Positions 1-64,000 of a stretch of DNA of 64,000 nucleotides are shown in pieces. The notes beneath the pieces were generated by a model, which saw only the letters and a list, made by a program, of their open reading frames with translations, did not search any database and was not told the origin of the DNA. The DNA comes from Bryum argenteum (Eukaryota; Streptophyta; Bryopsida; Bryales; Bryaceae). The stretch covers positions 24,751,510 to 24,815,509 of the forward strand of contig CM073321.1 in assembly GCA_037043015.1 (NCBI GenBank), given 5' to 3'. How positions within the stretch are numbered: position 1 is the stretch's first letter; each line of letters opens with the position of its first letter. Both the position numbers and the translations under genes were made by a program.

Positions 1-108
1 CACATACGTGCTGCCCGCTTTTCGAGTTTTTCAAATTTTGTGTTAGTCCACGGAATAGATATAACTTTTTTTTGAGTTATTTTAAAAATTTTCTTCCTTG
101 GTTAGTAT

Positions 109-795
109 TTGGGTGACATGACGCCTAGCCAGGAGCAAAAGATAGCGAGAGACCAGGACCACAAGAGGAAAGGAAAGAAGCAAAGGAGATTTGACAAAAT
201 TCTCATAGATCCCACGCAACATGCTTTTCCGGGGTGGGCGCAAGTAGAGGGACTGTGGACCCTTAAGACTTGCAAGTGGTACATTGCTTGGTGCCACATC
301 GGCCATTTGTTTCCACACTATCGTCACGAGTTTCATTGCCGCCTGAATTGCGCAAATTTGCACTAGTGCAATCACGATGAATTTGTGCAACGATGCATTG
401 GAGTGTGGAAGTTCCTCTACGCCGGTGTGTATGTCGTGAGCAACGAGGTTTCGTACAACATAGCACAAATGGTGTACGCGGAGATAATTTTGCACAGGGA
501 GGTGGATTGGAGGACGTTAAAAAAATCCTCTTAAACAATTAAGCCAACAGAACCCCATATTCCGCGAGCTCCTTATCCAGCGGCCAACCCACGAGAAGGT
601 CTTACAACGCCTAGGGGTTACAAAGGGGGAATCCCTGATGAGGACATAGTTTGGTCAAATTCGGAAGAAGAAGGGACCGAAAGGCGAGAGGTAGATGAAG
701 GGGAGCCGAACCAAACGATGGTGGAAGATGAAGCACATTTGGATGAAGGGGGGCCAAGCCAATTTTACAATGAAGGGGGCCCAAGCGAAGAATGA
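109..795 (+). other. Unrecognised coding-like remnant
   Basis: Three open stretches follow one another on the plus strand (109-366, 367-538 and 541-795), separated by stop codons. The first reads as a basic, aromatic-rich protein. The second continues in the same frame after one stop and reads like a helical segment containing VYAEIILHREVDW. The third is rich in Glu, Gly and Pro and ends in a low-complexity tail of repeated EGGPS-type units. Codon choice and lack of internal stops suggest former coding sequence, perhaps the C-terminal part of a transposon protein, since acidic tails also end the hAT-like protein nearby. I recognise no family. It has no clear start, and the window edge may cut it. 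Confidence 0.3.
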
Positions 796-1364
796 CTGGT
801 AGTTAGTTAATCACGTTTTTTTAGCAGTTGTAGAAAAGTAGTGTACTCAATATCAAACACTAAGTGCAATTGCCATTTTGTATGCAAAAACGTTGAATGT
901 GAATATGAAGTTTTTGATATTCTTCAATTTAAATATTCTTGGTGAATGAATTGTCACTATTGCATTTGGTATAAGCACAACGGAAAAACCTTCAATGTCC
1001 AAGGTACCTTCATTGATATATGGCAATTTTTACCATTCTTAATTATTTAGGAAACGTGGATTGAGCAATATTCATCCCTTTATTTTTTGGATTTGGAGCA
1101 AGAGAAGTTTAAACTCTAGTTTCTAATATGAGTCCTTATTGTTCTCTCTCTTGCCTTCGCATGTTCCTTTTATTTTACTTATTTATTTTTTTATTTTTTT
1201 ATAAAAGAAAAGCATAATTGCCAATCAAACATATTTGAGCCGCATGGTCTCCGGGATTCTAGTTAATAATAGTTGTACTGCGTGGACCATGGATATTGAC
1301 TATGGCCCCCTACAAATTTGTGGTTGGGGAGTAAAGTGCTCTTCGTCGAAAAAATCTGTCATCG
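796..1364. other. AT-rich spacer
   Basis: No gene or clear repeat is visible. The stretch is AT-rich and contains a T-rich run with ATTTATTTTTT units near 1165-1200. Confidence 0.5.
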
Positions 1365-1750
1365 CTAGGGCGACCGGCGGTCCAACTGGGTCAGGGCTAG
1401 GGCGACCGGCGGTCCACCTAGCGCGATGAACACTATAAGAAAACCCTCATTTTTTTGATGTCTAATAATAACTTTTAGACTAGAAGACATCCTAAGACTT
1501 CCTCCAAACATCTTCATAGACATCTTGGCATGTCTATGGATGTCTGCCAAGATGTCTATAAAGATGTTTGAAAGAAGTCTTAAGATGTCTTCTAGTCTAA
1601 AAGTTATTTATCAAACATAAAAAAAATCAGGGTTTTCTTATAGTGGAAGTCAAGGCCAGGGCGACCGCCGGTTCATATCGCGCGACAACGTTGTTGTTAG
1701 GGCGACCGCCGATCTGGCTGTGGCGACCTAGCCGAACCGCTGGTCGCCTT
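1365..1750. repeat. GGCGACCG subterminal repeat block, left
   Basis: At least five copies of GGGCGACCGGCGGTCC or close variants occur in direct orientation, interrupted by the MITE at 1431-1645. The same motif fills 8870-9150. Dense short subterminal motifs are normal binding sites for hAT transposases. That role is inferred here. Confidence 0.6.
1431..1645. mobile_element. 215-bp hairpin MITE with CACTA-type ends
   Basis: The element starts CACTATAAGAAAACCCT and ends with the inverse, AGGGTTTTCTTATAGTG, and is flanked on both sides by GAA, a 3-bp target duplication as expected for CACTA transposons. The whole element is nearly palindromic around its centre, with arms containing agacatc/gatgtct motifs, so a single strand could fold into one long hairpin. 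It has no coding capacity. It belongs to the same terminal-sequence family as the elements at 2302 and at 52819-57402, and was presumably mobilised by an autonomous relative in trans. Confidence 0.8.
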
Positions 1751-1965
1751 CTATGCGCATTCGCCCTCGAGTTACAGAAGTATGGAGTATATAAGGAGTC
1801 GTTCACGGGCTCGAAGCCACTTTCATTTGCGCTTTGCCCGTTGTCTTGGGTCTCCCCATGAGAATCCCCCTGCTCGGTCTATATGTGCAAAGAGTAACTT
1901 GAGCCCTTGTAGTGCGTGTTGTCGTCACCAGTTTCATTGCACCGGCGGAGGTGCGATTCCGGAAC

Positions 1966-2301
1966 ATGGAGCATTCTTCCCAATCCAACGGGGTAGCAGA
2001 TAATAGAAGAGACACTCGCAAATGGGACGATTGGCTACAAGTATCCACGGAACGGAACGACAAGCCAAATACTCGCGTGTGCTTATTCTGTGGGAAAAGC
2101 ACAGTCTTTGTAAAGCAACGAGCATTTGCTCATTTCGGATATCCTCATAATTCCCCATTACCCCGGTGTACGAGGTTACCCCGTGGAGTTCTCGAGCTAT
2201 TCCGTGACTGCGGAGGGATGGTTCCAAAGAACAACATTCCTTATGCGGATGTTGTTCCTGACTCACGAGTGGATGTCGGCATACCATATGTGGCAAGGGA
2301 A
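1966..2301 (+). pseudogene. hAT-like transposase, N-terminal BED-type finger part
   Basis: The frame from the ATG at 1966 reads MEHSSQSNG, then a tryptophan-containing segment, then CLFCGK with a downstream CGG segment and a His-containing stretch (AFAHFGYPH). The Cys-X2-Cys start followed by a basic helix resembles the BED zinc fingers that begin many plant hAT transposases and bind the element ends. Coding stops at 2301, where a CACTA-like element begins, so this exon is separated from the catalytic half found from 6370 on. In the BED fold the second pair of ligands would be His or Cys near the end of the helix. I see candidate residues but the spacing is not typical, so the assignment rests mainly on context. 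Confidence 0.45.
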
Positions 2302-4948
2302 CACTATAAGAAACCTGCGTTTTTAATGATGTTGTAAATAATGTCTAAAAAGACATCATAGACGATAAGACATCCTAGACATGACAGATGTCTATGCAGA
2401 CGTCTAAAATGACAGGAAAATGTCTTAAGATCGAAGATGTCTTAAGGTAACTTTGGAAGGGTAAAAAGTGTGCCACGTGGGTGCCACGTAGATGACACAT
2501 CAGCTTGAAGTGGACGGGCAGTGCCACATGGGGATGAAATTCATCATGATGTGGAATTTTACATGGTCCCACGAAAGATGACATGGCGGCGCCAGAATCC
2601 CACGCGGACCCGAGAAAATCCGACGTGGCACCCGGGAATATCCGACTTGGCACGCGGGAAAAGTTGACGTGGACTTGGGAAAATGACATGGCATGCTACG
2701 TCAGCATATTGCGGAGGTTTTATGCTCCTATCATGATAGTTCTAGACATCAGTTAAGACGACTTAAATGTCTTGCAAGACATTTTAGATGTTGTACAAGA
2801 TGTCTCGCAAGACATATGCAATGTCTTACAAAATATCTTAGAAGACAGTTTTTATATCTTATAAGATGTTTCCAGTGCGTAGAATGATGTTTACGTTGAT
2901 GTCCTTATTAAGTTTGTGATGTTTGCTCGGATTGTTGTAGTGACATCCCCTAAAACATCGATGTGAACGTTTTCTGTTAAACATGATGTTTGCAACAGTA
3001 TTACTAGTGATGTTTTTTGGGCATATTTAGGATGACATTTTTAGATGTTTATATAGTCATCAGATCTGTAATCCACAGACGTCTCACATAACATCAATTG
3101 TAAACACTGTCACATCAAAAAGTATGAGTCAAACATATATTGCTTAGGTCATTAAAACCTCAGATAACACAAACTAGAGTATTTACTAATAAGCCTGTCA
3201 ACAACTACGATATACTACGCACCTACAATTTGAACTCCGTAAGTCCCTCCACTTCTGGACATCGCTTGCTGTCGATACCCGTATGGTCATGTGCATGTCC
3301 CGCCGCTACACATATTGAATAAGTCAATATCAATTGCATTTAAAGAAGGGTTTGTAAAGGTAAAAAAATTCTGATTTAATTCCATTTAATTGCAGTACCT
3401 AGGTTGAGATGGTTTACTTCCTAACCTCAAGATATCGACACAGTTAGACATTCTTGCAAACATCTGCTTAGACATTTCTTCAGACATCCTTCTAGACATC
3501 ATTAAAAACAACGTTATAGACATCTATACATACATCTGTTCCACTCACCTACATGCACGCATGTCGCTTCTCGGCCTCAGATCGAGCTCGCTGGCCCGAC
3601 CCCTTAAATCCCACCTTCCAAAAAAGAATTTCATCAACACATTTAGACATCTTCATAGACATGCTCTAAGACATCTTGCAGACATCATCGTAGACATCTT
3701 CTACAACAAATCAAATACTACAAGTACTAGGGTTTCTTGTACAAGATGCTTTTGAAATCCAGTACCTCTTAAGTAGCAAATCTTAGCCACATGAAGAAAG
3801 AAACCTACTCTTGAGTGCTATTGGATTTCTACAAATACTATCCTCTTATTGTAGTTAACAATCATTCTGAAACTGAAAGGAAACAATTTTGAAATCCTCT
3901 ATACTTTAAACACTAACTCCTTGGAAAAACTAAGGCAAAAATGAGCTTTGTAATTCCATTTGAAGATCTCATGACCTAACTATGGCGGCGGCAACAAACC
4001 CTAGCCACATGAAGAAGCAAACCTTAGCCTCTACACTCCAAACACTAACTCTTTGAAAAAATGAAGGCAAAAATGAGCTTCGTGCGGCTTCTAATTCTAC
4101 TTAAAGGTCTCATGACCTAACTATGGCGGCGGCAGCAAACCCTAGCCGCCTCTATTCATCCATTGAAGTCAATGAAAATCATCCCTGTAGATGGTTCCGA
4201 ATGTTGTCGTAGATGTCATCTTCGACATCTTCATAAACATCATGTTAGACATTTTCATGAACGTCATCTTAGACATCCCTACAAACATTATCATAAACAT
4301 CTGATGACATCTTTAGGGTTTCAATCACAACATATTAACTATAAAAGGTCTTTTGTTTTCCCTCACAACAAATCAAATACCAGATGCTTTAAAGTTCTTC
4401 CCACAACAAAGCACATATTGTAAGTCTTAGAGTTTCTTCCACAACAAATCAAATAATCTTTATTGATAGAAAAAGTGTGGAATTACATTCATGAGACTAT
4501 TTATAGTCTTCTATGGTGATAAGCTCTCTTTTAAACTCTCAACTACCTTCTATTTCTACCCGAACTAACTTTCTTAATACTAATTCTATTCTAGAATTGT
4601 CTCCTAAACTGTATTAAATAGCTACTTTCATAAATTCATATTTCTTGTAAATTTGCTTTAATTTGTATAATATTGGTTGTTAATGATAGAGTAATGTATA
4701 GTCTTGCCATTAGACAATAATAATCAAATCTATAAGTAATCAATAATATTTAATTTCTTCTTGAAGTAAGCCAAAAAACACTGTTTATTGTTTTTATTTT
4801 CTCTTTATATTTTCTTTAAGTATTTGAGGATTACCCCAATCAGAGACCCGCGCCAATGGAGGACAAGCAGTAAGAGAAGAAGTTGATATTATTCTAAAAA
4901 TACTCTTAAGTACTGCCGCTTTTTAGTAAATGACGTCTAGGAGGATGT
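2302..4948 (-). mobile_element. Truncated CACTA-like element, inverted relative to the copy at 52.8-57.4 kb
   Basis: It starts with CACTATAAGAAACCTGCG, preceded by GAA. Its sequence is the inverted counterpart of roughly 57402 down to 53727, including four short reading frames that mirror each other between the two copies. Similarity ends abruptly near 4948 after the sequence AGGAGGATGT, where unrelated DNA begins, so the far end is missing or displaced by a later insertion. It contains many GATGTCT/AGACATC motifs, especially in the first 600 bases and near 3420-3760 and 4190-4310. These resemble the subterminal transposase-binding repeats of CACTA elements. I recognise no transposase in it, so it is probably non-autonomous. 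It sits inside the hAT-like element. Confidence 0.7.
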
Positions 4949-5910
4949 GAGCCAACAAATGTGCAACATTCATTTGTTTGGCTCAATGTTAATGTTTTGT
5001 CAAATATTAGTTGAATATTGTGATATAAGTATGAGGAGTTAAGGGTTTTGAATGAAAACCCTTAAATGTTAATTGGAAAGTTAGAAAGTATTAACTTTTT
5101 GAGAAGACTTTTTAGAGGAAGTGGAGTCACTTTGAAGATTGGAGTAGGGTAAGAAGAAAAGGGGTAGTTGGTAGAGTAGGAAAATTAAACAATTAGATTA
5201 GGGACCCCACGATGGAAGCCCAAAGTGGTGAAGGAAGAGTGGGGGATTTGATGAGTAGAGTAGAAGGCCCCACGATTGAAGCCTAAAGTGGTGAGCGAAG
5301 AGTGGGGGCTATTCCTTTCCTTCAAGCCGACACTCCTTCGACAAACAAGATCAAGCTACAATCAATAGGTCTCTCATAGTTAATATCTTGTATGTTAGTA
5401 AAATTGTTAGTCTTTGTTGGTTGGCTTTCATGGTGATTATTTATCACCTTGTGGCAATGGATGCCACCATTGACCCTCCATCCAAGTGGCATGGTGGAGG
5501 GATCATGGGACTTTTATATATTTATAGTGGTAGGTAGAGCATAGGCATGGGACTTGCTCCCTTGCATGGGTGGCAAGTTGGCTTCATTGTTAGTACTTAC
5601 CCTTAGTTACCGGCCAAGTAAATGGCCGGGTTAAAACTTGAGAGCAAGGGTATTTAAGCCTTGCTCCCAAGCTTGGTTATCATCTCTTTGTAATGACCCA
5701 CTCAATCTAGTTAGAGTAGGAGAAGGAAGGCCATGGGCCTCCTTCTCCTTCATCTTGTTTGTCTCATATCTTGTTTGTCTACCTCTTTTTCTTTGTAAAG
5801 CTTAGTTAGAGTAGGAGTAGGGAGGCAGGTGGACCTCCCTCTCAATTTTGTTTCTTTTATGATAGGTAACTTGTGAGTAGAGCTTTTCAACGGTAGTAAG
5901 CATGCTCAAA
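4949..5910. repeat. Inserted repeat, possibly a solo LTR-like segment
   Basis: It begins with an inverted repeat (gagccaacaaatg, then catttgtttggctc at 4949-4985) exactly where CACTA similarity stops. It then holds two near-duplicated 50-base blocks around GGCCCCACGATTGAAGCC (5208-5310), a TATATATTTATAG box near 5513-5525, and two copies of AGTTAGAGTAGGAG (about 5708 and 5808). No protein is encoded. The TATA box, length and position suggest a regulatory terminal repeat, but I could not find matching ends or a target duplication, so the family is unknown. Confidence 0.3.
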
Positions 5911-5917
5911 TCCGAGT

Positions 5918-6300
5918 TGTAGAGAGGGAGAAATTTGCTCCCAAAGTCGGGGTGTCAAAACAATTTCCCCCCGACAGTGAACAAATCAGCTGTGTTCAAA
6001 CAGCAATCAGTCCCAGAGTTTTCTTGCTATGCTGTTGAGATTTCTAGGGTGAACAGAGCTCCAAGAGAACTTTCTAGGGGTATATGGCATGCCCCGATCC
6101 GATCTTTCAAAAAGGAGAAATTGGCTCGCAAAGTCGGGGCGTTGGAAAAGTTTTCCGCCCCGGCAGTGGCAAAAACTGCCACAGTCAAAGTGGAATCAGT
6201 CCTAAGATTTTCACTCTTTGCTCTTGAGATTTTGAGGGTAGGTGGAAAGTCAAGTAAGCTTTCCAAAAAGCTATGGCACGCTTGATTCCGAGCTAGGATG
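5918..6300 (+). repeat. Diverged tandem duplication, about 190 bp x 2
   Basis: Two head-to-tail copies (about 5918-6100 and 6101-6300) share the order GGAGAAATT-GCTC-CAAAGTCGGGG, CCCCGGCAGTG, AATCAGTCC-AGA-TTTTC, TTGAGATTT, and a final TATGGCA-GC. A single open frame (5935-6285) crosses both, giving two related peptide repeats, but no known domain. It lies immediately before the hAT catalytic part and may be a degraded middle portion of that transposase or a separate repeat. Confidence 0.55.
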
Positions 6301-6369
6301 ACGACTTGGTGGCCCAAAAACCAAGAGGCACTTTTCAGGTCATCCGGCGGGGGAGTTTTCTCCTCACTT

Positions 6370-8514
6370 ATATGGACAAGGTTGTGCGACACATATTCTA
6401 GACCTCCTTCTAGAAGATTGGGGGAAAGAGGCATGGGTTAAGCATTTGGTGGAGCAAGCCAAGAGAGTGTGCACATTTATTAAAGGGTCGCACGTCCCAC
6501 TTGCTCTATTCAGGAAGTACTCGCCGAAGTGCAGCTCAAGGTACCGCCTCAGACTCGATTTGCAACAAACTACTTGATGATAGAGCGGTTGTTAAAGCTA
6601 CAACAACCTCTGAACAACATGGTGATCAATGCGGAGTGGCATGTGTTTGTCCAAACATTGTTTAACAGGCAAAACAGTCACCAGTTACAGACAAAGGCAA
6701 GGAATGTGCGGAATAGCATCAGGAGCGATGAGTTATGGGAGAATTGTACGAAGTTTGTGAAAGTAGTTGAACCAGTACTTCTAGCTCTTCGGGAGTTTGA
6801 CAGGGAAGTACCAGCCATGCCTAGGGCGTATGTGATCATGTCGGACCTTACAAAACAAGTGTTCTCTTCGCGTGAACCTCCATTCGAACTATCCCCCGAC
6901 ATTGCTACAAAATACGAGGATGCATTTCACAAACGATGGGAAATGATGCTCACAGACCTCCACTATGCAACAGCTTTGTTGAACCCTTATTTGACAAATA
7001 TGGGAGCAATTCAAAACAATGGAGAAGCAAAAAGAGCTTTAAACCGGGTCATAAGGAAGCTTAGCGCCCCAATGGGAGTAGTCTATGATGAAGTGGTGCG
7101 GGATCTCATACAATATGAGGAGAGGACGGGTCCATTTAACACCAATTCAGAGGCCCCTGATCCAGCTCACTGTGACTTGTTACCACATCAATGGTGGCAT
7201 CAAGTCGGGGGGAATGCCTTGCCAAAAATTGCGAAGAGGATTTTGGCATTGACATGTTCAGCTTTATCATGTAAGAGGAATTGGAGCATGTACTTTTTCG
7301 TGCACAACAAAGTGAGGAATCGGTTGTCAACTTCTAAAGCAGAGGACCTTGTGTACATCTATGCGAACGCCAAACTCGAGCGCCAGAAACGTACCAAATC
7401 GCCGAGAACGTGGTACGAAAATTATTTAGTGGAAGAGGACTGTGACGAAGAAGACTATGTACCGGACAATGGATGGGATGATGGTGTATTCATGGATAAT
7501 CCAGAGGCGGATGACGACAATTATGTCAATGACGGTAGCGAACACGACGACCTAGAGAATTGGAACGACAACGAAGGAAACATGACTATTCATGTCAAGG
7601 ACCCGTTTGAGTTCGATGACGACCAGGATGTTCCACAACTGCCTCGCCAGTTTGCGGTATTCGCCAATGACACAGAAGGAGAAGGAGTGGCAAATTTACA
7701 ACTCCAAGAGAGTACCTGCCTAGCAAAACAAGACTTGGTAAACCGGATGGATGAAGAGAACATTGGTCCACTTAAAGGCAGCCCACACTCTAACAACAAC
7801 GATGAACTTGAGAGTGTGAAGTGCACGGTTACCACGGCAAGAGTTCAAATGGACCAAATTAAAGTGGAACCTGACGATGTATCCAATTCAGGTTGCATGG
7901 AAGTGGGGTCACCTAGAGTTTCAACCATTCGATCAAGGAATTCAACTCTTAACAGAGATGACTCCGATGTACCTCTACAATAATTGTTCCCAAGGGTTAC
8001 CCAACCTAATGGGGCCCATACAACTTGTATGGTATTGCCGAAGATGGAGGTCAAGATTGAACCAACAAGTCCAACATGCACCCGGGCATTGGCAGTAGCA
8101 CGAGACGTCGGGCCATCTACACAACCTCGCAATCGTATTACACAAGGCCAGAAGCGTTTGAGGAAGGCACACAACCGACGATGTCAGAAAGGAGCACGCG
8201 TACATGAAGAAGTCCATGCTGGGATTGCTTCATCCAATAATCCGAATACACGTACAATGCGCCATCTACCACTGGACGCAAACGGGATCACTAATGCTTC
8301 ACGGCCCTTGAAGCGCCTCGTTACAGTGAACAAGAAAACAACTACGGACACGGAATTGCGCAATTTGGCGAGTGAGGTTGAGTGTGAAGTACGCAATAAG
8401 ACAAAGGATGAAGACGAGGATGGCGACCAAAGCACTGATGACTCTCTAGGTGAAACCGATCCAAACGCAGTTGAAGTATCAAGCAACGATACGTATATAT
8501 TGAAGGATACCTAA
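6370..8514 (+). pseudogene. hAT-like transposase, catalytic C-terminal half
   Basis: The translation carries hAT-family signatures: a segment DLLLEDWGKEAWVKHLVEQA before 6500, then RFATNYLMIERLLK, and near 7190-7380 the C-terminal dimerisation region with WWHQVGG, ALTCSALSCKRNWS and RNRLSTSKAEDLVY. The last matches the LA...L.....SS..ER.WS...HNK.RNRL pattern of plant hAT transposases. hAT proteins cut and paste DNA in the nucleus and dimerise through this region. A very acidic, Asp-rich tail (about 7440-7620) follows. The upstream part (before 6528) is in another frame from the main open frame, so there is a one-base shift there, and a TAA at 7981 interrupts an otherwise continuous frame that runs on to 8514. 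It is therefore inactive as it stands. Confidence 0.75.
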
Positions 8515-8869
8515 AGACGAGTTATTAGAATTTTGTTATTTTGGATTGGAAGCACGAAGTTCATTGTTAGTACTCAGTACAATACTACAATGTACTGCAA
8601 GTAGGGCAACTATTAGCTTACAATACTTTGGTATCCTAGTATGTTTCGGGAGTATAATATATATAGTTTAGTATATGTAATAGTTACATCATATATATGA
8701 GTACTATGATTATAGACATGGACAAATTTGTACTATGAAATGCACCATTGATCTTCTTTCCGATAAAAAGGTATTCATAAACATGCATTGAAGCTCATTT
8801 TGTACCAATATGAATTTATCTTTCTTGTTTCATATTCAACCATAGAACTGGTCACCACACACGCGGTGG
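8515..8869. other. AT-rich 3' segment of the hAT-like element
   Basis: Non-coding and AT-rich, with ATATATAT-type runs near 8660-8700. It probably includes the transposase 3' untranslated region. No clear terminator motif was identified. Confidence 0.35.
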
Positions 8870-9150
8870 CCCAAGGCGACCAGCGATCGCCACATGGGCG
8901 CTACCCCCAGGGCGACCGCCGATCGCTATAAGCGACCGACGATTGCCCTGGGCGATCGTCGGTCGCTCACTACTCGACCGGCGGTCGCCTAGTAGCGGTT
9001 GCTAGGGCGACCGCCAGTCTCCATCCTGGACCGCCGGTTGCCTACGCGCGGCAGCCAGGGCGATCGGAGATCGCAGCAGGCGACCGACGTTCGCCCCTGT
9101 GCGACCGTCGGTTGCCTAGCGAGGTTGCCCACCCGCGGTCGCCCACTGTG
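8870..9150. repeat. GGCGACCG subterminal repeat block, right
   Basis: About a dozen GCGACCG / CGGTCGC motifs in both orientations occupy 280 bases, making this a sharp GC-rich island. The same motif family opens the element at 1365-1750. Together they probably mark the two subterminal regions of one hAT-like element. Confidence 0.6.
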
Positions 9151-10414
9151 ACGTGTATTTTGATTTTCCACATCATTATCAACCCTACGCCACGTAGGAA
9201 AATAGCTTTTTACCTCAAGGTAAATCTCAACAAGTTTTTTACTATGTAATTTTTAGTACGGTCGACACTTTCGTCGATCGGACGTCTAATAGACATGGCC
9301 AATACGACAAATCAGACAGACATTCCAAAAATTGTGTCTTATAAGACAACCCTGGGTTGTTCAGCATCATCCTTACCACGTTGTCGCCTGCCGGAGGCAG
9401 GGGGTCCTGTTCTTCCTTTGCGTGATCTGAATCTTCAGCCAGTCCTTCCCAACTACGCGCATAGCATGGTCGGCGTGGAATGTGCTGACTCTGAGGTACT
9501 TCTTCGCTACCCACCAGAATTGTGGGACGAAGGCGTCATCGGGGATGACTTGTGTCACCTTCGAGTTCTTGTTCTTGATGACCATATCCATCACGATCTT
9601 GATGATCACAACTCTGAACTTCTTCCTCTAGATCCACGATTGCATCTGTTCGGCCCGGATCCAGATCTTTGGAAATTGTTGCCTCATTATCCCAAGGTAG
9701 ACCTTAGGATCATCCGCCAGAATGTGGTCCGCGAGCAGTTCGAGTTGTGAATCATTGAGGCCTACGAGGGGTCTCAAAAACGTCGAGGAGATCTTGAAGT
9801 GAGCGACTTGATCTTGATTCCCCTGTCGTCCCGCAGATCCTTCAGCGGTTGCTTTGTGTCGGGATCGTGGAGTTCAAGTGTCTGGTACTTCGAGCGGACC
9901 TGAATCCACCTGGCATACGCCACATCCAATGACATCCTGAGCCGAATCTCTCCAAGGCTATTCAAGACGATGTTCTGCGTCTCCCCCTTCTTTTTCTTCG
10001 CATTTCCAGCGGACTCCAATGTCTCGATGGCTTGCTCCTTGAAGCGCTGCACAGATTTAGATGTCAGAACGCTAAAGTCACTGGATAGTGAACACACACT
10101 ACTGCAGTCTATCCCAGGGGTACGGTTCTGATATGGGTACCACTAAGACGCGTCTCATTATGTGTGACCTATGTGTAATTCATAATATATGTGCCAGAAA
10201 TTCCATTTTTGAACTACATGTATACACTATAGCCATGTCACCTATAATACCATCTGGTAAGAATAATTTTTCAATACTGTTTTTTTATCAAAAAAGAAGT
10301 TTAAAAAGAATCACACTATTATGGAGGGGGTACCCATTTCAGAACCGTACCCCCAGGAGGTTTTTGATTGTGTCAGCGAGGTACTTCCGTAATAAGCAAT
10401 TAACGAAGAAATAA

Positions 10415-10624
10415 TTCTGGGCGGCAATCCTGAAACATTTCTTGTTGGGGCTGGACTAGGCTTCAAAATACGAGATAGTTCTGCACGGCCGCCCAGAAAC
10501 ATTTCTTGATATAGCTGAAGCTGCAGTTAAAGAAGAAATAGTTCTGGGAGGCCGCCCAGAAACAGTTCTTGATAGAGCTGAAGCTGAAGTTAAAGAAGAA
10601 ATAGTTCTGGGCGGCCGCCCAGAA
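10415..10624. repeat. Palindrome array A (63-bp tandem repeat, NotI-site core)
   Basis: Four copies start at 10415, 10479, 10542 and 10605. The last, TTCTGGGCGGCCGCCCAGAA, is a perfect 20-bp palindrome. The last three are spaced exactly 63 bp apart within a 63-bp tandem unit. The array lies inside an intron of the minus-strand ParB-like gene. Confidence 0.9.
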
Positions 10625-11836
10625 ATATTTTTTGTTAGAGCTAAATATGTTGACAGCATTCGTACCTCATATGCCAGATGCTGCGCTTCTTCTTCTAATT
10701 CCTTGGCGTACTTCATGTTCTTTCTGCACATCTTGGGTCAGAGATGGTTGCACTTGATTTCGCGGAGGTGCATTATAGTCGCAGGAGCGGACGTCAGGTA
10801 TGGTTGCTCGTCGTTGTCGTCGTTGCATTTGTACGACAGCGTGTGCAAGTGTGATGGATTATCTGACCACACTATCTCGCACGTCCATATTCTGAGCCGG
10901 TCCTTGATGGTCTTATCACTGACTTTGATAAATCCGTCAAGTATACATTTAGCCGCTGCCCAAGTGTGTTGGCCGTTGATGATCCAAAATGGACCTGCTC
11001 TGACGCAGTCCTTCCAGCTCTTGGGCCTCGTCGATGTGTTTGGCATGACAGTCAGAATCTGTTTGTTGAATTGCAGTGTGACCATGTTCTTAAGGACTGC
11101 AGTAATACCTGCTTGCTCCAAAGGCTTGTAAATCCTCCTGGACTTTGGATCACATTTTTCCATGTCCCCGACCTCCAGTTGGAAGTACCGCCCCTGACCG
11201 AAGATGTACATGTACTCGGCGTTTTTCTTGAACATTAAGTTTGCCGTTACTTGTCCTTGGAGCTCCTCGTACAGTTGAAGCTCTTCTGCCTTGTCCGCAG
11301 CCTTCTTCTTCGTCTTCATCTTCACGGACAACTTATCCGGGACCATTTCCGGGTTGAACGGAAACGTATTTGGGTACTCGCTCCATCTGCCACCTTTCGG
11401 ATATGTCCCCATCGAGGTCTCCTTCACCGCGGTAATCGAAGCGGTTGCCTCGTCGATGACCGTCACGAGTTCTTCGGGGATTTCAGCTGCGAGTTCCTCG
11501 CTAGCTTCCCGCATTGGCTCTTTCGTTGCCTCGCTGGACTGCCCTCTCTCCGCTTCAATCGCCTTCTTCTTGGGATTCTTCTTTGACGCCTTTACCTTGT
11601 CACGGGCCCTTTTACGGGTGGAAGCGGCAGCCGTCGACTGCGTGCCCTGAGTTCCGACGTCCTCTCCACTGTCGCGCTCATTTGAAACAATGTCGGCCAC
11701 ACCGTCGTTTCTCTGAAACACGGTACGCAGTGGGGGCATTGTACCAGCTCCGAGTAAACCAGATTGAGCAGGAAGGCGGCTACGATTTCCTTCGGCAGGC
11801 GCACTGGATGGCGTCGTGGGCGGATCACGGGCAGAT

Positions 11837-13359
11837 TGTCGCGACCCTAATTACTCCAACTCTTCTTTTTCTTATTGAGCCTTACTTGGTAGCGGAATCA
11901 CGGCTCACTTAGTTGGTAGCAACCGGCCACGACTTTGCTAACACTTGCATGTGCCCCACACACACAATGTTAGCACCATTCTAAGTCAAGGTGTCCAACC
12001 CACATTGACTCCATAACTCATTATCCGGTACTCATTACCCGGACCTCCCACCAACACATGGGTATGCCAACCCGGAACTCCCACCAACACATGGGCATGC
12101 CACTTGGTGGCACGGGGCGGCCTTCCACAAATGTCCAAGCTCCCAAGGGTGCTACTAATCACCCCCGGAGCTAACCGCCCTTATCCATTTTCCAACTTCC
12201 CACTAGTCCCCCTTCCACTCTTGTTTCTCACCCCATTCGGGACTTTGCCGAAAATCCTCCCGGAATCCGGCACTAGTTTTCCCGGGGACTAGTTTGGAGC
12301 GGGACTCTTTCCAACCCAATGTTGCGGGATGCTCAAGAGCATCCCACAATGCCCAAGATGTAGAAGTGAGGCTTCCTTTCCATGCCTCACCTTCTTGAGC
12401 CATTCCCGGTCACTCCCGGGAACCGGCACTACTTATCATGGGGACTAACTTGGAGAGGGACACTTCCCAACCCCATGTTTAGAGAGGCTCCAAAGCACTC
12501 TCTACTTTCCACAAGGTGCGGAATGGAGGCCCCATCCCAAGCCTCACCCCTTGGAGCCACCCCGGCTCCTCAAGGCACCATGTGCAAGTGAGGAGGGAGA
12601 CCACCCCTCCTCATAGTACTCTCTGGAGTCTTCGGTAGGCCCCCCCCTCTTGTGTTGAGGGGCCTTCTGTGACACACTTTTGTTTTGGAAGACCACCCGT
12701 TTTTTTTGCCTTAGTCTCATAACGGGCCGTATCTTCTTCTCGGGCTAACTTGTAGCTCAGTTATCCAAATGGGACGTGCGAGCCCATTTTCCACATCTAC
12801 TCTTTGAGTAGATGTCGATAGACTCCTCACTTGTCCCAATCGGAGCTTCTATGTGGGAGCTATGCTCCTCTGAACATTCGGGAGTCCCGAGAGGCAGCAG
12901 TCCCGGAGTCCCGAAGTCCCGATGCTTTGGAGAGCCATATCTCCCAAAGCATTGCTTTGCTCCTCACAAGCTTTAGCATTTTGGAAAGCTCTTGTTCAGA
13001 GCTTTCCAAAGACATGCAACATGCCGCCATCCAAGAAGGGCGACATTTTGAGTCCCGAAAGGTAACACTCCTAAGTCCCGGAGTGTCCCGGAACGTGCTC
13101 CAACTTTGGAGAGCCATATCTCATGACTCACAACTCCAAATCGCGCGTTCTTTGGACCTATGGGTGCGTGCTTGAACAAGGTTTCCAACCATGTAAAGCA
13201 CACCACCAAGTTCGTCCCGAACACGACGCCATTGCGTGCTGTTTGCTCGGGACTCCCCTTGATTACTTCACCTTGTCTCTTGCCGAGCCCGGAACGTCAC
13301 TCCTGGGGTCCTCTTGGCTTACCACGGTGTTTGGGCATTCTTTGGAAAGGGATGTGACA
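11837..13359 (-). mobile_element. Solo LTR (gypsy-type family of the 62-64 kb element)
   Basis: A 1.52-kb segment begins TGTCACATCC and ends GTCGCGACA on the minus strand, and is bordered on both sides by CAGAT (11832-11836 and 13360-13364), a 5-bp target duplication. It is similar throughout to the LTR that starts at 62956 and to the LTR end at 61940-62190. By eye the similarity is high but clearly below identity, so the family is not brand new. No internal region remains, as expected after LTR-LTR recombination. It is a fossil and splits the ParB-like gene. Confidence 0.88.
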
Positions 13360-14175
13360 CAGATCCAGTGGACTGCCTTGCTTGTGATGTACCTTCCTGC
13401 AGTGTCTGTGTTGCGGTTGGGGCATTGCGAGATTTACCTCTAGGGCCATTTCATGAACCTTCTTCGACGGACGTGGACGGAGTGTCCATTGTCGGAGCAA
13501 GAGTTCTTCGCTGGTCCGCTGCCCTACTTGATGTGGATCGCGGTGTTGGAGGCACAACCTCCTTGCCCTTGGATGTGGAGGCGGGAGTAGAATCACTAGG
13601 CGGATGAGCAGGCATACAAGAGTTCCTCTACAAGCGCTTCGCCTGCAGCTTTGCCGCTTTCCTGATTACCCCCTTGGCAGTCCTGAAGTCGCTGTTGATG
13701 AAGACACGTAGTTCTTGGTACGTCTGCAACCAATCGCCTGGGCTGATTAGCTCGAGTTTGTTTTGGAGGAATGCTTCGCAGGATGCTCTGTAGCTTGATT
13801 CCGTTAGTAGCCCCGAGGATATCTGTAGGTAGTACACGTCAAACTCTGCACAGTCTTCGAGATAGAGAATGATGCAACCACTGACTCCTACATCCATGTT
13901 TACAACGTCAAGGAAGACGTGACCTTCGTGCAGATGCATTCCTATCAATGTGATCATTCTGAGTTGTCGCCACTTATGAGACCCCGCGGCGTTCTTAAAG
14001 CCAAGGCAAAGAGTGAAGTAGGGAGATCTATCTCCATCGTGCACTTCGACTGACCAGGTACTGTTCTTGGTTACAAGACGCAATGGAACCTTCGTTTCTA
14101 GCAGTTCATTCCATCGTCCTAGATCCGACTCGTCTTTTTTAAGGTATCCAACTAGTGGTGGCGCGGATTTATTAA

Positions 14176-14240
14176 AAGACCCCGTCTAGACTTCAAACGT
14201 GGACACTTACGTTATAAAGATGAAGCGCAGAGATTAAATA
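14176..14240. other. 5' edge of the minus-strand ParB-like gene
   Basis: The short stretch between the first visible codons of the ParB-like gene and the first palindrome. No promoter motif is convincing. Confidence 0.3.
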
Positions 14241-16130
14241 AATCTAGACGGCCGTCCAGATTTATTTTCACTACCTTAATTAGACAGCCTTAGTACTAGT
14301 CCTTATCTTCCACTGTCTAGTTCTGGACGGCCGTTTAGAAATATCTAGCATGTTTGGAATTCTATAGCCAAGTTTACTTTGACTTAAGAGGTCGTTGTTT
14401 CGTTCGATACAAACTGCAGCAACTTATGTGGATTCTGTAGCGATTAGTTTTGAGCGGCCCTGCTCCGCTATTTTTTCTGGGCGGCAGTTTAGAAATACGA
14501 TACATGTATCCTATTTCTAGTACTCGCACACAAACTGGTATCGACTTTTATCTCTATCAGCTTCTAGACCTATATGTAGTTCTTCTTCCTTATAAGTTTG
14601 CACTTCTACAGAGCAGGTCTCAATTTGATTAAATCTAGGCGGCCGTTTAGAAAATACTCGCATGTGATGGATGTTTTAGTTAGTGTTCGCACTCCCCATT
14701 ATATAGATCCAATTCTTGTGTCGAACGTTTCTGGGTGGCCGTTTGTATAAATAGGTGTCGTATTTTTATTTGGAATCTCTTTCTCAACTGCGGATTGCAC
14801 TGATTTCCCTGGGCGGCCATCCAGAAAGTTTATCCCATTGTGTCATCGTCCATTGCGCTTATTATAGAAATAATTTGCCTCTGAAATTCGTGGTAATCTC
14901 ATTTCCTAACTGACGAGCACAATTCGCTTTCTTGGCGCCAATTCAGAAAATCTACTAGTTTAATTGAGCCTGCATTTGTATCTCACATATTTCTAGCACA
15001 TGTTTTTTCTGGGCGGCTGTTTAGAAATCCAAGTCCTTACATTTGTTACTTTATAAATTTCATAATCACATATGTTGAGAAAGTTGTTTCTGGGCGGCCG
15101 TTCAGGAAATATAGTCCCTTTAATCTTTCTGCATTTTTTATCTCATTACGCTTGAGAATAATTTTTCTGGGCGGCAGTTCAAAAATACGATACATGTTTT
15201 GATATCAATGTTTAGTAGTCGCGGACAAACAGGTATTGACTGTTTTTTCTGGGCGGCAGTTTAGAAAAAGAAGTCTTTACATAATCCCTAATTGTGTTAA
15301 CCACAGCTGTTGTTTAGTTTTTTTCTGGGCGGCCGTTCAAGATATTAGTGGGTGACCGTTCTGGAAATTTAGTTCTTCTTATCTTTCTGCATCGTTTCTC
15401 TCACAAAGATTGAGAACAGAATTTTTCAGGACGGCCGTCTAGAAGAATTAAGCCTCCTGTATTTTTTTTAGTTTAATTTCTCAACGAACTAGGTCAACTC
15501 GACTTCTAGGAGCCAGTTCCGACAACTTACTCTTAACTAGTGCGTTTTATATCGTAATTGCATAGGACAATGTTTTTTTCTGGACTGTCGTTTAGAAAAT
15601 TTAGTCTCTTCATTCTTAATGCATTTTGGAACCCTCATGAAAAATTGAGCTTTGGCATATTAGCAATCATGTGAAACGAAGCATTATCAGTTATCTTGGC
15701 CTCTTGAAATCTGCATTTCATTTCTACTTCCGAGGACAGCTAGTTTTCTGGGCGGCCGTTCAAAAAACTTAGCCTCCTCGCTTGCGCATTTCATTTCTAA
15801 ATTGCCAAGGACAGCTAGTTTTCTGGGCGGCCGTTCAGAAAACTTAGCCTCCTGACGCGCATTTTTTCTTGAATGCCGAGGATAGCTTGTTTTCAGGGCG
15901 GCCGTTCAGAATACTTAGCCTCCTGACGCGCATTTTTTTTCTTGAATGCCAATGACAACTTGTTTTTTGGGCGGCCGTTCAGAAAACTTAGCCTCCTGAC
16001 GCGCATTTCATTTTGAAAATGCCGAGGACGGCTTGTTTTCTGGGCGGCCGTTCAGAAAAATTAGCCTCCTGACGCGCACTTCATTTCTAAAAAGCCGTAG
16101 ACACCTAGTTTTCTGGGCGGCCGTTCAGAA
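14241..16130. repeat. Palindrome array B (20 or more copies)
   Basis: About 21 imperfect copies of TTCTGGGCGGCCGTTCAGAA occur at intervals of roughly 70-95 bp, for example near 14241, 14321, 14476, 14632, 14806, 15006, 15087, 15245, 15742, 15816, 15886, 15960, 16034 and 16111. The outer TTCTG/CAGAA arms and the GGCGGCCG core are kept, while the spacers vary. The last six form a tandem array of about 74-bp units that also share TTAGCCTCCTGACGCGCATTT. No coding frame crosses the array. It lies directly upstream of the minus-strand ParB-like gene. Confidence 0.9.
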
Positions 16131-16262
16131 AATCTAAGAGGTTGATTCTACGATTGACCTAGTATACTAGTTCTTTTATCACAAAAGCATTACTTAAGAG
16201 CATTACTTACATTCAATTCAGTGCATTGGCATACTGGCAATCATGTGAAACGAAGCATTATC
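15652..16262. repeat. Direct repeats bracketing the 74-bp array
   Basis: The sequence GGCATA-T-GCAATCATGTGAAACGAAGCATTATC occurs at about 15654-15689 and again at about 16227-16263, in the same orientation. The stretch between them holds the six most regular palindrome units, so the array may have expanded within a duplicated frame. Confidence 0.7.
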
Positions 16263-16311
16263 TACATACGGCGTAGATTATAGTATTCAACAGCAATCCC
16301 AATATATTCGA

Positions 16312-17520
16312 ATGAGTTCTTTAATCGAAACAAAGGAAATAGAATTCGGAGTTCACCTGAAAGAATGCAAAGTGAAGGCTGGATGTGCGTCCAGGCTGCT
16401 GTCGGTGAGTACAGTAGTCGTTCCTCAAAACTCTAGCGTTAACCGAGTGTACTACGACTCTCTCCACCACACCATAGAATCCAGCACTTCGCACCCAATT
16501 CCCTCACTAGTTTCTGACAAACCACTAGAAAAAACTGAATCAGCCAAATCCCTAAGTTGTACCAATTCGCAGCTACTGAATTGGGTTGAACTAGGAGACG
16601 CTATGAATACAGCTCAAGCAATTTCAATGCAGAAGCGCAACTTCAATGCGGAAATGCAAAAATGCAAAATAATTTGCAACCTGATTTGAAATGCAAATGC
16701 TGATCTGAAATGCAAAAGAACTTGCAACCCGATCTGAACTTGCCACCTGATGCGAGCTCAGTGCTCATTGCAACCTCAAGCAATTTCAATGCAGAAATGC
16801 AAAAGCTGATCAGTGACAGTACTAAACCTGATCTGAAAGTTGCTAAGCGCAAATGCAGTTGTTCGAAGTTGATTCTCTGGCTGTAATGCACTCCCACTCC
16901 TAGACAGGAACTCTACCGACTCTCCACCAGCTCAGTCTCCAAAACCTACATGAAAAGCACACGCGTTTTAAGAGCGGCACTTCAAGCGCCAGTACTGCTC
17001 CACCCCGCTCCAGCAAAAAACACTCGAACAACCTCTAAAAAAACAAAAGTACGAGCTAAATCGCAGGGAGAACAAGAAGTTCTAAACAAAAAACAGACAA
17101 ACAACAAGCAACGCCAAAGTCAGCGCAATTGACGAGCAACAAAGCGACGATGAGCAACAAAGCGACGAGCAACGCCGACGAGGAACAAAAGCGAAAAGCG
17201 ACGAGCAGCAAATGCGAAAAGCAACGCCGACAAGCAACGACAACGAGCAACAAAAGCAAAAAAAGAACACTCACCACAGACAGATAGCAGAAAACGGGAT
17301 TCTGCTGCGGAACACCGGCAACGGAACACCAGCAACGGTGGAGACAGCGGATCCCGATAGCGAAACACCAGCTACGAGGTCGCAGCAAAGCACCGGAGAC
17401 AGACACCGAGGAGGAGAACACGCGAAGACGACAAACGGCGAAAAAACCGAGCGCAGGAGACTCGGAGGAAGCTTGGAACACTGTTTCCAAGCAATGACGG
17501 CGCTAGGGTCATCGTGACCC
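16312..17520. other. Low-complexity stretch, no recognised gene
   Basis: A 125-codon open frame at 16312-16689 has no recognised domain and ends in a repeat of AATGCAAAAxTGCAA-type words (16600-16870). From about 17060 to 17260 a GCAACAAAGCGACGA-like microsatellite gives a Glu/Gln/Arg-rich frame on the plus strand and a Val/Phe/Cys-rich frame on the minus strand. I regard these frames as by-products of the repeats. Confidence 0.4.
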
Positions 17521-17522
17521 CG

Positions 17523-17629
17523 CCATGATTATTGCGCATGCGCATGGTCATGCGGATTGCTATGCGCATGTACATGGCCATGCACATGACCATGTTCATG
17601 TGCATTAGTCATGGCCATGTACATTCATA
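17523..17629. repeat. CATG hexanucleotide repeat
   Basis: About 107 bases are built from a degenerate 6-bp period with CATG at almost every step (CATGCGCATGGTCATG, CATGTACATGGCCATG and so on). Since CATG is self-complementary, the tract can pair with itself in many registers. Confidence 0.85.
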
Positions 17630-17639
17630 AAATTTAAAT

Positions 17640-20215
17640 TTTAAAAATCACGTTGTTTACTTTTTTTTTGCAAATTACAAATACGTTTGGTTTAAATCTG
17701 GTATTCTCATTATTTTTGAAATATTTTAGATTATTTTATCTAAGTTTAAGATGCCTTTTCATTCTTTGTTTTTTTGTAGATGTTTTGACTTTGTTTAGTA
17801 CGCAGATGAAGTTTTGTTACCTAGGTAGTTCCTGTCTAAGTTTAGAAGACAAGTCTATTTTACGTCTGTTCTACAATGTTTTCTTGCAATGAAGTATGTG
17901 AAATACCTTTCTTTTATGAATAATTAGCAACTATACAAAATGCAAACTTGAAAATTCCATATGATATATGCTAAGTTGAAAAGCTTATGAAATATTCTAA
18001 GTTTTAAAATAAGTCAATGAATGTTAGTTTGATGAAATTTCTTATTCAAATTCTATTTCAAAGGTAAGGTTGTATTTCAAGAAGGCGCTCCTTGAGAATT
18101 GATTCCAAAGTTAGGTCATGTTTTACTATTGCAATGTAATTAGGCAACTATTGCAATTTTTGTCTATTTCACCTACAATAGGTAAACTTAGCTGCTATAA
18201 GCCTATTGTAGATATGGTACGGAATAAGTTATTACTGCACAATCAAAATTTCATCCAATTTATGTACAAAGAATGCACATTATTACTATTGTACATTATA
18301 TGGACGACATTCTGAGTCATGAGGCCTTATAGATTGGGAAATCATAACATATTAGTACTTAAAAACATCACAAAATGTTAGCATTTTTAGTTTGAATTGA
18401 AGATGCTAACAAAAAACTTACTATTGCAATAAGTTCACCAACTACCAAATTGTGTAGAAGAAGAGAAGATCCAACCTATCTAAAGGCCAATGTAAATTGA
18501 GTGTTTGTTCAACCCATCCTTGGATAAATGCGCGGAGGTCCCGTCACACCAATGGGAGGACAAGTACGCCTTCTCAAGGCAAACAATATGCTAGTTCCTA
18601 CCTAGCCCTAGTGCCTTAAAGACACCCAGAATGGAATCCTCCAAAGAGCTTTGAGGTACCCATACAGAGATTTCCTAGAACCCCTTACCATACTATAGTG
18701 GGCTATGGTGATGAGCACCATGGCGGCATGGGATATAGAATCCATGACCTCCTCATTGGGGGGCATGAGCCCTAACCGCCAATCCAAGGCTTATAGTGCC
18801 TTCAAAGATGTTTGCCTTCAATTGAGTGATACCCTTAAACAAAAAAAAAAAAAAAACAAGACGAGGCATTTCTTTGCACAAATTAATAGCCTTGCAATGG
18901 TGAAAATTGCCAAAAGAATTACAAAACAAAAAAAACAAAAAAAAACAAAAAAGAAAAAAAATTCTAAAACTCAACCTTAGCTCTCAAATCCATGCATTAT
19001 TTTCAATACATCTTCAATTTTGTCAAGGTTTCTACCACTAGAGTCTAGACTCTAAATAGTAATCATCACATAAAATAAAGTCAAAATCCAACGACGGAGG
19101 AAGGAGATATAGCTCCTCAAAAATCATCTATTTATTTACTTTTTTCATTGTCGAGACATCATCGCAAATTGAATACCAAAAGGTAATGGATCAAAAATCT
19201 TCGTACATAAATGTTATTCAAGTTCATATTGGTGAATGTTTCAGAGAAGAGTTGAAGGTAATAATTTTTTTTTTAAGGAGTCTTCACTGGTCGTAGTCTA
19301 AACACCTAAAGGAGAAATTTTATTGAAGGAGTCCAACCGTGAAGAGAAGTTTACCAAATGATGAAAATTAGCTATGATCAAAACCATATTTCCTTGCATG
19401 TACATTGTTTAAAGATAATTCATTAAGAATTGTGGTCATGAAAAGTTGAAATGTATATGTAGGACAATTTGATTCAGCTTTGTTACTTTCCATTTGCATA
19501 TCAAATCTTACCGTCAATAGTAAATTTTTGATACACCATCACTTTTTAATACTATTTAATACTAGAATGAACATCATATAGTAATATTGTGTTCAAGTTT
19601 ATACAATTATTTTTGAAAATTATCAGTCGTTTTGTGAAATTATAACCCAAGCATGGAACCTACAGTAACAGTTTCCTTCCTCGTCACTACGTGACACTAG
19701 ACCAAATGGTCTAGCATCAAATCGTGACCCTTGATCCACGCAATCGATCGCAGCCATGGATTGTGAAAAGGGAGCCCATTGGGAACCTTGCGCGCATCAG
19801 CAGTCGTAGGGTGTGACAAGGGAACCGTAGGGAACTCTGTGGATGAAGGAATGATAACACATCAGCTCCGACAGCCCAATTTGGTAGTCAATAACTCTGA
19901 CAGCCAAATTCGATCTCTAATAGCCGAAAGGGTGGGGCTCAAAAGTTGCCGGTTATATGAAATGTGTGTGTTTAAATTTCATAGAAAGCAAAAATTACTT
20001 GTTATGAACAATTACGCATATTTATTGAAACCCTTTTATTATTTGCAATAGTATACAACCTTAATTTGATTGATCCTTAAAAACCTCCATATTTTTTAAA
20101 TACTATTATTGACTATTATTCACTAAAACCTCCATTAAAAAACTCAATGTAAGTATTTGGTGCCTTTTTGAATTCATTCTAGTAAAATGTGCTATTATCA
20201 TCTTTCAACTTCATA

Positions 20216-20254
<39 letters not shown>

Positions 20255-21720
20255 TTCTAGTTGTGAAAAAAATACTTTCTAATTGATTAAATTGTTTATA
20301 CGGTATAAGCATTTTACTTACACAATAAAAAGAGAGTGCGAAATAATGGCTCAAAATTTTGCATAAGAATTCTATATACAAGTTGATAATGTAAGCAATT
20401 TTGATGCATATAGAATGGGTTTAGAAGGATAATCCAAGTGGATTCATCATTTTTGGACTTTTCTGATTTGCAACAAATTTGAGTGTAGACTCATACGTGG
20501 ATCCAAAAGGTGCCCTAAATTGGTACAAATTGATCTAAGGATTTAAAACCCTTCATTTCATTTGTGAAAGTGTTGGTTTGACCAATTGTGTTATTTTTTT
20601 AACCCCTAAGAGTCCAATTAACCATTTTATGGTTGATTCCAAATTTTGAAACAATGTACCCGGCTAAAAACAGTTTTCATTCTCAAATTCTATTTTACTT
20701 ACCAGAAGTTTGGTGTTAGGAACCATAACCAATTTACATGACGTTGTATGGAATAATAGATTGTCCATACCAAGCCTTCACACAAAAATGGGGCAAAGTT
20801 TGTGTATAGTTAAGAATTTGAGAAATTGAGAAATTGATAAATTGTATTCAAATGATCTAAGCATTAGGTCTTTATATATTTTTAGTGAAAAAGTTCACAG
20901 GTGGGCACATTTTATAACACATCTAAGTTTCTCTTCAAACCCCATGGGACTTTAGGGGTTAATTTTGATTCAATCAAAAAGTCTTTGAGACGAACTTGCA
21001 CATCAAAAATAAACAACAACAACCTAGAATATTGCATCAACAAGGTTACTTAAAAGCTCAAACATAATAAAGTTCAATCCCTTCAATGGAAAAAATTTAA
21101 CCCGTGAAGGCCCACGCGGTTAGGAGATAAATTTGAATGTGGTATAGCATGTGCCTTTACCAACTCCGAGGAGGATTTTTTTCAAGGAACAAAATGAATA
21201 CCGCTGCTTTGTTATTTGAGCAGTTTTTGAATGATATTATTTTTAGTTAAACTAAATTCAAGAACTAAAAACCTTTAATATCATTGTTTTTTTCTCCTTT
21301 TTTCTTTTTTCTACTTTTCTTTTTTCAATTAGAAATTTAAAATTTATATGATTGGGTATAAGTCTACAATGTCTTTCCAAAAAAATTATAAAAGTAAGTG
21401 TTTCAATTGTCAACTTCTCACTTATACGTTTACAAAAATAACACTAACTTTGAGCATTATCATCCCACAAATGCCTTGAAATTTGAATACTTAAATGCTA
21501 ATAATATAATGAAAATAAATAAATAAACATATTCATAAGATGATTCTATAGTTGCATGATTTATGGAATCCAAAAATTAAAAATAAAATGAAAAATTTTA
21601 AAAAAAAAAAATTGCCTTGGGCTTCAAAGAGGCCCCAAGGGTGGGCTTGAGTGGGCTTGTCTCTGCATTAACACTTGAGGCTTGTGTGTTGAAGGGTGAT
21701 TAAATTTGCATGTATAGCTG
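17640..21720. other. Long AT-rich intergenic stretch
   Basis: No gene is supported. It contains A-rich runs (18841-18857 and 18918-18962), a run of about 34 T at 20218-20251, another A-rich run near 21601-21612, and a short inverted repeat ctagaccaaatggtctag near 19692-19710. Open frames here are short and AT-driven. Confidence 0.5.
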
Positions 21721-22249
21721 TTGACCATATGGTTGACGAGCTCTGAATGGCGGTATCTGTTCACCACATGGGGCATCATTCGAGCTCTAAATTCGGAAAC
21801 CGACCATCTCCTGAGCCTCTGTCAGCTAGCGTTTAGCGTTCTCATCATCCATTCTCTGTCATCCAGCGTTCTCAATGATCTCATGTTCCCTACCTCGTTC
21901 CCCATATCTATCTCTCTTAATCCGACGGTGGAAAGCTCTCCGCAGCATCCAACGGCCCGTATCTGCGGAGCCTGACCATTTGCTTCAGTGTACCGCAGAG
22001 ACGAGGGTTTCCTTCCCGATCCCTCAAACAGCGCTACGCGTTTACAGAATATGCTTCGATCGAGATCTCTAGGAACTGCTCGGTGCCTTGCCGTTACATA
22101 AGTCGATGGCGCAGAACCACCGAAGCTTTGTTTGGGCGTTCCCCATTAGGCATCTTTCGAGCGACCGAACTGGTAATCGTGCTTCATCGCGCAAAGATCT
22201 CATTGTCCTTGGCATGAGTCAGACTGTGGACGAGTGGTAAAGACTTCGT
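21721..22249. other. Mixed-composition stretch without recognised gene
   Basis: GC content rises compared with the preceding 4 kb, and open frames of 65-84 codons overlap, but no protein family is recognisable. It could be the 5' region or an early exon of the gene that continues near 24.1 kb. Confidence 0.25.
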
Positions 22250-23200
22250 GCCGTTTTCCATTCACAGCACTCGTGACGGATTCTTCGAGTTTTGTCGCTT
22301 CGGGCATGGGGAGAAAATGATGCGGTGTTCTGGAAGGGAAGTATTTTGAAGGTCGTTCACAAAGTTGGGCATTGAGCAATAAGGTTTATTCGGTGAGTTT
22401 GTAAACAGAATTTGTAACCGATTCTTTCCGACACTAGTGGTGGTGACTAGTTACTGTTCATTCTTCGACTAGGTTATTGAGATTTGTCATTACCGACATG
22501 GTGCTAAGTGTATGTGACGTACTGGCAGTGAGGTATCTTGAAGGTAGTTGGGCGTCGATTACTGCGTGAACATTGGTGATCTAGTGAAATAGATTGTAAC
22601 CGGTTGTCTGCATCACTTGTGGCTGTTCTAGGTTATTGTTCATTCTTCAGCTTTCTTATCGAGCTCTACACTCAAGTTTGTTCAGGACGGGCATGGCACG
22701 GTGTTTGTTTAGCACTCCAGCGATGAAGTATCTTAATGGTCGATACGGAGTTGGGGCTTTGATTGATGTGCTGAGGCTCTGAGAACTTATTGCCGCGCAC
22801 TTTGAAGGGAATCAGGAAGTTGCAGGTAGCCTTGAAATCCTCACAATTATAATGACAACAACGTGGTACATAAGTGAAACCAACAAGACAGAGAAAACGT
22901 TCGGCTTCTGTTTGTGCTCCATGATGCTCTTAACTTGGATCCGAGTTGCAATTTCTGCACTAAAATCATTAATTATGTGATGTCGGGTTAATGGGGCCCG
23001 TATCCACGAAGATCTGTCCGAGGCTTGGGAGGTGTTGGCTGAGCCGCAGCATTCGTGACTGTCAACAGTTACTTTCCATTCTTCGATAGGCTTCTCGAGC
23101 ACGGTATCATTACGAGAACGGCACGAACTTTATTTGGCTTTCAGTCACTGAAGAATCTTGAAGGTCGTAAACGAAGTCGACGTTGGATACTATTCCGAGT
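22250..23200 (+). repeat. Diverged tandem repeats, unit about 190-200 bp
   Basis: Four or five units share the order TT-TTGTTCATTCTTC (22451, 22634, 23068), TTATTGAGATTTGTC, CGGGCATGG, TGTTCTGGAAG, AAGTATCTTGAAGGTCGTTCAC (about 22345, 22535, 22730, 23155) and a GTAACCGGTT-like end. Spacing between equivalent words is about 184-197 bp, with one longer gap. There is no coding capacity. Confidence 0.6.
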
Positions 23201-23511
23201 CTGGTGATCATCTGAAAGAAAGGCCGGAAGCAGTATCTTCTCGTGAGTATGACTAGCACATCCTCGTCTTTGTTAATATTGATTGAAAGAAGTTGTTGCA
23301 CTCCTTTTCGGATAAGGAATAATGGTGTCCGCGATCTTTTCTGATGAACAAATGGAGTAACACATTGTTTATTGTAACCCTCTTGTTCTTTTTTTAACAA
23401 CTTCGTTAGGCGGAGTGTACAAACAGGTTACATAACTGAATGTTGCTAGAGGCAGACTTCCTGAATATAAGGCCTTGTTAGCCCGATCCAGGCTTACAGT
23501 TCAGTAGGGTT

Positions 23512-23965
23512 CCGCGAGAGTGAGCGTAGGGTTTTGCGAGATCGTCAGTCATAATTATGAATTGCCATTTGACAAGGTTTCGCGTGCATGCCGCTATTGC
23601 TGCAAAATTGAGATTCATGATAGCTCGAAGAAGAAGGTTGCTCAATAAGATTCGAACCGCCTGTTTAGTTCAAGATTAGATCCCGGATTCCGGATGCACA
23701 TTATTGTCTGTGACGCTTAAGAGTCCGGAGCTTGAGAATTTAAGTAGCCAACGTTTCCCGTGAGCGTGAGTTGTAATTTTGAAGTGCCCAGGTTTCGCAT
23801 GCATGCCGGTACTGCTGCAAAATTGAGATTCATGATTGCTCGAAGAACAAGGTTACTCAAAAAGGTTGGCACCGCCTGTTTAGTTCACGATCAAATCTCG
23901 AGGTTCCGGATGCAACAAATTCTCTATGCCGTTTAAGAGTCCGTAGACTGAGAACAAGTATTCAA
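23512..23965 (+). repeat. Tandem duplication, about 230 bp x 2
   Basis: Two adjacent copies (about 23512-23745 and 23757-23965) share GTTTCGC-TGCATGCCG, TGCTGCAAAATTGAGATTCATGAT, CTCGAAGAA-AAGGTT-CTCA and ACCGCCTGTTTAGTTCA, with many point differences. This is a local, fairly old duplication. Confidence 0.7.
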
Positions 23966-24129
23966 CTTCAACAGTGTGTGTAGAGCATTTTCGGAATTGC
24001 TTGGGGAATTCATCGTCCTCGTCTTCGTCTTCGTTGCTACTGGTGCAGGATCGATCCGCTTTTGCGTCTTAAGGTATCAACTCTCGCTTTGCTCTGCTAC
24101 GGGAGGAACATGAGGTTGGCTGGAGCTTA

Positions 24130-24720
24130 TATTAGCGTGGGATGGTGTTTGGTTGGGATGCAGGGGTGGGCAACAACAGCAACAAGGAAAACCGCCTCCT
24201 CCATTGCAGAGCTGGTATCCTCCTTCCATCGCTACTAGTGGACCATCCCGCGAGCCACCACCACCACGTCCAAGTTTTGGACCTACTTTCAATCCTCCCG
24301 CTTGCCATACTGATTATCGTCTGTCCCCACGAGTGTACCCTCTCTGTACTTCCGGGGTCTACCCACCGGTAACTGCTGTGCCTACTTCGTCGTTGGGGGT
24401 CCTACTCACAAAATCCACCTTCTTCCAATTCTGTTACAAGCTTGTATAAGAAAAGGTGAGCAGAATCGGCAAGTGGAGGATCACTTTGTAGCTATAAGGG
24501 TGATGTGCACCATTTCTTATCAACTTCGTATTTAGGTTTGGCGATGCCGTGGTGCTTTCAAGTGGAACTGGTGGTATTGTCTGGTTATAACAAAGCTGGT
24601 CTCTTTTCACTGATTGCTTATCTCACGTGCAGTCAAGAGGAGCTGACACTGTTACTCAATGACAAGGATGCATACAACGCGTTTCTACATTCACTTGATG
24701 AAGTGAGGCGGGTGGACAAG
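24130..24720 (+). pseudogene. VPS37-like ESCRT-I subunit, first exons
   Basis: A Gln-run and Pro-rich N-terminus with LQSWYPPSIATS (24153-24449) resembles plant VPS37, which opens with a Gln-rich segment followed by SWYPPSVV. A second exon with a good acceptor (tcacgtgcag before 24634) encodes SQEELTLLLNDKDAYNAFLH, then SLDEVRRVDK and a GT donor at 24721. This matches the start of the VPS37 core (L-L-x-D-K-D-A-Y-x-x-F-L-x-S-L-D). VPS37 is an ESCRT-I component acting on endosomes in sorting of ubiquitinated membrane proteins. The natural start context (ATG at 24142, MVFGWD) lies in a different frame from the Gln run, and I cannot find the rest of the core downstream. It is probably a truncated or decayed copy. 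Confidence 0.55.
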
Positions 24721-25189
24721 GTATTGTCTCATCGTTTTTAGGGATTAGAAGGCATTAGTTTGTTGATATTCTAGTACACACTCTTGAGAATCACGAATCA
24801 TCAGAGCTTGCGTATCTCTTTGAAGCATAGTGTCTAATGCCTCTTTCCGTCAAAGTTCTAAATATTTAGCTCTGTTTTTGTGCCATTTTTGAGTGAATTT
24901 TGTTCTGCCATGAAGCTCAGCTAAGTTGCGTTGTTCGTCTTTCCATCTCCTGACATTGATGAATTTATGTGGTGATCAGTAAGTTGCAGATCAGCGGAAA
25001 ACAAAATTAGTGTGTTAGGCTCAGAATTGGGGGAACAAGTGTTTCGCCTTTGATGCAGCATTGTTGTTTGTTCGTTGACGCGTGTGCATACGAAGATTGT
25101 TGGGCTTGTGTTGAGACTGTTGCTTGAATTTTTTTTTTTGTACTAGTCAGTCTGCTTGAGCAGCTAGTCGGATTTTTTCTGAACGCTGT

Positions 25190-25540
25190 CGATGTATAGG
25201 CTCTAAGCAGATCCAGGCCAACATCGCTGATACTTTCAAGCAACAATCAGAAGCCGTGGCAACGCGTCGTTCATCTGCCATAGCAACAGCTGCAGCAATC
25301 GTGAGAAAAGCTCACGGCAATTCCACATCAATTCAACTCCAATTCAATTTTTTTCAATTCCACATCAGGCAGCGGATTTGGAGCTTGCACTTGGTTTGCT
25401 GGAACAACGTGAAGAAGAGGTGGGATAAATTTGGTACTTTTCTCTTAAATCTGATCAAATGTGGTTCCAGGTCCGAGGAATTTTTGATCTTCAGGAGCGC
25501 CAGTAGAGGGTATTATAGGCTGCACTGCAGATGATAGACT
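25190..25540 (+). other. Possible small exons of unknown gene
   Basis: After an acceptor-like ctaagcag at about 25210 the frame reads IQANIADTFKQQSEAVATRR followed by an Ala-rich stretch. Further on, CACATCAG precedes AADLELALGLLEQREEE and a GT. A final CAG precedes VRGIFDLQERQ and a stop. These could be late exons of the gene starting near 24.1 kb or of an unrelated one. The peptides are helical and charged, with no family recognised. Confidence 0.25.
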
Positions 25541-26330
25541 CCCTACTCATTCAAGTTCAGTTGGAATCTTTGTTGTATGCTTCGTTGGATTGAATGTTGA
25601 TGCACCAATTCTGGTCAGTCCAAAATAATCAAATGATCGCATCAGGTCTTGTCCTAGCCATTGGGAGGTAGACCAATGGAGTGCTCACATAGATTGTCAA
25701 AGTATTATCTCCATTCTGTCACAGGGCTAGGCGTCATATGCTGGTGCACTTTTGGAATTCGACGTTCTTGAGCAGATTGTGCGGACTTTATGAATCAGTT
25801 CATTGTTGGGAGCATCTTGAAGGAAGAGAGCACGGGTATCAGTCTCCTGGATACAACAGTGATTGTACATTTTGAGGTTAAGCATTGGGATTTAGTGCAT
25901 CTGCCAGAAATCATATCGTTCGGGTGAGTTTTTGTTTGTGAATTCTTTTCACAACTGATGAATCTGATGACATTGAGCATGAACCTGATGTTGAAGTTTA
26001 ATGCAAGTTGAAGTGAGTTAATGTTAGTTCTTTAATTATTACTGAAGCGGGCTATGTGCTCTGAAATCTCAATGTCATGCGCTCTGCGTTTGGCCATGAC
26101 ATGAAGAAATGATCCCAGTTCATGTATTGGTAATGTAAAAACTACGATTTATTAAAAAAGATCTCAAATTTTGAAATCTTATCGTCATGCGCTCTACGTT
26201 TGGCCTTAACATGAAAAATTAATCTTATGTATAAAATGAATGAATAATTGGATTTTTTTACTACATGTGTAAAGTATTGTTATATGCTGAAATTTCATAT
26301 GCTTTTGATTTGAATTTATTGTAGGTTGAA
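25541..26330. other. Spacer, no recognised feature
   Basis: No gene is supported. A sentence-like repeat, ATGCGCTCT-CGTTTGGCC-T-ACATGAA, occurs twice (about 26077-26105 and 26186-26213). Confidence 0.4.
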
Positions 26331-27819
26331 ATGGGTGTAACGAGAAAAGGAAAAACTCCTCTATATCAATGTGAGTTGTGTCAATGCACTCCATTTCCAT
26401 ACAATAAGGGTCACATTGAGCGGCACAACTTAGGGCGCAAGCATCAGCGACTTGCGAAGATTCATGCTAACAAAGGGCTTTTGGAAAACAAATTAATTTT
26501 TTTGATGATGAAAATGGTAATTTTGTTTGCAAGATTTGCAAACAGATTATAGATGTTAGCGTGGATAGAATGCATCAGCATTATAGAGATCACCATGTTC
26601 TTAAGGATAGTGTATCTGATGTACGGCGAGTGATGGAGGTGGACAAGGTATTTCATCCTCAAGATTTTTACAAAAAAGGTATGATCTGAAATTAGATATG
26701 CAGAACTTTACTTTAGTGGAAAAGTCTGCAATTATAAAAGAAGGTGCATGGAATTTTGTTGCCATTTGGAACACAAATGTGATTCCAGCAAATGAAACAC
26801 CGCGTTTGCATTGCATTGCCTCAACGTTCGAAAAATTTGGCAAACAAATAAATCGCGGACAAGATGTGGGGGGCACAAGAATGGTGATGTTTGGGCTTTT
26901 TGAACATGCCCAATTAGGATGGTAGGAACTTTTTTTGCGTTCATAATTAGTGTTTTGAAATATCTATTTCTGTTTTGATTGAACTGTATAAATTATATTT
27001 TGAGTTGAATTAATTTGCCGCTATCATTAACATGTTTACACATCCAACTCCAAGTCTGTATGATCTCTCGAAAAAATTTGCTAACAAAATGAGAAGTTAT
27101 TTTTGTTTAGCATTTCCGGGAGCAATGGAGAGATTTGAAAAAATTCTTCTCAATGAAGGACTTCCATGCGGAGAAGGAAGATTAGGTGAAACTCCGTTCA
27201 CTTCTTTCTCAATTACACGTGACTACGAATGTCGTCCCCATAATGATCGGAGCGATTATGGATACGGCATTTTGATTTGGTTGTATCCTGGTAAGAAAAT
27301 TTTTCATGTTAAATTTTGCATTTGTGAAGAATGTATAATTTTGAAGTGATGTACATTCATATTAATTGTTGTGCGATTTTTGGACTATCGTACAGACAAA
27401 GGGATTGAAATCGAAAATTTTCCGATAATATGGTATTCAGAATAGCATATTTGTTTTGAACCACACAATGGTTCAGGACTTGTTGTGAATTGCAAGAACA
27501 CTATGCATTGTACTACAAGGAAAAAATCGGTGGGAGCTTTGGGAATGGCATTTGTGTTGAAGCGCAATTTGATCACTCAATTGAAGAAAGCCTTGGATAA
27601 ACCCAACATCGAAATGGCTACTAACTTTTTCAAAGCACGAGATAAATATGAGAATGCGAAGGTATTTTATTTATTTATTTATTTTTATTTTTATTTTACC
27701 ATTTTGATTTTCTATGCATATCCCGATTCTTATACATTTTTTAAAATTTTTTGACCACATTATGTATGGGTGTGCAGATTACTTATCGAGGCTCCCGTGT
27801 TGCCGCTCCTTTTTATTAG
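26331..27819 (+). pseudogene. Zinc-finger protein with TET/JBP-like 2OG-Fe(II) oxygenase domain
   Basis: Four exons fit clean GT-AG junctions: 26331-26921, 27055-27290, 27396-27661 and 27778-27819. The start ATG follows a TTGTAG acceptor-like site. The N-terminus holds two finger-like modules, CELC...H...H at 26360-26440 and FVCKICK with H...HH at 26525-26600. The C-terminal part reads FTSFSITRDYECRPHNDRSD, then GYGILIWLYP, IEIENFP, FEPHNGSGLVV and MHCTT, then GALGMAFVLK. The H-x-D motif followed by a distal His fits the iron ligands of 2OG-Fe(II) dioxygenases. The preceding S-I-T/H-R-x-Y pattern and spacing are closest to TET/JBP proteins, which oxidise 5-methylcytosine or thymine in DNA. 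In fungi and algae such genes are often carried by transposons. About three breaks (two at homopolymer runs and one in-frame TAG) suggest recent decay or assembly error. Confidence 0.55.
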
Positions 27820-28364
27820 TGCAGATTTCAAAGAAGAGATATGTTTTTTATATAGCCTGCATCAAATTATTAAGAGTAGTATATGTTTGGTACTTCTATA
27901 TCTTATTATTTATTATATATGTTTGATGTTTTCATATCTTATATATTATTACATGTGTTTGACACTTTAATAACTTATATTATGTTTTAAATTCCAGTGA
28001 CGACGTGAATTGTTGTTCACTCGTGTGGCTTGTAGTTTGAATCACGGAGTTTTACCATTTGTCAGGAGCTGCCCTATATCGGGGTTTCGTGTACTTATAT
28101 TGCTAGCAGATTGCACTCTTCTGGGTCACCGCGATCGAATGCAACCTGCAGCTGCAATGATTGTCCCATTCAGCTCCGACTTGAAGAATTTCTCTTAAAA
28201 ACATCCCGAATATCAATTTTTGTCAAGCTTTGCGCAACATTACTTAGGTTTTATCGTCATCATCTTGGTCTGCTCTTCTCTCGACACTGGGCTCTTGCCC
28301 TTTGAGGATAAGATTTTTCTGAAGAAGGGGTGGGGTATCGTCCAATTTTGGCAGAGACGGAAAG

Positions 28365-29683
28365 ATGGAAGGCAATTGGCCATTGTTCGCAATTGCCAAG
28401 TCGTGGAAAGGGCTGCAAGGGGAGCTCGGCAGCGAAGTGCAGGTGCTGCGTGTGGACTCCTTCTCTCACGCTTGCTCGCTCATCTCACCTCTCTTTGGCT
28501 GCCTTGGCGTCGCCTTCAAGTTCGCCGAAAAGTACTATGTCTGTAAAGTAAGCTACATTTCTTGGTTGGATTGTGATTGCAATCTGATGTTGAGGTGGTG
28601 TACATTCTTAGAAGAAGCAGGGTTTTCAAGTGTTGTGAGATTTATTGTGCAAGTGCGCGATTCAAGTGCAGCAGCGAAGCATTACGCTACACTGCCGGCC
28701 ATGGTGGATGGAGACATTCGAAACAATACAGTACAAAATGGTGGGAGCCATACTCGGAATCTGCTCCGTGTGCTGCGTGGAGTGGACATGGTGAAAGTCT
28801 TGTTTGAGCATATTCTTGTCACTGAGTAAGTCTTGATGCCCTTTGTAGGGTTTCTTCTTTTCAATCATCAAAACGTCAGAAGATACAGTATGTTAAAAGT
28901 TCTGTAGCTTTTCGGCAGTGTATTTCATTATTCGAGATTGTTAACTGGCAATATAAGTGTCCTCGCCTCATGATAAACTGATTTTTTTGGGGTTTGGTTA
29001 TGTGTTCATGGTTCCATTAATATGAATTTTTATCTCTTGGTCTTGAGGTCTCATGTGAAGAAAGGTCACTATATTCAGTGTCTAAGGAGATGCTTGAAAT
29101 GTGTGGGAATTGTGAGCAGAGGGAACTCGTTGAAGGAGCCCGCATCGAAAGCTTACGAGCAAGTGTTTGCGCCGCACCATGGGTGGACCATCCGCAAGGC
29201 TGTCGGTGCAGGAATGTTCATGTTGCCTACTAAATCCCAGTTTCTGAAGAAATTGCACGAAGAAGGTATCTACTCTCATCGTGTGCATTTAGGATGTTGC
29301 ACCCACAGTTCCAATCACATGCCTTTAAAAACGGAAGCTACATCTTTCAGAAAGAAATTGCCTTCATCCCGTTTGCCCCATGTATCTCGTATACAAATAA
29401 TGCGAGCAAGCATGGTGCATATGTGGTAGACGCGAGCGTGAATGTTCTGGTGATGCTCTATTTCAACTTACAACTTCTACGTTTGGTAATTTGCTAATCA
29501 CTTGTTGTTTCCTTGCTGTTGGCAGAGGGCGCAGCAAGAGAAAATATTCAAGAGTTTGTGAAATCCGCTGGTCCGGTTGTGCAATACGTGAACGACATGT
29601 ATAATGGTAAGCAGCAGCCGGTGCCTACTGTAAGGCATCGCTTGCACGATGAGGATCATTTTAGCTCAAAGCTGATGAGGTAG
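28365..29683 (+). CDS. ACD11-like glycolipid/ceramide-1-phosphate transfer protein
   Basis: Four exons read without a break: 28365-28547, about 28650-28825, 29120-29265 and 29526-29683 (the acceptor of exon 2 is uncertain; the others are clear). Exon 1 contains FSHACSLISPLFGCLGVAFK and FAEKYYV, exon 2 GGSHTRNLLRVLRGVDMVKV, exon 3 FAPHHGWTIRKAVGAGMFML followed by PTKSQFLKKL, and exon 4 the C-terminal helix ending in HLD-like residues before TAG. This is the all-helical GLTP fold of plant ACD11 proteins, in which the Arg/His residues of the RNLLR and HHGW regions bind the phosphate headgroup. Such proteins move ceramide-1-phosphate or related sphingolipids between membranes in the cytosol and restrain cell death. 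Length, about 220 residues, is normal. It is the only clearly intact host gene in the window. Confidence 0.88.
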
Positions 29684-29689
29684 GCAACG

Positions 29690-32320
29690 AGATTGAGTTA
29701 GCTCTTGCTTGAAGGTGATGACTCTCTCCAAATTCGGCTTATAAGCCGTGGAGCGCAGAATTTCATCACCGTGTGCCGTTACTCATTCAGCACATTCAAA
29801 GAAGACACATTGTATTAGGAACATGAAATAGTATCTTCTTTGAATAGACGAGATTTTGTATGCTCATGCTCCTATGAACCCATTCGAGTGGCTTTCAGCT
29901 ACTGAGCGTGTTCAATGTAATTATTTTCCTGTCCATGAGGACGATAAGCACGAACTAAACATTTATCTGGAGTCCTTGGCTGTGAAGGTTTAGAGTAACT
30001 TCACTAGTAGTATTTTTGTTCTTCAATAGCATAAACATCGTTAGAATATCGGATGCTGATCATGTACTTGAGTATTATATCTGTTAAAATTGCAATATCA
30101 AAATTCGTAGAGAATCGGCACATGGAGTGTCTCGAGCATCGAAGTCATGTTTATGAAGTTGGTGTGATTTTCTCTGTTGGCTCTGGATTCTTTACAAAGG
30201 TTCTTACGATTCAGATTCGTCACTCGCTCTCTTCTAGAGTTGTTGCTGCTATTATTTCCAGGTTTGCAGGGGGCAATTCTAGTGTATAGGTTGCCTGCTG
30301 AGACATTTAAAGGTTAAGCATGCTGATCGCAGTTTCTATATTTCATAAGGAGGAGCGATAAGTCAACCATCGTAGGGTAATGTTCTTGTCATTTTAATAA
30401 GCTGCGAATTGAATGTTCCATTACGATGAAATGAGCCATCTGAAGAAATGTGTGATAAGTTTGAATTATTTCCAGCTTCGGGTATGTCAAAATATTATGT
30501 TCGTTGGTCAACACCACATTTCTTTTGCAGCGTATGAGACTTCTAGTTCTGGGTCGCAAAATCATCTTATCAGCAGCGTGTATTCATTAGATGATGGGCG
30601 TACATGTCCATGAACTTTCCGCTGAACAATTGAAACTGCACTGGTTATTGCAACAGTCAAGAGACAACTACATACAAAACACCCACATGCCAGCACCCAC
30701 TGCACAAACATGATTTAAAAATTGACAGAAATGTATACTCAAAAGAGGGATGATGAAAATCAAGAATCTCAAGAGATTCTTGCAACCGGTACTGAAGTTT
30801 TATTGCAATTTGTGAGAATAAATCCAGCAAAATGAGCTGGTTCAATGTGGCTTTGATCAAATGTAAGAAAACAGAAAATAAAAGTTATATAAGCACAAGA
30901 AGCAGAAAATGAACGGCTTCTAAAGAAGCTCAGAACACTCTGCAACCGGCTTCTACCCGCTTCATTACAATGCCTACTAATGAAGTTGACTTCAAATAAA
31001 ATCGACTTCAAATGGTTCATGGAACGTAGACCAACTCATTCCTTGCCTAGGAAGATTAACTTGGAAAGCATTGTTTATATTTTCATATGAACAATGGATT
31101 TTTGGGCCAACAAAACATGACTTTTACGCGCTACATCATGGAACGAAACATATTGTTCAACTATGAACTTTGCAATGCGACAGATATTGAGGGATCCAAA
31201 CGTATTATTTATTACACATGTGCATGTCTAAGGTACGCACTAGACCTTAACTACACTTCATCGGAAAATAAGGAAAATGCAAAGATATCGCACAATCACA
31301 ACAAAAGAGGGTAATTTGTAGGCATTTTCGCAATATTGAGGAATCCATTATTTTGAAGAAACCAGATTCTCATGTGTTGATTCTCATTTGTGGCCACTGC
31401 GTGATGTGGCAATCCACTAGCGAGCATTCCGAGGCATGGCAGGCGGCAGTTATGGATCATCAATTCACTCACGGCGCTCCGCTCCGTCACTTGGCACTGG
31501 GGATCAGCGGAGGAGACAGTTTCTCGTAGGGTTTTTAGTTCTCTATCAAGGTCGACACTTGGATAACAGATTGTTGTTCAATCGCTGGAATAGCGTAGAA
31601 GTTGATAGTCTTCGATACTAGTTACTATGTCGTGTCTGCGGTACGTCGATGTGAGGGTCAGGATTGGAGGGAATGGGAGGTGGAGGACTGCTCTCGCCGA
31701 GCTTGTGGATCAGATTCCAAGGCTAACAAGATAGTCACGCTCCAGTATCACACGGAGGTACGAATTTCCGATTCAATGCTTCCCTGACTGCAAACTCATT
31801 GGTTCCAGTGAACGATCGTTGTTGAAGCTCGTATTATTCCTCACATGATTAGGAACTGTCTACTGTAGTATGAGTTGTATAGTAAACTGGTGAAACACTG
31901 CAGTAGGAAATCCTCAAACTTGCATATCATTTACTATGTATACTATGCTCGCATTCAATGTAATCATGTGAATGGATTGAGCGTGATTCCTATTAGACAG
32001 TAGTAAATTATTCAGCCGTGTCACTAAAGTAAGCAACGCTAGTAACTGAAGCTCATGATTGTAGTTATCAAATCCGTTGTGTCGCGGATCGTTGTTGTTG
32101 GATAAATTTGAAGAAAGTAGTTCAGATGAATGTAGTAAAAGGCAGGAGTGAAGAGCATTGTTGTCATGGATTGGAAGTGCCACGATCGTATCGCTTCATT
32201 CATGTAATTTAGTGTGGGTTCTTAAACACAATCTGGGTAGTATACAATATTAGCCGATGAGAAATAAGTGAGGAATGCCATGTACTAATTTTTCTAGATG
32301 AGAAATATTTGGATAGTGTC
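29690..32320. other. Intergenic stretch, no recognised gene
   Basis: Several open frames of 60-90 codons occur on both strands (for example 30769-31020 minus and 31436-31621 plus) but none shows a family, splice context or codon pattern that would support a gene. The part just after 29690 probably includes the ACD11-like 3' region. Confidence 0.45.
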
Positions 32321-32330
32321 GAGGGCCCAT

Positions 32331-33246
32331 GTTTCCGGGCGACCGTTTAGAATTATCTTCATAGTTCGAAAGGGCCATGATTCTGTGCGACTCATCAGAA
32401 ATAACTCGACACAGTTCATGAATAATGAAGATGGAACGGATTTTCATTTATTCGTTGATTTCACTGATGCCAAATGTTTCTGGACGGCAGTTCATAAACA
32501 TTTTGTCACGGGTGATGGATAAAGAAGTTCGACGACGTTTCATATGCTTATACAACACCATGAGGTGGATCTGCCTGACTAATGTATGTTCGACGACAAA
32601 TGTTTCTGGACTGCAGTTCAGAACATCATCAAATAGCGAATGGATGATGTTGTCGAACGGTGGAAAATATTTCTGGGCGGCAGTTCAGAAACGCTGTGTC
32701 ACAGCTGATGGATAATGAAGTTGGTCGGCTTTTCTTATGGCTTTACAACCGATGGCAAATGTTATTGTGATGCCGCTGAGAAGTATTTTAATTCAGCCTA
32801 TGCACTATGAACTGGATCTGCCTCACAGATGAATGTTCGATGACAAATATTTCTAGACTACAGTTCAGAAACATTATGAATTAGTGAATGGATGATGTTG
32901 TTTGACGGTATAATTTCAGATATGTATCAAAGCTGCCGATGACATATGTTTGGGTTCTCTTCTCACGGCCGACTGATGATAAAGTAGGACTCGCTAACTT
33001 AGATATGCTGATTTTAACGGATGGAAAATGCTTTTGGGCGGTTGTTCATAAACATCTTCAAGGTGCATACAGATGATGAATTTAGACGGACTTTCTGACG
33101 TATTTTGATTAACCCTTCCCACAATATGTTTCTTGGTGGTCGTTCAGTAATATTTTGAGAGAGTCAATTGTGAATGTGGTTGGACGGACTTTCACGTATA
33201 CTAAATCAACCGACGTCAAGTGTTTCTGGGCTGCAGTTCAGAAATT
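32331..33246. repeat. Palindrome array C (about 10 diverged copies)
   Basis: Variants of TTTCTGGGCGGCAGTTCAGA occur near 32331, 32380, 32476, 32601, 32669, 32849, 33029, 33127 and 33221, embedded in a looser repeat that also contains GATGGATAATGAAGTTG and ATGAATGTTCGA. The TTCTG/CAGAA arms are kept better than the central CGGCCG. Many copies read CTGCAG or CGGCAG there. It is an older or differently evolved version of arrays A and B. Confidence 0.8.
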
Positions 33247-33727
33247 TCTTGACGGACGTTGCTACCGTGTGAGCGTTGAGCGGTGAGCGATAAGATTTTT
33301 GATTTTTTAGGGCTGACTTTGTATCTTTAGTAAGAAAATTCTAAAAATAGCATAATATGTTTTGTTGGGGAATTATTCTAGAATATTCTCGGGAATATTA
33401 GAATATTCTAGACTTATTACCGTGGATTTAGTGACCCAAATCCGTGAAAATAAGGTTTAAATTCTTTGAAATTGGTTAGACTTGAGCTCAAAACTTGACT
33501 GTAAATGACAATTTCTTAATGTTAATGAAGGGCCGTCGAGGTCGAGCCGCAGATGAAAGGACTTCAAACTCTTCATTTGAACTTCAGAGCATGGAGTCAA
33601 GCAGTCTAACACGGTCCTCGGCAATGCCGAAGTCTGTAATTTGTATTAGAAAATTTCATCACATTCAATGCCAACTCTCATTTCAAATGTGAGTCGTGGC
33701 CATACAACTTCTATAACTATCCATCAG
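33247..33727. other. Spacer
   Basis: It includes a small inverted motif, TTCTAGAATATTCTCGGGAA followed by TATTAGAATATTCTAGA (33376-33412), and a 65-codon frame without a recognised domain. Confidence 0.4.
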
Positions 33728-34190
33728 CTAGTCATAGTTCGAGTCAGTCCTTGTATCACTGCTGCTGCGATCATCAACTGCTGAAGTGAATTCTAAAAAA
33801 TCCTCCCAAATCGTCTCAGAGTGGCGTATTTCATACACATTGCAAACCAAGCACCCCAATTCTTGCCCGTCATGTCCTTCAGGTAGTCGTCTCCCTTGTT
33901 CCGTGCTATACACGCTGAACACCACGCCTTGTGACAATAATCACAGGGGATCACAAACTCGTCTCCTCCACACCAATTGCATTGCTCATCATCATCTTGG
34001 GACGTTCTTCGTAAATACAACGTCGCCCAAGAAAAGTTTGCACGAAATGCGAATTCCAACACCGAGACGCGGATGCTCCATCAAACAAGCACGGATTTTC
34101 TCTCTCCACATGCGGTGCGGGAATACAAATACAAAGGATCGACATCGGCCGCATGCCCCGCCATTTTATCGACTTCACCGCAAGACTAAC
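33728..34190 (-). pseudogene. ADD-type (ATRX/DNMT3-like) zinc-finger gene fragment
   Basis: On the minus strand three neighbouring frames carry consecutive parts of an ADD domain. A first Cys pair and helix lie at 34190-34090 (ACGRC, then REKIRACLMEHPRLGVG and ISCKLF). The PHD-like core lies at about 34020-33870 (EQCNWCGGDEFVIPCDYCHK, then AWCSACIARNKGDDYLK). A final Cys pair (CLVC) with an acidic C-terminus ends at 33728. Spacing of the Cys ligands and the CDYCHKAWCSACI block are very close to ATRX and DNMT3 ADD domains, which read the unmodified histone H3 tail in chromatin. At least two frame changes divide it, so it is probably not functional. It could be one domain of a longer protein whose other exons lie to the right, where I recognise nothing. 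Confidence 0.65.
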
Positions 34191-34214
34191 AAACTTGAAT
34201 GAGAGATGGCCCAA

Positions 34215-35395
34215 AAGTCCGAGCTTTGAGATCTTGGCTATCCTCCCGAACGTTCTTCTATAACACGAGCAAACCGGATTGCCATCATTTTACCTTGAAG
34301 GCCCATTCAATCGCACCTATCCATCGACCATCATCAACGGCACCGCCCGACAAAGACCGGCAACTGAATGGCAGCAGCAGCAGCTTTTTTGCTGGACTGT
34401 AAGGCATCGACATTTCTGCGAATTACAAACCGACACTTCGGCACCGACACGAATTCCCATGACAATCGACCCGATTTTTTCTTACATTTTCACGAGAAAT
34501 CACCGACATTGCATCCTCTTACATTTTCACAAGAAATCTAATCACTTGAGCATCATTTCCTCACATCTGTACCAGCACATCACAATGAGCACCGACATGG
34601 CACAACTACATGGGACGTTAAAACCGACACTCCGACACTCTTTATGACACAACCCATCCGCTCTCATGCATGGCCATGTTATTATAGAACATGAGCACCG
34701 ACAAATTGTACCGAGACCATGCTGTTCACTTCACTAACGTCACGGACACATGACAGGTTCGGCCGGATTGAACGGCGATATTGATTTTTTTTTTTAAAAT
34801 GATGCTAGGACCGGCCTCCATACGTAAAAGAAGAAAATTGTTTCAGCTCAAGGACCCTCCAATTCAGCATTTTTGAGATGGTAGAAGAACTACGAGGAGT
34901 AAGGAGGACGGTGGAGGCGTTCATGACGGACCTTGTCATGTCATAAAGTTGATACTGTTCGGGCCGTAGATTATACATTTTTCAATCACTCTATAGGTCC
35001 ACTGGTTTGACAAGGGCGGAGTACTGAACAAAATTACAGTTTGGATCCAAGACATGTTTCTCCAACCAAAAAGAGGACTCATAAATCCCGAAACGACTTG
35101 CTAGCGAAGACGGATACTTTGAATTGTGAGCATGATGATTTGAATGCGCATTACCCATAATAATTTAATTATCTGGACTGACAAAATGCCATTAAGTACT
35201 TACAATTCAAAATATTAGATCCGTCGATAAAATAAGTAGGTGTAAGATGTAGAGTTAAGGCGGCAGTCATTGTCAGAGATTTAGTTAGATAATAGATGCG
35301 ATTAAAAGTTAACTTATTTTGGATTGTCAGACACGGTCATAGCGGGATGCTAGGGAATACGCGGTGGATAATTAGGGTTTCTTAGTCGCATGGGG
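34215..35395. other. Spacer, no recognised gene
   Basis: The stretch has short open frames on both strands. A phrase TCTTACATTTTCACGAGAAATCA at about 34482 recurs at about 34518. No feature is supported. Confidence 0.35.
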
Positions 35396-35396
35396 A

Positions 35397-35406
35397 ACTT
35401 ATATAT
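35397..35406 (+). promoter_or_regulatory. Possible TATA box
   Basis: ACTTATATATTGG lies about 100 bases before the ATG at 35503, which begins a clean coding-like exon. Position and sequence fit a plant TATA box. No other promoter element is evident. Confidence 0.35.
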
Positions 35407-35502
35407 TGGAGTTCAAACTCATAGTTCAACCTCTTCATTTGCAGTGGGATCACTTGGACTCGTTAGCTTGTACGTGTGATAAGTTCTCTCATTGCAAGCA
35501 GT

Positions 35503-36146
35503 ATGGAGGAATCCGCTAGCGGTAGTGAGAGAGGAAAAGAGATAGGCCGGAAAAAGAAGAAGCGGAGGGGTGGTACAAAGTTTACTAATTCTAAAGCGCA
35601 GAGGCGTAGTGCTTTGCGGAAGCGCGATGGGAGAAGCTGTAGTGGCGATGATCGGGAGCCAGACGGGTATGACATCTTGATTGACGATGATGTGCTACCG
35701 CCATTTAGGCGGACTATCAAAATGCGATCACTCAACCTGGACAGTGTCCCGGAGAGTGTCGGGACAGACGAAGCTAAAGATGAGGAGGAGGAAGGGCGTA
35801 GAAGGCAGTTCAGGATATCTAGCGAGACTGTATGCGTGGATGGGGATGACGATGGAGGTGTAGACTCTACAATTGAGGTAATTATGTAATCTATTTTACA
35901 AATATGTTGATATTTCTAAGTATCAAAATATTACCGAATTCGTTTATGGATTAACATCAACATGTGTTGTCTTGTGGTCGCAGAGAAACGAGAAGAGGAA
36001 GACGATCAACTGGAGGAGAGAAGCGCAATGTTTGAGGAGAAAAGAGGCACCGATATGCCCGAGAGAGAGCGAAGCCTCCACGAGATGAGGAGATACAGAA
36101 TGATGTAGCGGATGGATTTGAGACAAGTGCTGAAGAATTAGATGAG
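35503..36146 (+). CDS. Hypothetical highly charged protein, 5' exons
   Basis: Exon 1 (35503-35877) begins MEESASGSERGKEIGRKKKK and continues as a basic then acidic, apparently disordered chain with DGYDILIDDD in the middle. It ends at a GT donor. A second possible exon (about 35984-36146) follows a TCGCAG acceptor and ends at GAG/GTACAT, but its open reading changes frame, so it may be decayed. The basic KKKKRRGG run could act as a nuclear localisation signal. No family is recognised. It could be the 5' end of a gene continuing at 37.4 kb. Confidence 0.4.
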
Positions 36147-36714
36147 GTACATGAAAAACCTTACTTCCTGGTTTATTGGGAGGATCTAGGATTGATTAAG
36201 TATACAATCAACTAGAGTCCATTCTTCGGTTCGAAGTACTTAGAACTATTCACATTATAGATTTCCATGATATATATAGAGGCATGACTGTTTCATGGTA
36301 TAATATTATCGAGTGTGACATGATTCGCATGTGTATGTTAAAACAGTCTATGAAGAGTGAGCATGTAAATGACATGTCATAATTTCAGAGTGGCATGAAA
36401 GAATATGGGCATATTTTAGCATTCACCTCTAGAGATTAGATATGTTTTCAGGAAACGGAAATGTAGATTACGATTTAGTAGTATTTCTGAAAGAAAGATG
36501 TAAACAAGTATTAAATATATGTTTGTCGAAATGACGTACATACAAATCATATTCAAAACTATTCCAGTGACTCAGTACGGAGAAAATGAATACAATACAT
36601 AGTGTTGATAAAATTATCCCGGAAAAAAGCTGATATCCGAGCTCACAAGCACCTGACCTGCTACACGAAGTCCGGTCCTAGCTTCCCGACATGGCACAAT
36701 GTCCGCTACCCCCC
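36147..36714. other. AT-rich spacer or intron
   Basis: Non-coding and AT-rich. It may be an intron between the 35.5-kb exons and those at 37.4 kb. Confidence 0.35.
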
Positions 36715-37200
36715 TCGTAAAACTGCATGATCGGTCCTGCCGGGTATCGGCGAGGCGGGCCCGGCAAGGCCGGGTAGACGAAGGCGGGTACCAGCCGAGT
36801 GGATACAAGCGACCCCGCCCGCAACGCCGAAGACGAGCAGGCTGGGCCCGCAAGCCGGCACCGGCGCGCCGTGGCCCGCCAAGCGCGGGTACAGCGCCAT
36901 CGTTTCGGGCAAGGTCGGTACCGGGTGGTCTGGCCCGAAGCAAGGTACCATCAATGAGGGTGGTTCGGCGAGGCTGGGTACTGAGCTCGGCCCGGCATGA
37001 CCGAGTACCGGAGTCGAATGCAAGCCGCAGACAATGAGCGGGGCCCGGCCGGGTACGACCCCACGCCTCGCCGAACGCCGAGCTGGCCCGTCACCGGCGC
37101 TGGCCGAAAGCCGACCTGCCTCCTCCGCCTCCGCCGAACGCCGACCTGCCTCCTGCGCCGAACGCCGGTTTTGGCTCCCTCTTTCGGCGTCGCCGCTTCA
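36715..37200. repeat. GC-rich island with CGGGTAC/GGCCCGGC repeats
   Basis: This 480-bp island is strongly GC-rich inside AT-rich DNA. It is built from repeated CCGGGTACC- and GGCCCGGC-type words, followed by a short minisatellite of GCCGAACGCCGACCTGCCTC (37100-37170). The overlapping long frames on both strands come from this composition and are not credible genes. Confidence 0.65.
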
Positions 37201-37409
37201 ACGCCCCAGGGGTCGCTGCCTCAATCCAAAGTCTCCGTCTTTAATTTCAAGATTCGATTAGAAGAAAAGTTCGTGCTATTTTTGAATAGGCCAAAGGAGG
37301 AACCGTCGATGCTGGAAAGGCAGTTAATTTTAGTAGAAGCAAGAGAACGTTCTGGCAAGATGGGAGGAGTACATTTGATACTGTCAAGTTGTGGGAGGGT
37401 GTTTTTTGA

Positions 37410-39976
37410 TGAGTTTGCACACCATTGCTGTCAAGATATTGCAGGAAGAAGAAATCATGGCGGATCTTGTAGAGAAAGAGGTGGCAGTGGAAGGAGGCAG
37501 TGAGCACGTCGAAGAAGCTTCAGAAAATGTGAGTTCTCTGTCCTCAGAATCAAGTATTTTCGACGAATTTTACAAGGAATTTTACAAGTCGCATGCTCCT
37601 GGTGAAGCAATGAAAACGAGGGCGGAGTTGGAGGTGTGGTACTCCAAGAAATTCCTGGTATGTACTGAACAAAGCTTGTTGCTACATCAGATTGAGTAAA
37701 CCCTAACTTTTGCATTCTGCACCAGATCGATTGTGCACTAAACCTTGTTCAACCGGTATGACATAGAATCCGGTAGGAGAGAAAGTAAACGTCATGAACA
37801 CACTCGAATATGTGAATTCGGGTAGTGCAAGTTGCTGACTCCTCTTCCCTCGGTGCTGTACCTCTTTGTTGTTGCCGATGAGGGCAAAGCGTCGGTGCTG
37901 TCCATCTTTCCTGTTGCCGATGAGGGTAATGTCTCGGTGCTGTCCGTCTGTTGTTCCCAATGAAGGCTGCTTTGTGAGTAGGCTCGAAGCAGAGCAGGTT
38001 CAGGGCTTGGATTTGCATGGATGTCAGGACGGAGGCTGCCGTTTTTCCCTTTTATGTGCCCGAATTTGGCTTTTTTTTCCCTCGCTGAACTGCATTTTCT
38101 TCTCCTTGTTTGCTGGACTCGTGATGTATTTCGGGGACTGCAGGTGCTGCCTTCTCTTCCCTCGCTGTGGACCATCCAATGAATGCCGATGAAGGCTGCT
38201 GAGAGCTTCAAGGCGGGCCTGAGGCTGTTTGCAAACTGGTATTCGCCTACTCAAATGGAAGTTTGATGGCTGGCCATTTCGGTGGCGTGGTTTTGGTGTG
38301 GCACTGGATGTGGGAAGAGCCGGGAAGCACCCAGACAGTCATGGGCGAAAGTCTGCAGGGAGGTGCCCAAATTGGGCTTTTTCTTTCATCGGTGATCTGC
38401 ATTTTCTTCTTTTTGCTCGATGGATCTCGTGATGTATTTTGGGGATGCAGGTGCTGCCTTCTCTTCCCTCGGTGTGGCCACCCGACATGAATGCCGATGA
38501 AGGCCGATGAAGGCTGCTTAGAGCTTCATGGCGGGCCTGAGGCTGTTTGCAAACTGGTGATCCCTTGCTCAAATTTATGCTTGATGGCTGGCCATATCGG
38601 TGGCGTGGTTTTGGTGTGGCACTGGTTGTGGGAAGAGCCGGGAAGCACCCAGACATTTGTGGACGAAAGTCTGGAGGGAGGTGCCCGAATTTGTCATGTT
38701 TTTTCTGCCTTATCTACTTTTTGTTCTTTTTGCTCGCTGGATCCCGTGATGTATTTCGGGGATGCAGGTGCTGCCTTCTCTTCCCTCACTGTGGCCACCC
38801 AACATGAATGCCGATGTAGGCCGATGAAGGCTGCTGAGAGCTTCATGGCAGGCTTGAGGCAATTTGCAAACTGGTATTCCCGTGCTCAAATTGAAGCTTG
38901 ATGGCTGGCCATTTCGGTGGCGTAGTTTTGGTGTGGCACTGGTTGTGGGAAGAGCCGGGAAGCATCCAGACATTCGTGGACGAAAGTCTGGAGGGAGGTG
39001 CCCGAATTTGTCATGTTTTTTCTGCCTTATCTACTTTTTGTTCTTTTTGCTCGCTGGATCTTGTGATGTATTTCGGGGATGCAGGTGCTGCCTTCTCTTC
39101 CCTCGCTGTGGCCACCCAACATGAATGCCGATGAAGGTCGATGAAGGCTGCTTATAGCTTCATGGCGGGCCTGAGGCTGTTTGCAAATGGGTATTCCCTT
39201 GCTCAAATTCATGCTTGATGGCTGGCCATTTCGGTGGCGTGGTTTTGGTGTGGTACTGGTTGTGGGAAGAGCCGTGAAGCACTCAGACATTCGTGGACGA
39301 AAGTCTGAAGGGAGGTGCCCGAATTTGTCAATTTTTTCTGCCTTATTTGCATTTTGGCTCCTCATTGCTCGCTGTTGCACATCCTTGTTGTGCCTATGAA
39401 GGCACGTGTGTTCTTCATGGCGGGCCTGAGGTTTTTCGTTACTGCTATTCTCCAGCATGCATCCGAGAAGCTTGATGGCTGGACACAATGGTTGCTGGTC
39501 GACGCTTCCTTGGTTTATTTGCTTATGCTGGTTTATTTGTGAATGAATTTCTTAAAGTGTGAATGAATTTGCTTAATATTAGTTTTATAACAATGCCTGA
39601 GTTTTTTATTCGGAGTGTTTGATAATTGACTTAGCATTGGTTTGGTGTGATTTTGCAGGTTCCAAAAATGCGAAAAAAAATTGAAAGAGAAGAGGAATCA
39701 GATGCAGATAATGACCTTTCCGCATTGAGAGACAATGTGTTAGCTTACGTGGAGTCTCGTCGATTAAACATATCATTGACTTCGGTTCCGGAAACCCCAC
39801 CCCCTGCCTCACCTGTCCGTCACACCTCGCGTGATGTCATTGATCGGGTTGCACGAGCTGTTAACATGCAAATCAAAAAGAATGAGGCTAAAGCTAGACG
39901 TATCGAAGAGAAAGCATTAGCTAGAGTCAAACCCAGACGTTCTCCGCAACTTGCTAGAAAGTTGCAGTCATCTTGA
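37410..39976 (+). CDS. Hypothetical two-exon protein around a satellite-filled intron
   Basis: A first exon (about 37410-37655) reads VKILQEEEIMADLVEKEVAV, then FDEFYKEFYKSHAPGEAMKT and ELEVWYSKKFL before GTATGT. A second exon (39659-39976) follows GATTTTGCAG and reads VPKMRKKIEREEESDADNDL, ending in a basic helix with KKNEAKARRIEEKALARVKP and a stop. The chain is charged and mostly helical. The 2-kb intron is almost wholly tandem repeat. The gene ends only 140 bases before the ParB-methyltransferase frame on the same strand, so the two may be co-transcribed or parts of one locus. No family is recognised. Confidence 0.4.
37848..37972. repeat. Minisatellite, about 42 bp x 3
   Basis: Three copies of TCGGTGCTGTCC followed by GTTGCCGATGAGGG, spaced about 42 bp apart, inside the putative intron. 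Confidence 0.75.
37990..39480. repeat. Satellite, 317-319 bp x about 4.5
   Basis: Equivalent words such as CTGTTTGCAAACTGGT start at 38224, 38543, 38860 and 39177, giving units of 319, 317 and 317 bp. A partial, more diverged unit lies before and another after. Each unit contains GTGGGAAGAGCCGGGAAGCA, TGATGTATTTCGGGGATGCA and GCTGCCTTCTCTTCCCTC. Neighbouring units are very alike, which points to recent expansion or conversion. Confidence 0.92.
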
Positions 39977-40115
39977 TTGTATCGTCGGATGATATGTTGA
40001 GTTTATCATACACTTGATTATAAAGCCGATGTTTTTTATTAATTTTATCGCATTGGTTATTTGACACATTCTTATTCAGTCTGTGGTGTGTTATATTTGG
40101 TTTCTGGATTGCCAG

Positions 40116-43100
40116 ATGACCTTAGCTCAAGTTCGTACTGATGAAGATGACGAATCTCGCCGACAACTTCTTGCTTCTCCACCACTTCGTTCGACTGATG
40201 GAGACGTACAATTACATGATAGTGTCGCAAATGTTGAAAACATTTGCACCGGAGTCCCGGAAGAAAGTCCTTCTGAAAGTGAGCGTCATCCTGAAGCCGT
40301 GCACGATCATGATCGACTCGACGCGCTTTCAGAAGATGAAGATACTCCTTTGCCTGGGAGTGACAACATTGGAATCGTTCATATGCCAATGCATCTGCAA
40401 AACAAGGACCCCGACTGGAGTGCAAACAAGATGCGAATGCTTCACAAGAGTGATTCGATTGCAATCATCAACAGGTTACGCTACAAACTTTTTAAGAAAT
40501 CTCGTAAGTTCATTCCACTCTGCCGTCTCGTTTGTTATCCGAAGGTTCGCCCGATTTCAGAACAAGACGTCAGGAAACTAGAGAATGAATTCAACAAAGG
40601 ATACCGGGAAGGCGATCGGGTGATGTACGTGTCACCCTTTGATAAAAAAGGCCGAGAAAAATTGGTTGATGCCGAAGATGCTGTCTGGACGAATCCTCTA
40701 TGGAAATCAGCTAATGAAGAGTTCGAGAAGTCGCTGCAGTCAGATCCGGATCTACAACACCTCAGAAACAAGTATTTCTACGTTTACGAAGGCAACCACC
40801 GTGTGACGGCGTGGATGCGTCACATAGAGAGGTACCATAAGATGGAACCTTCGTGGTACATCTCCGTGGATTGTATCATTCTTGATGCACGAGGAGAGAG
40901 CAATCTCTTGCTCGACGCTATGAACGATATAAATTGGTGAGTATTTATTCATTTTTTTTTATTCGCTCAATTTATATTTTGATTAAGTTCAATGTTTCTC
41001 ATGTCTGATCTCGCACTGCAGGTCTACTGAACATGACCATGTCGGTTTGTGTGCAAAATTGCAGCGAATGAGGCAGTTTGGAAAATTGAAACTGGAGGAT
41101 TTCAAGGATCTGATATCCCCAGAGGATTACAAAATATGCAAGAACGCTAAGGTAAAAAAAGATACTTGGTATCCTGTAACAGTGGACGTCTTCGTAAAAT
41201 TCTTATACGCGGTAAGTTGAATGGAACGTGTTTCAAATGTGAATGTTTGTATTGGGTTCTTTACATCTTATTAATTCTTTTTTTTTGTTATACAGAGGAG
41301 ATTAGCGAAGGCATCTGATGACGCAGAAACGAATTACTACGCCACCGTACCGAAAGAGAAACAAACAAGACCTGGAGTATGGAGTGCCATAGATAATGCG
41401 ATCAAAGCAGAGATTAAGGCCATACGTGGCAAAAACTTCGACAAGATGGTCGCTGTGGCCAACAACAAACTTGGGAAAATATTTGCGAAGGAGGTAAACA
41501 CCCCTTTCATGTTTTATATGACTCGTAATCATGTTTTATAACCTGATTCCTACTTATGATCTTCATGTGCAGATTTATTCTCATTACAGCAAGAACTTGA
41601 AACCCGATATGACAATCGATCGCTTCCAAATGGTAGCCACTACCAATGTTCATTGCGATTTCAAGGGTAAGTGGCTCCAATGGTGGAACTCATCGGACGA
41701 AGTTCGACGTTCTTTTCGCTTCCCAGAAGAACGACCAATGAAAGATGAAACTTTGATGGCATTCCTACATCGCGCTTCTCTATGGGCACAGGTATCTTAA
41801 TGTTTTGTTACGTGTTTTCAAAGTTAGACTTCATATGCTATTTTGATATTTAACATGTTCTCTTTTTTCACAGCTCGAGCATTCACTTCAAAGTGAATTG
41901 CAAAACCTAATTGACAACAAAAACCTCAACATTGAGTGGTCTAGTGTTGTCCTAAAGCCATCTGAGTATGTGGAGAAGTGGATGTTGCTCTTATGGGACA
42001 AGGCATTCAACAACTATCTTGGTCCTAATGCCAGCCCAAAGTTCAGCAAAGGCTCAGATCTTCAAAAGATTACCGGGGGCAAAGTTACAATTAAGCGGCT
42101 TTTATTCCGGTAAGTTTCTAGTTTTTTATTCAATATTAATAAAATCGGTACAACTTGTTCAATTTTCATAATGTAATTTGTTTTCTTTTTTGAAGGTACT
42201 TAAAACAAGAGCTCGTTGTCAAGGGAGCATTAGCTTTGTTCTCTATTCCAATGGAGTTCGAGGACGTCTCAGTCACAAATGATCCCCGCAGTTTTTTCTC
42301 CTCAGCCCAACAAGAGCGGTTTCCAAACTCTCAATTGTCGACCGGTGGATGGTTCCTTGAGTGCGATGACAACTACGTGCACAAGGAAGAGAAGCATCTT
42401 CTTCGGAATCTCGCTTTAAACCCAGCTGACTCTGCACCGATGGAGATTGACGACGATGACGATGACGACCTATCTATTCTACCAGTCGCGTCTGATCCAA
42501 TCTCTTCTCCTTCTTCACTTGTTGCAGTGCCCAAGTCTCGTGCAAACAGGAAGCGACGCAACGCTGTTTCGGAGCCTGGTGTTGCACTTGACGAGGATTT
42601 CGAAGATATTGCTCGTCGTCAAGAAGACATTGCAGGGCCAGAGGATGCTGATCTGACTCAGGCGTCAGTGGAAGCGACAAACAAGGCAATTTGACGCGGT
42701 GCAAGACTGACTCAACTTTCTGCGGGTGGACTTACGAATGTTGAGTCTCCTCCACAATCCTTCACCGTTGACCACAACTCCCAACAGTCCCCACGTCGCC
42801 TCAGCCAGCCGGTATTTGCCAAACGCCCTCTTCCAAAACCCACTCACATTGGTAGCAGCTCGTCGTCTAAAATATCGGTGACTCTACCTATGTATCTCGA
42901 GAAGGGGAACATTGGAGATTTGGTCCATCACTCATCGAAGACAGGAAACTGGGATTCGCAAATCCTTGATATCGTTGAGCACATCAAGAAGGTATTATTT
43001 CATACATTTCTCATTTATAATCTCTCTAATTACGTTTTGTACTTTAGAATCTATTAGCGACTATCTAATTTTTCATTGTCTCCCAGATTGGCAAAGACCG

Positions 43101-44388
43101 TAAGTACCCATGTTCGGCGATGGAGTATCAGCCCAAGCATCCAGGGATTGATCTCATTTTTGCAGATGCTCCCGAAAACTTGGCTGCCTGTACCGGGTGT
43201 GTCTCCAACAGAAGTTCCATCCTGGAACAGGCGAGACAAAACCTACTTTGAGAGCCTCTTCGTGTTTGCCGCGTATCATTTGACAGACGTTGGAGCCATT
43301 CTTCTGATGCATCCAAAATGCCCTAAAATCGAGCGTACTCTTGATTCTGAGTCGCATAAATATAGTTTTCGTCTGGTTCGAGACTGCTGGGGGTATAATC
43401 CCCTCCCTATAGCCTCTACCGTGCCTAAACCGAAAGAGGTACGGACCAAATTCTAGTTTCCAATTTCATATTTCATGATTATTGTCTTCTATGCTTCTAT
43501 GTTAACGTATGTATACTTCTGTTTTGCAGACTCACTGCTTCCATATCAAAGTGTATGTTCGGAAAGATTTTTTCCGAAGTTCCGAACTCGAGAAGTGGCA
43601 CACGCATACGCGGGTGTGTCAATCGTACCTGATGAGGAAGACCACCTCTATAACTTTGCAGACAAAGGGACACTGCGTTATTGTCCGGATGGTACGCCAT
43701 GGCGAGGCTCACGAGAGAAGGACCCCTCCTTCATTCAATGTTTCGTCGATTGTCTCACAGACGACGGGGGTATAGTCTTCGATTGGAGCGCAAGTACAGG
43801 TAATATTTCCGTAAACTCTACATTAGAATTTGTTTATACAATTTGCATTTTTAACGTGGGCATCTGATTTTATAGGTGCATCTGTGATAGCTTGCGCGCG
43901 CTCCAACCGACACCTCATTGCTATGGAGCCAGACGAAGAAATCTTTTATGGTGTTCTAGCAGATTACAAGAATGGTCCTCCCAGTGATGAAGAAAGTGGA
44001 GAATCAATCTCTCCCGCTGATTATGACTCTGACGAACCGGTCGTGAAGAAGCCACGAAAGTTCATTGGTGCGTAATACCATCTTGTATATTACTTCTAGA
44101 TTTTAAAATACATATTTACAAATCGGTAATATTGACTTTCTTTGTACTTTTAGGATCGCAGGTCTGATAGAGCAATTGACTCGCAACGCTCATCTCTACA
44201 AGAGCCCTCCAATAAAATTCACCCTACCATCGTACGCTGAGCGTCTTGCTCAAGAGTTTGTTCAAGCTCCATCTCCCATTTTGACTGACACTCCACGTCG
44301 ACGCTATAGCAATAGTGTGCTTAAGTTTATAGACTTTGAGGCTGATCAATGTGATCAGCACTTTAATGGTACTACACCGTCTGCCTAG
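40116..44388 (+). pseudogene. ParB-like domain fused to beta-class DNA methyltransferase-like domain
   Basis: Ten exons fit GT-AG borders and phase: 40116-40936, 41022-41211, 41296-41493, 41573-41791, 41874-42109, 42196-42991, 43087-43438, 43530-43799, 43876-44067 and 44162-44388. That is about 1,165 codons. Residues 140-250 resemble the ParB/sulfiredoxin fold: VRPISEQDVRKLENEF, then VMYVSP, then YVYEGNHRVTAWMRHI with the G-x-HR motif. A long helical middle with an Asp run (EIDDDDDDD) follows. The C-terminal part has DLIFADAPEN in the place of the D-P-P-Y catalytic motif, then LTDVGAILLMHP, PWRGSREK, and VFDWSASTG plus RHLIAMEPDEEIF, matching the cofactor-binding motif and following Glu strand of beta-class N6-adenine/N4-cytosine methyltransferases. 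ParB-methyltransferase fusions are known from bacteria and phages. Both signature motifs are non-canonical, and about three breaks are present, so activity is doubtful. The acidic C-terminal tail looks regulatory or disordered. Confidence 0.62.
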
Positions 44389-44833
44389 TTTGTGATTTGC
44401 TTTCTGATAGGTACTGGACATGGTAGCGCCATACATTCGTAGTTCACCATGATCTATTATTTATATTAGTCTCTATATGTGTTTTTCAATATATATGGTT
44501 TTATATTTTTATTTATCGTGATTATTGTTTATAGCTTAACCTACACTATGTGCTTCAAGTATTACTCTAAGTATCTCAATACAATGTAATCTGAGCCATG
44601 ATTGCCTTTAATGGTGATGTCAGCCCTAATTTGATGTAAATTCTTTAACTCCAATTTCAATGCATCGGTGTATCTAAATGTTTAAGTTTAAAACTCAATG
44701 CAGACTAAAAGTTCTAGAAGTTTTTTTTCTTTTTTCCATTGGAGTGATTGAATCTTGCCAATGTTAGTAGGGGCTACAGTCCGTTATTTGTATAGCTCAG
44801 GATAGCGGCTTTAAGACGCACTGCGGTAATGAG
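44389..44833. other. AT-rich spacer
   Basis: The region between the stop of the ParB-methyltransferase gene and the next coding frame. It is AT-rich and probably holds the 3' end of the former, but no defined polyadenylation signal can be assigned. Confidence 0.4.
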
Positions 44834-47800
44834 GTGAGTGTCTACGACCACGCCAAGAAAAGATCGGCCTTAGACGAGGCAATTAATGACGGTGTGAGGA
44901 ATCCGGGCAAGCGCAGGTATCGCTATGCGTACAGAACCCGAGCCTTTCGAACTGTAGACAGGGAGAGAAAGTTCGTACCTGATGAGGCACAGTCCAGAGT
45001 GTATACGCAAAGATGTTGCAACCGTTCCTATACAAGGAAGTTTGGAGTAGGGATGGTGCGTGCATTACGCACCGATATGCACCTGCATTCGTGCCACATG
45101 AAATCCATTAAGAACCTCAAGGTTCATACAGCCATTCACGATGCGTACGGCGGGAATGCTAAGGTTGTAACGCTGGAGGGCGAGGAAATATGTGGTAAAG
45201 CATGGCAAATAATCCACAAGGTCAGCCTCCGCACCTTCCAGAGGTACGCTGTGCGTGCGAGGAGGCAAGAGAGAGGGGCTCCACAAGGAAATGCTTCAAA
45301 GTGCAAGCGTCGGAGCGGGACTATTCAGGCGGTGGAGACTCTACGGTCATTACTAGAGGCAAAAGCAGACATCATGCCGCATATGCAATGCACTTTGCGC
45401 TCCGGCGAGAGGGTTGGCAAGAAGGTTCTTCCAGCTGGAACTCGCTGAAATCAACTACTTCCTATCGTGAATCAGGTGAGATTACATCCATTGTCCAACT
45501 GCATTTAAGTATCAGGGGTTGTCTGAGCACATGTTTTCGTCCCGTTTTTTGGAATAAAGTTTGAAGGCAAACTTTTTTCCACAGCGCCCTCGCGACCTAC
45601 GAGCAGAAAATTAATGTTTTCTGGACGTCCCGTCTAAAATAATACCACACATTGATTATGCATTTATGTTCAGATAGCTGCCCATTAAATTGTTCAAAGC
45701 GGTCTAGAATCACTTGGCAGGATTAGTTTCTCGTCTACCACCCTGAATCGTTTCATTGGGATGGGTTTCTGGGCGGTAGTCGAGAAACATCACGTTAGAA
45801 CGGTTTTCCGGCGGTTGCCGTCTATATGCATCCCGCGGGAAAGGTCTCCAGTCAACCTACGGGAATCATTTGACAGAGAATAGGCCTTCATTTGCTCTAG
45901 GTCGGCAACTAGGGTGTGGAAGTCCTGTTATTGGTTCCATGTCTTTGGAGATGACGTTGTTGTAGTCTTCATCGTACGTCTGTCCTCATTACCAGGTGAA
46001 TGAGGAACTTGGGCTTCACGCACTCTCTCAGCCTTGTTTCAGCAAGATGCGTAGCAAACCTTTCCAAGAATTCTCAATCAAGAGCAGAGGGGACGACTTC
46101 TCAAGGTGCAGCAAATGTATCAAGCTCAAGGGTATACGTGCAACATTTGTCCCCCGATCAGAGGAATACGACCAAGTTCATCGAAAGTTCCAACGACACC
46201 TCTTCATGCGAGAGGCATGTCATCAGGATAGGCCTTCAAAAGTGTTGTCTATTGTTTACGACAAGATGGATCACTCGTAGACAGCATGTCCGGCGTTTGC
46301 AAGGAAGACAAAGTCGGTGGACAGGTTCATGAAGCTACCTGTCGCAGTGACAGGAATGTTTGCACAGGGACACGCAGACGAAAAGTACGCACACTACACT
46401 CTGCCGGTATTCGACGCGGACAGCAACTTCTCAGTGGGCTCAATTGCCAAGCTACTGCGAGATCTTGAGGAAGCTCCCGTCATGAGTTCGCGTGTCTTGT
46501 TCAAAGGGGCCGGGAGCATGCCATTGTATTCAGCACTATTGCACGGCAATGAAGTTTGCAGAGCATCCCTGAAGGAGCCACCTGCGAGTCAAAGACCTGC
46601 CATGCCCCTCCCACCCGTGCTTCATATCCAGATGGACAACAGTTGGAAAGATAACAAGAATCGATATGTATTTTGCTTCTGGTCTCTGCTAGTTGCGAAG
46701 CGTATCGTGAAAGAAGTGGTGGTTTCATTTATGATGGTGGGCCACACACATGACGACATTGATGCATCCTTTGGGCGTTGGAGTATGCGACTCCGGGAGA
46801 AGACTATCCAACACTGCCCTTGTTGATGCAATCTTATATGGACATAGAAGAAGATGCCATGATTCCCCACCTGGTGGAGGAGGTGCCCAACTTCAAACAC
46901 TTCATAAAACCTTATATAGCAATCGGAGCAAAAAAGCTCGTCGGGCATGTCAAGGGACGACAGTTCAAGTTCTTCGTGGATGACAATGGATGGCCGATCA
47001 TGAAATACAAACTGAATTGCACGGTGAAAAACTGGTTGCCAGAGGCCGGGATCAAGCTCTGGAAGTAAGACGAAGACGGCCGCCCAATGCTGCCGGAAGG
47101 GCAACCTCGTGCAGTCAGGCCGCACGTAATGAAGGGCGAAGCTGACATACTTCGCGGACTTGATGGATACATCAAGCACTGGGAGAGCTTGTTGGAAGAG
47201 GATGCTGGTGCTCATTACCGTGCACAAGTAGTACGATGTATCGAGTACTGGACAAGGGTGAGGAATAGCGTGATGAGAAGGGAGTACTTAACAGAGTCTA
47301 GGGTGTTGAATTGTGGGTTTTGGCCCCATACAAGACAACCGGGAGACATGATGACAAATATCATGTACGACGGAGGAACTAGAGAGGAGATGGACGAGGA
47401 TGAACCGCACATTGGAAGTATAGAGGGGAGGCCACCGCCTTCATATAGCGTAGCCGTCGATGCGCAAAAGGGGTTCCTCCTCTTTGTAAGACCTGCATCT
47501 AAGGCAAGGGAGCATGTATGGCTGGGAATGGCTGAGGACAACCCGCAGTTTGATCCTACACGAGAACATTTTTGGGAGGTCCCTCTGAAGTGGTACATAC
47601 CATGTGCAACCACGGGCGACGTCGAACAAAGGTATCTAGGGTGGGACACGCATAAACGGTTCATGTGGAAGCCGGACCCAACATGCACCGTGGCAGACTA
47701 CACATCAACAGACAGCATCCTAGCGTCATGGAAGCCAAGGTCGACAAAGAACATACAAATTGCATCGTGTGTGCAAGTGAAATTTGCTGTAGACAATTTA

Positions 47801-47836
47801 CGGCGGATTGCAATCCAACAGAGTCGAGGTATGTGA
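44834..47836 (+). pseudogene. DDE-like transposon protein (DUF7869-type core)
   Basis: Consecutive open pieces (44834-45448, 45996-46280, 46317-46826, 46810-47068 and 47087-47836) form one plus-strand gene with some breaks and one probable intron (about 45470-45990). The first part has EICGKAWQIIHKVSLRTFQR. Later come FSRCSKCIKLKG and SIVYDKMDHS, then LHIQMDNSWKDNKNRYVFCF, then VVSFMMVGHTHDDIDASFGR. The three Asp-bearing strands (YDKMDH, QMDN and GHTHDDID) are spaced like an RNase-H-fold DDE/D catalytic core. The QMDN...GHTHDDID pair is the hallmark I know from a large group of uncharacterised eukaryotic proteins (DUF7869-like) found in transposon-rich genomes. Function as a transposase is inferred. 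It follows the ParB-methyltransferase gene on the same strand. Confidence 0.55.
45617..45826. repeat. Palindrome group D (three copies)
   Basis: Three variants of the TTCTGGGCGG...CAGAA palindrome lie near 45617 (TTTCTGGACGTCCCGTCTAAAA), 45765 (TTTCTGGGCGGTAGTCGAGA) and 45803. They lie inside the probable intron of the DDE-like gene, just as array A lies in an intron of the ParB-like gene. Confidence 0.65.
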
Positions 47837-47949
47837 AGGTCATGATTGAGAAACGGATTTTAGACGGTGGGGTCGTGCCTTCTATGTGGCATGGAGTAGT
47901 TATTATTAGACCAAGTGCGAGGCGTGGGAGTCGGCTAAAGTCAAGATGA

Positions 47950-48345
47950 ATGCATCATAAGAGTAAGTAGGAGAAGTGAGAGAAAGATTGAATTTCAAAA
48001 GAGTCGGGGGATGAGCATACTAATAGGTTGTATGAGAGACAATGAATGCTTTCAACCAAAGTAAGACTGTTGTCATGCCTAGCAAGGTTGCATAATGATT
48101 ATCTAGGGAACCTATATGTTGAGTCTTGGTCTAGTAAGCTGTGAATACTAAATAGAACGTACTACAACGTCGAAGGTTGATGTGTAGAAATCCACTTAGG
48201 CAATACATAATAAGTACTAGCGACTCTTTACCGAATGAGATATACAGAAGTGTTGTGCATCCTGTGGCACAAGGTTTTGTATACGATACTTAAAGTAACA
48301 TACCCTTCTAATTATCTTGACATGATTGTACGAAGCTTTGGACAT
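47950..48345. other. Spacer
   Basis: No feature is supported between the DDE-like gene and the minisatellite. Confidence 0.4.
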
Positions 48346-48346
48346 G

Positions 48347-48520
48347 TGATATTACAGAGGTAATGTGATATTACAGAGATAGTGTGATATTACAGAATGC
48401 ATGTGATATTATAGAGATCGTGTGATATTACAGAATTTGTGTGATATTACAAATTTACAAAGTGCATGTGATAGTACAAAGATAGTGTGACATTTCGGAG
48501 TTCAAGTGACATTAAAGAGC
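48347..48520. repeat. GTGATATTACAGA minisatellite
   Basis: About nine copies of an 18-25-bp unit around TGTGATATTACAGAGAT, decaying towards the right end. Confidence 0.88.
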
Positions 48521-48578
48521 AACACTTAGTCCTCCCAATTATCACCCGCTCCACAGTTCTAGAAATATAACAACATAT

Positions 48579-48659
48579 GCCGCTAAAATGGCACGTTCCG
48601 CACAATGTGGTACTTTAGCTCCACTAAAATGGCACATGGAACGGTGCCATTTTAACGGA
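48579..48659. repeat. Inverted repeat (hairpin) with TAAAATGGCAC arms
   Basis: CCGCTAAAATGGCACGTTCC at 48579 pairs with GGAACGGTGCCATTTTAACGG near 48639-48659. A third direct copy, CTAAAATGGCAC, sits in the loop. Confidence 0.7.
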
Positions 48660-48689
48660 ATTGAGGTTTCTACTATCATGTATTATGTT

Positions 48690-50210
48690 ACAGGTGATAC
48701 AAATACAACCAGAGCATGTATCCACGTTGGATACCACACTCACCCGGTAGGACAAGGTACCTGTAGGAAGTCCTTCGAGCTCCGCGACCAATAGTTAAAG
48801 GGTGCGCTTGAAAGATCACCAAAGGCCTCACCCTTTGCAATTGCACTGTCTGCAAGCTCTGAGTTCCTTGGAGATTACCTATTGAAGAAGGATGGCGAGT
48901 CTCAGTCATTTTTGACAAAATCTGAAATGCGGGATGTTAGAGTCAAGTTTGAGAGCTTCACGAGTCCAACAATTCGACACAATGTGTCTCACTTTAGAAG
49001 GATGGGAAGGAGGGCATAATCGATGGAGTGTGCAAATTGAGAGGCACCTCTCGGTGGCCCTATGTGCAAGAGAACATATTTCCTGGCCAAGGTAGTAAGA
49101 CGGACAAGCTGTTTGTCTTGAAAATGTCGGAGATTGGACCGGGATCTGGCGTTGATCTCGTTTAGAGAATGCAACCTAGAGGGGATCTGGAATACGCATG
49201 GGTGATGTTTGATCACGTCAAGTGCATCAAACGGTACACAACTTTTGCCTGCCACGTTTACGACTCAGCGTATCGCAAGGTGATGACGATTGCAATCTGC
49301 GACATGATGTCCGAAACCCAAGATGCTCAATCATACCTGTGGAGAGGAATCAATGCCGTCATGGGTGAGCACGGGGTTCACAACATCAATTTTGCGGGAT
49401 TCATGGCTGACAGGGTGCAGACTAACTGGAATGCTGTCCGAGAGATCTACGGTTCAGGTGACAAATCCGTTCCAATGCCAAATAAGGAACACTCATGTCT
49501 ACTACATTGGACTACTTGCGTGCAGAGAGCAAGAAACTCTTACAGTAAGCCTGAACTTCGAGATGAGCACAAGCGAATTTGCACCCAGTACAAGGACGTG
49601 TGCACAGCTGATGATGCGGAATCTCGCTGCATGGCGATTCGTTCATGGTGGTCTACGAGTGGAGCAGCAAGTGACTTTGACATCCATGCGCTGGAGAACT
49701 GGTTGGCATGGTGGCACTTTCGATATTGGCAGTGGGGCGGATACATGAACATGGTACAATTTATCGCGGTTCATCATTTAATTGTGAATATTCAGTCATT
49801 TCATACATCACTTAGAAATATGGTCCCGGGTTTGCTTTTCAGTTATCCCAAATTGACGACTTTGATTTGATGATGCAGGATCTCACGGAGGATCAAAAGA
49901 CGGAGATGCCGATGTGCAATTTGTCAGAGACTGTGCATGCCTCATGGAGCAAGCAATCTAGCAAAGCCTGTGACAACATTTTCGAGGCTACTATTGAAGA
50001 CTATTGCCGTGCCTTTGTTCAGTGCACCAGGTACAATGCCTACGACAAAGGTCGAGGATCAGGTAGTGGTCCCACCAAAGAGGAGTTGCGCTTCCGCGCG
50101 GCAACTTGCTCTCCTACTACAATTGGTAATTTGAAGTCAGTATATCGGGCAATGGACCCCATCCCTGGAGCGGGGAAATTTCTCAATAGAGCGGCATCGT
50201 TCGCAAGATA
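48690..50210 (+). pseudogene. MULE-like transposase gene
   Basis: An upstream piece (about 48690-48794) reads TRACIHVGYHTHPVGQGTCR. The main exon (49169-49753) contains VMFDHVKCIKRYTTFACHVY, INFAGFMADRVQTNWNAVRE, and EHSCLLHWTTC. It ends in GYMNM before a GT, and a second exon (about 49879-50210) after GATGATGCAG reads DLTEDQKTEMPMCN to NRAASFAR and a stop. The D-x-x-x-x-x-x-x-Y, then M-A-D-x-x-x-x-N-W, then C-x-x-HW order resembles the catalytic domain of Mutator-like transposases (T-Y-x-N...DG...C..H). These cut and paste DNA in the nucleus. Similar genes are, as far as I know, typical of algal and early land-plant genomes. The part between 48795 and 49168 changes frame. Confidence 0.5.
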
Positions 50211-50640
50211 AGAGATTTTTGAATCCACGAAGCGGAGGTTCGATGCTGACCCAGGCTGCGACAACGACTCTCACCGGTTCGTCAAGGTCAACTTTTCGCA
50301 ACCAATGACAATGAAGACCCGACAGCAAGGTTTGCCTTCTGCTCCAATTTGCCTCGCGGATAACGGTGACGACAACGATGATGTCCATGTAGTAGAGGAG
50401 ACAACACCTGTTCGATCTCGACTGATGCTGCGCGTCACGAAGGTTTTGGAAGAGGACTCCTCACCAAAGATGTGGCCAACGTTGTCATATCGGGCGTGTT
50501 GAGGTAATCGGGCGGAAAAAACGGACGTACGAGTTGTCCTGGACGGACGTGTGTGCCCGCCCACCTTGATTGTAGGTAGTGTGTAATTTTTTCATGGGTA
50601 ACAAACTTTGCAGTAAAAAGCCACGTAGGATGTGATGTGT

Positions 50641-50990
50641 AAAGTCCATCGTGGGGTCGGGGCGGGTGAACTTTTGTTAGGGCGGGTGAACTTTTGAGGG
50701 GACGGGTGAACTATAGAGGAGGCGGGTGAACTTTTGAGGGGGTGGGTGAACTTTTGAGGGGGCGGGGCGGGTGCAGGAGGGAGGGGGGGGGTGACTGAGG
50801 TGCGGGGCGGGTGAGGGGTGGAAGGGGGCAGGGGAGGGATGGAAAGGGCGGAGGAGGGGGGGTTAGGGGCGGGGTAGGGGGGGGGAAGGGGGTGGGGGAG
50901 GGGTAAGGGGGGTAGGGGGGGTAAGGGGGGGTTTAGTGGAGGGGGTAAGGGGGGGTTTAGTGGAGGGGGTAAGGAGGGTAGTGTAGTGAA
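50641..50990 (+). repeat. G-rich, strand-asymmetric minisatellite
   Basis: It starts as units GGGCGGGTGAACTTTTGAG (50660-50760) and passes into almost pure G/A/T sequence with G runs of 4-9, including two copies of GGGGGTAAGGGGGGGTTTAG. Almost no C is present on this strand for more than 200 bases. Such tracts readily form G-quadruplexes or R-loops. Confidence 0.85.
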
Positions 50991-51207
50991 AAGTAGAAAT
51001 CATGAATAATGACATAATATGATATAATTCATAGTAAATAACGATACAACGTAGATTTATGGAAATTATATATATAATCTGAACTTCTCTATTTTATTTT
51101 ATTTTTTATAAAATTATGCACTATATTAGACTAATAATAGTGTCTAATAAAGACTGCAATAATGATTAGAAGTTCTAAAATACCCAAATAGATAATATAA
51201 GTCCATT
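50991..51207. other. AT-rich spacer
   Basis: Non-coding and AT-rich, with TATATATAA and TTTTATTTTATTTTT runs. Confidence 0.4.
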
Positions 51208-52280
51208 CTACTTAATAAAACAATTTGATCGCCGCACCCTTTCAGTGGATGTACCCTCCATGTTAGGATCTCGAATCAGGTCTTGGATAACAACGTCATC
51301 ATCATCTGGCGCCTCATCGCACTGTGGGTCACCATCATCGTCGTTGTCGTCGTCGTTGTTGTCACGTTCAATATCATCGTCGTCGTCGCTACCACTTGAA
51401 GAACAAGTAGACTCATTCCGGAGAAGGGCTATTTTTTCGCCGTATAGGTTTTCCTCAAGTCTAACAACCTTGTGTCTCTTTGCTCTGGCACACTCTCCAT
51501 CCGAATTCACCGGCGGTTCTCTAGGAACAACAAAAGCTGGTGTTGATAAAGTGCAACTAGGAACATATGTGTCCACGAATGGTTCAATTACCGTGTCTGG
51601 GTTCTTCCCCCCTATTCCTAATGAGGAACGTCCGCTTGGCCTGGAAGACAAGACATCGCCAACATTTTGTCCCCCTCCATCTAGAGTGTCTGCAATGCCT
51701 CTAGGCCGTATCCGTTTTGTAGTGGATGTTGAGCCTTCAAACCCTCCGCGGTCTATGTTGCCTTTAGGAGTGTTAGTTCCCCCACGTCCTCTAGCTCCAT
51801 TTCTTCCACGCGCTTGGTGGTATTGTCCCATTGGATGATGGATAGCGGGCCTAGGGATAATAGGAGGCCTCCCACGGGACCCAACATACTGGGAAGCTCT
51901 TCCACCAGCATTTGTTGCCCTCCACTAGTATTTGGTGTAGGTGTATTTAGCCCAGAGACTGTTCTGGAGACCGGAATATCTGCGTGCCCTCGGTCAACAT
52001 CATCGGTGAATTTGAATGCATCGTGAATCCTACTGAGATTCTCATCAAGACATTGGGGCCCAACAACGGGTGTAATAGTTCTCCCAATCCCTCCCAATCT
52101 CAATGCATTTGGACTATTTCCCGCTTCTCGTGGGGTCCCATCTTCAAAACAATCCACAATTGCTCTGCAGGTATCAGGGGTTCCACCAGTAATAATTGTG
52201 CCATCTACTCCCCCGTTCTGCTCATTGTCCTCATTGTTTCCGGAAGAGGGGTGGTTGTAGTAAACATCATGAGCGGTGTC
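51208..52280 (-). pseudogene. Disordered acidic protein, possibly a transposon-protein tail
   Basis: Two overlapping minus-strand frames (51831-51208 and 52157-51753) carry low-complexity but non-repetitive sequence: a Gly/Arg-rich start (RGRNGARGRGGTNTPKG), then a Ser/Asp stretch with DDDDDIERDNNDDDNDDDGD. The upstream frame contains CLDENLSRIHDAFKFTDDVD. The plus-strand frames opposite are Ser-rich shadows. The change of frame in the overlap suggests an old break. The acidic style recalls the C-terminal tail of the hAT-like protein at 7.4 kb, but no domain can be named. Confidence 0.3.
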
Positions 52281-52815
52281 GGACCCTGTTTTTTTGATTG
52301 TGTGCCAATATGGTTAAATGCGCATTAAGAATACGTATAGTGTCTGGAATCCGACGTAAGTATTTGATAGGCCATATACTATAAGGCAAATAAGTTCAAA
52401 CAAATACGTGTTATCTTTAGAATGTAGTTTTTAATAAAAAGGACGAGTTTGAGAACCCGTACTCCGCACTCGAATGGAAAGGACGTACTGTAAGAAGCCG
52501 GAAATGGGTTAAAGACGGCGACTGAAGGCCGGAGTGGGTGGAAGGACAATATGACGCGGAGTGTTAAAGACGGCTCCGTACCAGGTCATGATGGCGGACG
52601 GACAGGTTATGATGGCCGGATACCAATCCGACCCTCCCTATAAAACGCGACCCGTCCGCTCTTGTCGTCACCTGACTTCTCGCTTTCTTGCTTTCTTGCC
52701 CTCTCGCGCTCTTGCTTTCCGCTTTCTTGCTTTCCGTCCTTCTTTTCCAATCCGGCCCCCTGGCCAATTTCAGCCCGGCCACTTGTTACTTCTTGTCCTT
52801 TTTCTTTCCGATGGC
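52276..52815 (+). mobile_element. LTR-like segment with TATA box (fossil)
   Basis: It begins TGTCGGACCC and ends ...GATGGCA, with TATAAAA near 52640 followed by a CT-rich leader (CTCGCTTTCTTGCTTTCTTG). The CACTA-like element is inserted just after it, and beyond that insertion TGGTGTCTA, resembling a tRNA primer-binding site, precedes a gag-like frame. This arrangement fits the 5' LTR and leader of an LTR retroelement. A matching 3' LTR was not found, so the assignment is tentative. Confidence 0.35.
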
Positions 52816-52818
52816 AGG

Positions 52819-53174
52819 CACTATAAGAAAACCCTGTTTTTTGTGATGTCTTGTGTAATGTCTAATGTATTTTGTGATTTCTTACTGTCTTAAAAGATGT
52901 CTTCGAAGACGGGAGGATGTCTGTACGTCTAACGGGCACATTTTGGATTGGAGGGGTATGAAGACATCACCAAACAAAAAGATGTTGGTGAAGACATAGA
53001 TATTTTTGAAGACATCTCGATAGACATCAAACTACCACGTTGGCAAGGGATTTTGGACTAGTAAGGTAAAAACGACCAAAATTTACCGGTAGACAAGGTA
53101 AAAAGCATTTCTAATGTTAAAAGAGTAGGTGAATGGGCAGCGGTTTTTAAAAGTAAAAAAAAAAAAAACATCAC

Positions 53175-53206
<32 letters not shown>

Positions 53207-56200
53207 CTTCTTTAATGCTAAATCATTATGTGACGTGGCAATATTGAAAATACTAATTTCAGGCTATTCTCACTATTTTTTCATTGGTCTTTTTTTTTTA
53301 ATATTAAAATATATAATTATATTTCAATAAAAAATATATTTTGTAAATTTTTATTATATTCAAATAAATTAGATTATTATAATTCTGTAATTTTTTTTTA
53401 TGATTTAGAAATATTTTAATATTTAAAAAATATTATACATAAAATATAATATCTATAAGATAACAATGGCACCGAAAAATAGAATTTCAAAGTAAAAGTA
53501 ATTTCGTGGATATTTAATCCTCAAAAAACACGTGTACATAGGTTAAAGAAGTTATTTACAACACTTTATCTACATGGCAACAAAAACTCCACGTCGGACC
53601 AGTTGACAAGTAATACAACATCTAGTCAGATGTCTAGCACGATGTCCAACTTACCATAACTACAGTCAGGCATGAATGTCCGCGTAGACATCTACTGGGA
53701 TGTCTATGAAGATGTTTTGCACGACATCCTCCTAGACGTCATTTACTAAAAAGCGGCAGTACTTAAGGGTCTCTTAAGAATAATATCAACTTTTTCTCTT
53801 ACTGCTTGTCCTCCATTGGCGCGGGTCTCTGATTAGGCTCTGTCTCTAATAACCCTCAATCCTCGTATACTTAAAGAAAATATAAAAAGAAAATAAAAAC
53901 AATAATCAGTATTTTTTGGCTTACTTCAAGAAGGAATTAACCCCTAAACGTCCCTAGTGTCGAAAAACGACATTTTGGATGAAGAACAAAAACTTTGAAG
54001 AGCCATAACTTCTTCATCCAACCTCCGTTTTTGACGAAATCACTTGGGTTAGGTCACAAATCAAGTTTAGTTTATGTGGTAGAAATTTCAGACTCATAAA
54101 ATAAAGTATGAATAAATGGCGTGGATTTTAGTGAAGGCAGCTTTTGTTTTTGGGTTTTCAAACATTTGGCATGTTTTACCATTGCAAACCAATTATGTGA
54201 AATCTAAAATAGTTTTTCATGAATTTTTTTTCATAGGTTTGATATTTAGATGCATCCCAACAACTTTGTAGTTGGAATGTTTTTTGATCTAAATAACTTT
54301 GGTATTGGCTTTGCAATGATGTTTCTACGATGCAAAAAGTGAAAAAATGGATGATTTTTGAAGACCTAGATCTCCTTTATCCACCGTTAGATTTTGACTG
54401 TTTTTTTTGGGATGGATTCCAATTATAGTCTATTTTTAGTGGTAGAAATCTTGACCCAATCGAGGATATATTGAAGAAAAGGCATGAATTTGAGTGCGAG
54501 GGGTCTAGTTTTGGACTATTTTTCCTTTGTAAAATTTTTGGCAGTTTTCACGTCTACAAGGCTACTATTTGAGCCAAGATTTTTTTTTGATGAATTTTTT
54601 TGGTACAAGAGTGTCTTTGAGATGAAGATGAACAACATTCTAGTTGCTGATTTTTTGATTGCAAATTTCATGTTGGTAGTATTTTCACTTCAAAGTGGAA
54701 ATGATGATATTTTGTATCCTGATTTGCGCACTAATATGTTATGATCTCGCATCTATGAGGTCCCATGAGTCAAGTTTTGGTCCACATGATCTAGTACAAG
54801 TCTATTACAAGTTTGTACAGTTGAGATCTGAATAGCTTATCTTTATTTTCATCTATATCACTTTTTTTGAAAATGAGTTTTTGGCTAAAAATACCCCAAG
54901 GGCGTTTAGGGTTAAATATTATTGATTACTTAATGATTACTTATAGTCTAATGGCAAGATTATACATTACTCTATCATCAACAACCAATATTATACAAAA
55001 TTAAAGCAAATTTACAAGAAATATGAATTTATGAAAGTAGCTTTTTAATACAATTTAGGAGACAATTCTAGAATAGAATTAGTATTAGGAAAGTTAGTTG
55101 GAAAGTTAGTTAGGGTAGAAATAAAAGGTAGTTAAGAGTTTTAAAGAGAGCCTATCACCATGGAAGACTATAAATAGTCTCATGATTGTAATTCCACATT
55201 TTTTCTATCGATAAAGATTATTTGATTTGTTGTGGAAGAAACTCTAAGACTTACAATACGTGCTTTGTTGTGGAAAGAACTTTAAAGCATCTGGTATTTG
55301 ATTTGTTGTGAGGGTAAACAAAAAACCTTTTATAGTTAATATGTTGTGGTTGAAACCCTGAAGATGTCATCAGATGTCTATGATAATGTCTGCACGGATG
55401 TCTAACATGACGTTCATGAAAATGTCTAACATGATGTTTATGAAGATGTCGAAGATGACATCTACGACAACATCCGGAACCATTTACAGGGATGATTTTC
55501 ATTGACTGCAATAGATGAACAGAGGCGGCTAGGGTTTGCTGCCGCCGCCATAGTTAGGTCATGGGACCTTTAAGTAGAATTAGAGGCCGCACGAAACTCA
55601 TTTTTGCCTTCATTTTTTCAAAGAGTTAGTGTTTGGAGTGTAGAGGCTAAGGTTTGCTTCTTCATGTGGCTAGGGTTTGTTGCCGCCGCCATAGTTAGGT
55701 CATGAGATCTTCAAATGGAATTACAAAGCTCATTTTTGCCTTAGTTTTTCCAAGGAGTTAGTGTTTAAAGTATAGAGGATTTCAAAATTGTTTCCTTTCA
55801 GTTTCAGAATGATTGTTAACTACAATAAGAGGATAGTATTTGTAGAAATCTAGCAGCTCTCAAGAGTAGGTTTCCTTCTTCATGTGGCTAAGATTTGCTA
55901 CTTAAGAGGTACTGGATTTCAAAAGCATCTTGTACAAGAAACCCTAGTACTTGTAGTATTTGATTTGTTGTAGAAGATGTCTACGATGATGTCTGCAAGA
56001 TGTCTTAGAGCATGTCTATGAAGATGTCTAAATGTGTTGATGAAATTCTTTTTTGGAAGGTGGGATTTAAGGGGTCGGGCCAGCGAGCTCGATCTGAGGC
56101 CGAGAAGCGACATGCGTGCTTGTAGGTGAGTGAAACAGATGTATGTATAGATGTCTATAACGTTGTTTTTAAAGGTGACAAGAAGGATGTCTGAAGAAAT

Positions 56201-57402
56201 GTCTAAGCAGATGTTTGCAAGAATGTCTAACTGTGTCGATATCTTGAGGTTAGGAAGTAAACCATCTCAACCTAGGTAGTGCAATTAAATGGAATTAAAT
56301 CAAATTTTTTTTACCTTTACAAACCCTTCTTTAAATGCAAGTGATATTGGCTTATTGAATATGTGTAGCGGCGGGACATGCACTCGACCATACGGGTATC
56401 GACAGCAAGCGATGGTAGTGGAGGGACTTACGGAGTTCAGATTGTGGGTGCGTAGTATGTCGTAGTTGTTGACAGGCGTATTAGTAAATACTCTAGTTTT
56501 GTGTTATCTGAGGTTTTAATGACCTAAGCAATATATGTTTAACTTATACTTTTTGATGTGATAGTGTTTACAGTTGATGTTATGTGAGACGTTTGTAGAT
56601 TATGGATCTGATGACTATATAAACATCTAAAATTGTCATTCTAGATGTCTTTTCATATGCCCAGAAAACATCAATAGTAACATTGTTGCAAACATCATGT
56701 TTAACACAAAACGTTTACATCGATGTCCTACAGGATGTGGCTACAAACATCCGAGCAAACATCACAAATTTAATAAGGACATCAACATAAACATCATTCT
56801 ACGCACTGAAAACATCTTATAAGACATAAAAATTGTCTTCTAAGATATTCTGTAAGACAATGCATACGTCTCGCAGAACATCTTGTACAACATCTAAGAT
56901 GTCTTGCAAGACATTTAAGTTGTCTTAACTGATGTCTAAAACTATCATGATAGGAGCATAAAACCTCCGCAATATGCTGACGTAGCATGCCATGTCATTT
57001 TCCCAAGTCCACGTCAACTTTTCCCGCGTGCCACGTCGGATATTCCCGGGTGCCACGTCGGATTATCTCGGGTCCGCGTGGGATTCTGGCGCCGCCATGT
57101 CATCTTTCGTGGGACCATGTATAATTCCACATCATGATGAATTTCATCCCCATGTGGCACTGCCCGTCCACTTCAAGCTGATGTGTCATCTACGTGGCAC
57201 CCACGTGGCACACTTTTTACCCTTCCAAAATTACCTTAAGACATCTTCGATCTTAAGACATTTTCGTGTCTTTTTAGACGTCTGCATAGACATCAATCAT
57301 GTCTAGGATGTCTTATCGTCTATAAGACAGCCGAATTATTGTCTACGATGTCTTTATAGACATCATTTACAACATCACTAAAAACGCAGATTTCTTATAG
57401 TG
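52819..57402. mobile_element. CACTA-like non-autonomous transposon, 4.58 kb, AGG target duplication
   Basis: The left end is CACTATAAGAAAACCCTG (52819) and the right end is GCAGATTTCTTATAGTG (57402). AGG flanks both sides (52816-52818 and 57403-57405), the 3-bp duplication expected for CACTA elements. GATGTCT/AGACATC words are dense in the outer 400-900 bases on both sides, like subterminal binding sites. The inside has A and T runs (about 53156-53206) and a nested TTAA element. The four mirrored reading frames (for example 56992-57306) contain no recognised transposase motif. The same internal sequence, inverted, occurs at 2302-4948. It interrupts an LTR-type retroelement. Confidence 0.82.
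53941..54911. mobile_element. 971-bp TTAA-flanked element with CCCTAAACG ends (piggyBac-like, non-autonomous)
   Basis: TTAA precedes CCCCTAAACGTCCCTAG at the left and follows CCAAGGGCGTTTAGGG at the right (54912-54915). The empty site is visible in the related CACTA copy at about 4745-4760, where AAATTAAATATT runs on without the insertion. TTAA duplication plus CCC-starting inverted ends are typical of piggyBac elements. No transposase is present; the longest frame, 86 codons (54484-54744), shows no domain. Confidence 0.8.
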
Positions 57403-57410
57403 AGGATTAT

Positions 57411-58153
57411 TTGGTGTCTACTTCCGCTCCGGCGCAGGAGGAGCACAAGATCTCGATCAAGTTGGTGCTTCCTATCCTTCCGGCCGATGAAGAAGTGAAG
57501 AAGATGTTGATGGAGGATCTCAAACGGATGGACCTGTCCGGCATGCTCGAGACCTCGTGGGGACTACATGATGCGGGAATGGTGCGCAAAATAAAGACTG
57601 GCGCGCCAAACCAGTTTGAAGGGACGGTTAGAGGGAAGCCATCGTCCTCGACGGCCGATCATTGAAGAACAGTTTACGGCCTGATTGGAAACAGCGGGGT
57701 AGGGTTGTGCGGCCGGAAACATAAATTGGCAAAGACGGCCTTCCACGGGAAGCCGCACAAGAACAACGGCTACGCAGTGGAGGACTGCAAGGAGCCGAGG
57801 GAGCGCGCGGTGATCATGTTTCTAGCGCCGATCATTCGCGCAGAGAAGCCGCATCGAATCATTGTCCAGCTTGCCAACACCGTCCTGGGGTCTGTGCAAC
57901 GAGAGCGAGAAGTCGGCTGGGGATCATCATCCGCGACTTAGTCGCTCGGCTCGCGGAGAATGTGGGTAAGACCCAACCGAGCCCAATCACTCCTTTTCTT
58001 TATCATTTGTATAAAAAGGAGGAGATTCTGACGGAAGAGGAGGAATCCAATTGTCATGAGTTACCAAACCAAGTAGGACCGAAACAACCCAATTTACCTC
58101 TAAAACCCAGCAAGATGGTCCACCTTCCGGGTAACGTTCCACGGAGATTCTGA
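57411..58153 (+). mobile_element. Gag-like open frame fossil, copy 1
   Basis: The plus-strand frames read EEHKISIKLVLPILPADEEV, then a segment with EDLKRMDLSGMLETSWGL, NGYAVEDCKEPRE, and TPFLYHLYKKEEILTEEEE. The same order appears, with different residues, in the minus-strand fossil at 59240-61925, so both belong to one retroelement-type family of gag-like or ORF1-like proteins. The sequence is broken in several places. It lies downstream of the LTR-like segment at 52276 if the CACTA-like insertion is set aside. Confidence 0.45.
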
Positions 58154-58159
58154 GAAGTG

Positions 58160-59239
58160 CAAAGACAAGATGAAATCCGGTTTGACTACCGGTTTTACGC
58201 TACAACGACCTACTCCAACCTGGTACACCGGATCAGTGAGCAGTTTGGTTAAATCTAGCCGTTCTCAACCCAAACCCCAGGGTAACCGGGTTATTACTGA
58301 TCCGGTTTCCCTTCTGAGCATGGGTGGCCTACTGACCAGGTAGGACTTAGTAACAGATGGTGGTTTAGTTTAGCCTCCGTAACTCCTTGGAGGGAGCCTT
58401 CCTGTTAGTTTGGAAGAGTGCGGAATGGTCACTTTCTACCGGATGATTAAGGTGATCGGAGTTTCACTGTTTTGCGTCACTAGTATTCTCTCCTTCTCTC
58501 TTAGAGTCCTTCTCTTACCACTACTGCCATCATCCGGTTTACCTCCCGAATACTGGGTCACACAGCAGTAGTCCGGTTCTCTCCCTCTTCCTAGTCAAGG
58601 GGTACTTATGATCCGGATTGCAGTGAGTGGCATCCTACCACTCCGTCCGCGAGATTTCTACTAACGAAATCTGGGGGGCTAATCGGTACCCGGGTTTGTA
58701 CGCGACTCTTAATGAGGACTTCCCTCAGCCGAATATCCCGTCCGGGAGGTGGGCAATTAGGGCGGCTTTACTCACCAGCCTTAATGCCATTGTCCAATCC
58801 GGTTGGCTTGACAACTTACCTAACCGACAACCACCCAAGGACGCTCGGATTCTCCCACTCGGACCGCTTACTAACCGCGTTACTCCTCTAGCAATCCCTC
58901 CCCGGGTACCAAGGTTGTAACCACCGAATCAACAAGGGACTCTCTGTACCTAGAACCGGATTCAGACTTTGCTTGCATGCAAACAATCAGAAATCAGTCC
59001 TATACGGAACGCAAAGACACAAGTTCTCAGATGCAAGCTCAACCTTTACTCACAGGTGCGGGAATACAGAAAAGACGCGAAGCACTCCGCAGAGACTTCG
59101 CTAAGTACTTAGGATCCCGGATTTTCCGGAAACCCTATCAGATCCGAAATTCCTCGAATCCGAGATTTCCGAGGTGAGTGTCAGTAAGGCATCTGCTATT
59201 CCTAGCTAAATCTAACCTAACTATCACTTAATACTATCT
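58160..59239. other. Non-coding stretch with many CCGGTTT/ATCCGG words
   Basis: More than ten copies of CCGGTTT, ATCCGGTT or ACCGG-like words are scattered over 58170-58900, more than expected by chance. Open frames are short. It may be untranslated or internal sequence of the same retroelement family as its neighbours. Confidence 0.35.
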
Positions 59240-61925
59240 TCTACCAGTGGCGTTTGGGCAGCTCGAGGTAAATGACGGCGGTATCTTCCTCCTGAGAATG
59301 CCTTTTACGTGCAAAAAGGAAAAACTGCTTTGCCTTATCCGGGGTGGCGATTTGAAAAGGAAGCCGCAGGATTTACTGAGTCCTCCTGCTCTTCCACCTA
59401 TTCCGGAGCGCTTGAAGCTTCGAGGGAGGAGGGACAAGGTGGACCTCCTGTTCTTCTTGTGGAACCGTAGGCTCCTCCGGTTGTACATGTCCACTGCGAT
59501 CTTCCATCTCCTCAACTTGGGGCTCTGGTTGCGGTTCTGTTACCTTGGCATGCCCGGTGAGTACCGGCTCTCCCCCTTCTGCGCTCGCAATCGGATCTTC
59601 GTCCGGTTGTTGGGAGGGACCGGCCTCCACTGGCGTTGCCTCCCCATTCTCTGCAGTTCTAGATGCTCTCACTTCACATGTGGCCTCACCCCCTCGAGGT
59701 GGTGTGGCATTTTGTTCCTCCACTTTCTCCTCCTATACGTTACCATTTCCTGGGGATTCTCGATCCTCCGAAATGGATGCGGGCACCTCCTCGATTTCCA
59801 TCGGAGTCGGTTTCTTAGCGGATACCTCCGGAGGTGCGATTATCTCTTCTTATTTTAGAATGGCGGCTTCCCTCGAATCTATGCGAGGCAGAGCTCCCAG
59901 CAATTTGCCCGTGAGCGTCCGGAACTCCTTGAGGCAGTGATTGATCCCCACTGAATGCCTCCGGAGTAACTCCGTCGATTGGAGCGACTCGTCAATCTGG
60001 GTGTTGTAGAAGGTCGCCTTGGTTTGGGCCTCCGCCCCCGGTTGCAGCACCTTCAGGATGGATTGCAACACCTTCTTGTCGATACTCTGCAACTTGCGGA
60101 TGGTCATTTACTGCTCCTGTACGGTCCTCCTCAGAGCTTCCACCTCCGGATGTGCCTGCCTGACCAAGGGCTCCGATTCACATTGGACTCCCACGGAAGC
60201 CTTCTCCTTTGGTTGGGCTCTCAGCACCCATTCCACCTTCTCCCTTCGCAGCTTTGCCGCCTCTGGTCGCCATTCATCTACCAATTCCGGATAGCGCTCT
60301 ACGTTGGGCGTCTGGAAGACTTGCTCAAGTCGTGCCAGCGAGGTGAATAGCTGCTTGTTCTCCTGTTCAACCACCTCCATGGCGAGCCGGATGGGTTTGA
60401 GGATACCCTCATTGGGTATCCGGTAATAGGGACGAGGAAGCACAGGGGTTGTGTTTCCTGTCCCGGGAGTTACCACTTCCGTGTGAGACGATTCCAGGGC
60501 CACCTCTGCTACGGGGGTTGGATTGTTCTTCTGCTCCGGTAGCTCAAGTCAGGAGGGGGTAGCTCTCTCCGGAATGTCGTCCTCCTCCGCTGAGAGTAGC
60601 CTTCTCTTCACTTCACGCCTGAACTGACTCTCAGGCTTCGCTTCCACCACCGGAGTGGGATCCCGCTCCTGCATGGGCGTTGGGTCCGTGCTTGGAGCCT
60701 GTTCTTCCTCTGTAGCCCTCGGGGCCGCCTCTGGACTAGCCGACCTCCTCCTCTTCTTGTTCTTGCGCTTGAGGTTGGGTAGCTTTCCTCCTGGGGGTCC
60801 CGACCCGAGTGGCGATACTACCATCTCCCTTCCAGTAGTGGCCACGAGTTGAGTCTCCGAGCTGGAGGTTCCCTGTATTACAGGAGGAGGGAGTTGGATA
60901 GGGGAACTTCCCCTCCCAAAACCGGTCGTATCCTTCCTCCTCACCCTTTGGGATGATCATGTACGCCGGGGTGGGGTATCTTCCTCTTCGTCTTCTTCTT
61001 CGTGATCACCCTCCTCTTCAGATTGATCACCGCCAGCCTCGGCCACTTCCTCAGCCCGTCTCTTCTGGGCTCTCGTTCTTCAGACGAGGGGGATGCACTC
61101 TTCTTCCTCCTCGTCTTGCTCTGCGTTCGGCAGGAACATCGAGGGCACTGTAGTGCGCGCGCGGGTAGTACTTACCGGATTTGCCTCTCGACTTGGGGCA
61201 GTCACCCGGGGTACATTGCTGGGCCCGGCTTGATTGGGTCCCACTCACCTGTTCTGTCCGGGGGCTGGCTCCGGTGATCCTTCCAAGTCAGTAGCCCGTA
61301 CTCCTTCTACTTCATCCTCGGACGAGGAGATCCCCTCGGGTTCCCCGGATGGGAGGTCCTACTTCTCGTGCCAGTAAAAGATCTCCCGGTCGGTGAGGAT
61401 GCCATACCGCTGGTAGAGGTGGAAGAGGTAGGGGGACAGTGCACACCCCTTCTGGTTACCAATCTTGGTAACCTCCTGTTGCACCACATTGTGAATGATG
61501 TGATGCCATCCGATTTGCATCTTCCCGTCATAGCTCGCCATGATCGCCTTCATGAGCTTGACCGTGCAGGTCGTTGGCTTGTCCGGGCTCAAAATGGGGA
61601 CGAGGAACCAGGGTAGCCGCATCTCCCGGGGGTTCTTGCAATCCTCGGGTTTGAAACCGTCCTTCTCCGTTGGCCCCTTGCTGAATCGGTTCTTCAGTCC
61701 GTCATCGCCCTTCTTCTTGATATACCCGATACGAGACTCCAGAAACTTGTAGGTTGCCTTCCAATTGCGCAGCTCCCAGTTATCCGTCTTCCCCCTCAGC
61801 GGATCTGTCACATACGATTCAGGAAAGCGATGGCTAACATTCTCCTCGATGATGAGTTGATCGGTCAAGTTCCACGTGACATCGTACAGTCCAGCGCACC
61901 CCATCCGGAGGAGGTCCTCTTTCAA
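59240..61925 (-). mobile_element. Gag-like fossil, copy 2, with coiled-coil and Pro/Glu-rich tail
   Basis: On the minus strand, from 61925: a folded part with GLYDVTWNLTDQLIIEENVS, KPEDCKNPRE and YLFHLYQRYGILTDRE, related to copy 1. Then follow a Lys/Arg- and Pro-rich region with LKRKNKKRRRS (about 60760), a helical part with VERYPELVDEW (about 60300), a Leu-rich helix with LQSILKVLQPGAEAQ (about 60050), and a Pro/Glu-rich end (about 59700-59380). This looks like the structural-protein region of an LTR-type retroelement with no enzyme part recognised. It is an old copy with several breaks. Confidence 0.45.
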
Positions 61926-61939
61926 TTCCGCCTCGTACT

Positions 61940-64000
61940 ACTAGTGGGAGTTTCAGATTGGCATGCCCATGTATTGGTGGGAGTTCCAGGTAATGAGTAT
62001 TCGGTAATGAGTTATGGAGTCAAGGTGGGTTGGACACCTTAACTTAGAATGGTCCTAACATTGTGTGTGTTGTCACATGCAAGTGTTAACAAAGTCGTGG
62101 CCGTTTGCTACCAACTAAGTGAGCCGTAATTCCGCTACCAAGTAAGGCTCAATAAGAAAAAAATGAGTTAAAGTAATTAGGGTCCCGACAGATGAATATA
62201 GGCCAAGCACCACGCAAGTCTTGAGAGTGATGTATGCGGGAGAAGGTGATTTGGCAAAGCGGATAAGGGAGGCATATATGAAAGACACCGAGGCTCAAAA
62301 GTTCTTAGATGAACTTAGGTGTGGCAAGAAGCCCAAAGGTATCCGGCTTCATTAAGTTATGATCAAGTTAAAGCAAAATAGGGTACATGTTCCAAAGGGC
62401 AAGTAGAGGTTGAGTGTGCTCAAGGAGGAGCATGACAACCCCTTGGCCGGGCATAGGGGGGAGAAATCCACCATATGCTCGGTTTCAAAGAGGTTCTATT
62501 AACCCGGGATGAAGGAAGACGTTGCCCATTATGTGAAAACTTGTATCACTTGTCAAGCCAACCGGGCGTCATATCGAAAGCAAGTGGGTTTGTTAAGGCC
62601 TTTGCCTATCTCGGATGGTCCATGGGAGTGTGTCTCTATGGATTTCATTACAAGCCTTCCCCAAGGATGGAGCCAAGAAAAGGGACGGCGACCGCCTTTG
62701 AAACCGCGGTGCTCTTTTTCAACATTTGGTGGCGGCACCATGGATTGCCAAAGTTGATTGTATCCGATAGAGACCCCAAGTTTACAAGTGCATTTTGGAG
62801 GCACTTGTTTAGGAGGATGAAGAGAAAGTTGACATTTAGTACGGCTTTCATCCTCAAACCGATGGGCAAACGGAACGGGTGAATGGGGTCTTGAATCAAT
62901 ACCTTCGCAACTATCTGAGTGCAAACGAAAGTGATTGGATTGAGTACTTGAGTTTTGTCACATCCCTTTCCAAAGGATGCCCAAACACCGTGGTGAGCCG
63001 AGAGGACCCCGGGAGTGACGCCCCGGGCTTGGCAAGAGACATGGTGAGGTGACCAAGGAGAGTCCCGAGCAAACAGAACGCAATGGCGTTGGCTCGGGAC
63101 GAACTTGGTGGTGTGCCTTACAATGGTTTGAAACCATGTTCAAGCACGCACCCATGGGTCTAAGGAACTCGCGATTTGGAGTTGTGAGTCATGAGATATG
63201 ACTCTCCAAAGTTGGAGCGCGTTCCGGGACACTCCGGGACTCGGGAGTGTTGTTTTTCGGGACTCAATGTGTCGACCTTCGTGGAGGGCGGCATATTGCA
63301 TGTTGCTACAAAGCTAATGACAAGTGCTTTCTAGAATGCTAAAGCTCATGATGAGCAAAGAATACTTTAGGAGATATGGCTCCTCAAAGTGGTCGGGACT
63401 TCGGGAGTCGAGAATGTTGCCTCCCGGGACACCGAATGTTCAGAGGGGCATATCTCCCTTGGGACAGATCCGATTGAGGCAAGTAGGTAGTCCATCGAGA
63501 TCTAATCAAAGAGTAGATGTCAAAAATGGGCTCGCACGTCCCATTTGGATACCAAAGCTAGGAGCTAACCCGAAGAGAAGTTACGGCCCATTTTTGAGGC
63601 GAAGACAAAAACGGGTGGTCTTCCAAAATGAAAGTGTGTCACGGAAGGCCCCTCAACACCACAGGAGGGGGGGCTACCAAAGACTCCAGAAAGTACTATG
63701 AGGACAGGTGGTCCCCCTTCTCACTTGCACATGGTGCCTTGAGGAGCCGGGGTGGCTTCAAGGGGGGAGGCTTGGGATGGGCCTCACTCCCGCACCTTGT
63801 GGAAAGTAGAGAGTGCTTTGGAGCATCTCTAAACATGGGGTTGGGAAGTGTCCCTCTCCAAGTTAGTCCCCGTGATAAGTAGTGCCGGTTCTCGGGAGTG
63901 ACCGGGAATGGCTCAAGAAGGTGAGGCATGGAAAGGAAGCCTCACTCCTACATCTTGGGCATTGTGGGATGCTCTTGAGCATCCCGCAACATTGGGTTGG
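61940..64000 (+). mobile_element. Gypsy-type LTR retrotransposon fossil, internally deleted
   Basis: An LTR 3' end (about 61940-62190, ending GGTCCCGACA) is followed by a short internal remnant and by a second LTR that begins at 62956 with TGTCACATCC and runs past the window edge. The LTR family is the same as the solo LTR at 11837-13359. The first LTR is cut at its left side next to the minus-strand gag-like fossil. Most of the internal region is missing. It is broken and not young. Confidence 0.8.
62191..62955 (+). mobile_element. Integrase-region remnant of the gypsy-type element
   Basis: The remnant shows the zinc-binding HHCC-type segment (HYVKTCITCQANRASYRKQV), the start of the catalytic core (MDFITSLPQGW) and a further core strand (LIVSDRDPKFTSAFW), which together identify a Ty3/gypsy integrase. 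It ends directly against the 3' LTR. It has a few breaks and is a fossil. Confidence 0.75.

Follow-up and report, generated by a model that had tools for sequence, protein, structure and literature searches.

A decayed ten-exon gene with ParB-like and methyltransferase-like regions as a putative accessory gene of a Mutator-like transposon in Bryum argenteum

Accessory proteins that join a ParB-like domain to a DNA methyltransferase are already reported from algal transposons. The Ectocarpus transposon Sola1-1_Ec32 carries such a gene, as described in the available part of Dinatale et al. 2025 (PMC12477816), which places ParB-methyltransferase proteins in kinds of transposon other than the one considered here and in which their target is not named. 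In the Mutator-like superfamily, counter-silencing is otherwise carried out by other accessory proteins (VANC), and the available parts of PMC10398659 and PMC6446971 describe vanC of VANDAL21/Hiun as an anti-silencing gene of Arabidopsis Mutator-like elements. A literature search for a ParB-methyltransferase with a parS-like array in Mutator-like elements of land-plant-like genomes found none.

The gene at 40116-44388 of the window (the whole 64,000-nucleotide stretch of DNA analysed) is almost certainly a transposon accessory gene. With a probability of about 0.8, we read it as the pseudogenised accessory gene of a Mutator-like transposon, with a protein that putatively recognises or un-silences its own element. 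An ATG at 40116 and a stop codon ending at 44388 bound ten exons, separated by nine introns of 76-95 bp with GT-AG borders, and in this family the spliced gene specifies a protein of ~1165 aa, a long stretch of which lies between the two domains. The parts of the gene, with an open frame that precedes it, are as follows.

39659-39976, plus strand: exon-like open frame 5' of the gene (MRKKIEREEESDADNDL...), acceptor-like TTTTGCAG, then open to 39976
40116-40936, plus strand: exon 1, encoding an acidic N-terminus and, at residues ~84-275, the ParB-like domain (genome matches, PHROG, dN/dS)
41022-41211, plus strand: exon 2 (copy alignment)
41296-41493, plus strand: exon 3 (copy alignment)
41573-41791, plus strand: exon 4 (copy alignment)
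41874-42109, plus strand: exon 5 (copy alignment)
42196-42991, plus strand: exon 6, end of the middle region and low-complexity linker, with an in-frame TGA in the window copy
43087-43438, plus strand: exon 7, start of the methyltransferase-like domain, with DAPE at the motif IV position; frame broken in the window
43530-43799, plus strand: exon 8, motif X region and beginning of motif I; frame broken in the window
43876-44067, plus strand: exon 9, remainder of the motif I region, RHLIAMEPDEE
44162-44388, plus strand: exon 10, C-terminal tail and stop
40937-41021, 41212-41295, 41494-41572, 41792-41873, 42110-42195, 42992-43086, 43439-43529, 43800-43875 and 44068-44161, plus strand: introns 1-9

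The exon borders were compared in an alignment of 20 sequences, namely the window and 19 fetched copies; the twentieth copy, L023, was excluded for an unalignable right part. Splice donors are kept at 179 of 180 positions, in a tally that permitted GC and in which the donors listed are GT and one AT, and acceptors are AG at 170 of 180. In the same alignment, identity to L024 is 57% in introns versus 74% in exons. The proposal of a ten-exon spliced gene with GT-AG introns is thus borne out by borders largely kept in 19 other copies, and a spliced eukaryotic gene at 40116-44388 is supported. The sequences EGNHR, DLIFADAPEN, FDWSASTG and RHLIAMEPDEEIF, on which the preliminary description relied, were all located in the window. 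Its matching phases hold at the exon borders but not through exons 7 and 8, where the window frame breaks. Nucleotide similarity to more distant copies begins upstream of the ATG, at 39619-39728.

Since the window copy has an in-frame TGA at 42692-42694 in exon 6 and frame-breaking length changes inside exons 7 and 8, it is not intact, and this copy of the gene is a pseudogene. Three of the 20 aligned copies have zero stops once spliced. In a comparison between subfamilies (L022 versus L024), dN/dS is 0.027 for the ParB-like domain, 0.09 for the middle region and 0.091 for the methyltransferase-like domain, or 0.03-0.1 for both domains. The intact copies are under strong purifying selection. 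Such selection on the methyltransferase-like domain (dN/dS 0.09) implies that this domain does something, catalytic or not.

The gene lies in a multicopy element, for which exon 1 gave at least 144 genome matches (best 141 of 1231 candidates scored); among the matches listed, contig C1 holds 69 of the 141 main exon-1 places. The window holds the following parts of the element.

33254-44824, plus strand: transposon copy, a deletion derivative with the transposase lost and the right end cut off; its left end is common to other copies
33254-33290, plus strand: left terminal inverted repeat and subterminal TGAGCGG-type repeat, GGACGTTGCTACCGTGTGAGCGTTGAGCGG
34875-35113, minus strand: remnant of the transposase gene, 5' part, 84% identical to L043:4093-4331, within a 738-aa frame
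35467-35889, plus strand: small open frame (KKKRRGGTKFTNSKAQRRSALRK...), within a stretch 80% identical to L043:4605-5732

The left end at 33254 is shared with other copies, and the flanks before that end are unrelated. On the right, homology in the window ends at 44824, and 18 of the 19 other copies extend 500-678 bp further, to the GGTTTCCC end, of which the L028 stretch stops short. The right ends of other copies, reverse-complemented, read GGGGAAACCACCGGTGTGAGCGTTGAGCGG (e.g. L022); the terminal inverted repeats are imperfect, with subterminal TGAGCGG repeats. Terminal inverted repeats are common, not universal, in Mutator-like elements. Target duplications of 10-11 bp were found in three of five left/right pairs and were absent in the other two; mismatched pairings (n = 199) gave at most 6 bp. 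These lengths fall within the 8-11 bp given for Mutator-like elements in the available part of PMC6446971. A tRNA-like right end at CCACGT was ruled out, as the copies continue to GGTTTCCC; ARAGORN found no tRNA in seven loci or the window, and four Rfam matches in L009 were all sub-threshold. The full element runs from an inverted repeat through a minus-strand transposase, small plus-strand frames, a near-palindrome region and the ten-exon gene to the other inverted repeat, a layout assembled from several copies, not from one long copy read end to end.

Longer copies encode the putative Mutator-like transposase on the strand opposite to the accessory gene; it is lost in the window copy. In L043 it appears as minus-strand frames of 738 aa and 486 aa with FMAD and CYFH. 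MULE transposases are of the DDE type with C/D-x2-H, often with a SWIM zinc finger. Apart from a weak SWIM match (E 0.53), the transposase matched no Pfam family, MULE included, up to E 10. Among 61 scored transposase places, 16 lie within 10 kb and 27 within 35 kb upstream of a listed exon 1 on the opposite strand (best-scored places listed). Three wrong arrangements of transposase and exon 1 gave 0 within 15 kb and 0, 1 and 1 within 35 kb, and random placing gives 0.23 places within 10 kb (lengths of C2, C6 and C10 assumed).

The C-terminal domain is, by profile comparison, homologous to beta-class DNA methyltransferases. A PDB profile search, with a profile that includes the relative L048, aligned the whole domain to DpnA (E 4.8e-6) and CcrM (E 5.7e-5); the same search also returned an acylphosphatase at chance level and, at E 0.6, a modification methylase. 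With hhalign, a phage comparison gave 95.3% over 64 columns, against 0.1-0.3% for three controls, and a second methyltransferase comparison, with three phage ParB proteins, one of which (L049) lacks a methyltransferase motif, gave 36.7%. L022 alone scored 14.8 bits against PF01555, below the Pfam cut-off of 26.7. The full protein gave only two chance-level matches in the PDB profile search, and a search of NCBIfam gave none. Weak Pfam matches to DUF4214, TAZ1_RBM, TECR_N, ImpE, PGA2 and DUF1539 were judged to be chance. L048 (C4:20497900-20502400, same genome; two near-complete copies at 98-100% identity and one in pieces) has a ParB-like domain 38% identical to that of the window family (E 2e-40) and a methyltransferase exon above the PF01555 cut-off. 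The beta-class C-terminus that had been proposed is upheld by the PDB search, the phage comparison and this exon of L048. The beta-class consensus for motif IV is [DNS]PP[YFW], and motif I contains FxGxG. Neither occurs in the window family: as had been pointed out, both signatures deviate, motif IV being DAPE or DVPE with no aromatic residue and motif I being DWSASTGAS or DWSPSTGAS in place of D-P-F-x-G-x-G-T. Methyltransferase activity is therefore doubtful.

The N-terminal region carries EGNHRVTAW in exon 1, a motif of G-x-[HR]-R type. PHROG 1033 was matched weakly, at E 0.0078 by window exon 1 and at 0.03-0.06 by intact members, and hhalign gave a probability of 1.7% against phage ParB-type domains versus 0.1-0.5% for controls. 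A genome search with the PF02195 profile gave no match (one candidate scored), and the same search matched in 10 of 14 control genomes. No match was found in a PDB profile search with the ParB-like region or by tblastn of this region in phages and plasmids, and the ParB-like frame of L048 had no ParB match in PHROGs or Pfam. Relatives sought in viral and bacterial collections gave pattern matches, none confirmed. Single-sequence structure predictions of window exon 1, whole and trimmed, had mean pLDDT of 38.8 and 44.7, too low for use. Of the ParB-like domain claimed earlier, the EGNHR context and the PHROG score stand, while PF02195 has no match in the genome; the motif and low scores weakly suggest ParB membership.

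Upstream of the gene lies a tandem array with 24-bp near-palindromic sites, for which no strand is assigned.

38112-39346: tandem array 5' of the gene, period 317 bp, 3.9 copies (TRF)
38332-38355: 24-bp near-palindromic site 1
38650-38673: 24-bp near-palindromic site 2
38967-38990: 24-bp near-palindromic site 3, CAGACATTCGTGGACGAAAGTCTG, 10 of 12 pairs
39284-39307: 24-bp near-palindromic site 4, 10 of 12 pairs, 832 bp 5' of the ATG

L025 and L022 have arrays built of other units at the corresponding place, and array units of distant subfamilies gave no BLAST match, either for the window against L025 or for L022 against L025. The sites are conserved: 87 lie upstream of exon 1, mostly within tandem arrays, with at least one in 21 of 21 copies and two or more in 18. 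The pattern was found 0 times in 10 shuffles and 0 times when reversed, and genome counts for the site patterns were 302 + 376 versus 0 + 0. The palindrome is imperfect, and just 3 of the 21 copies reach 11 or more of the 12 pairs; pair 4/21 is A-T in 69 of the 87 sites and C-G in 18, a compensated change. A second site form was picked after inspecting the L025 repeat. In an unbiased palindrome scan this form made up 7 of 8 upstream matches, against 0.15 expected from shuffles, and was seen only in L023, L025 and L028. That scan also found another palindrome within the coding part of four copies.

Three other explanations bear on what the protein does and where it came from. A horizontally acquired host gene, later amplified or retroposed, is very improbable. 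The close relative L048 in few copies would suit it, but introns in all 20 aligned copies disfavour retroposition, and the termini, target duplications and transposase association indicate residence in a transposon; the lone transferred host gene of the preliminary description is not supported, the gene being accessory to a Mutator-like transposon present in high copy number. Active methylation of the element by its own protein, at N4 of cytosine or N6 of adenine, is unlikely; this is the role proposed for the Sola1 protein of Ectocarpus. The whole-domain order agrees with CcrM, the domain is under purifying selection, the window family and L048 have in common the motif IV D and third-position P, R-G-x-x-E-K at the motif X position and an acidic residue following motif I, and L048 itself has DTPF at motif IV, nearer DPPF; the altered motifs IV and I of the window family count against it. 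We give an even chance to an inactive methyltransferase-like domain in a protein that may serve as a DNA-binding, anti-silencing or transposition cofactor. The active site has changed while the domain stays under selection, and MULE accessory proteins such as VANC offer a precedent in the available part of PMC10398659, but conservation of the fold and of the acidic residue on the AdoMet side speaks against inactivity.

As to the sites, the accessory protein probably acts on the DNA of its own element, and its binding of the candidate 24-bp sites is put forward tentatively. Sites of palindromic or repeated form also serve transposases and host factors, and binding of the putative sites by one of these, not by the ParB-like protein, is plausible at somewhat less than even odds. 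Against it, every site inside an element, in the window as in the 20 fetched copies, is positioned 5' of the accessory gene, in a scan that reached the left end in the window element, with the left ends of most other copies outside the scanned stretches; the only two downstream matches, both in L026, lie past its right end.

For the accessory gene of a Mutator-like transposon, the following course may be envisaged. The N-terminal half of the protein would bind sites in its own element, and the methyltransferase-like domain with its altered active site would mark element DNA or protect it against silencing, an anti-silencing role modelled on the VANC proteins of Arabidopsis VANDAL elements. More speculatively, the fusion of ParB-like and diverged methyltransferase domains with an iteron-like array may form a self-recognition module resembling a bacterial partition locus, in which protein and sites co-evolve and each subfamily loads onto and shields its own copies from silencing. 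The many copies, of which some keep intact frames, the selection that can be measured and the candidate site for binding make the proposed self-recognition directly testable. If true, it would connect the way transposons counter silencing in plants with a DNA-marking toolkit of prokaryotes.

Likened by description, the window family resembles Sola1-1_Ec32 in a protein of about 1100 aa with ParB-like and N4/N6 methyltransferase domains, encoded opposite in strand to the transposase in a large DNA transposon; the latter is a brown-alga Sola1 transposon with a methyltransferase predicted to be active (available part of PMC12477816). The window family, in contrast, is Mutator-like and resides in a land-plant-like genome; its target duplications measure 10-11 bp, its motifs IV and I depart from the consensus, and it has palindromic sites. 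Two of the three fetched phage ParB-methyltransferase proteins (L050, L051) likewise have a ParB-like start, followed by DPPY and DPFxGSG, but these fusions are about 400 aa long with canonical motifs; L049 carries a methylase annotation yet lacks both DPPY and DPFxGSG. With VANC, the family shares an extra gene within a Mutator-like element (available part of PMC10398659), and the fast-diverging noncoding tandem repeats that VANC targets (available part of PMC6446971) may be compared with the arrays here. The ParB-like and methyltransferase-like domains, on a likening by description, set the window family apart from VANDAL21/vanC.

The gene at 40116-44388 belongs to a transposon and is not a lone gene. 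The preliminary description had read it as a transferred gene; the shared ends, target duplications and copy number of the element speak against a single transferred host gene. The element and its neighbors in the window are as follows.

6484-7980 (+): hAT-type transposase frame (Dimer_Tnp_hAT, E 9.4e-5)
10741-11850 (-): second open frame with a ParB-like motif
33254-44824: transposon copy, cut at its right end
38332-39307: four 24-bp near-palindromes
40116-44388 (+): ten-exon gene
40116-40936 (+): exon 1, the ParB-like part with an acidic N-terminus
44825-47833 (+): coding frames of another element, adjoining the cut right end; its DUF7869 frame (Pfam, E 7.9e-35) lies at 46281-46823
49166-49867 (+): piece of a further transposase of the L043 type (see below), with 53% identity to that of L043

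The exon-1 protein has at least 144 matches in the genome (258.8 Mb, 25 contigs), with identities of 67-100% except for three short fragments; of the 1231 candidates, 141 were scored. The 20 copies fetched share a left end, GGACGTTGCTACCGTG..., found at 33254 in the window, and a right end, ...GGTGGTTTCCCC; the ends are imperfect inverted repeats enclosing TGAGCGG-type repeats. Target duplications of 10-11 bp were found in three of the five pairs with both ends (L010/L032, L011/L037 and L017/L041), the flanks of L009/L034 and L012/L035 being without one, and 199 mismatched flank pairings used as a control share at most 6 bp. The window copy is truncated at 44824, and 18 of the 19 other copies extend 500-678 bp further. 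In 18 of the 19 copies scanned, CCGAG-N10-CTCGG, which looks like a hairpin and is similar to the T-arm of a tRNA, lies 484-640 bp before the right end; in the exception, L019, the starting point of the scan was an estimate.

From the ATG at 40116 to the stop codon ending at 44388, the gene consists of ten exons and nine short introns, with intron 9 ending at 44161 and not at the first AG because the frame must be kept. The proposed spliced eukaryotic gene with GT-AG borders is borne out by an alignment of 20 sequences (the window sequence with 19 fetched copies; the 20th, L023, is omitted because its right part is unaligned), in which 179 of 180 donors and 170 of 180 acceptors are kept. The window copy is not an intact reading frame: its naive splice contains 9 internal stops, since two exons are out of frame and exon 6 carries a TGA. 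With these exon borders, a stop-free translation of 1164-1166 aa is obtained for three of the 20 sequences, L022, L024 and L025. The start codon of L022 is TTG, that of the others ATG, and the alignment of L024 and L025 runs out ahead of a stop codon. Each of the remaining copies is interrupted by between 1 and 33 internal stops. Between L022 and L024, dN/dS is 0.027 for the ParB-like part, 0.09 for the middle, 0.091 for the methyltransferase-like part, 0.24 for linker and tail and 0.55 for the acidic N-terminus, these ratios being rough since dS is high (0.5-2.9). For L024 and L025 (dS 0.18), the overall value is 0.17, with 0.039 for the methyltransferase-like and 0.22 for the ParB-like part.

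The suggested methyltransferase-like C-terminal domain is well supported by profile comparison. The Pfam match to PF01555 is weak (E 0.027), and PHROGs names DNA methyltransferases for all three intact members (best E 2.8e-4). A tblastn search against phages matched 25 records; the 15 listed (E 0.008-0.9) comprise 12 DNA methylases or methyltransferases, two hypothetical proteins and one unannotated record. Alignment by hhalign with four phage methyltransferases gave a probability of 95.3% across 64 columns that cover motifs X and I, while the reversed, middle and ParB-like controls reached 0.1-0.3%; three phage ParB proteins, one of them without a methyltransferase motif, gave 36.7%. Searching the genome with PF01555 gave two places. 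One of them, L048 (C4:20497900-20502400), holds a diverged relative; its ParB-like part shares 38% identity with exon 1 (E 2e-40), and its methyltransferase exon exceeds the Pfam cut-off (27.6 versus 26.7 bits). A profile of both families matched the solved structures of DpnA (4.8e-6) and CcrM (5.7e-5, over the whole domain). Together, these comparisons make the predicted methyltransferase fold a firm assignment. Its catalytic motifs deviate, as had been noticed, with DAPE/DVPE at motif IV and STGAS at motif I; L048 has DTPF and STGAS. For the ParB-like part of L048, the genome yielded 1571 first-look candidates, of which 131 were scored, suggesting a large and diverse wider family.

The evidence on the proposed ParB domain is mixed. 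In its favor are EGNHRVTAW in exon 1, in a G-x-H-R context, a match to PHROG 1033 'ParB-like partition protein' (with the window exon 1 at E 0.0078, with the intact members at 0.03-0.06), and the ParB call published for the analogous Ectocarpus Sola1-1_Ec32 protein (PMC12477816). Against it, PF02195 found no match in the genome, a PDB profile search with this region found none, and comparison by hhalign to seven ParB-type sequences from phages gave 1.7% (controls 0.1-0.5%), albeit in the expected register. The corresponding frame of L048 has no ParB match in PHROGs or Pfam. We call the N-terminal domain ParB-like rather than ParB. The frame at 10741-11850, whose motif WIINGQHTWAAAK was read by eye, has at least 111 genome matches (27-100% identity), many in long open frames; PHROGs and Pfam lend its ParB-like reading no support.

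In L043, a longer copy, the leftmost 6.3 kb carries two minus-strand frames (738 and 486 aa) with FMAD, C-x2-H (CYFH) and, near the C-terminus, CSC...CKH, residues that resemble the pattern of Mutator-like transposases; Pfam gives only a weak SWIM match (E 0.53). In the genome, 61 of 1765 candidate matches to the 738-aa frame were scored. Sixteen of these 61 are on the strand opposite to one of the 141 listed exon-1 places and no more than 10 kb upstream of it (mean of 0.23 for random placing, with guessed lengths for three contigs); within 35 kb, 27 show this arrangement. The three other arrangements gave none within 15 kb and 0, 1 and 1 within 35 kb. For the other 34, no exon 1 is found among the matches listed within 35 kb on the expected side. 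The transposase is at its expected place in two of the three unbroken-frame copies, L024 and L025 (with one stop in the latter). The window copy retains only stretches matching L043 63-345, 4093-4331 and 4605-5732 and has therefore lost it.

Tandem repeats precede the gene, with a unit of 317 bp in the window (3.9 copies), 304 bp in L022 (8.7 copies) and 340/170 bp in L025. In four of nine pairs of upstream stretches compared by BLAST (window/L025, L022/L025, L019/L025 and L020/L022) no match was found; the other five gave 1 to 35 matches, some centered on a 24-bp site and some not. Every copy has this 24-bp near-palindrome, CAGACWTTCGTSSACGAAWGTCTG or CAGCCTTGCGTCGACGCAAGGCTG. With at most 5 mismatches allowed, all 21 copies carry it upstream of exon 1, between 1 and 12 times each and at least twice in 18, which makes 87 sites; two more lie downstream, both in L026 past the right end. 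Ten shuffles and the reversed patterns gave no match. At pair 4/21, 69 sites have A-T and 18 have C-G. Three other pairs do not fit a palindrome, 6/19 being complementary in 18 of 87 and 12/13 in 14 of 87, with G-G at 5/20 in 17. An unbiased scan for palindromes with 11 or 12 of 12 pairs returned eight upstream places (0.15 in shuffles), seven of which are the 24-bp site, all in L023, L025 and L028. Genome-wide, the degenerate pattern occurs 302 times forward and 376 times reverse, perfect palindromes counting on both strands, and its reversed control 0 and 0 times. Among the 64 sites listed, all on contig C1, which holds the window at 24751510-24815509, 13 lie within 5 kb upstream of a listed exon 1 (0.45 expected) and none downstream. 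With diverged relatives added, 26 lie within 5.5 kb upstream (0.86 expected), again with none downstream, and the other 38 have no gene nearby among the matches listed. A near-palindrome kept within otherwise unlike repeats looks like the site of a dimeric DNA-binding protein.

C1 (44.1 Mb) holds 69 of the 141 listed exon-1 places, none of the 90 light-harvesting-protein matches in the genome and one of the 57 GRAS matches (some genes being in several pieces); it is perhaps a gene-poor, transposon-rich sex chromosome. The light-harvesting and GRAS matches mark the host as photosynthetic and land-plant-like, probably a moss. Tandem clusters of short chlorophyll-binding-like frames (~234 aa) were seen on C5 and C2, and our guess is that they are expanded ELIP genes.

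In Sola1-1_Ec32, Dinatale et al. 2025 (PMC12477816) describe a protein of 1104 aa with ParB-like and methyltransferase domains, encoded opposite to the transposase strand; for green and red algae they refer to Iyer et al. 2011 and Petroll et al. 2025. An open literature search, with the latter two papers outside its scope, gave among the matches listed no further report of a ParB/methyltransferase protein in a transposon, and none in a Mutator-like element or with parS-like sites. In Arabidopsis, the VANC proteins encoded as accessories by Mutator-like elements are described as binding rapidly diverging noncoding tandem repeats and inducing loss of silent marks (PMC10398659). From this analogy, the near-palindrome and the ParB-like gene downstream of it, we infer that the protein would recognize its own element and may mark or un-silence it.
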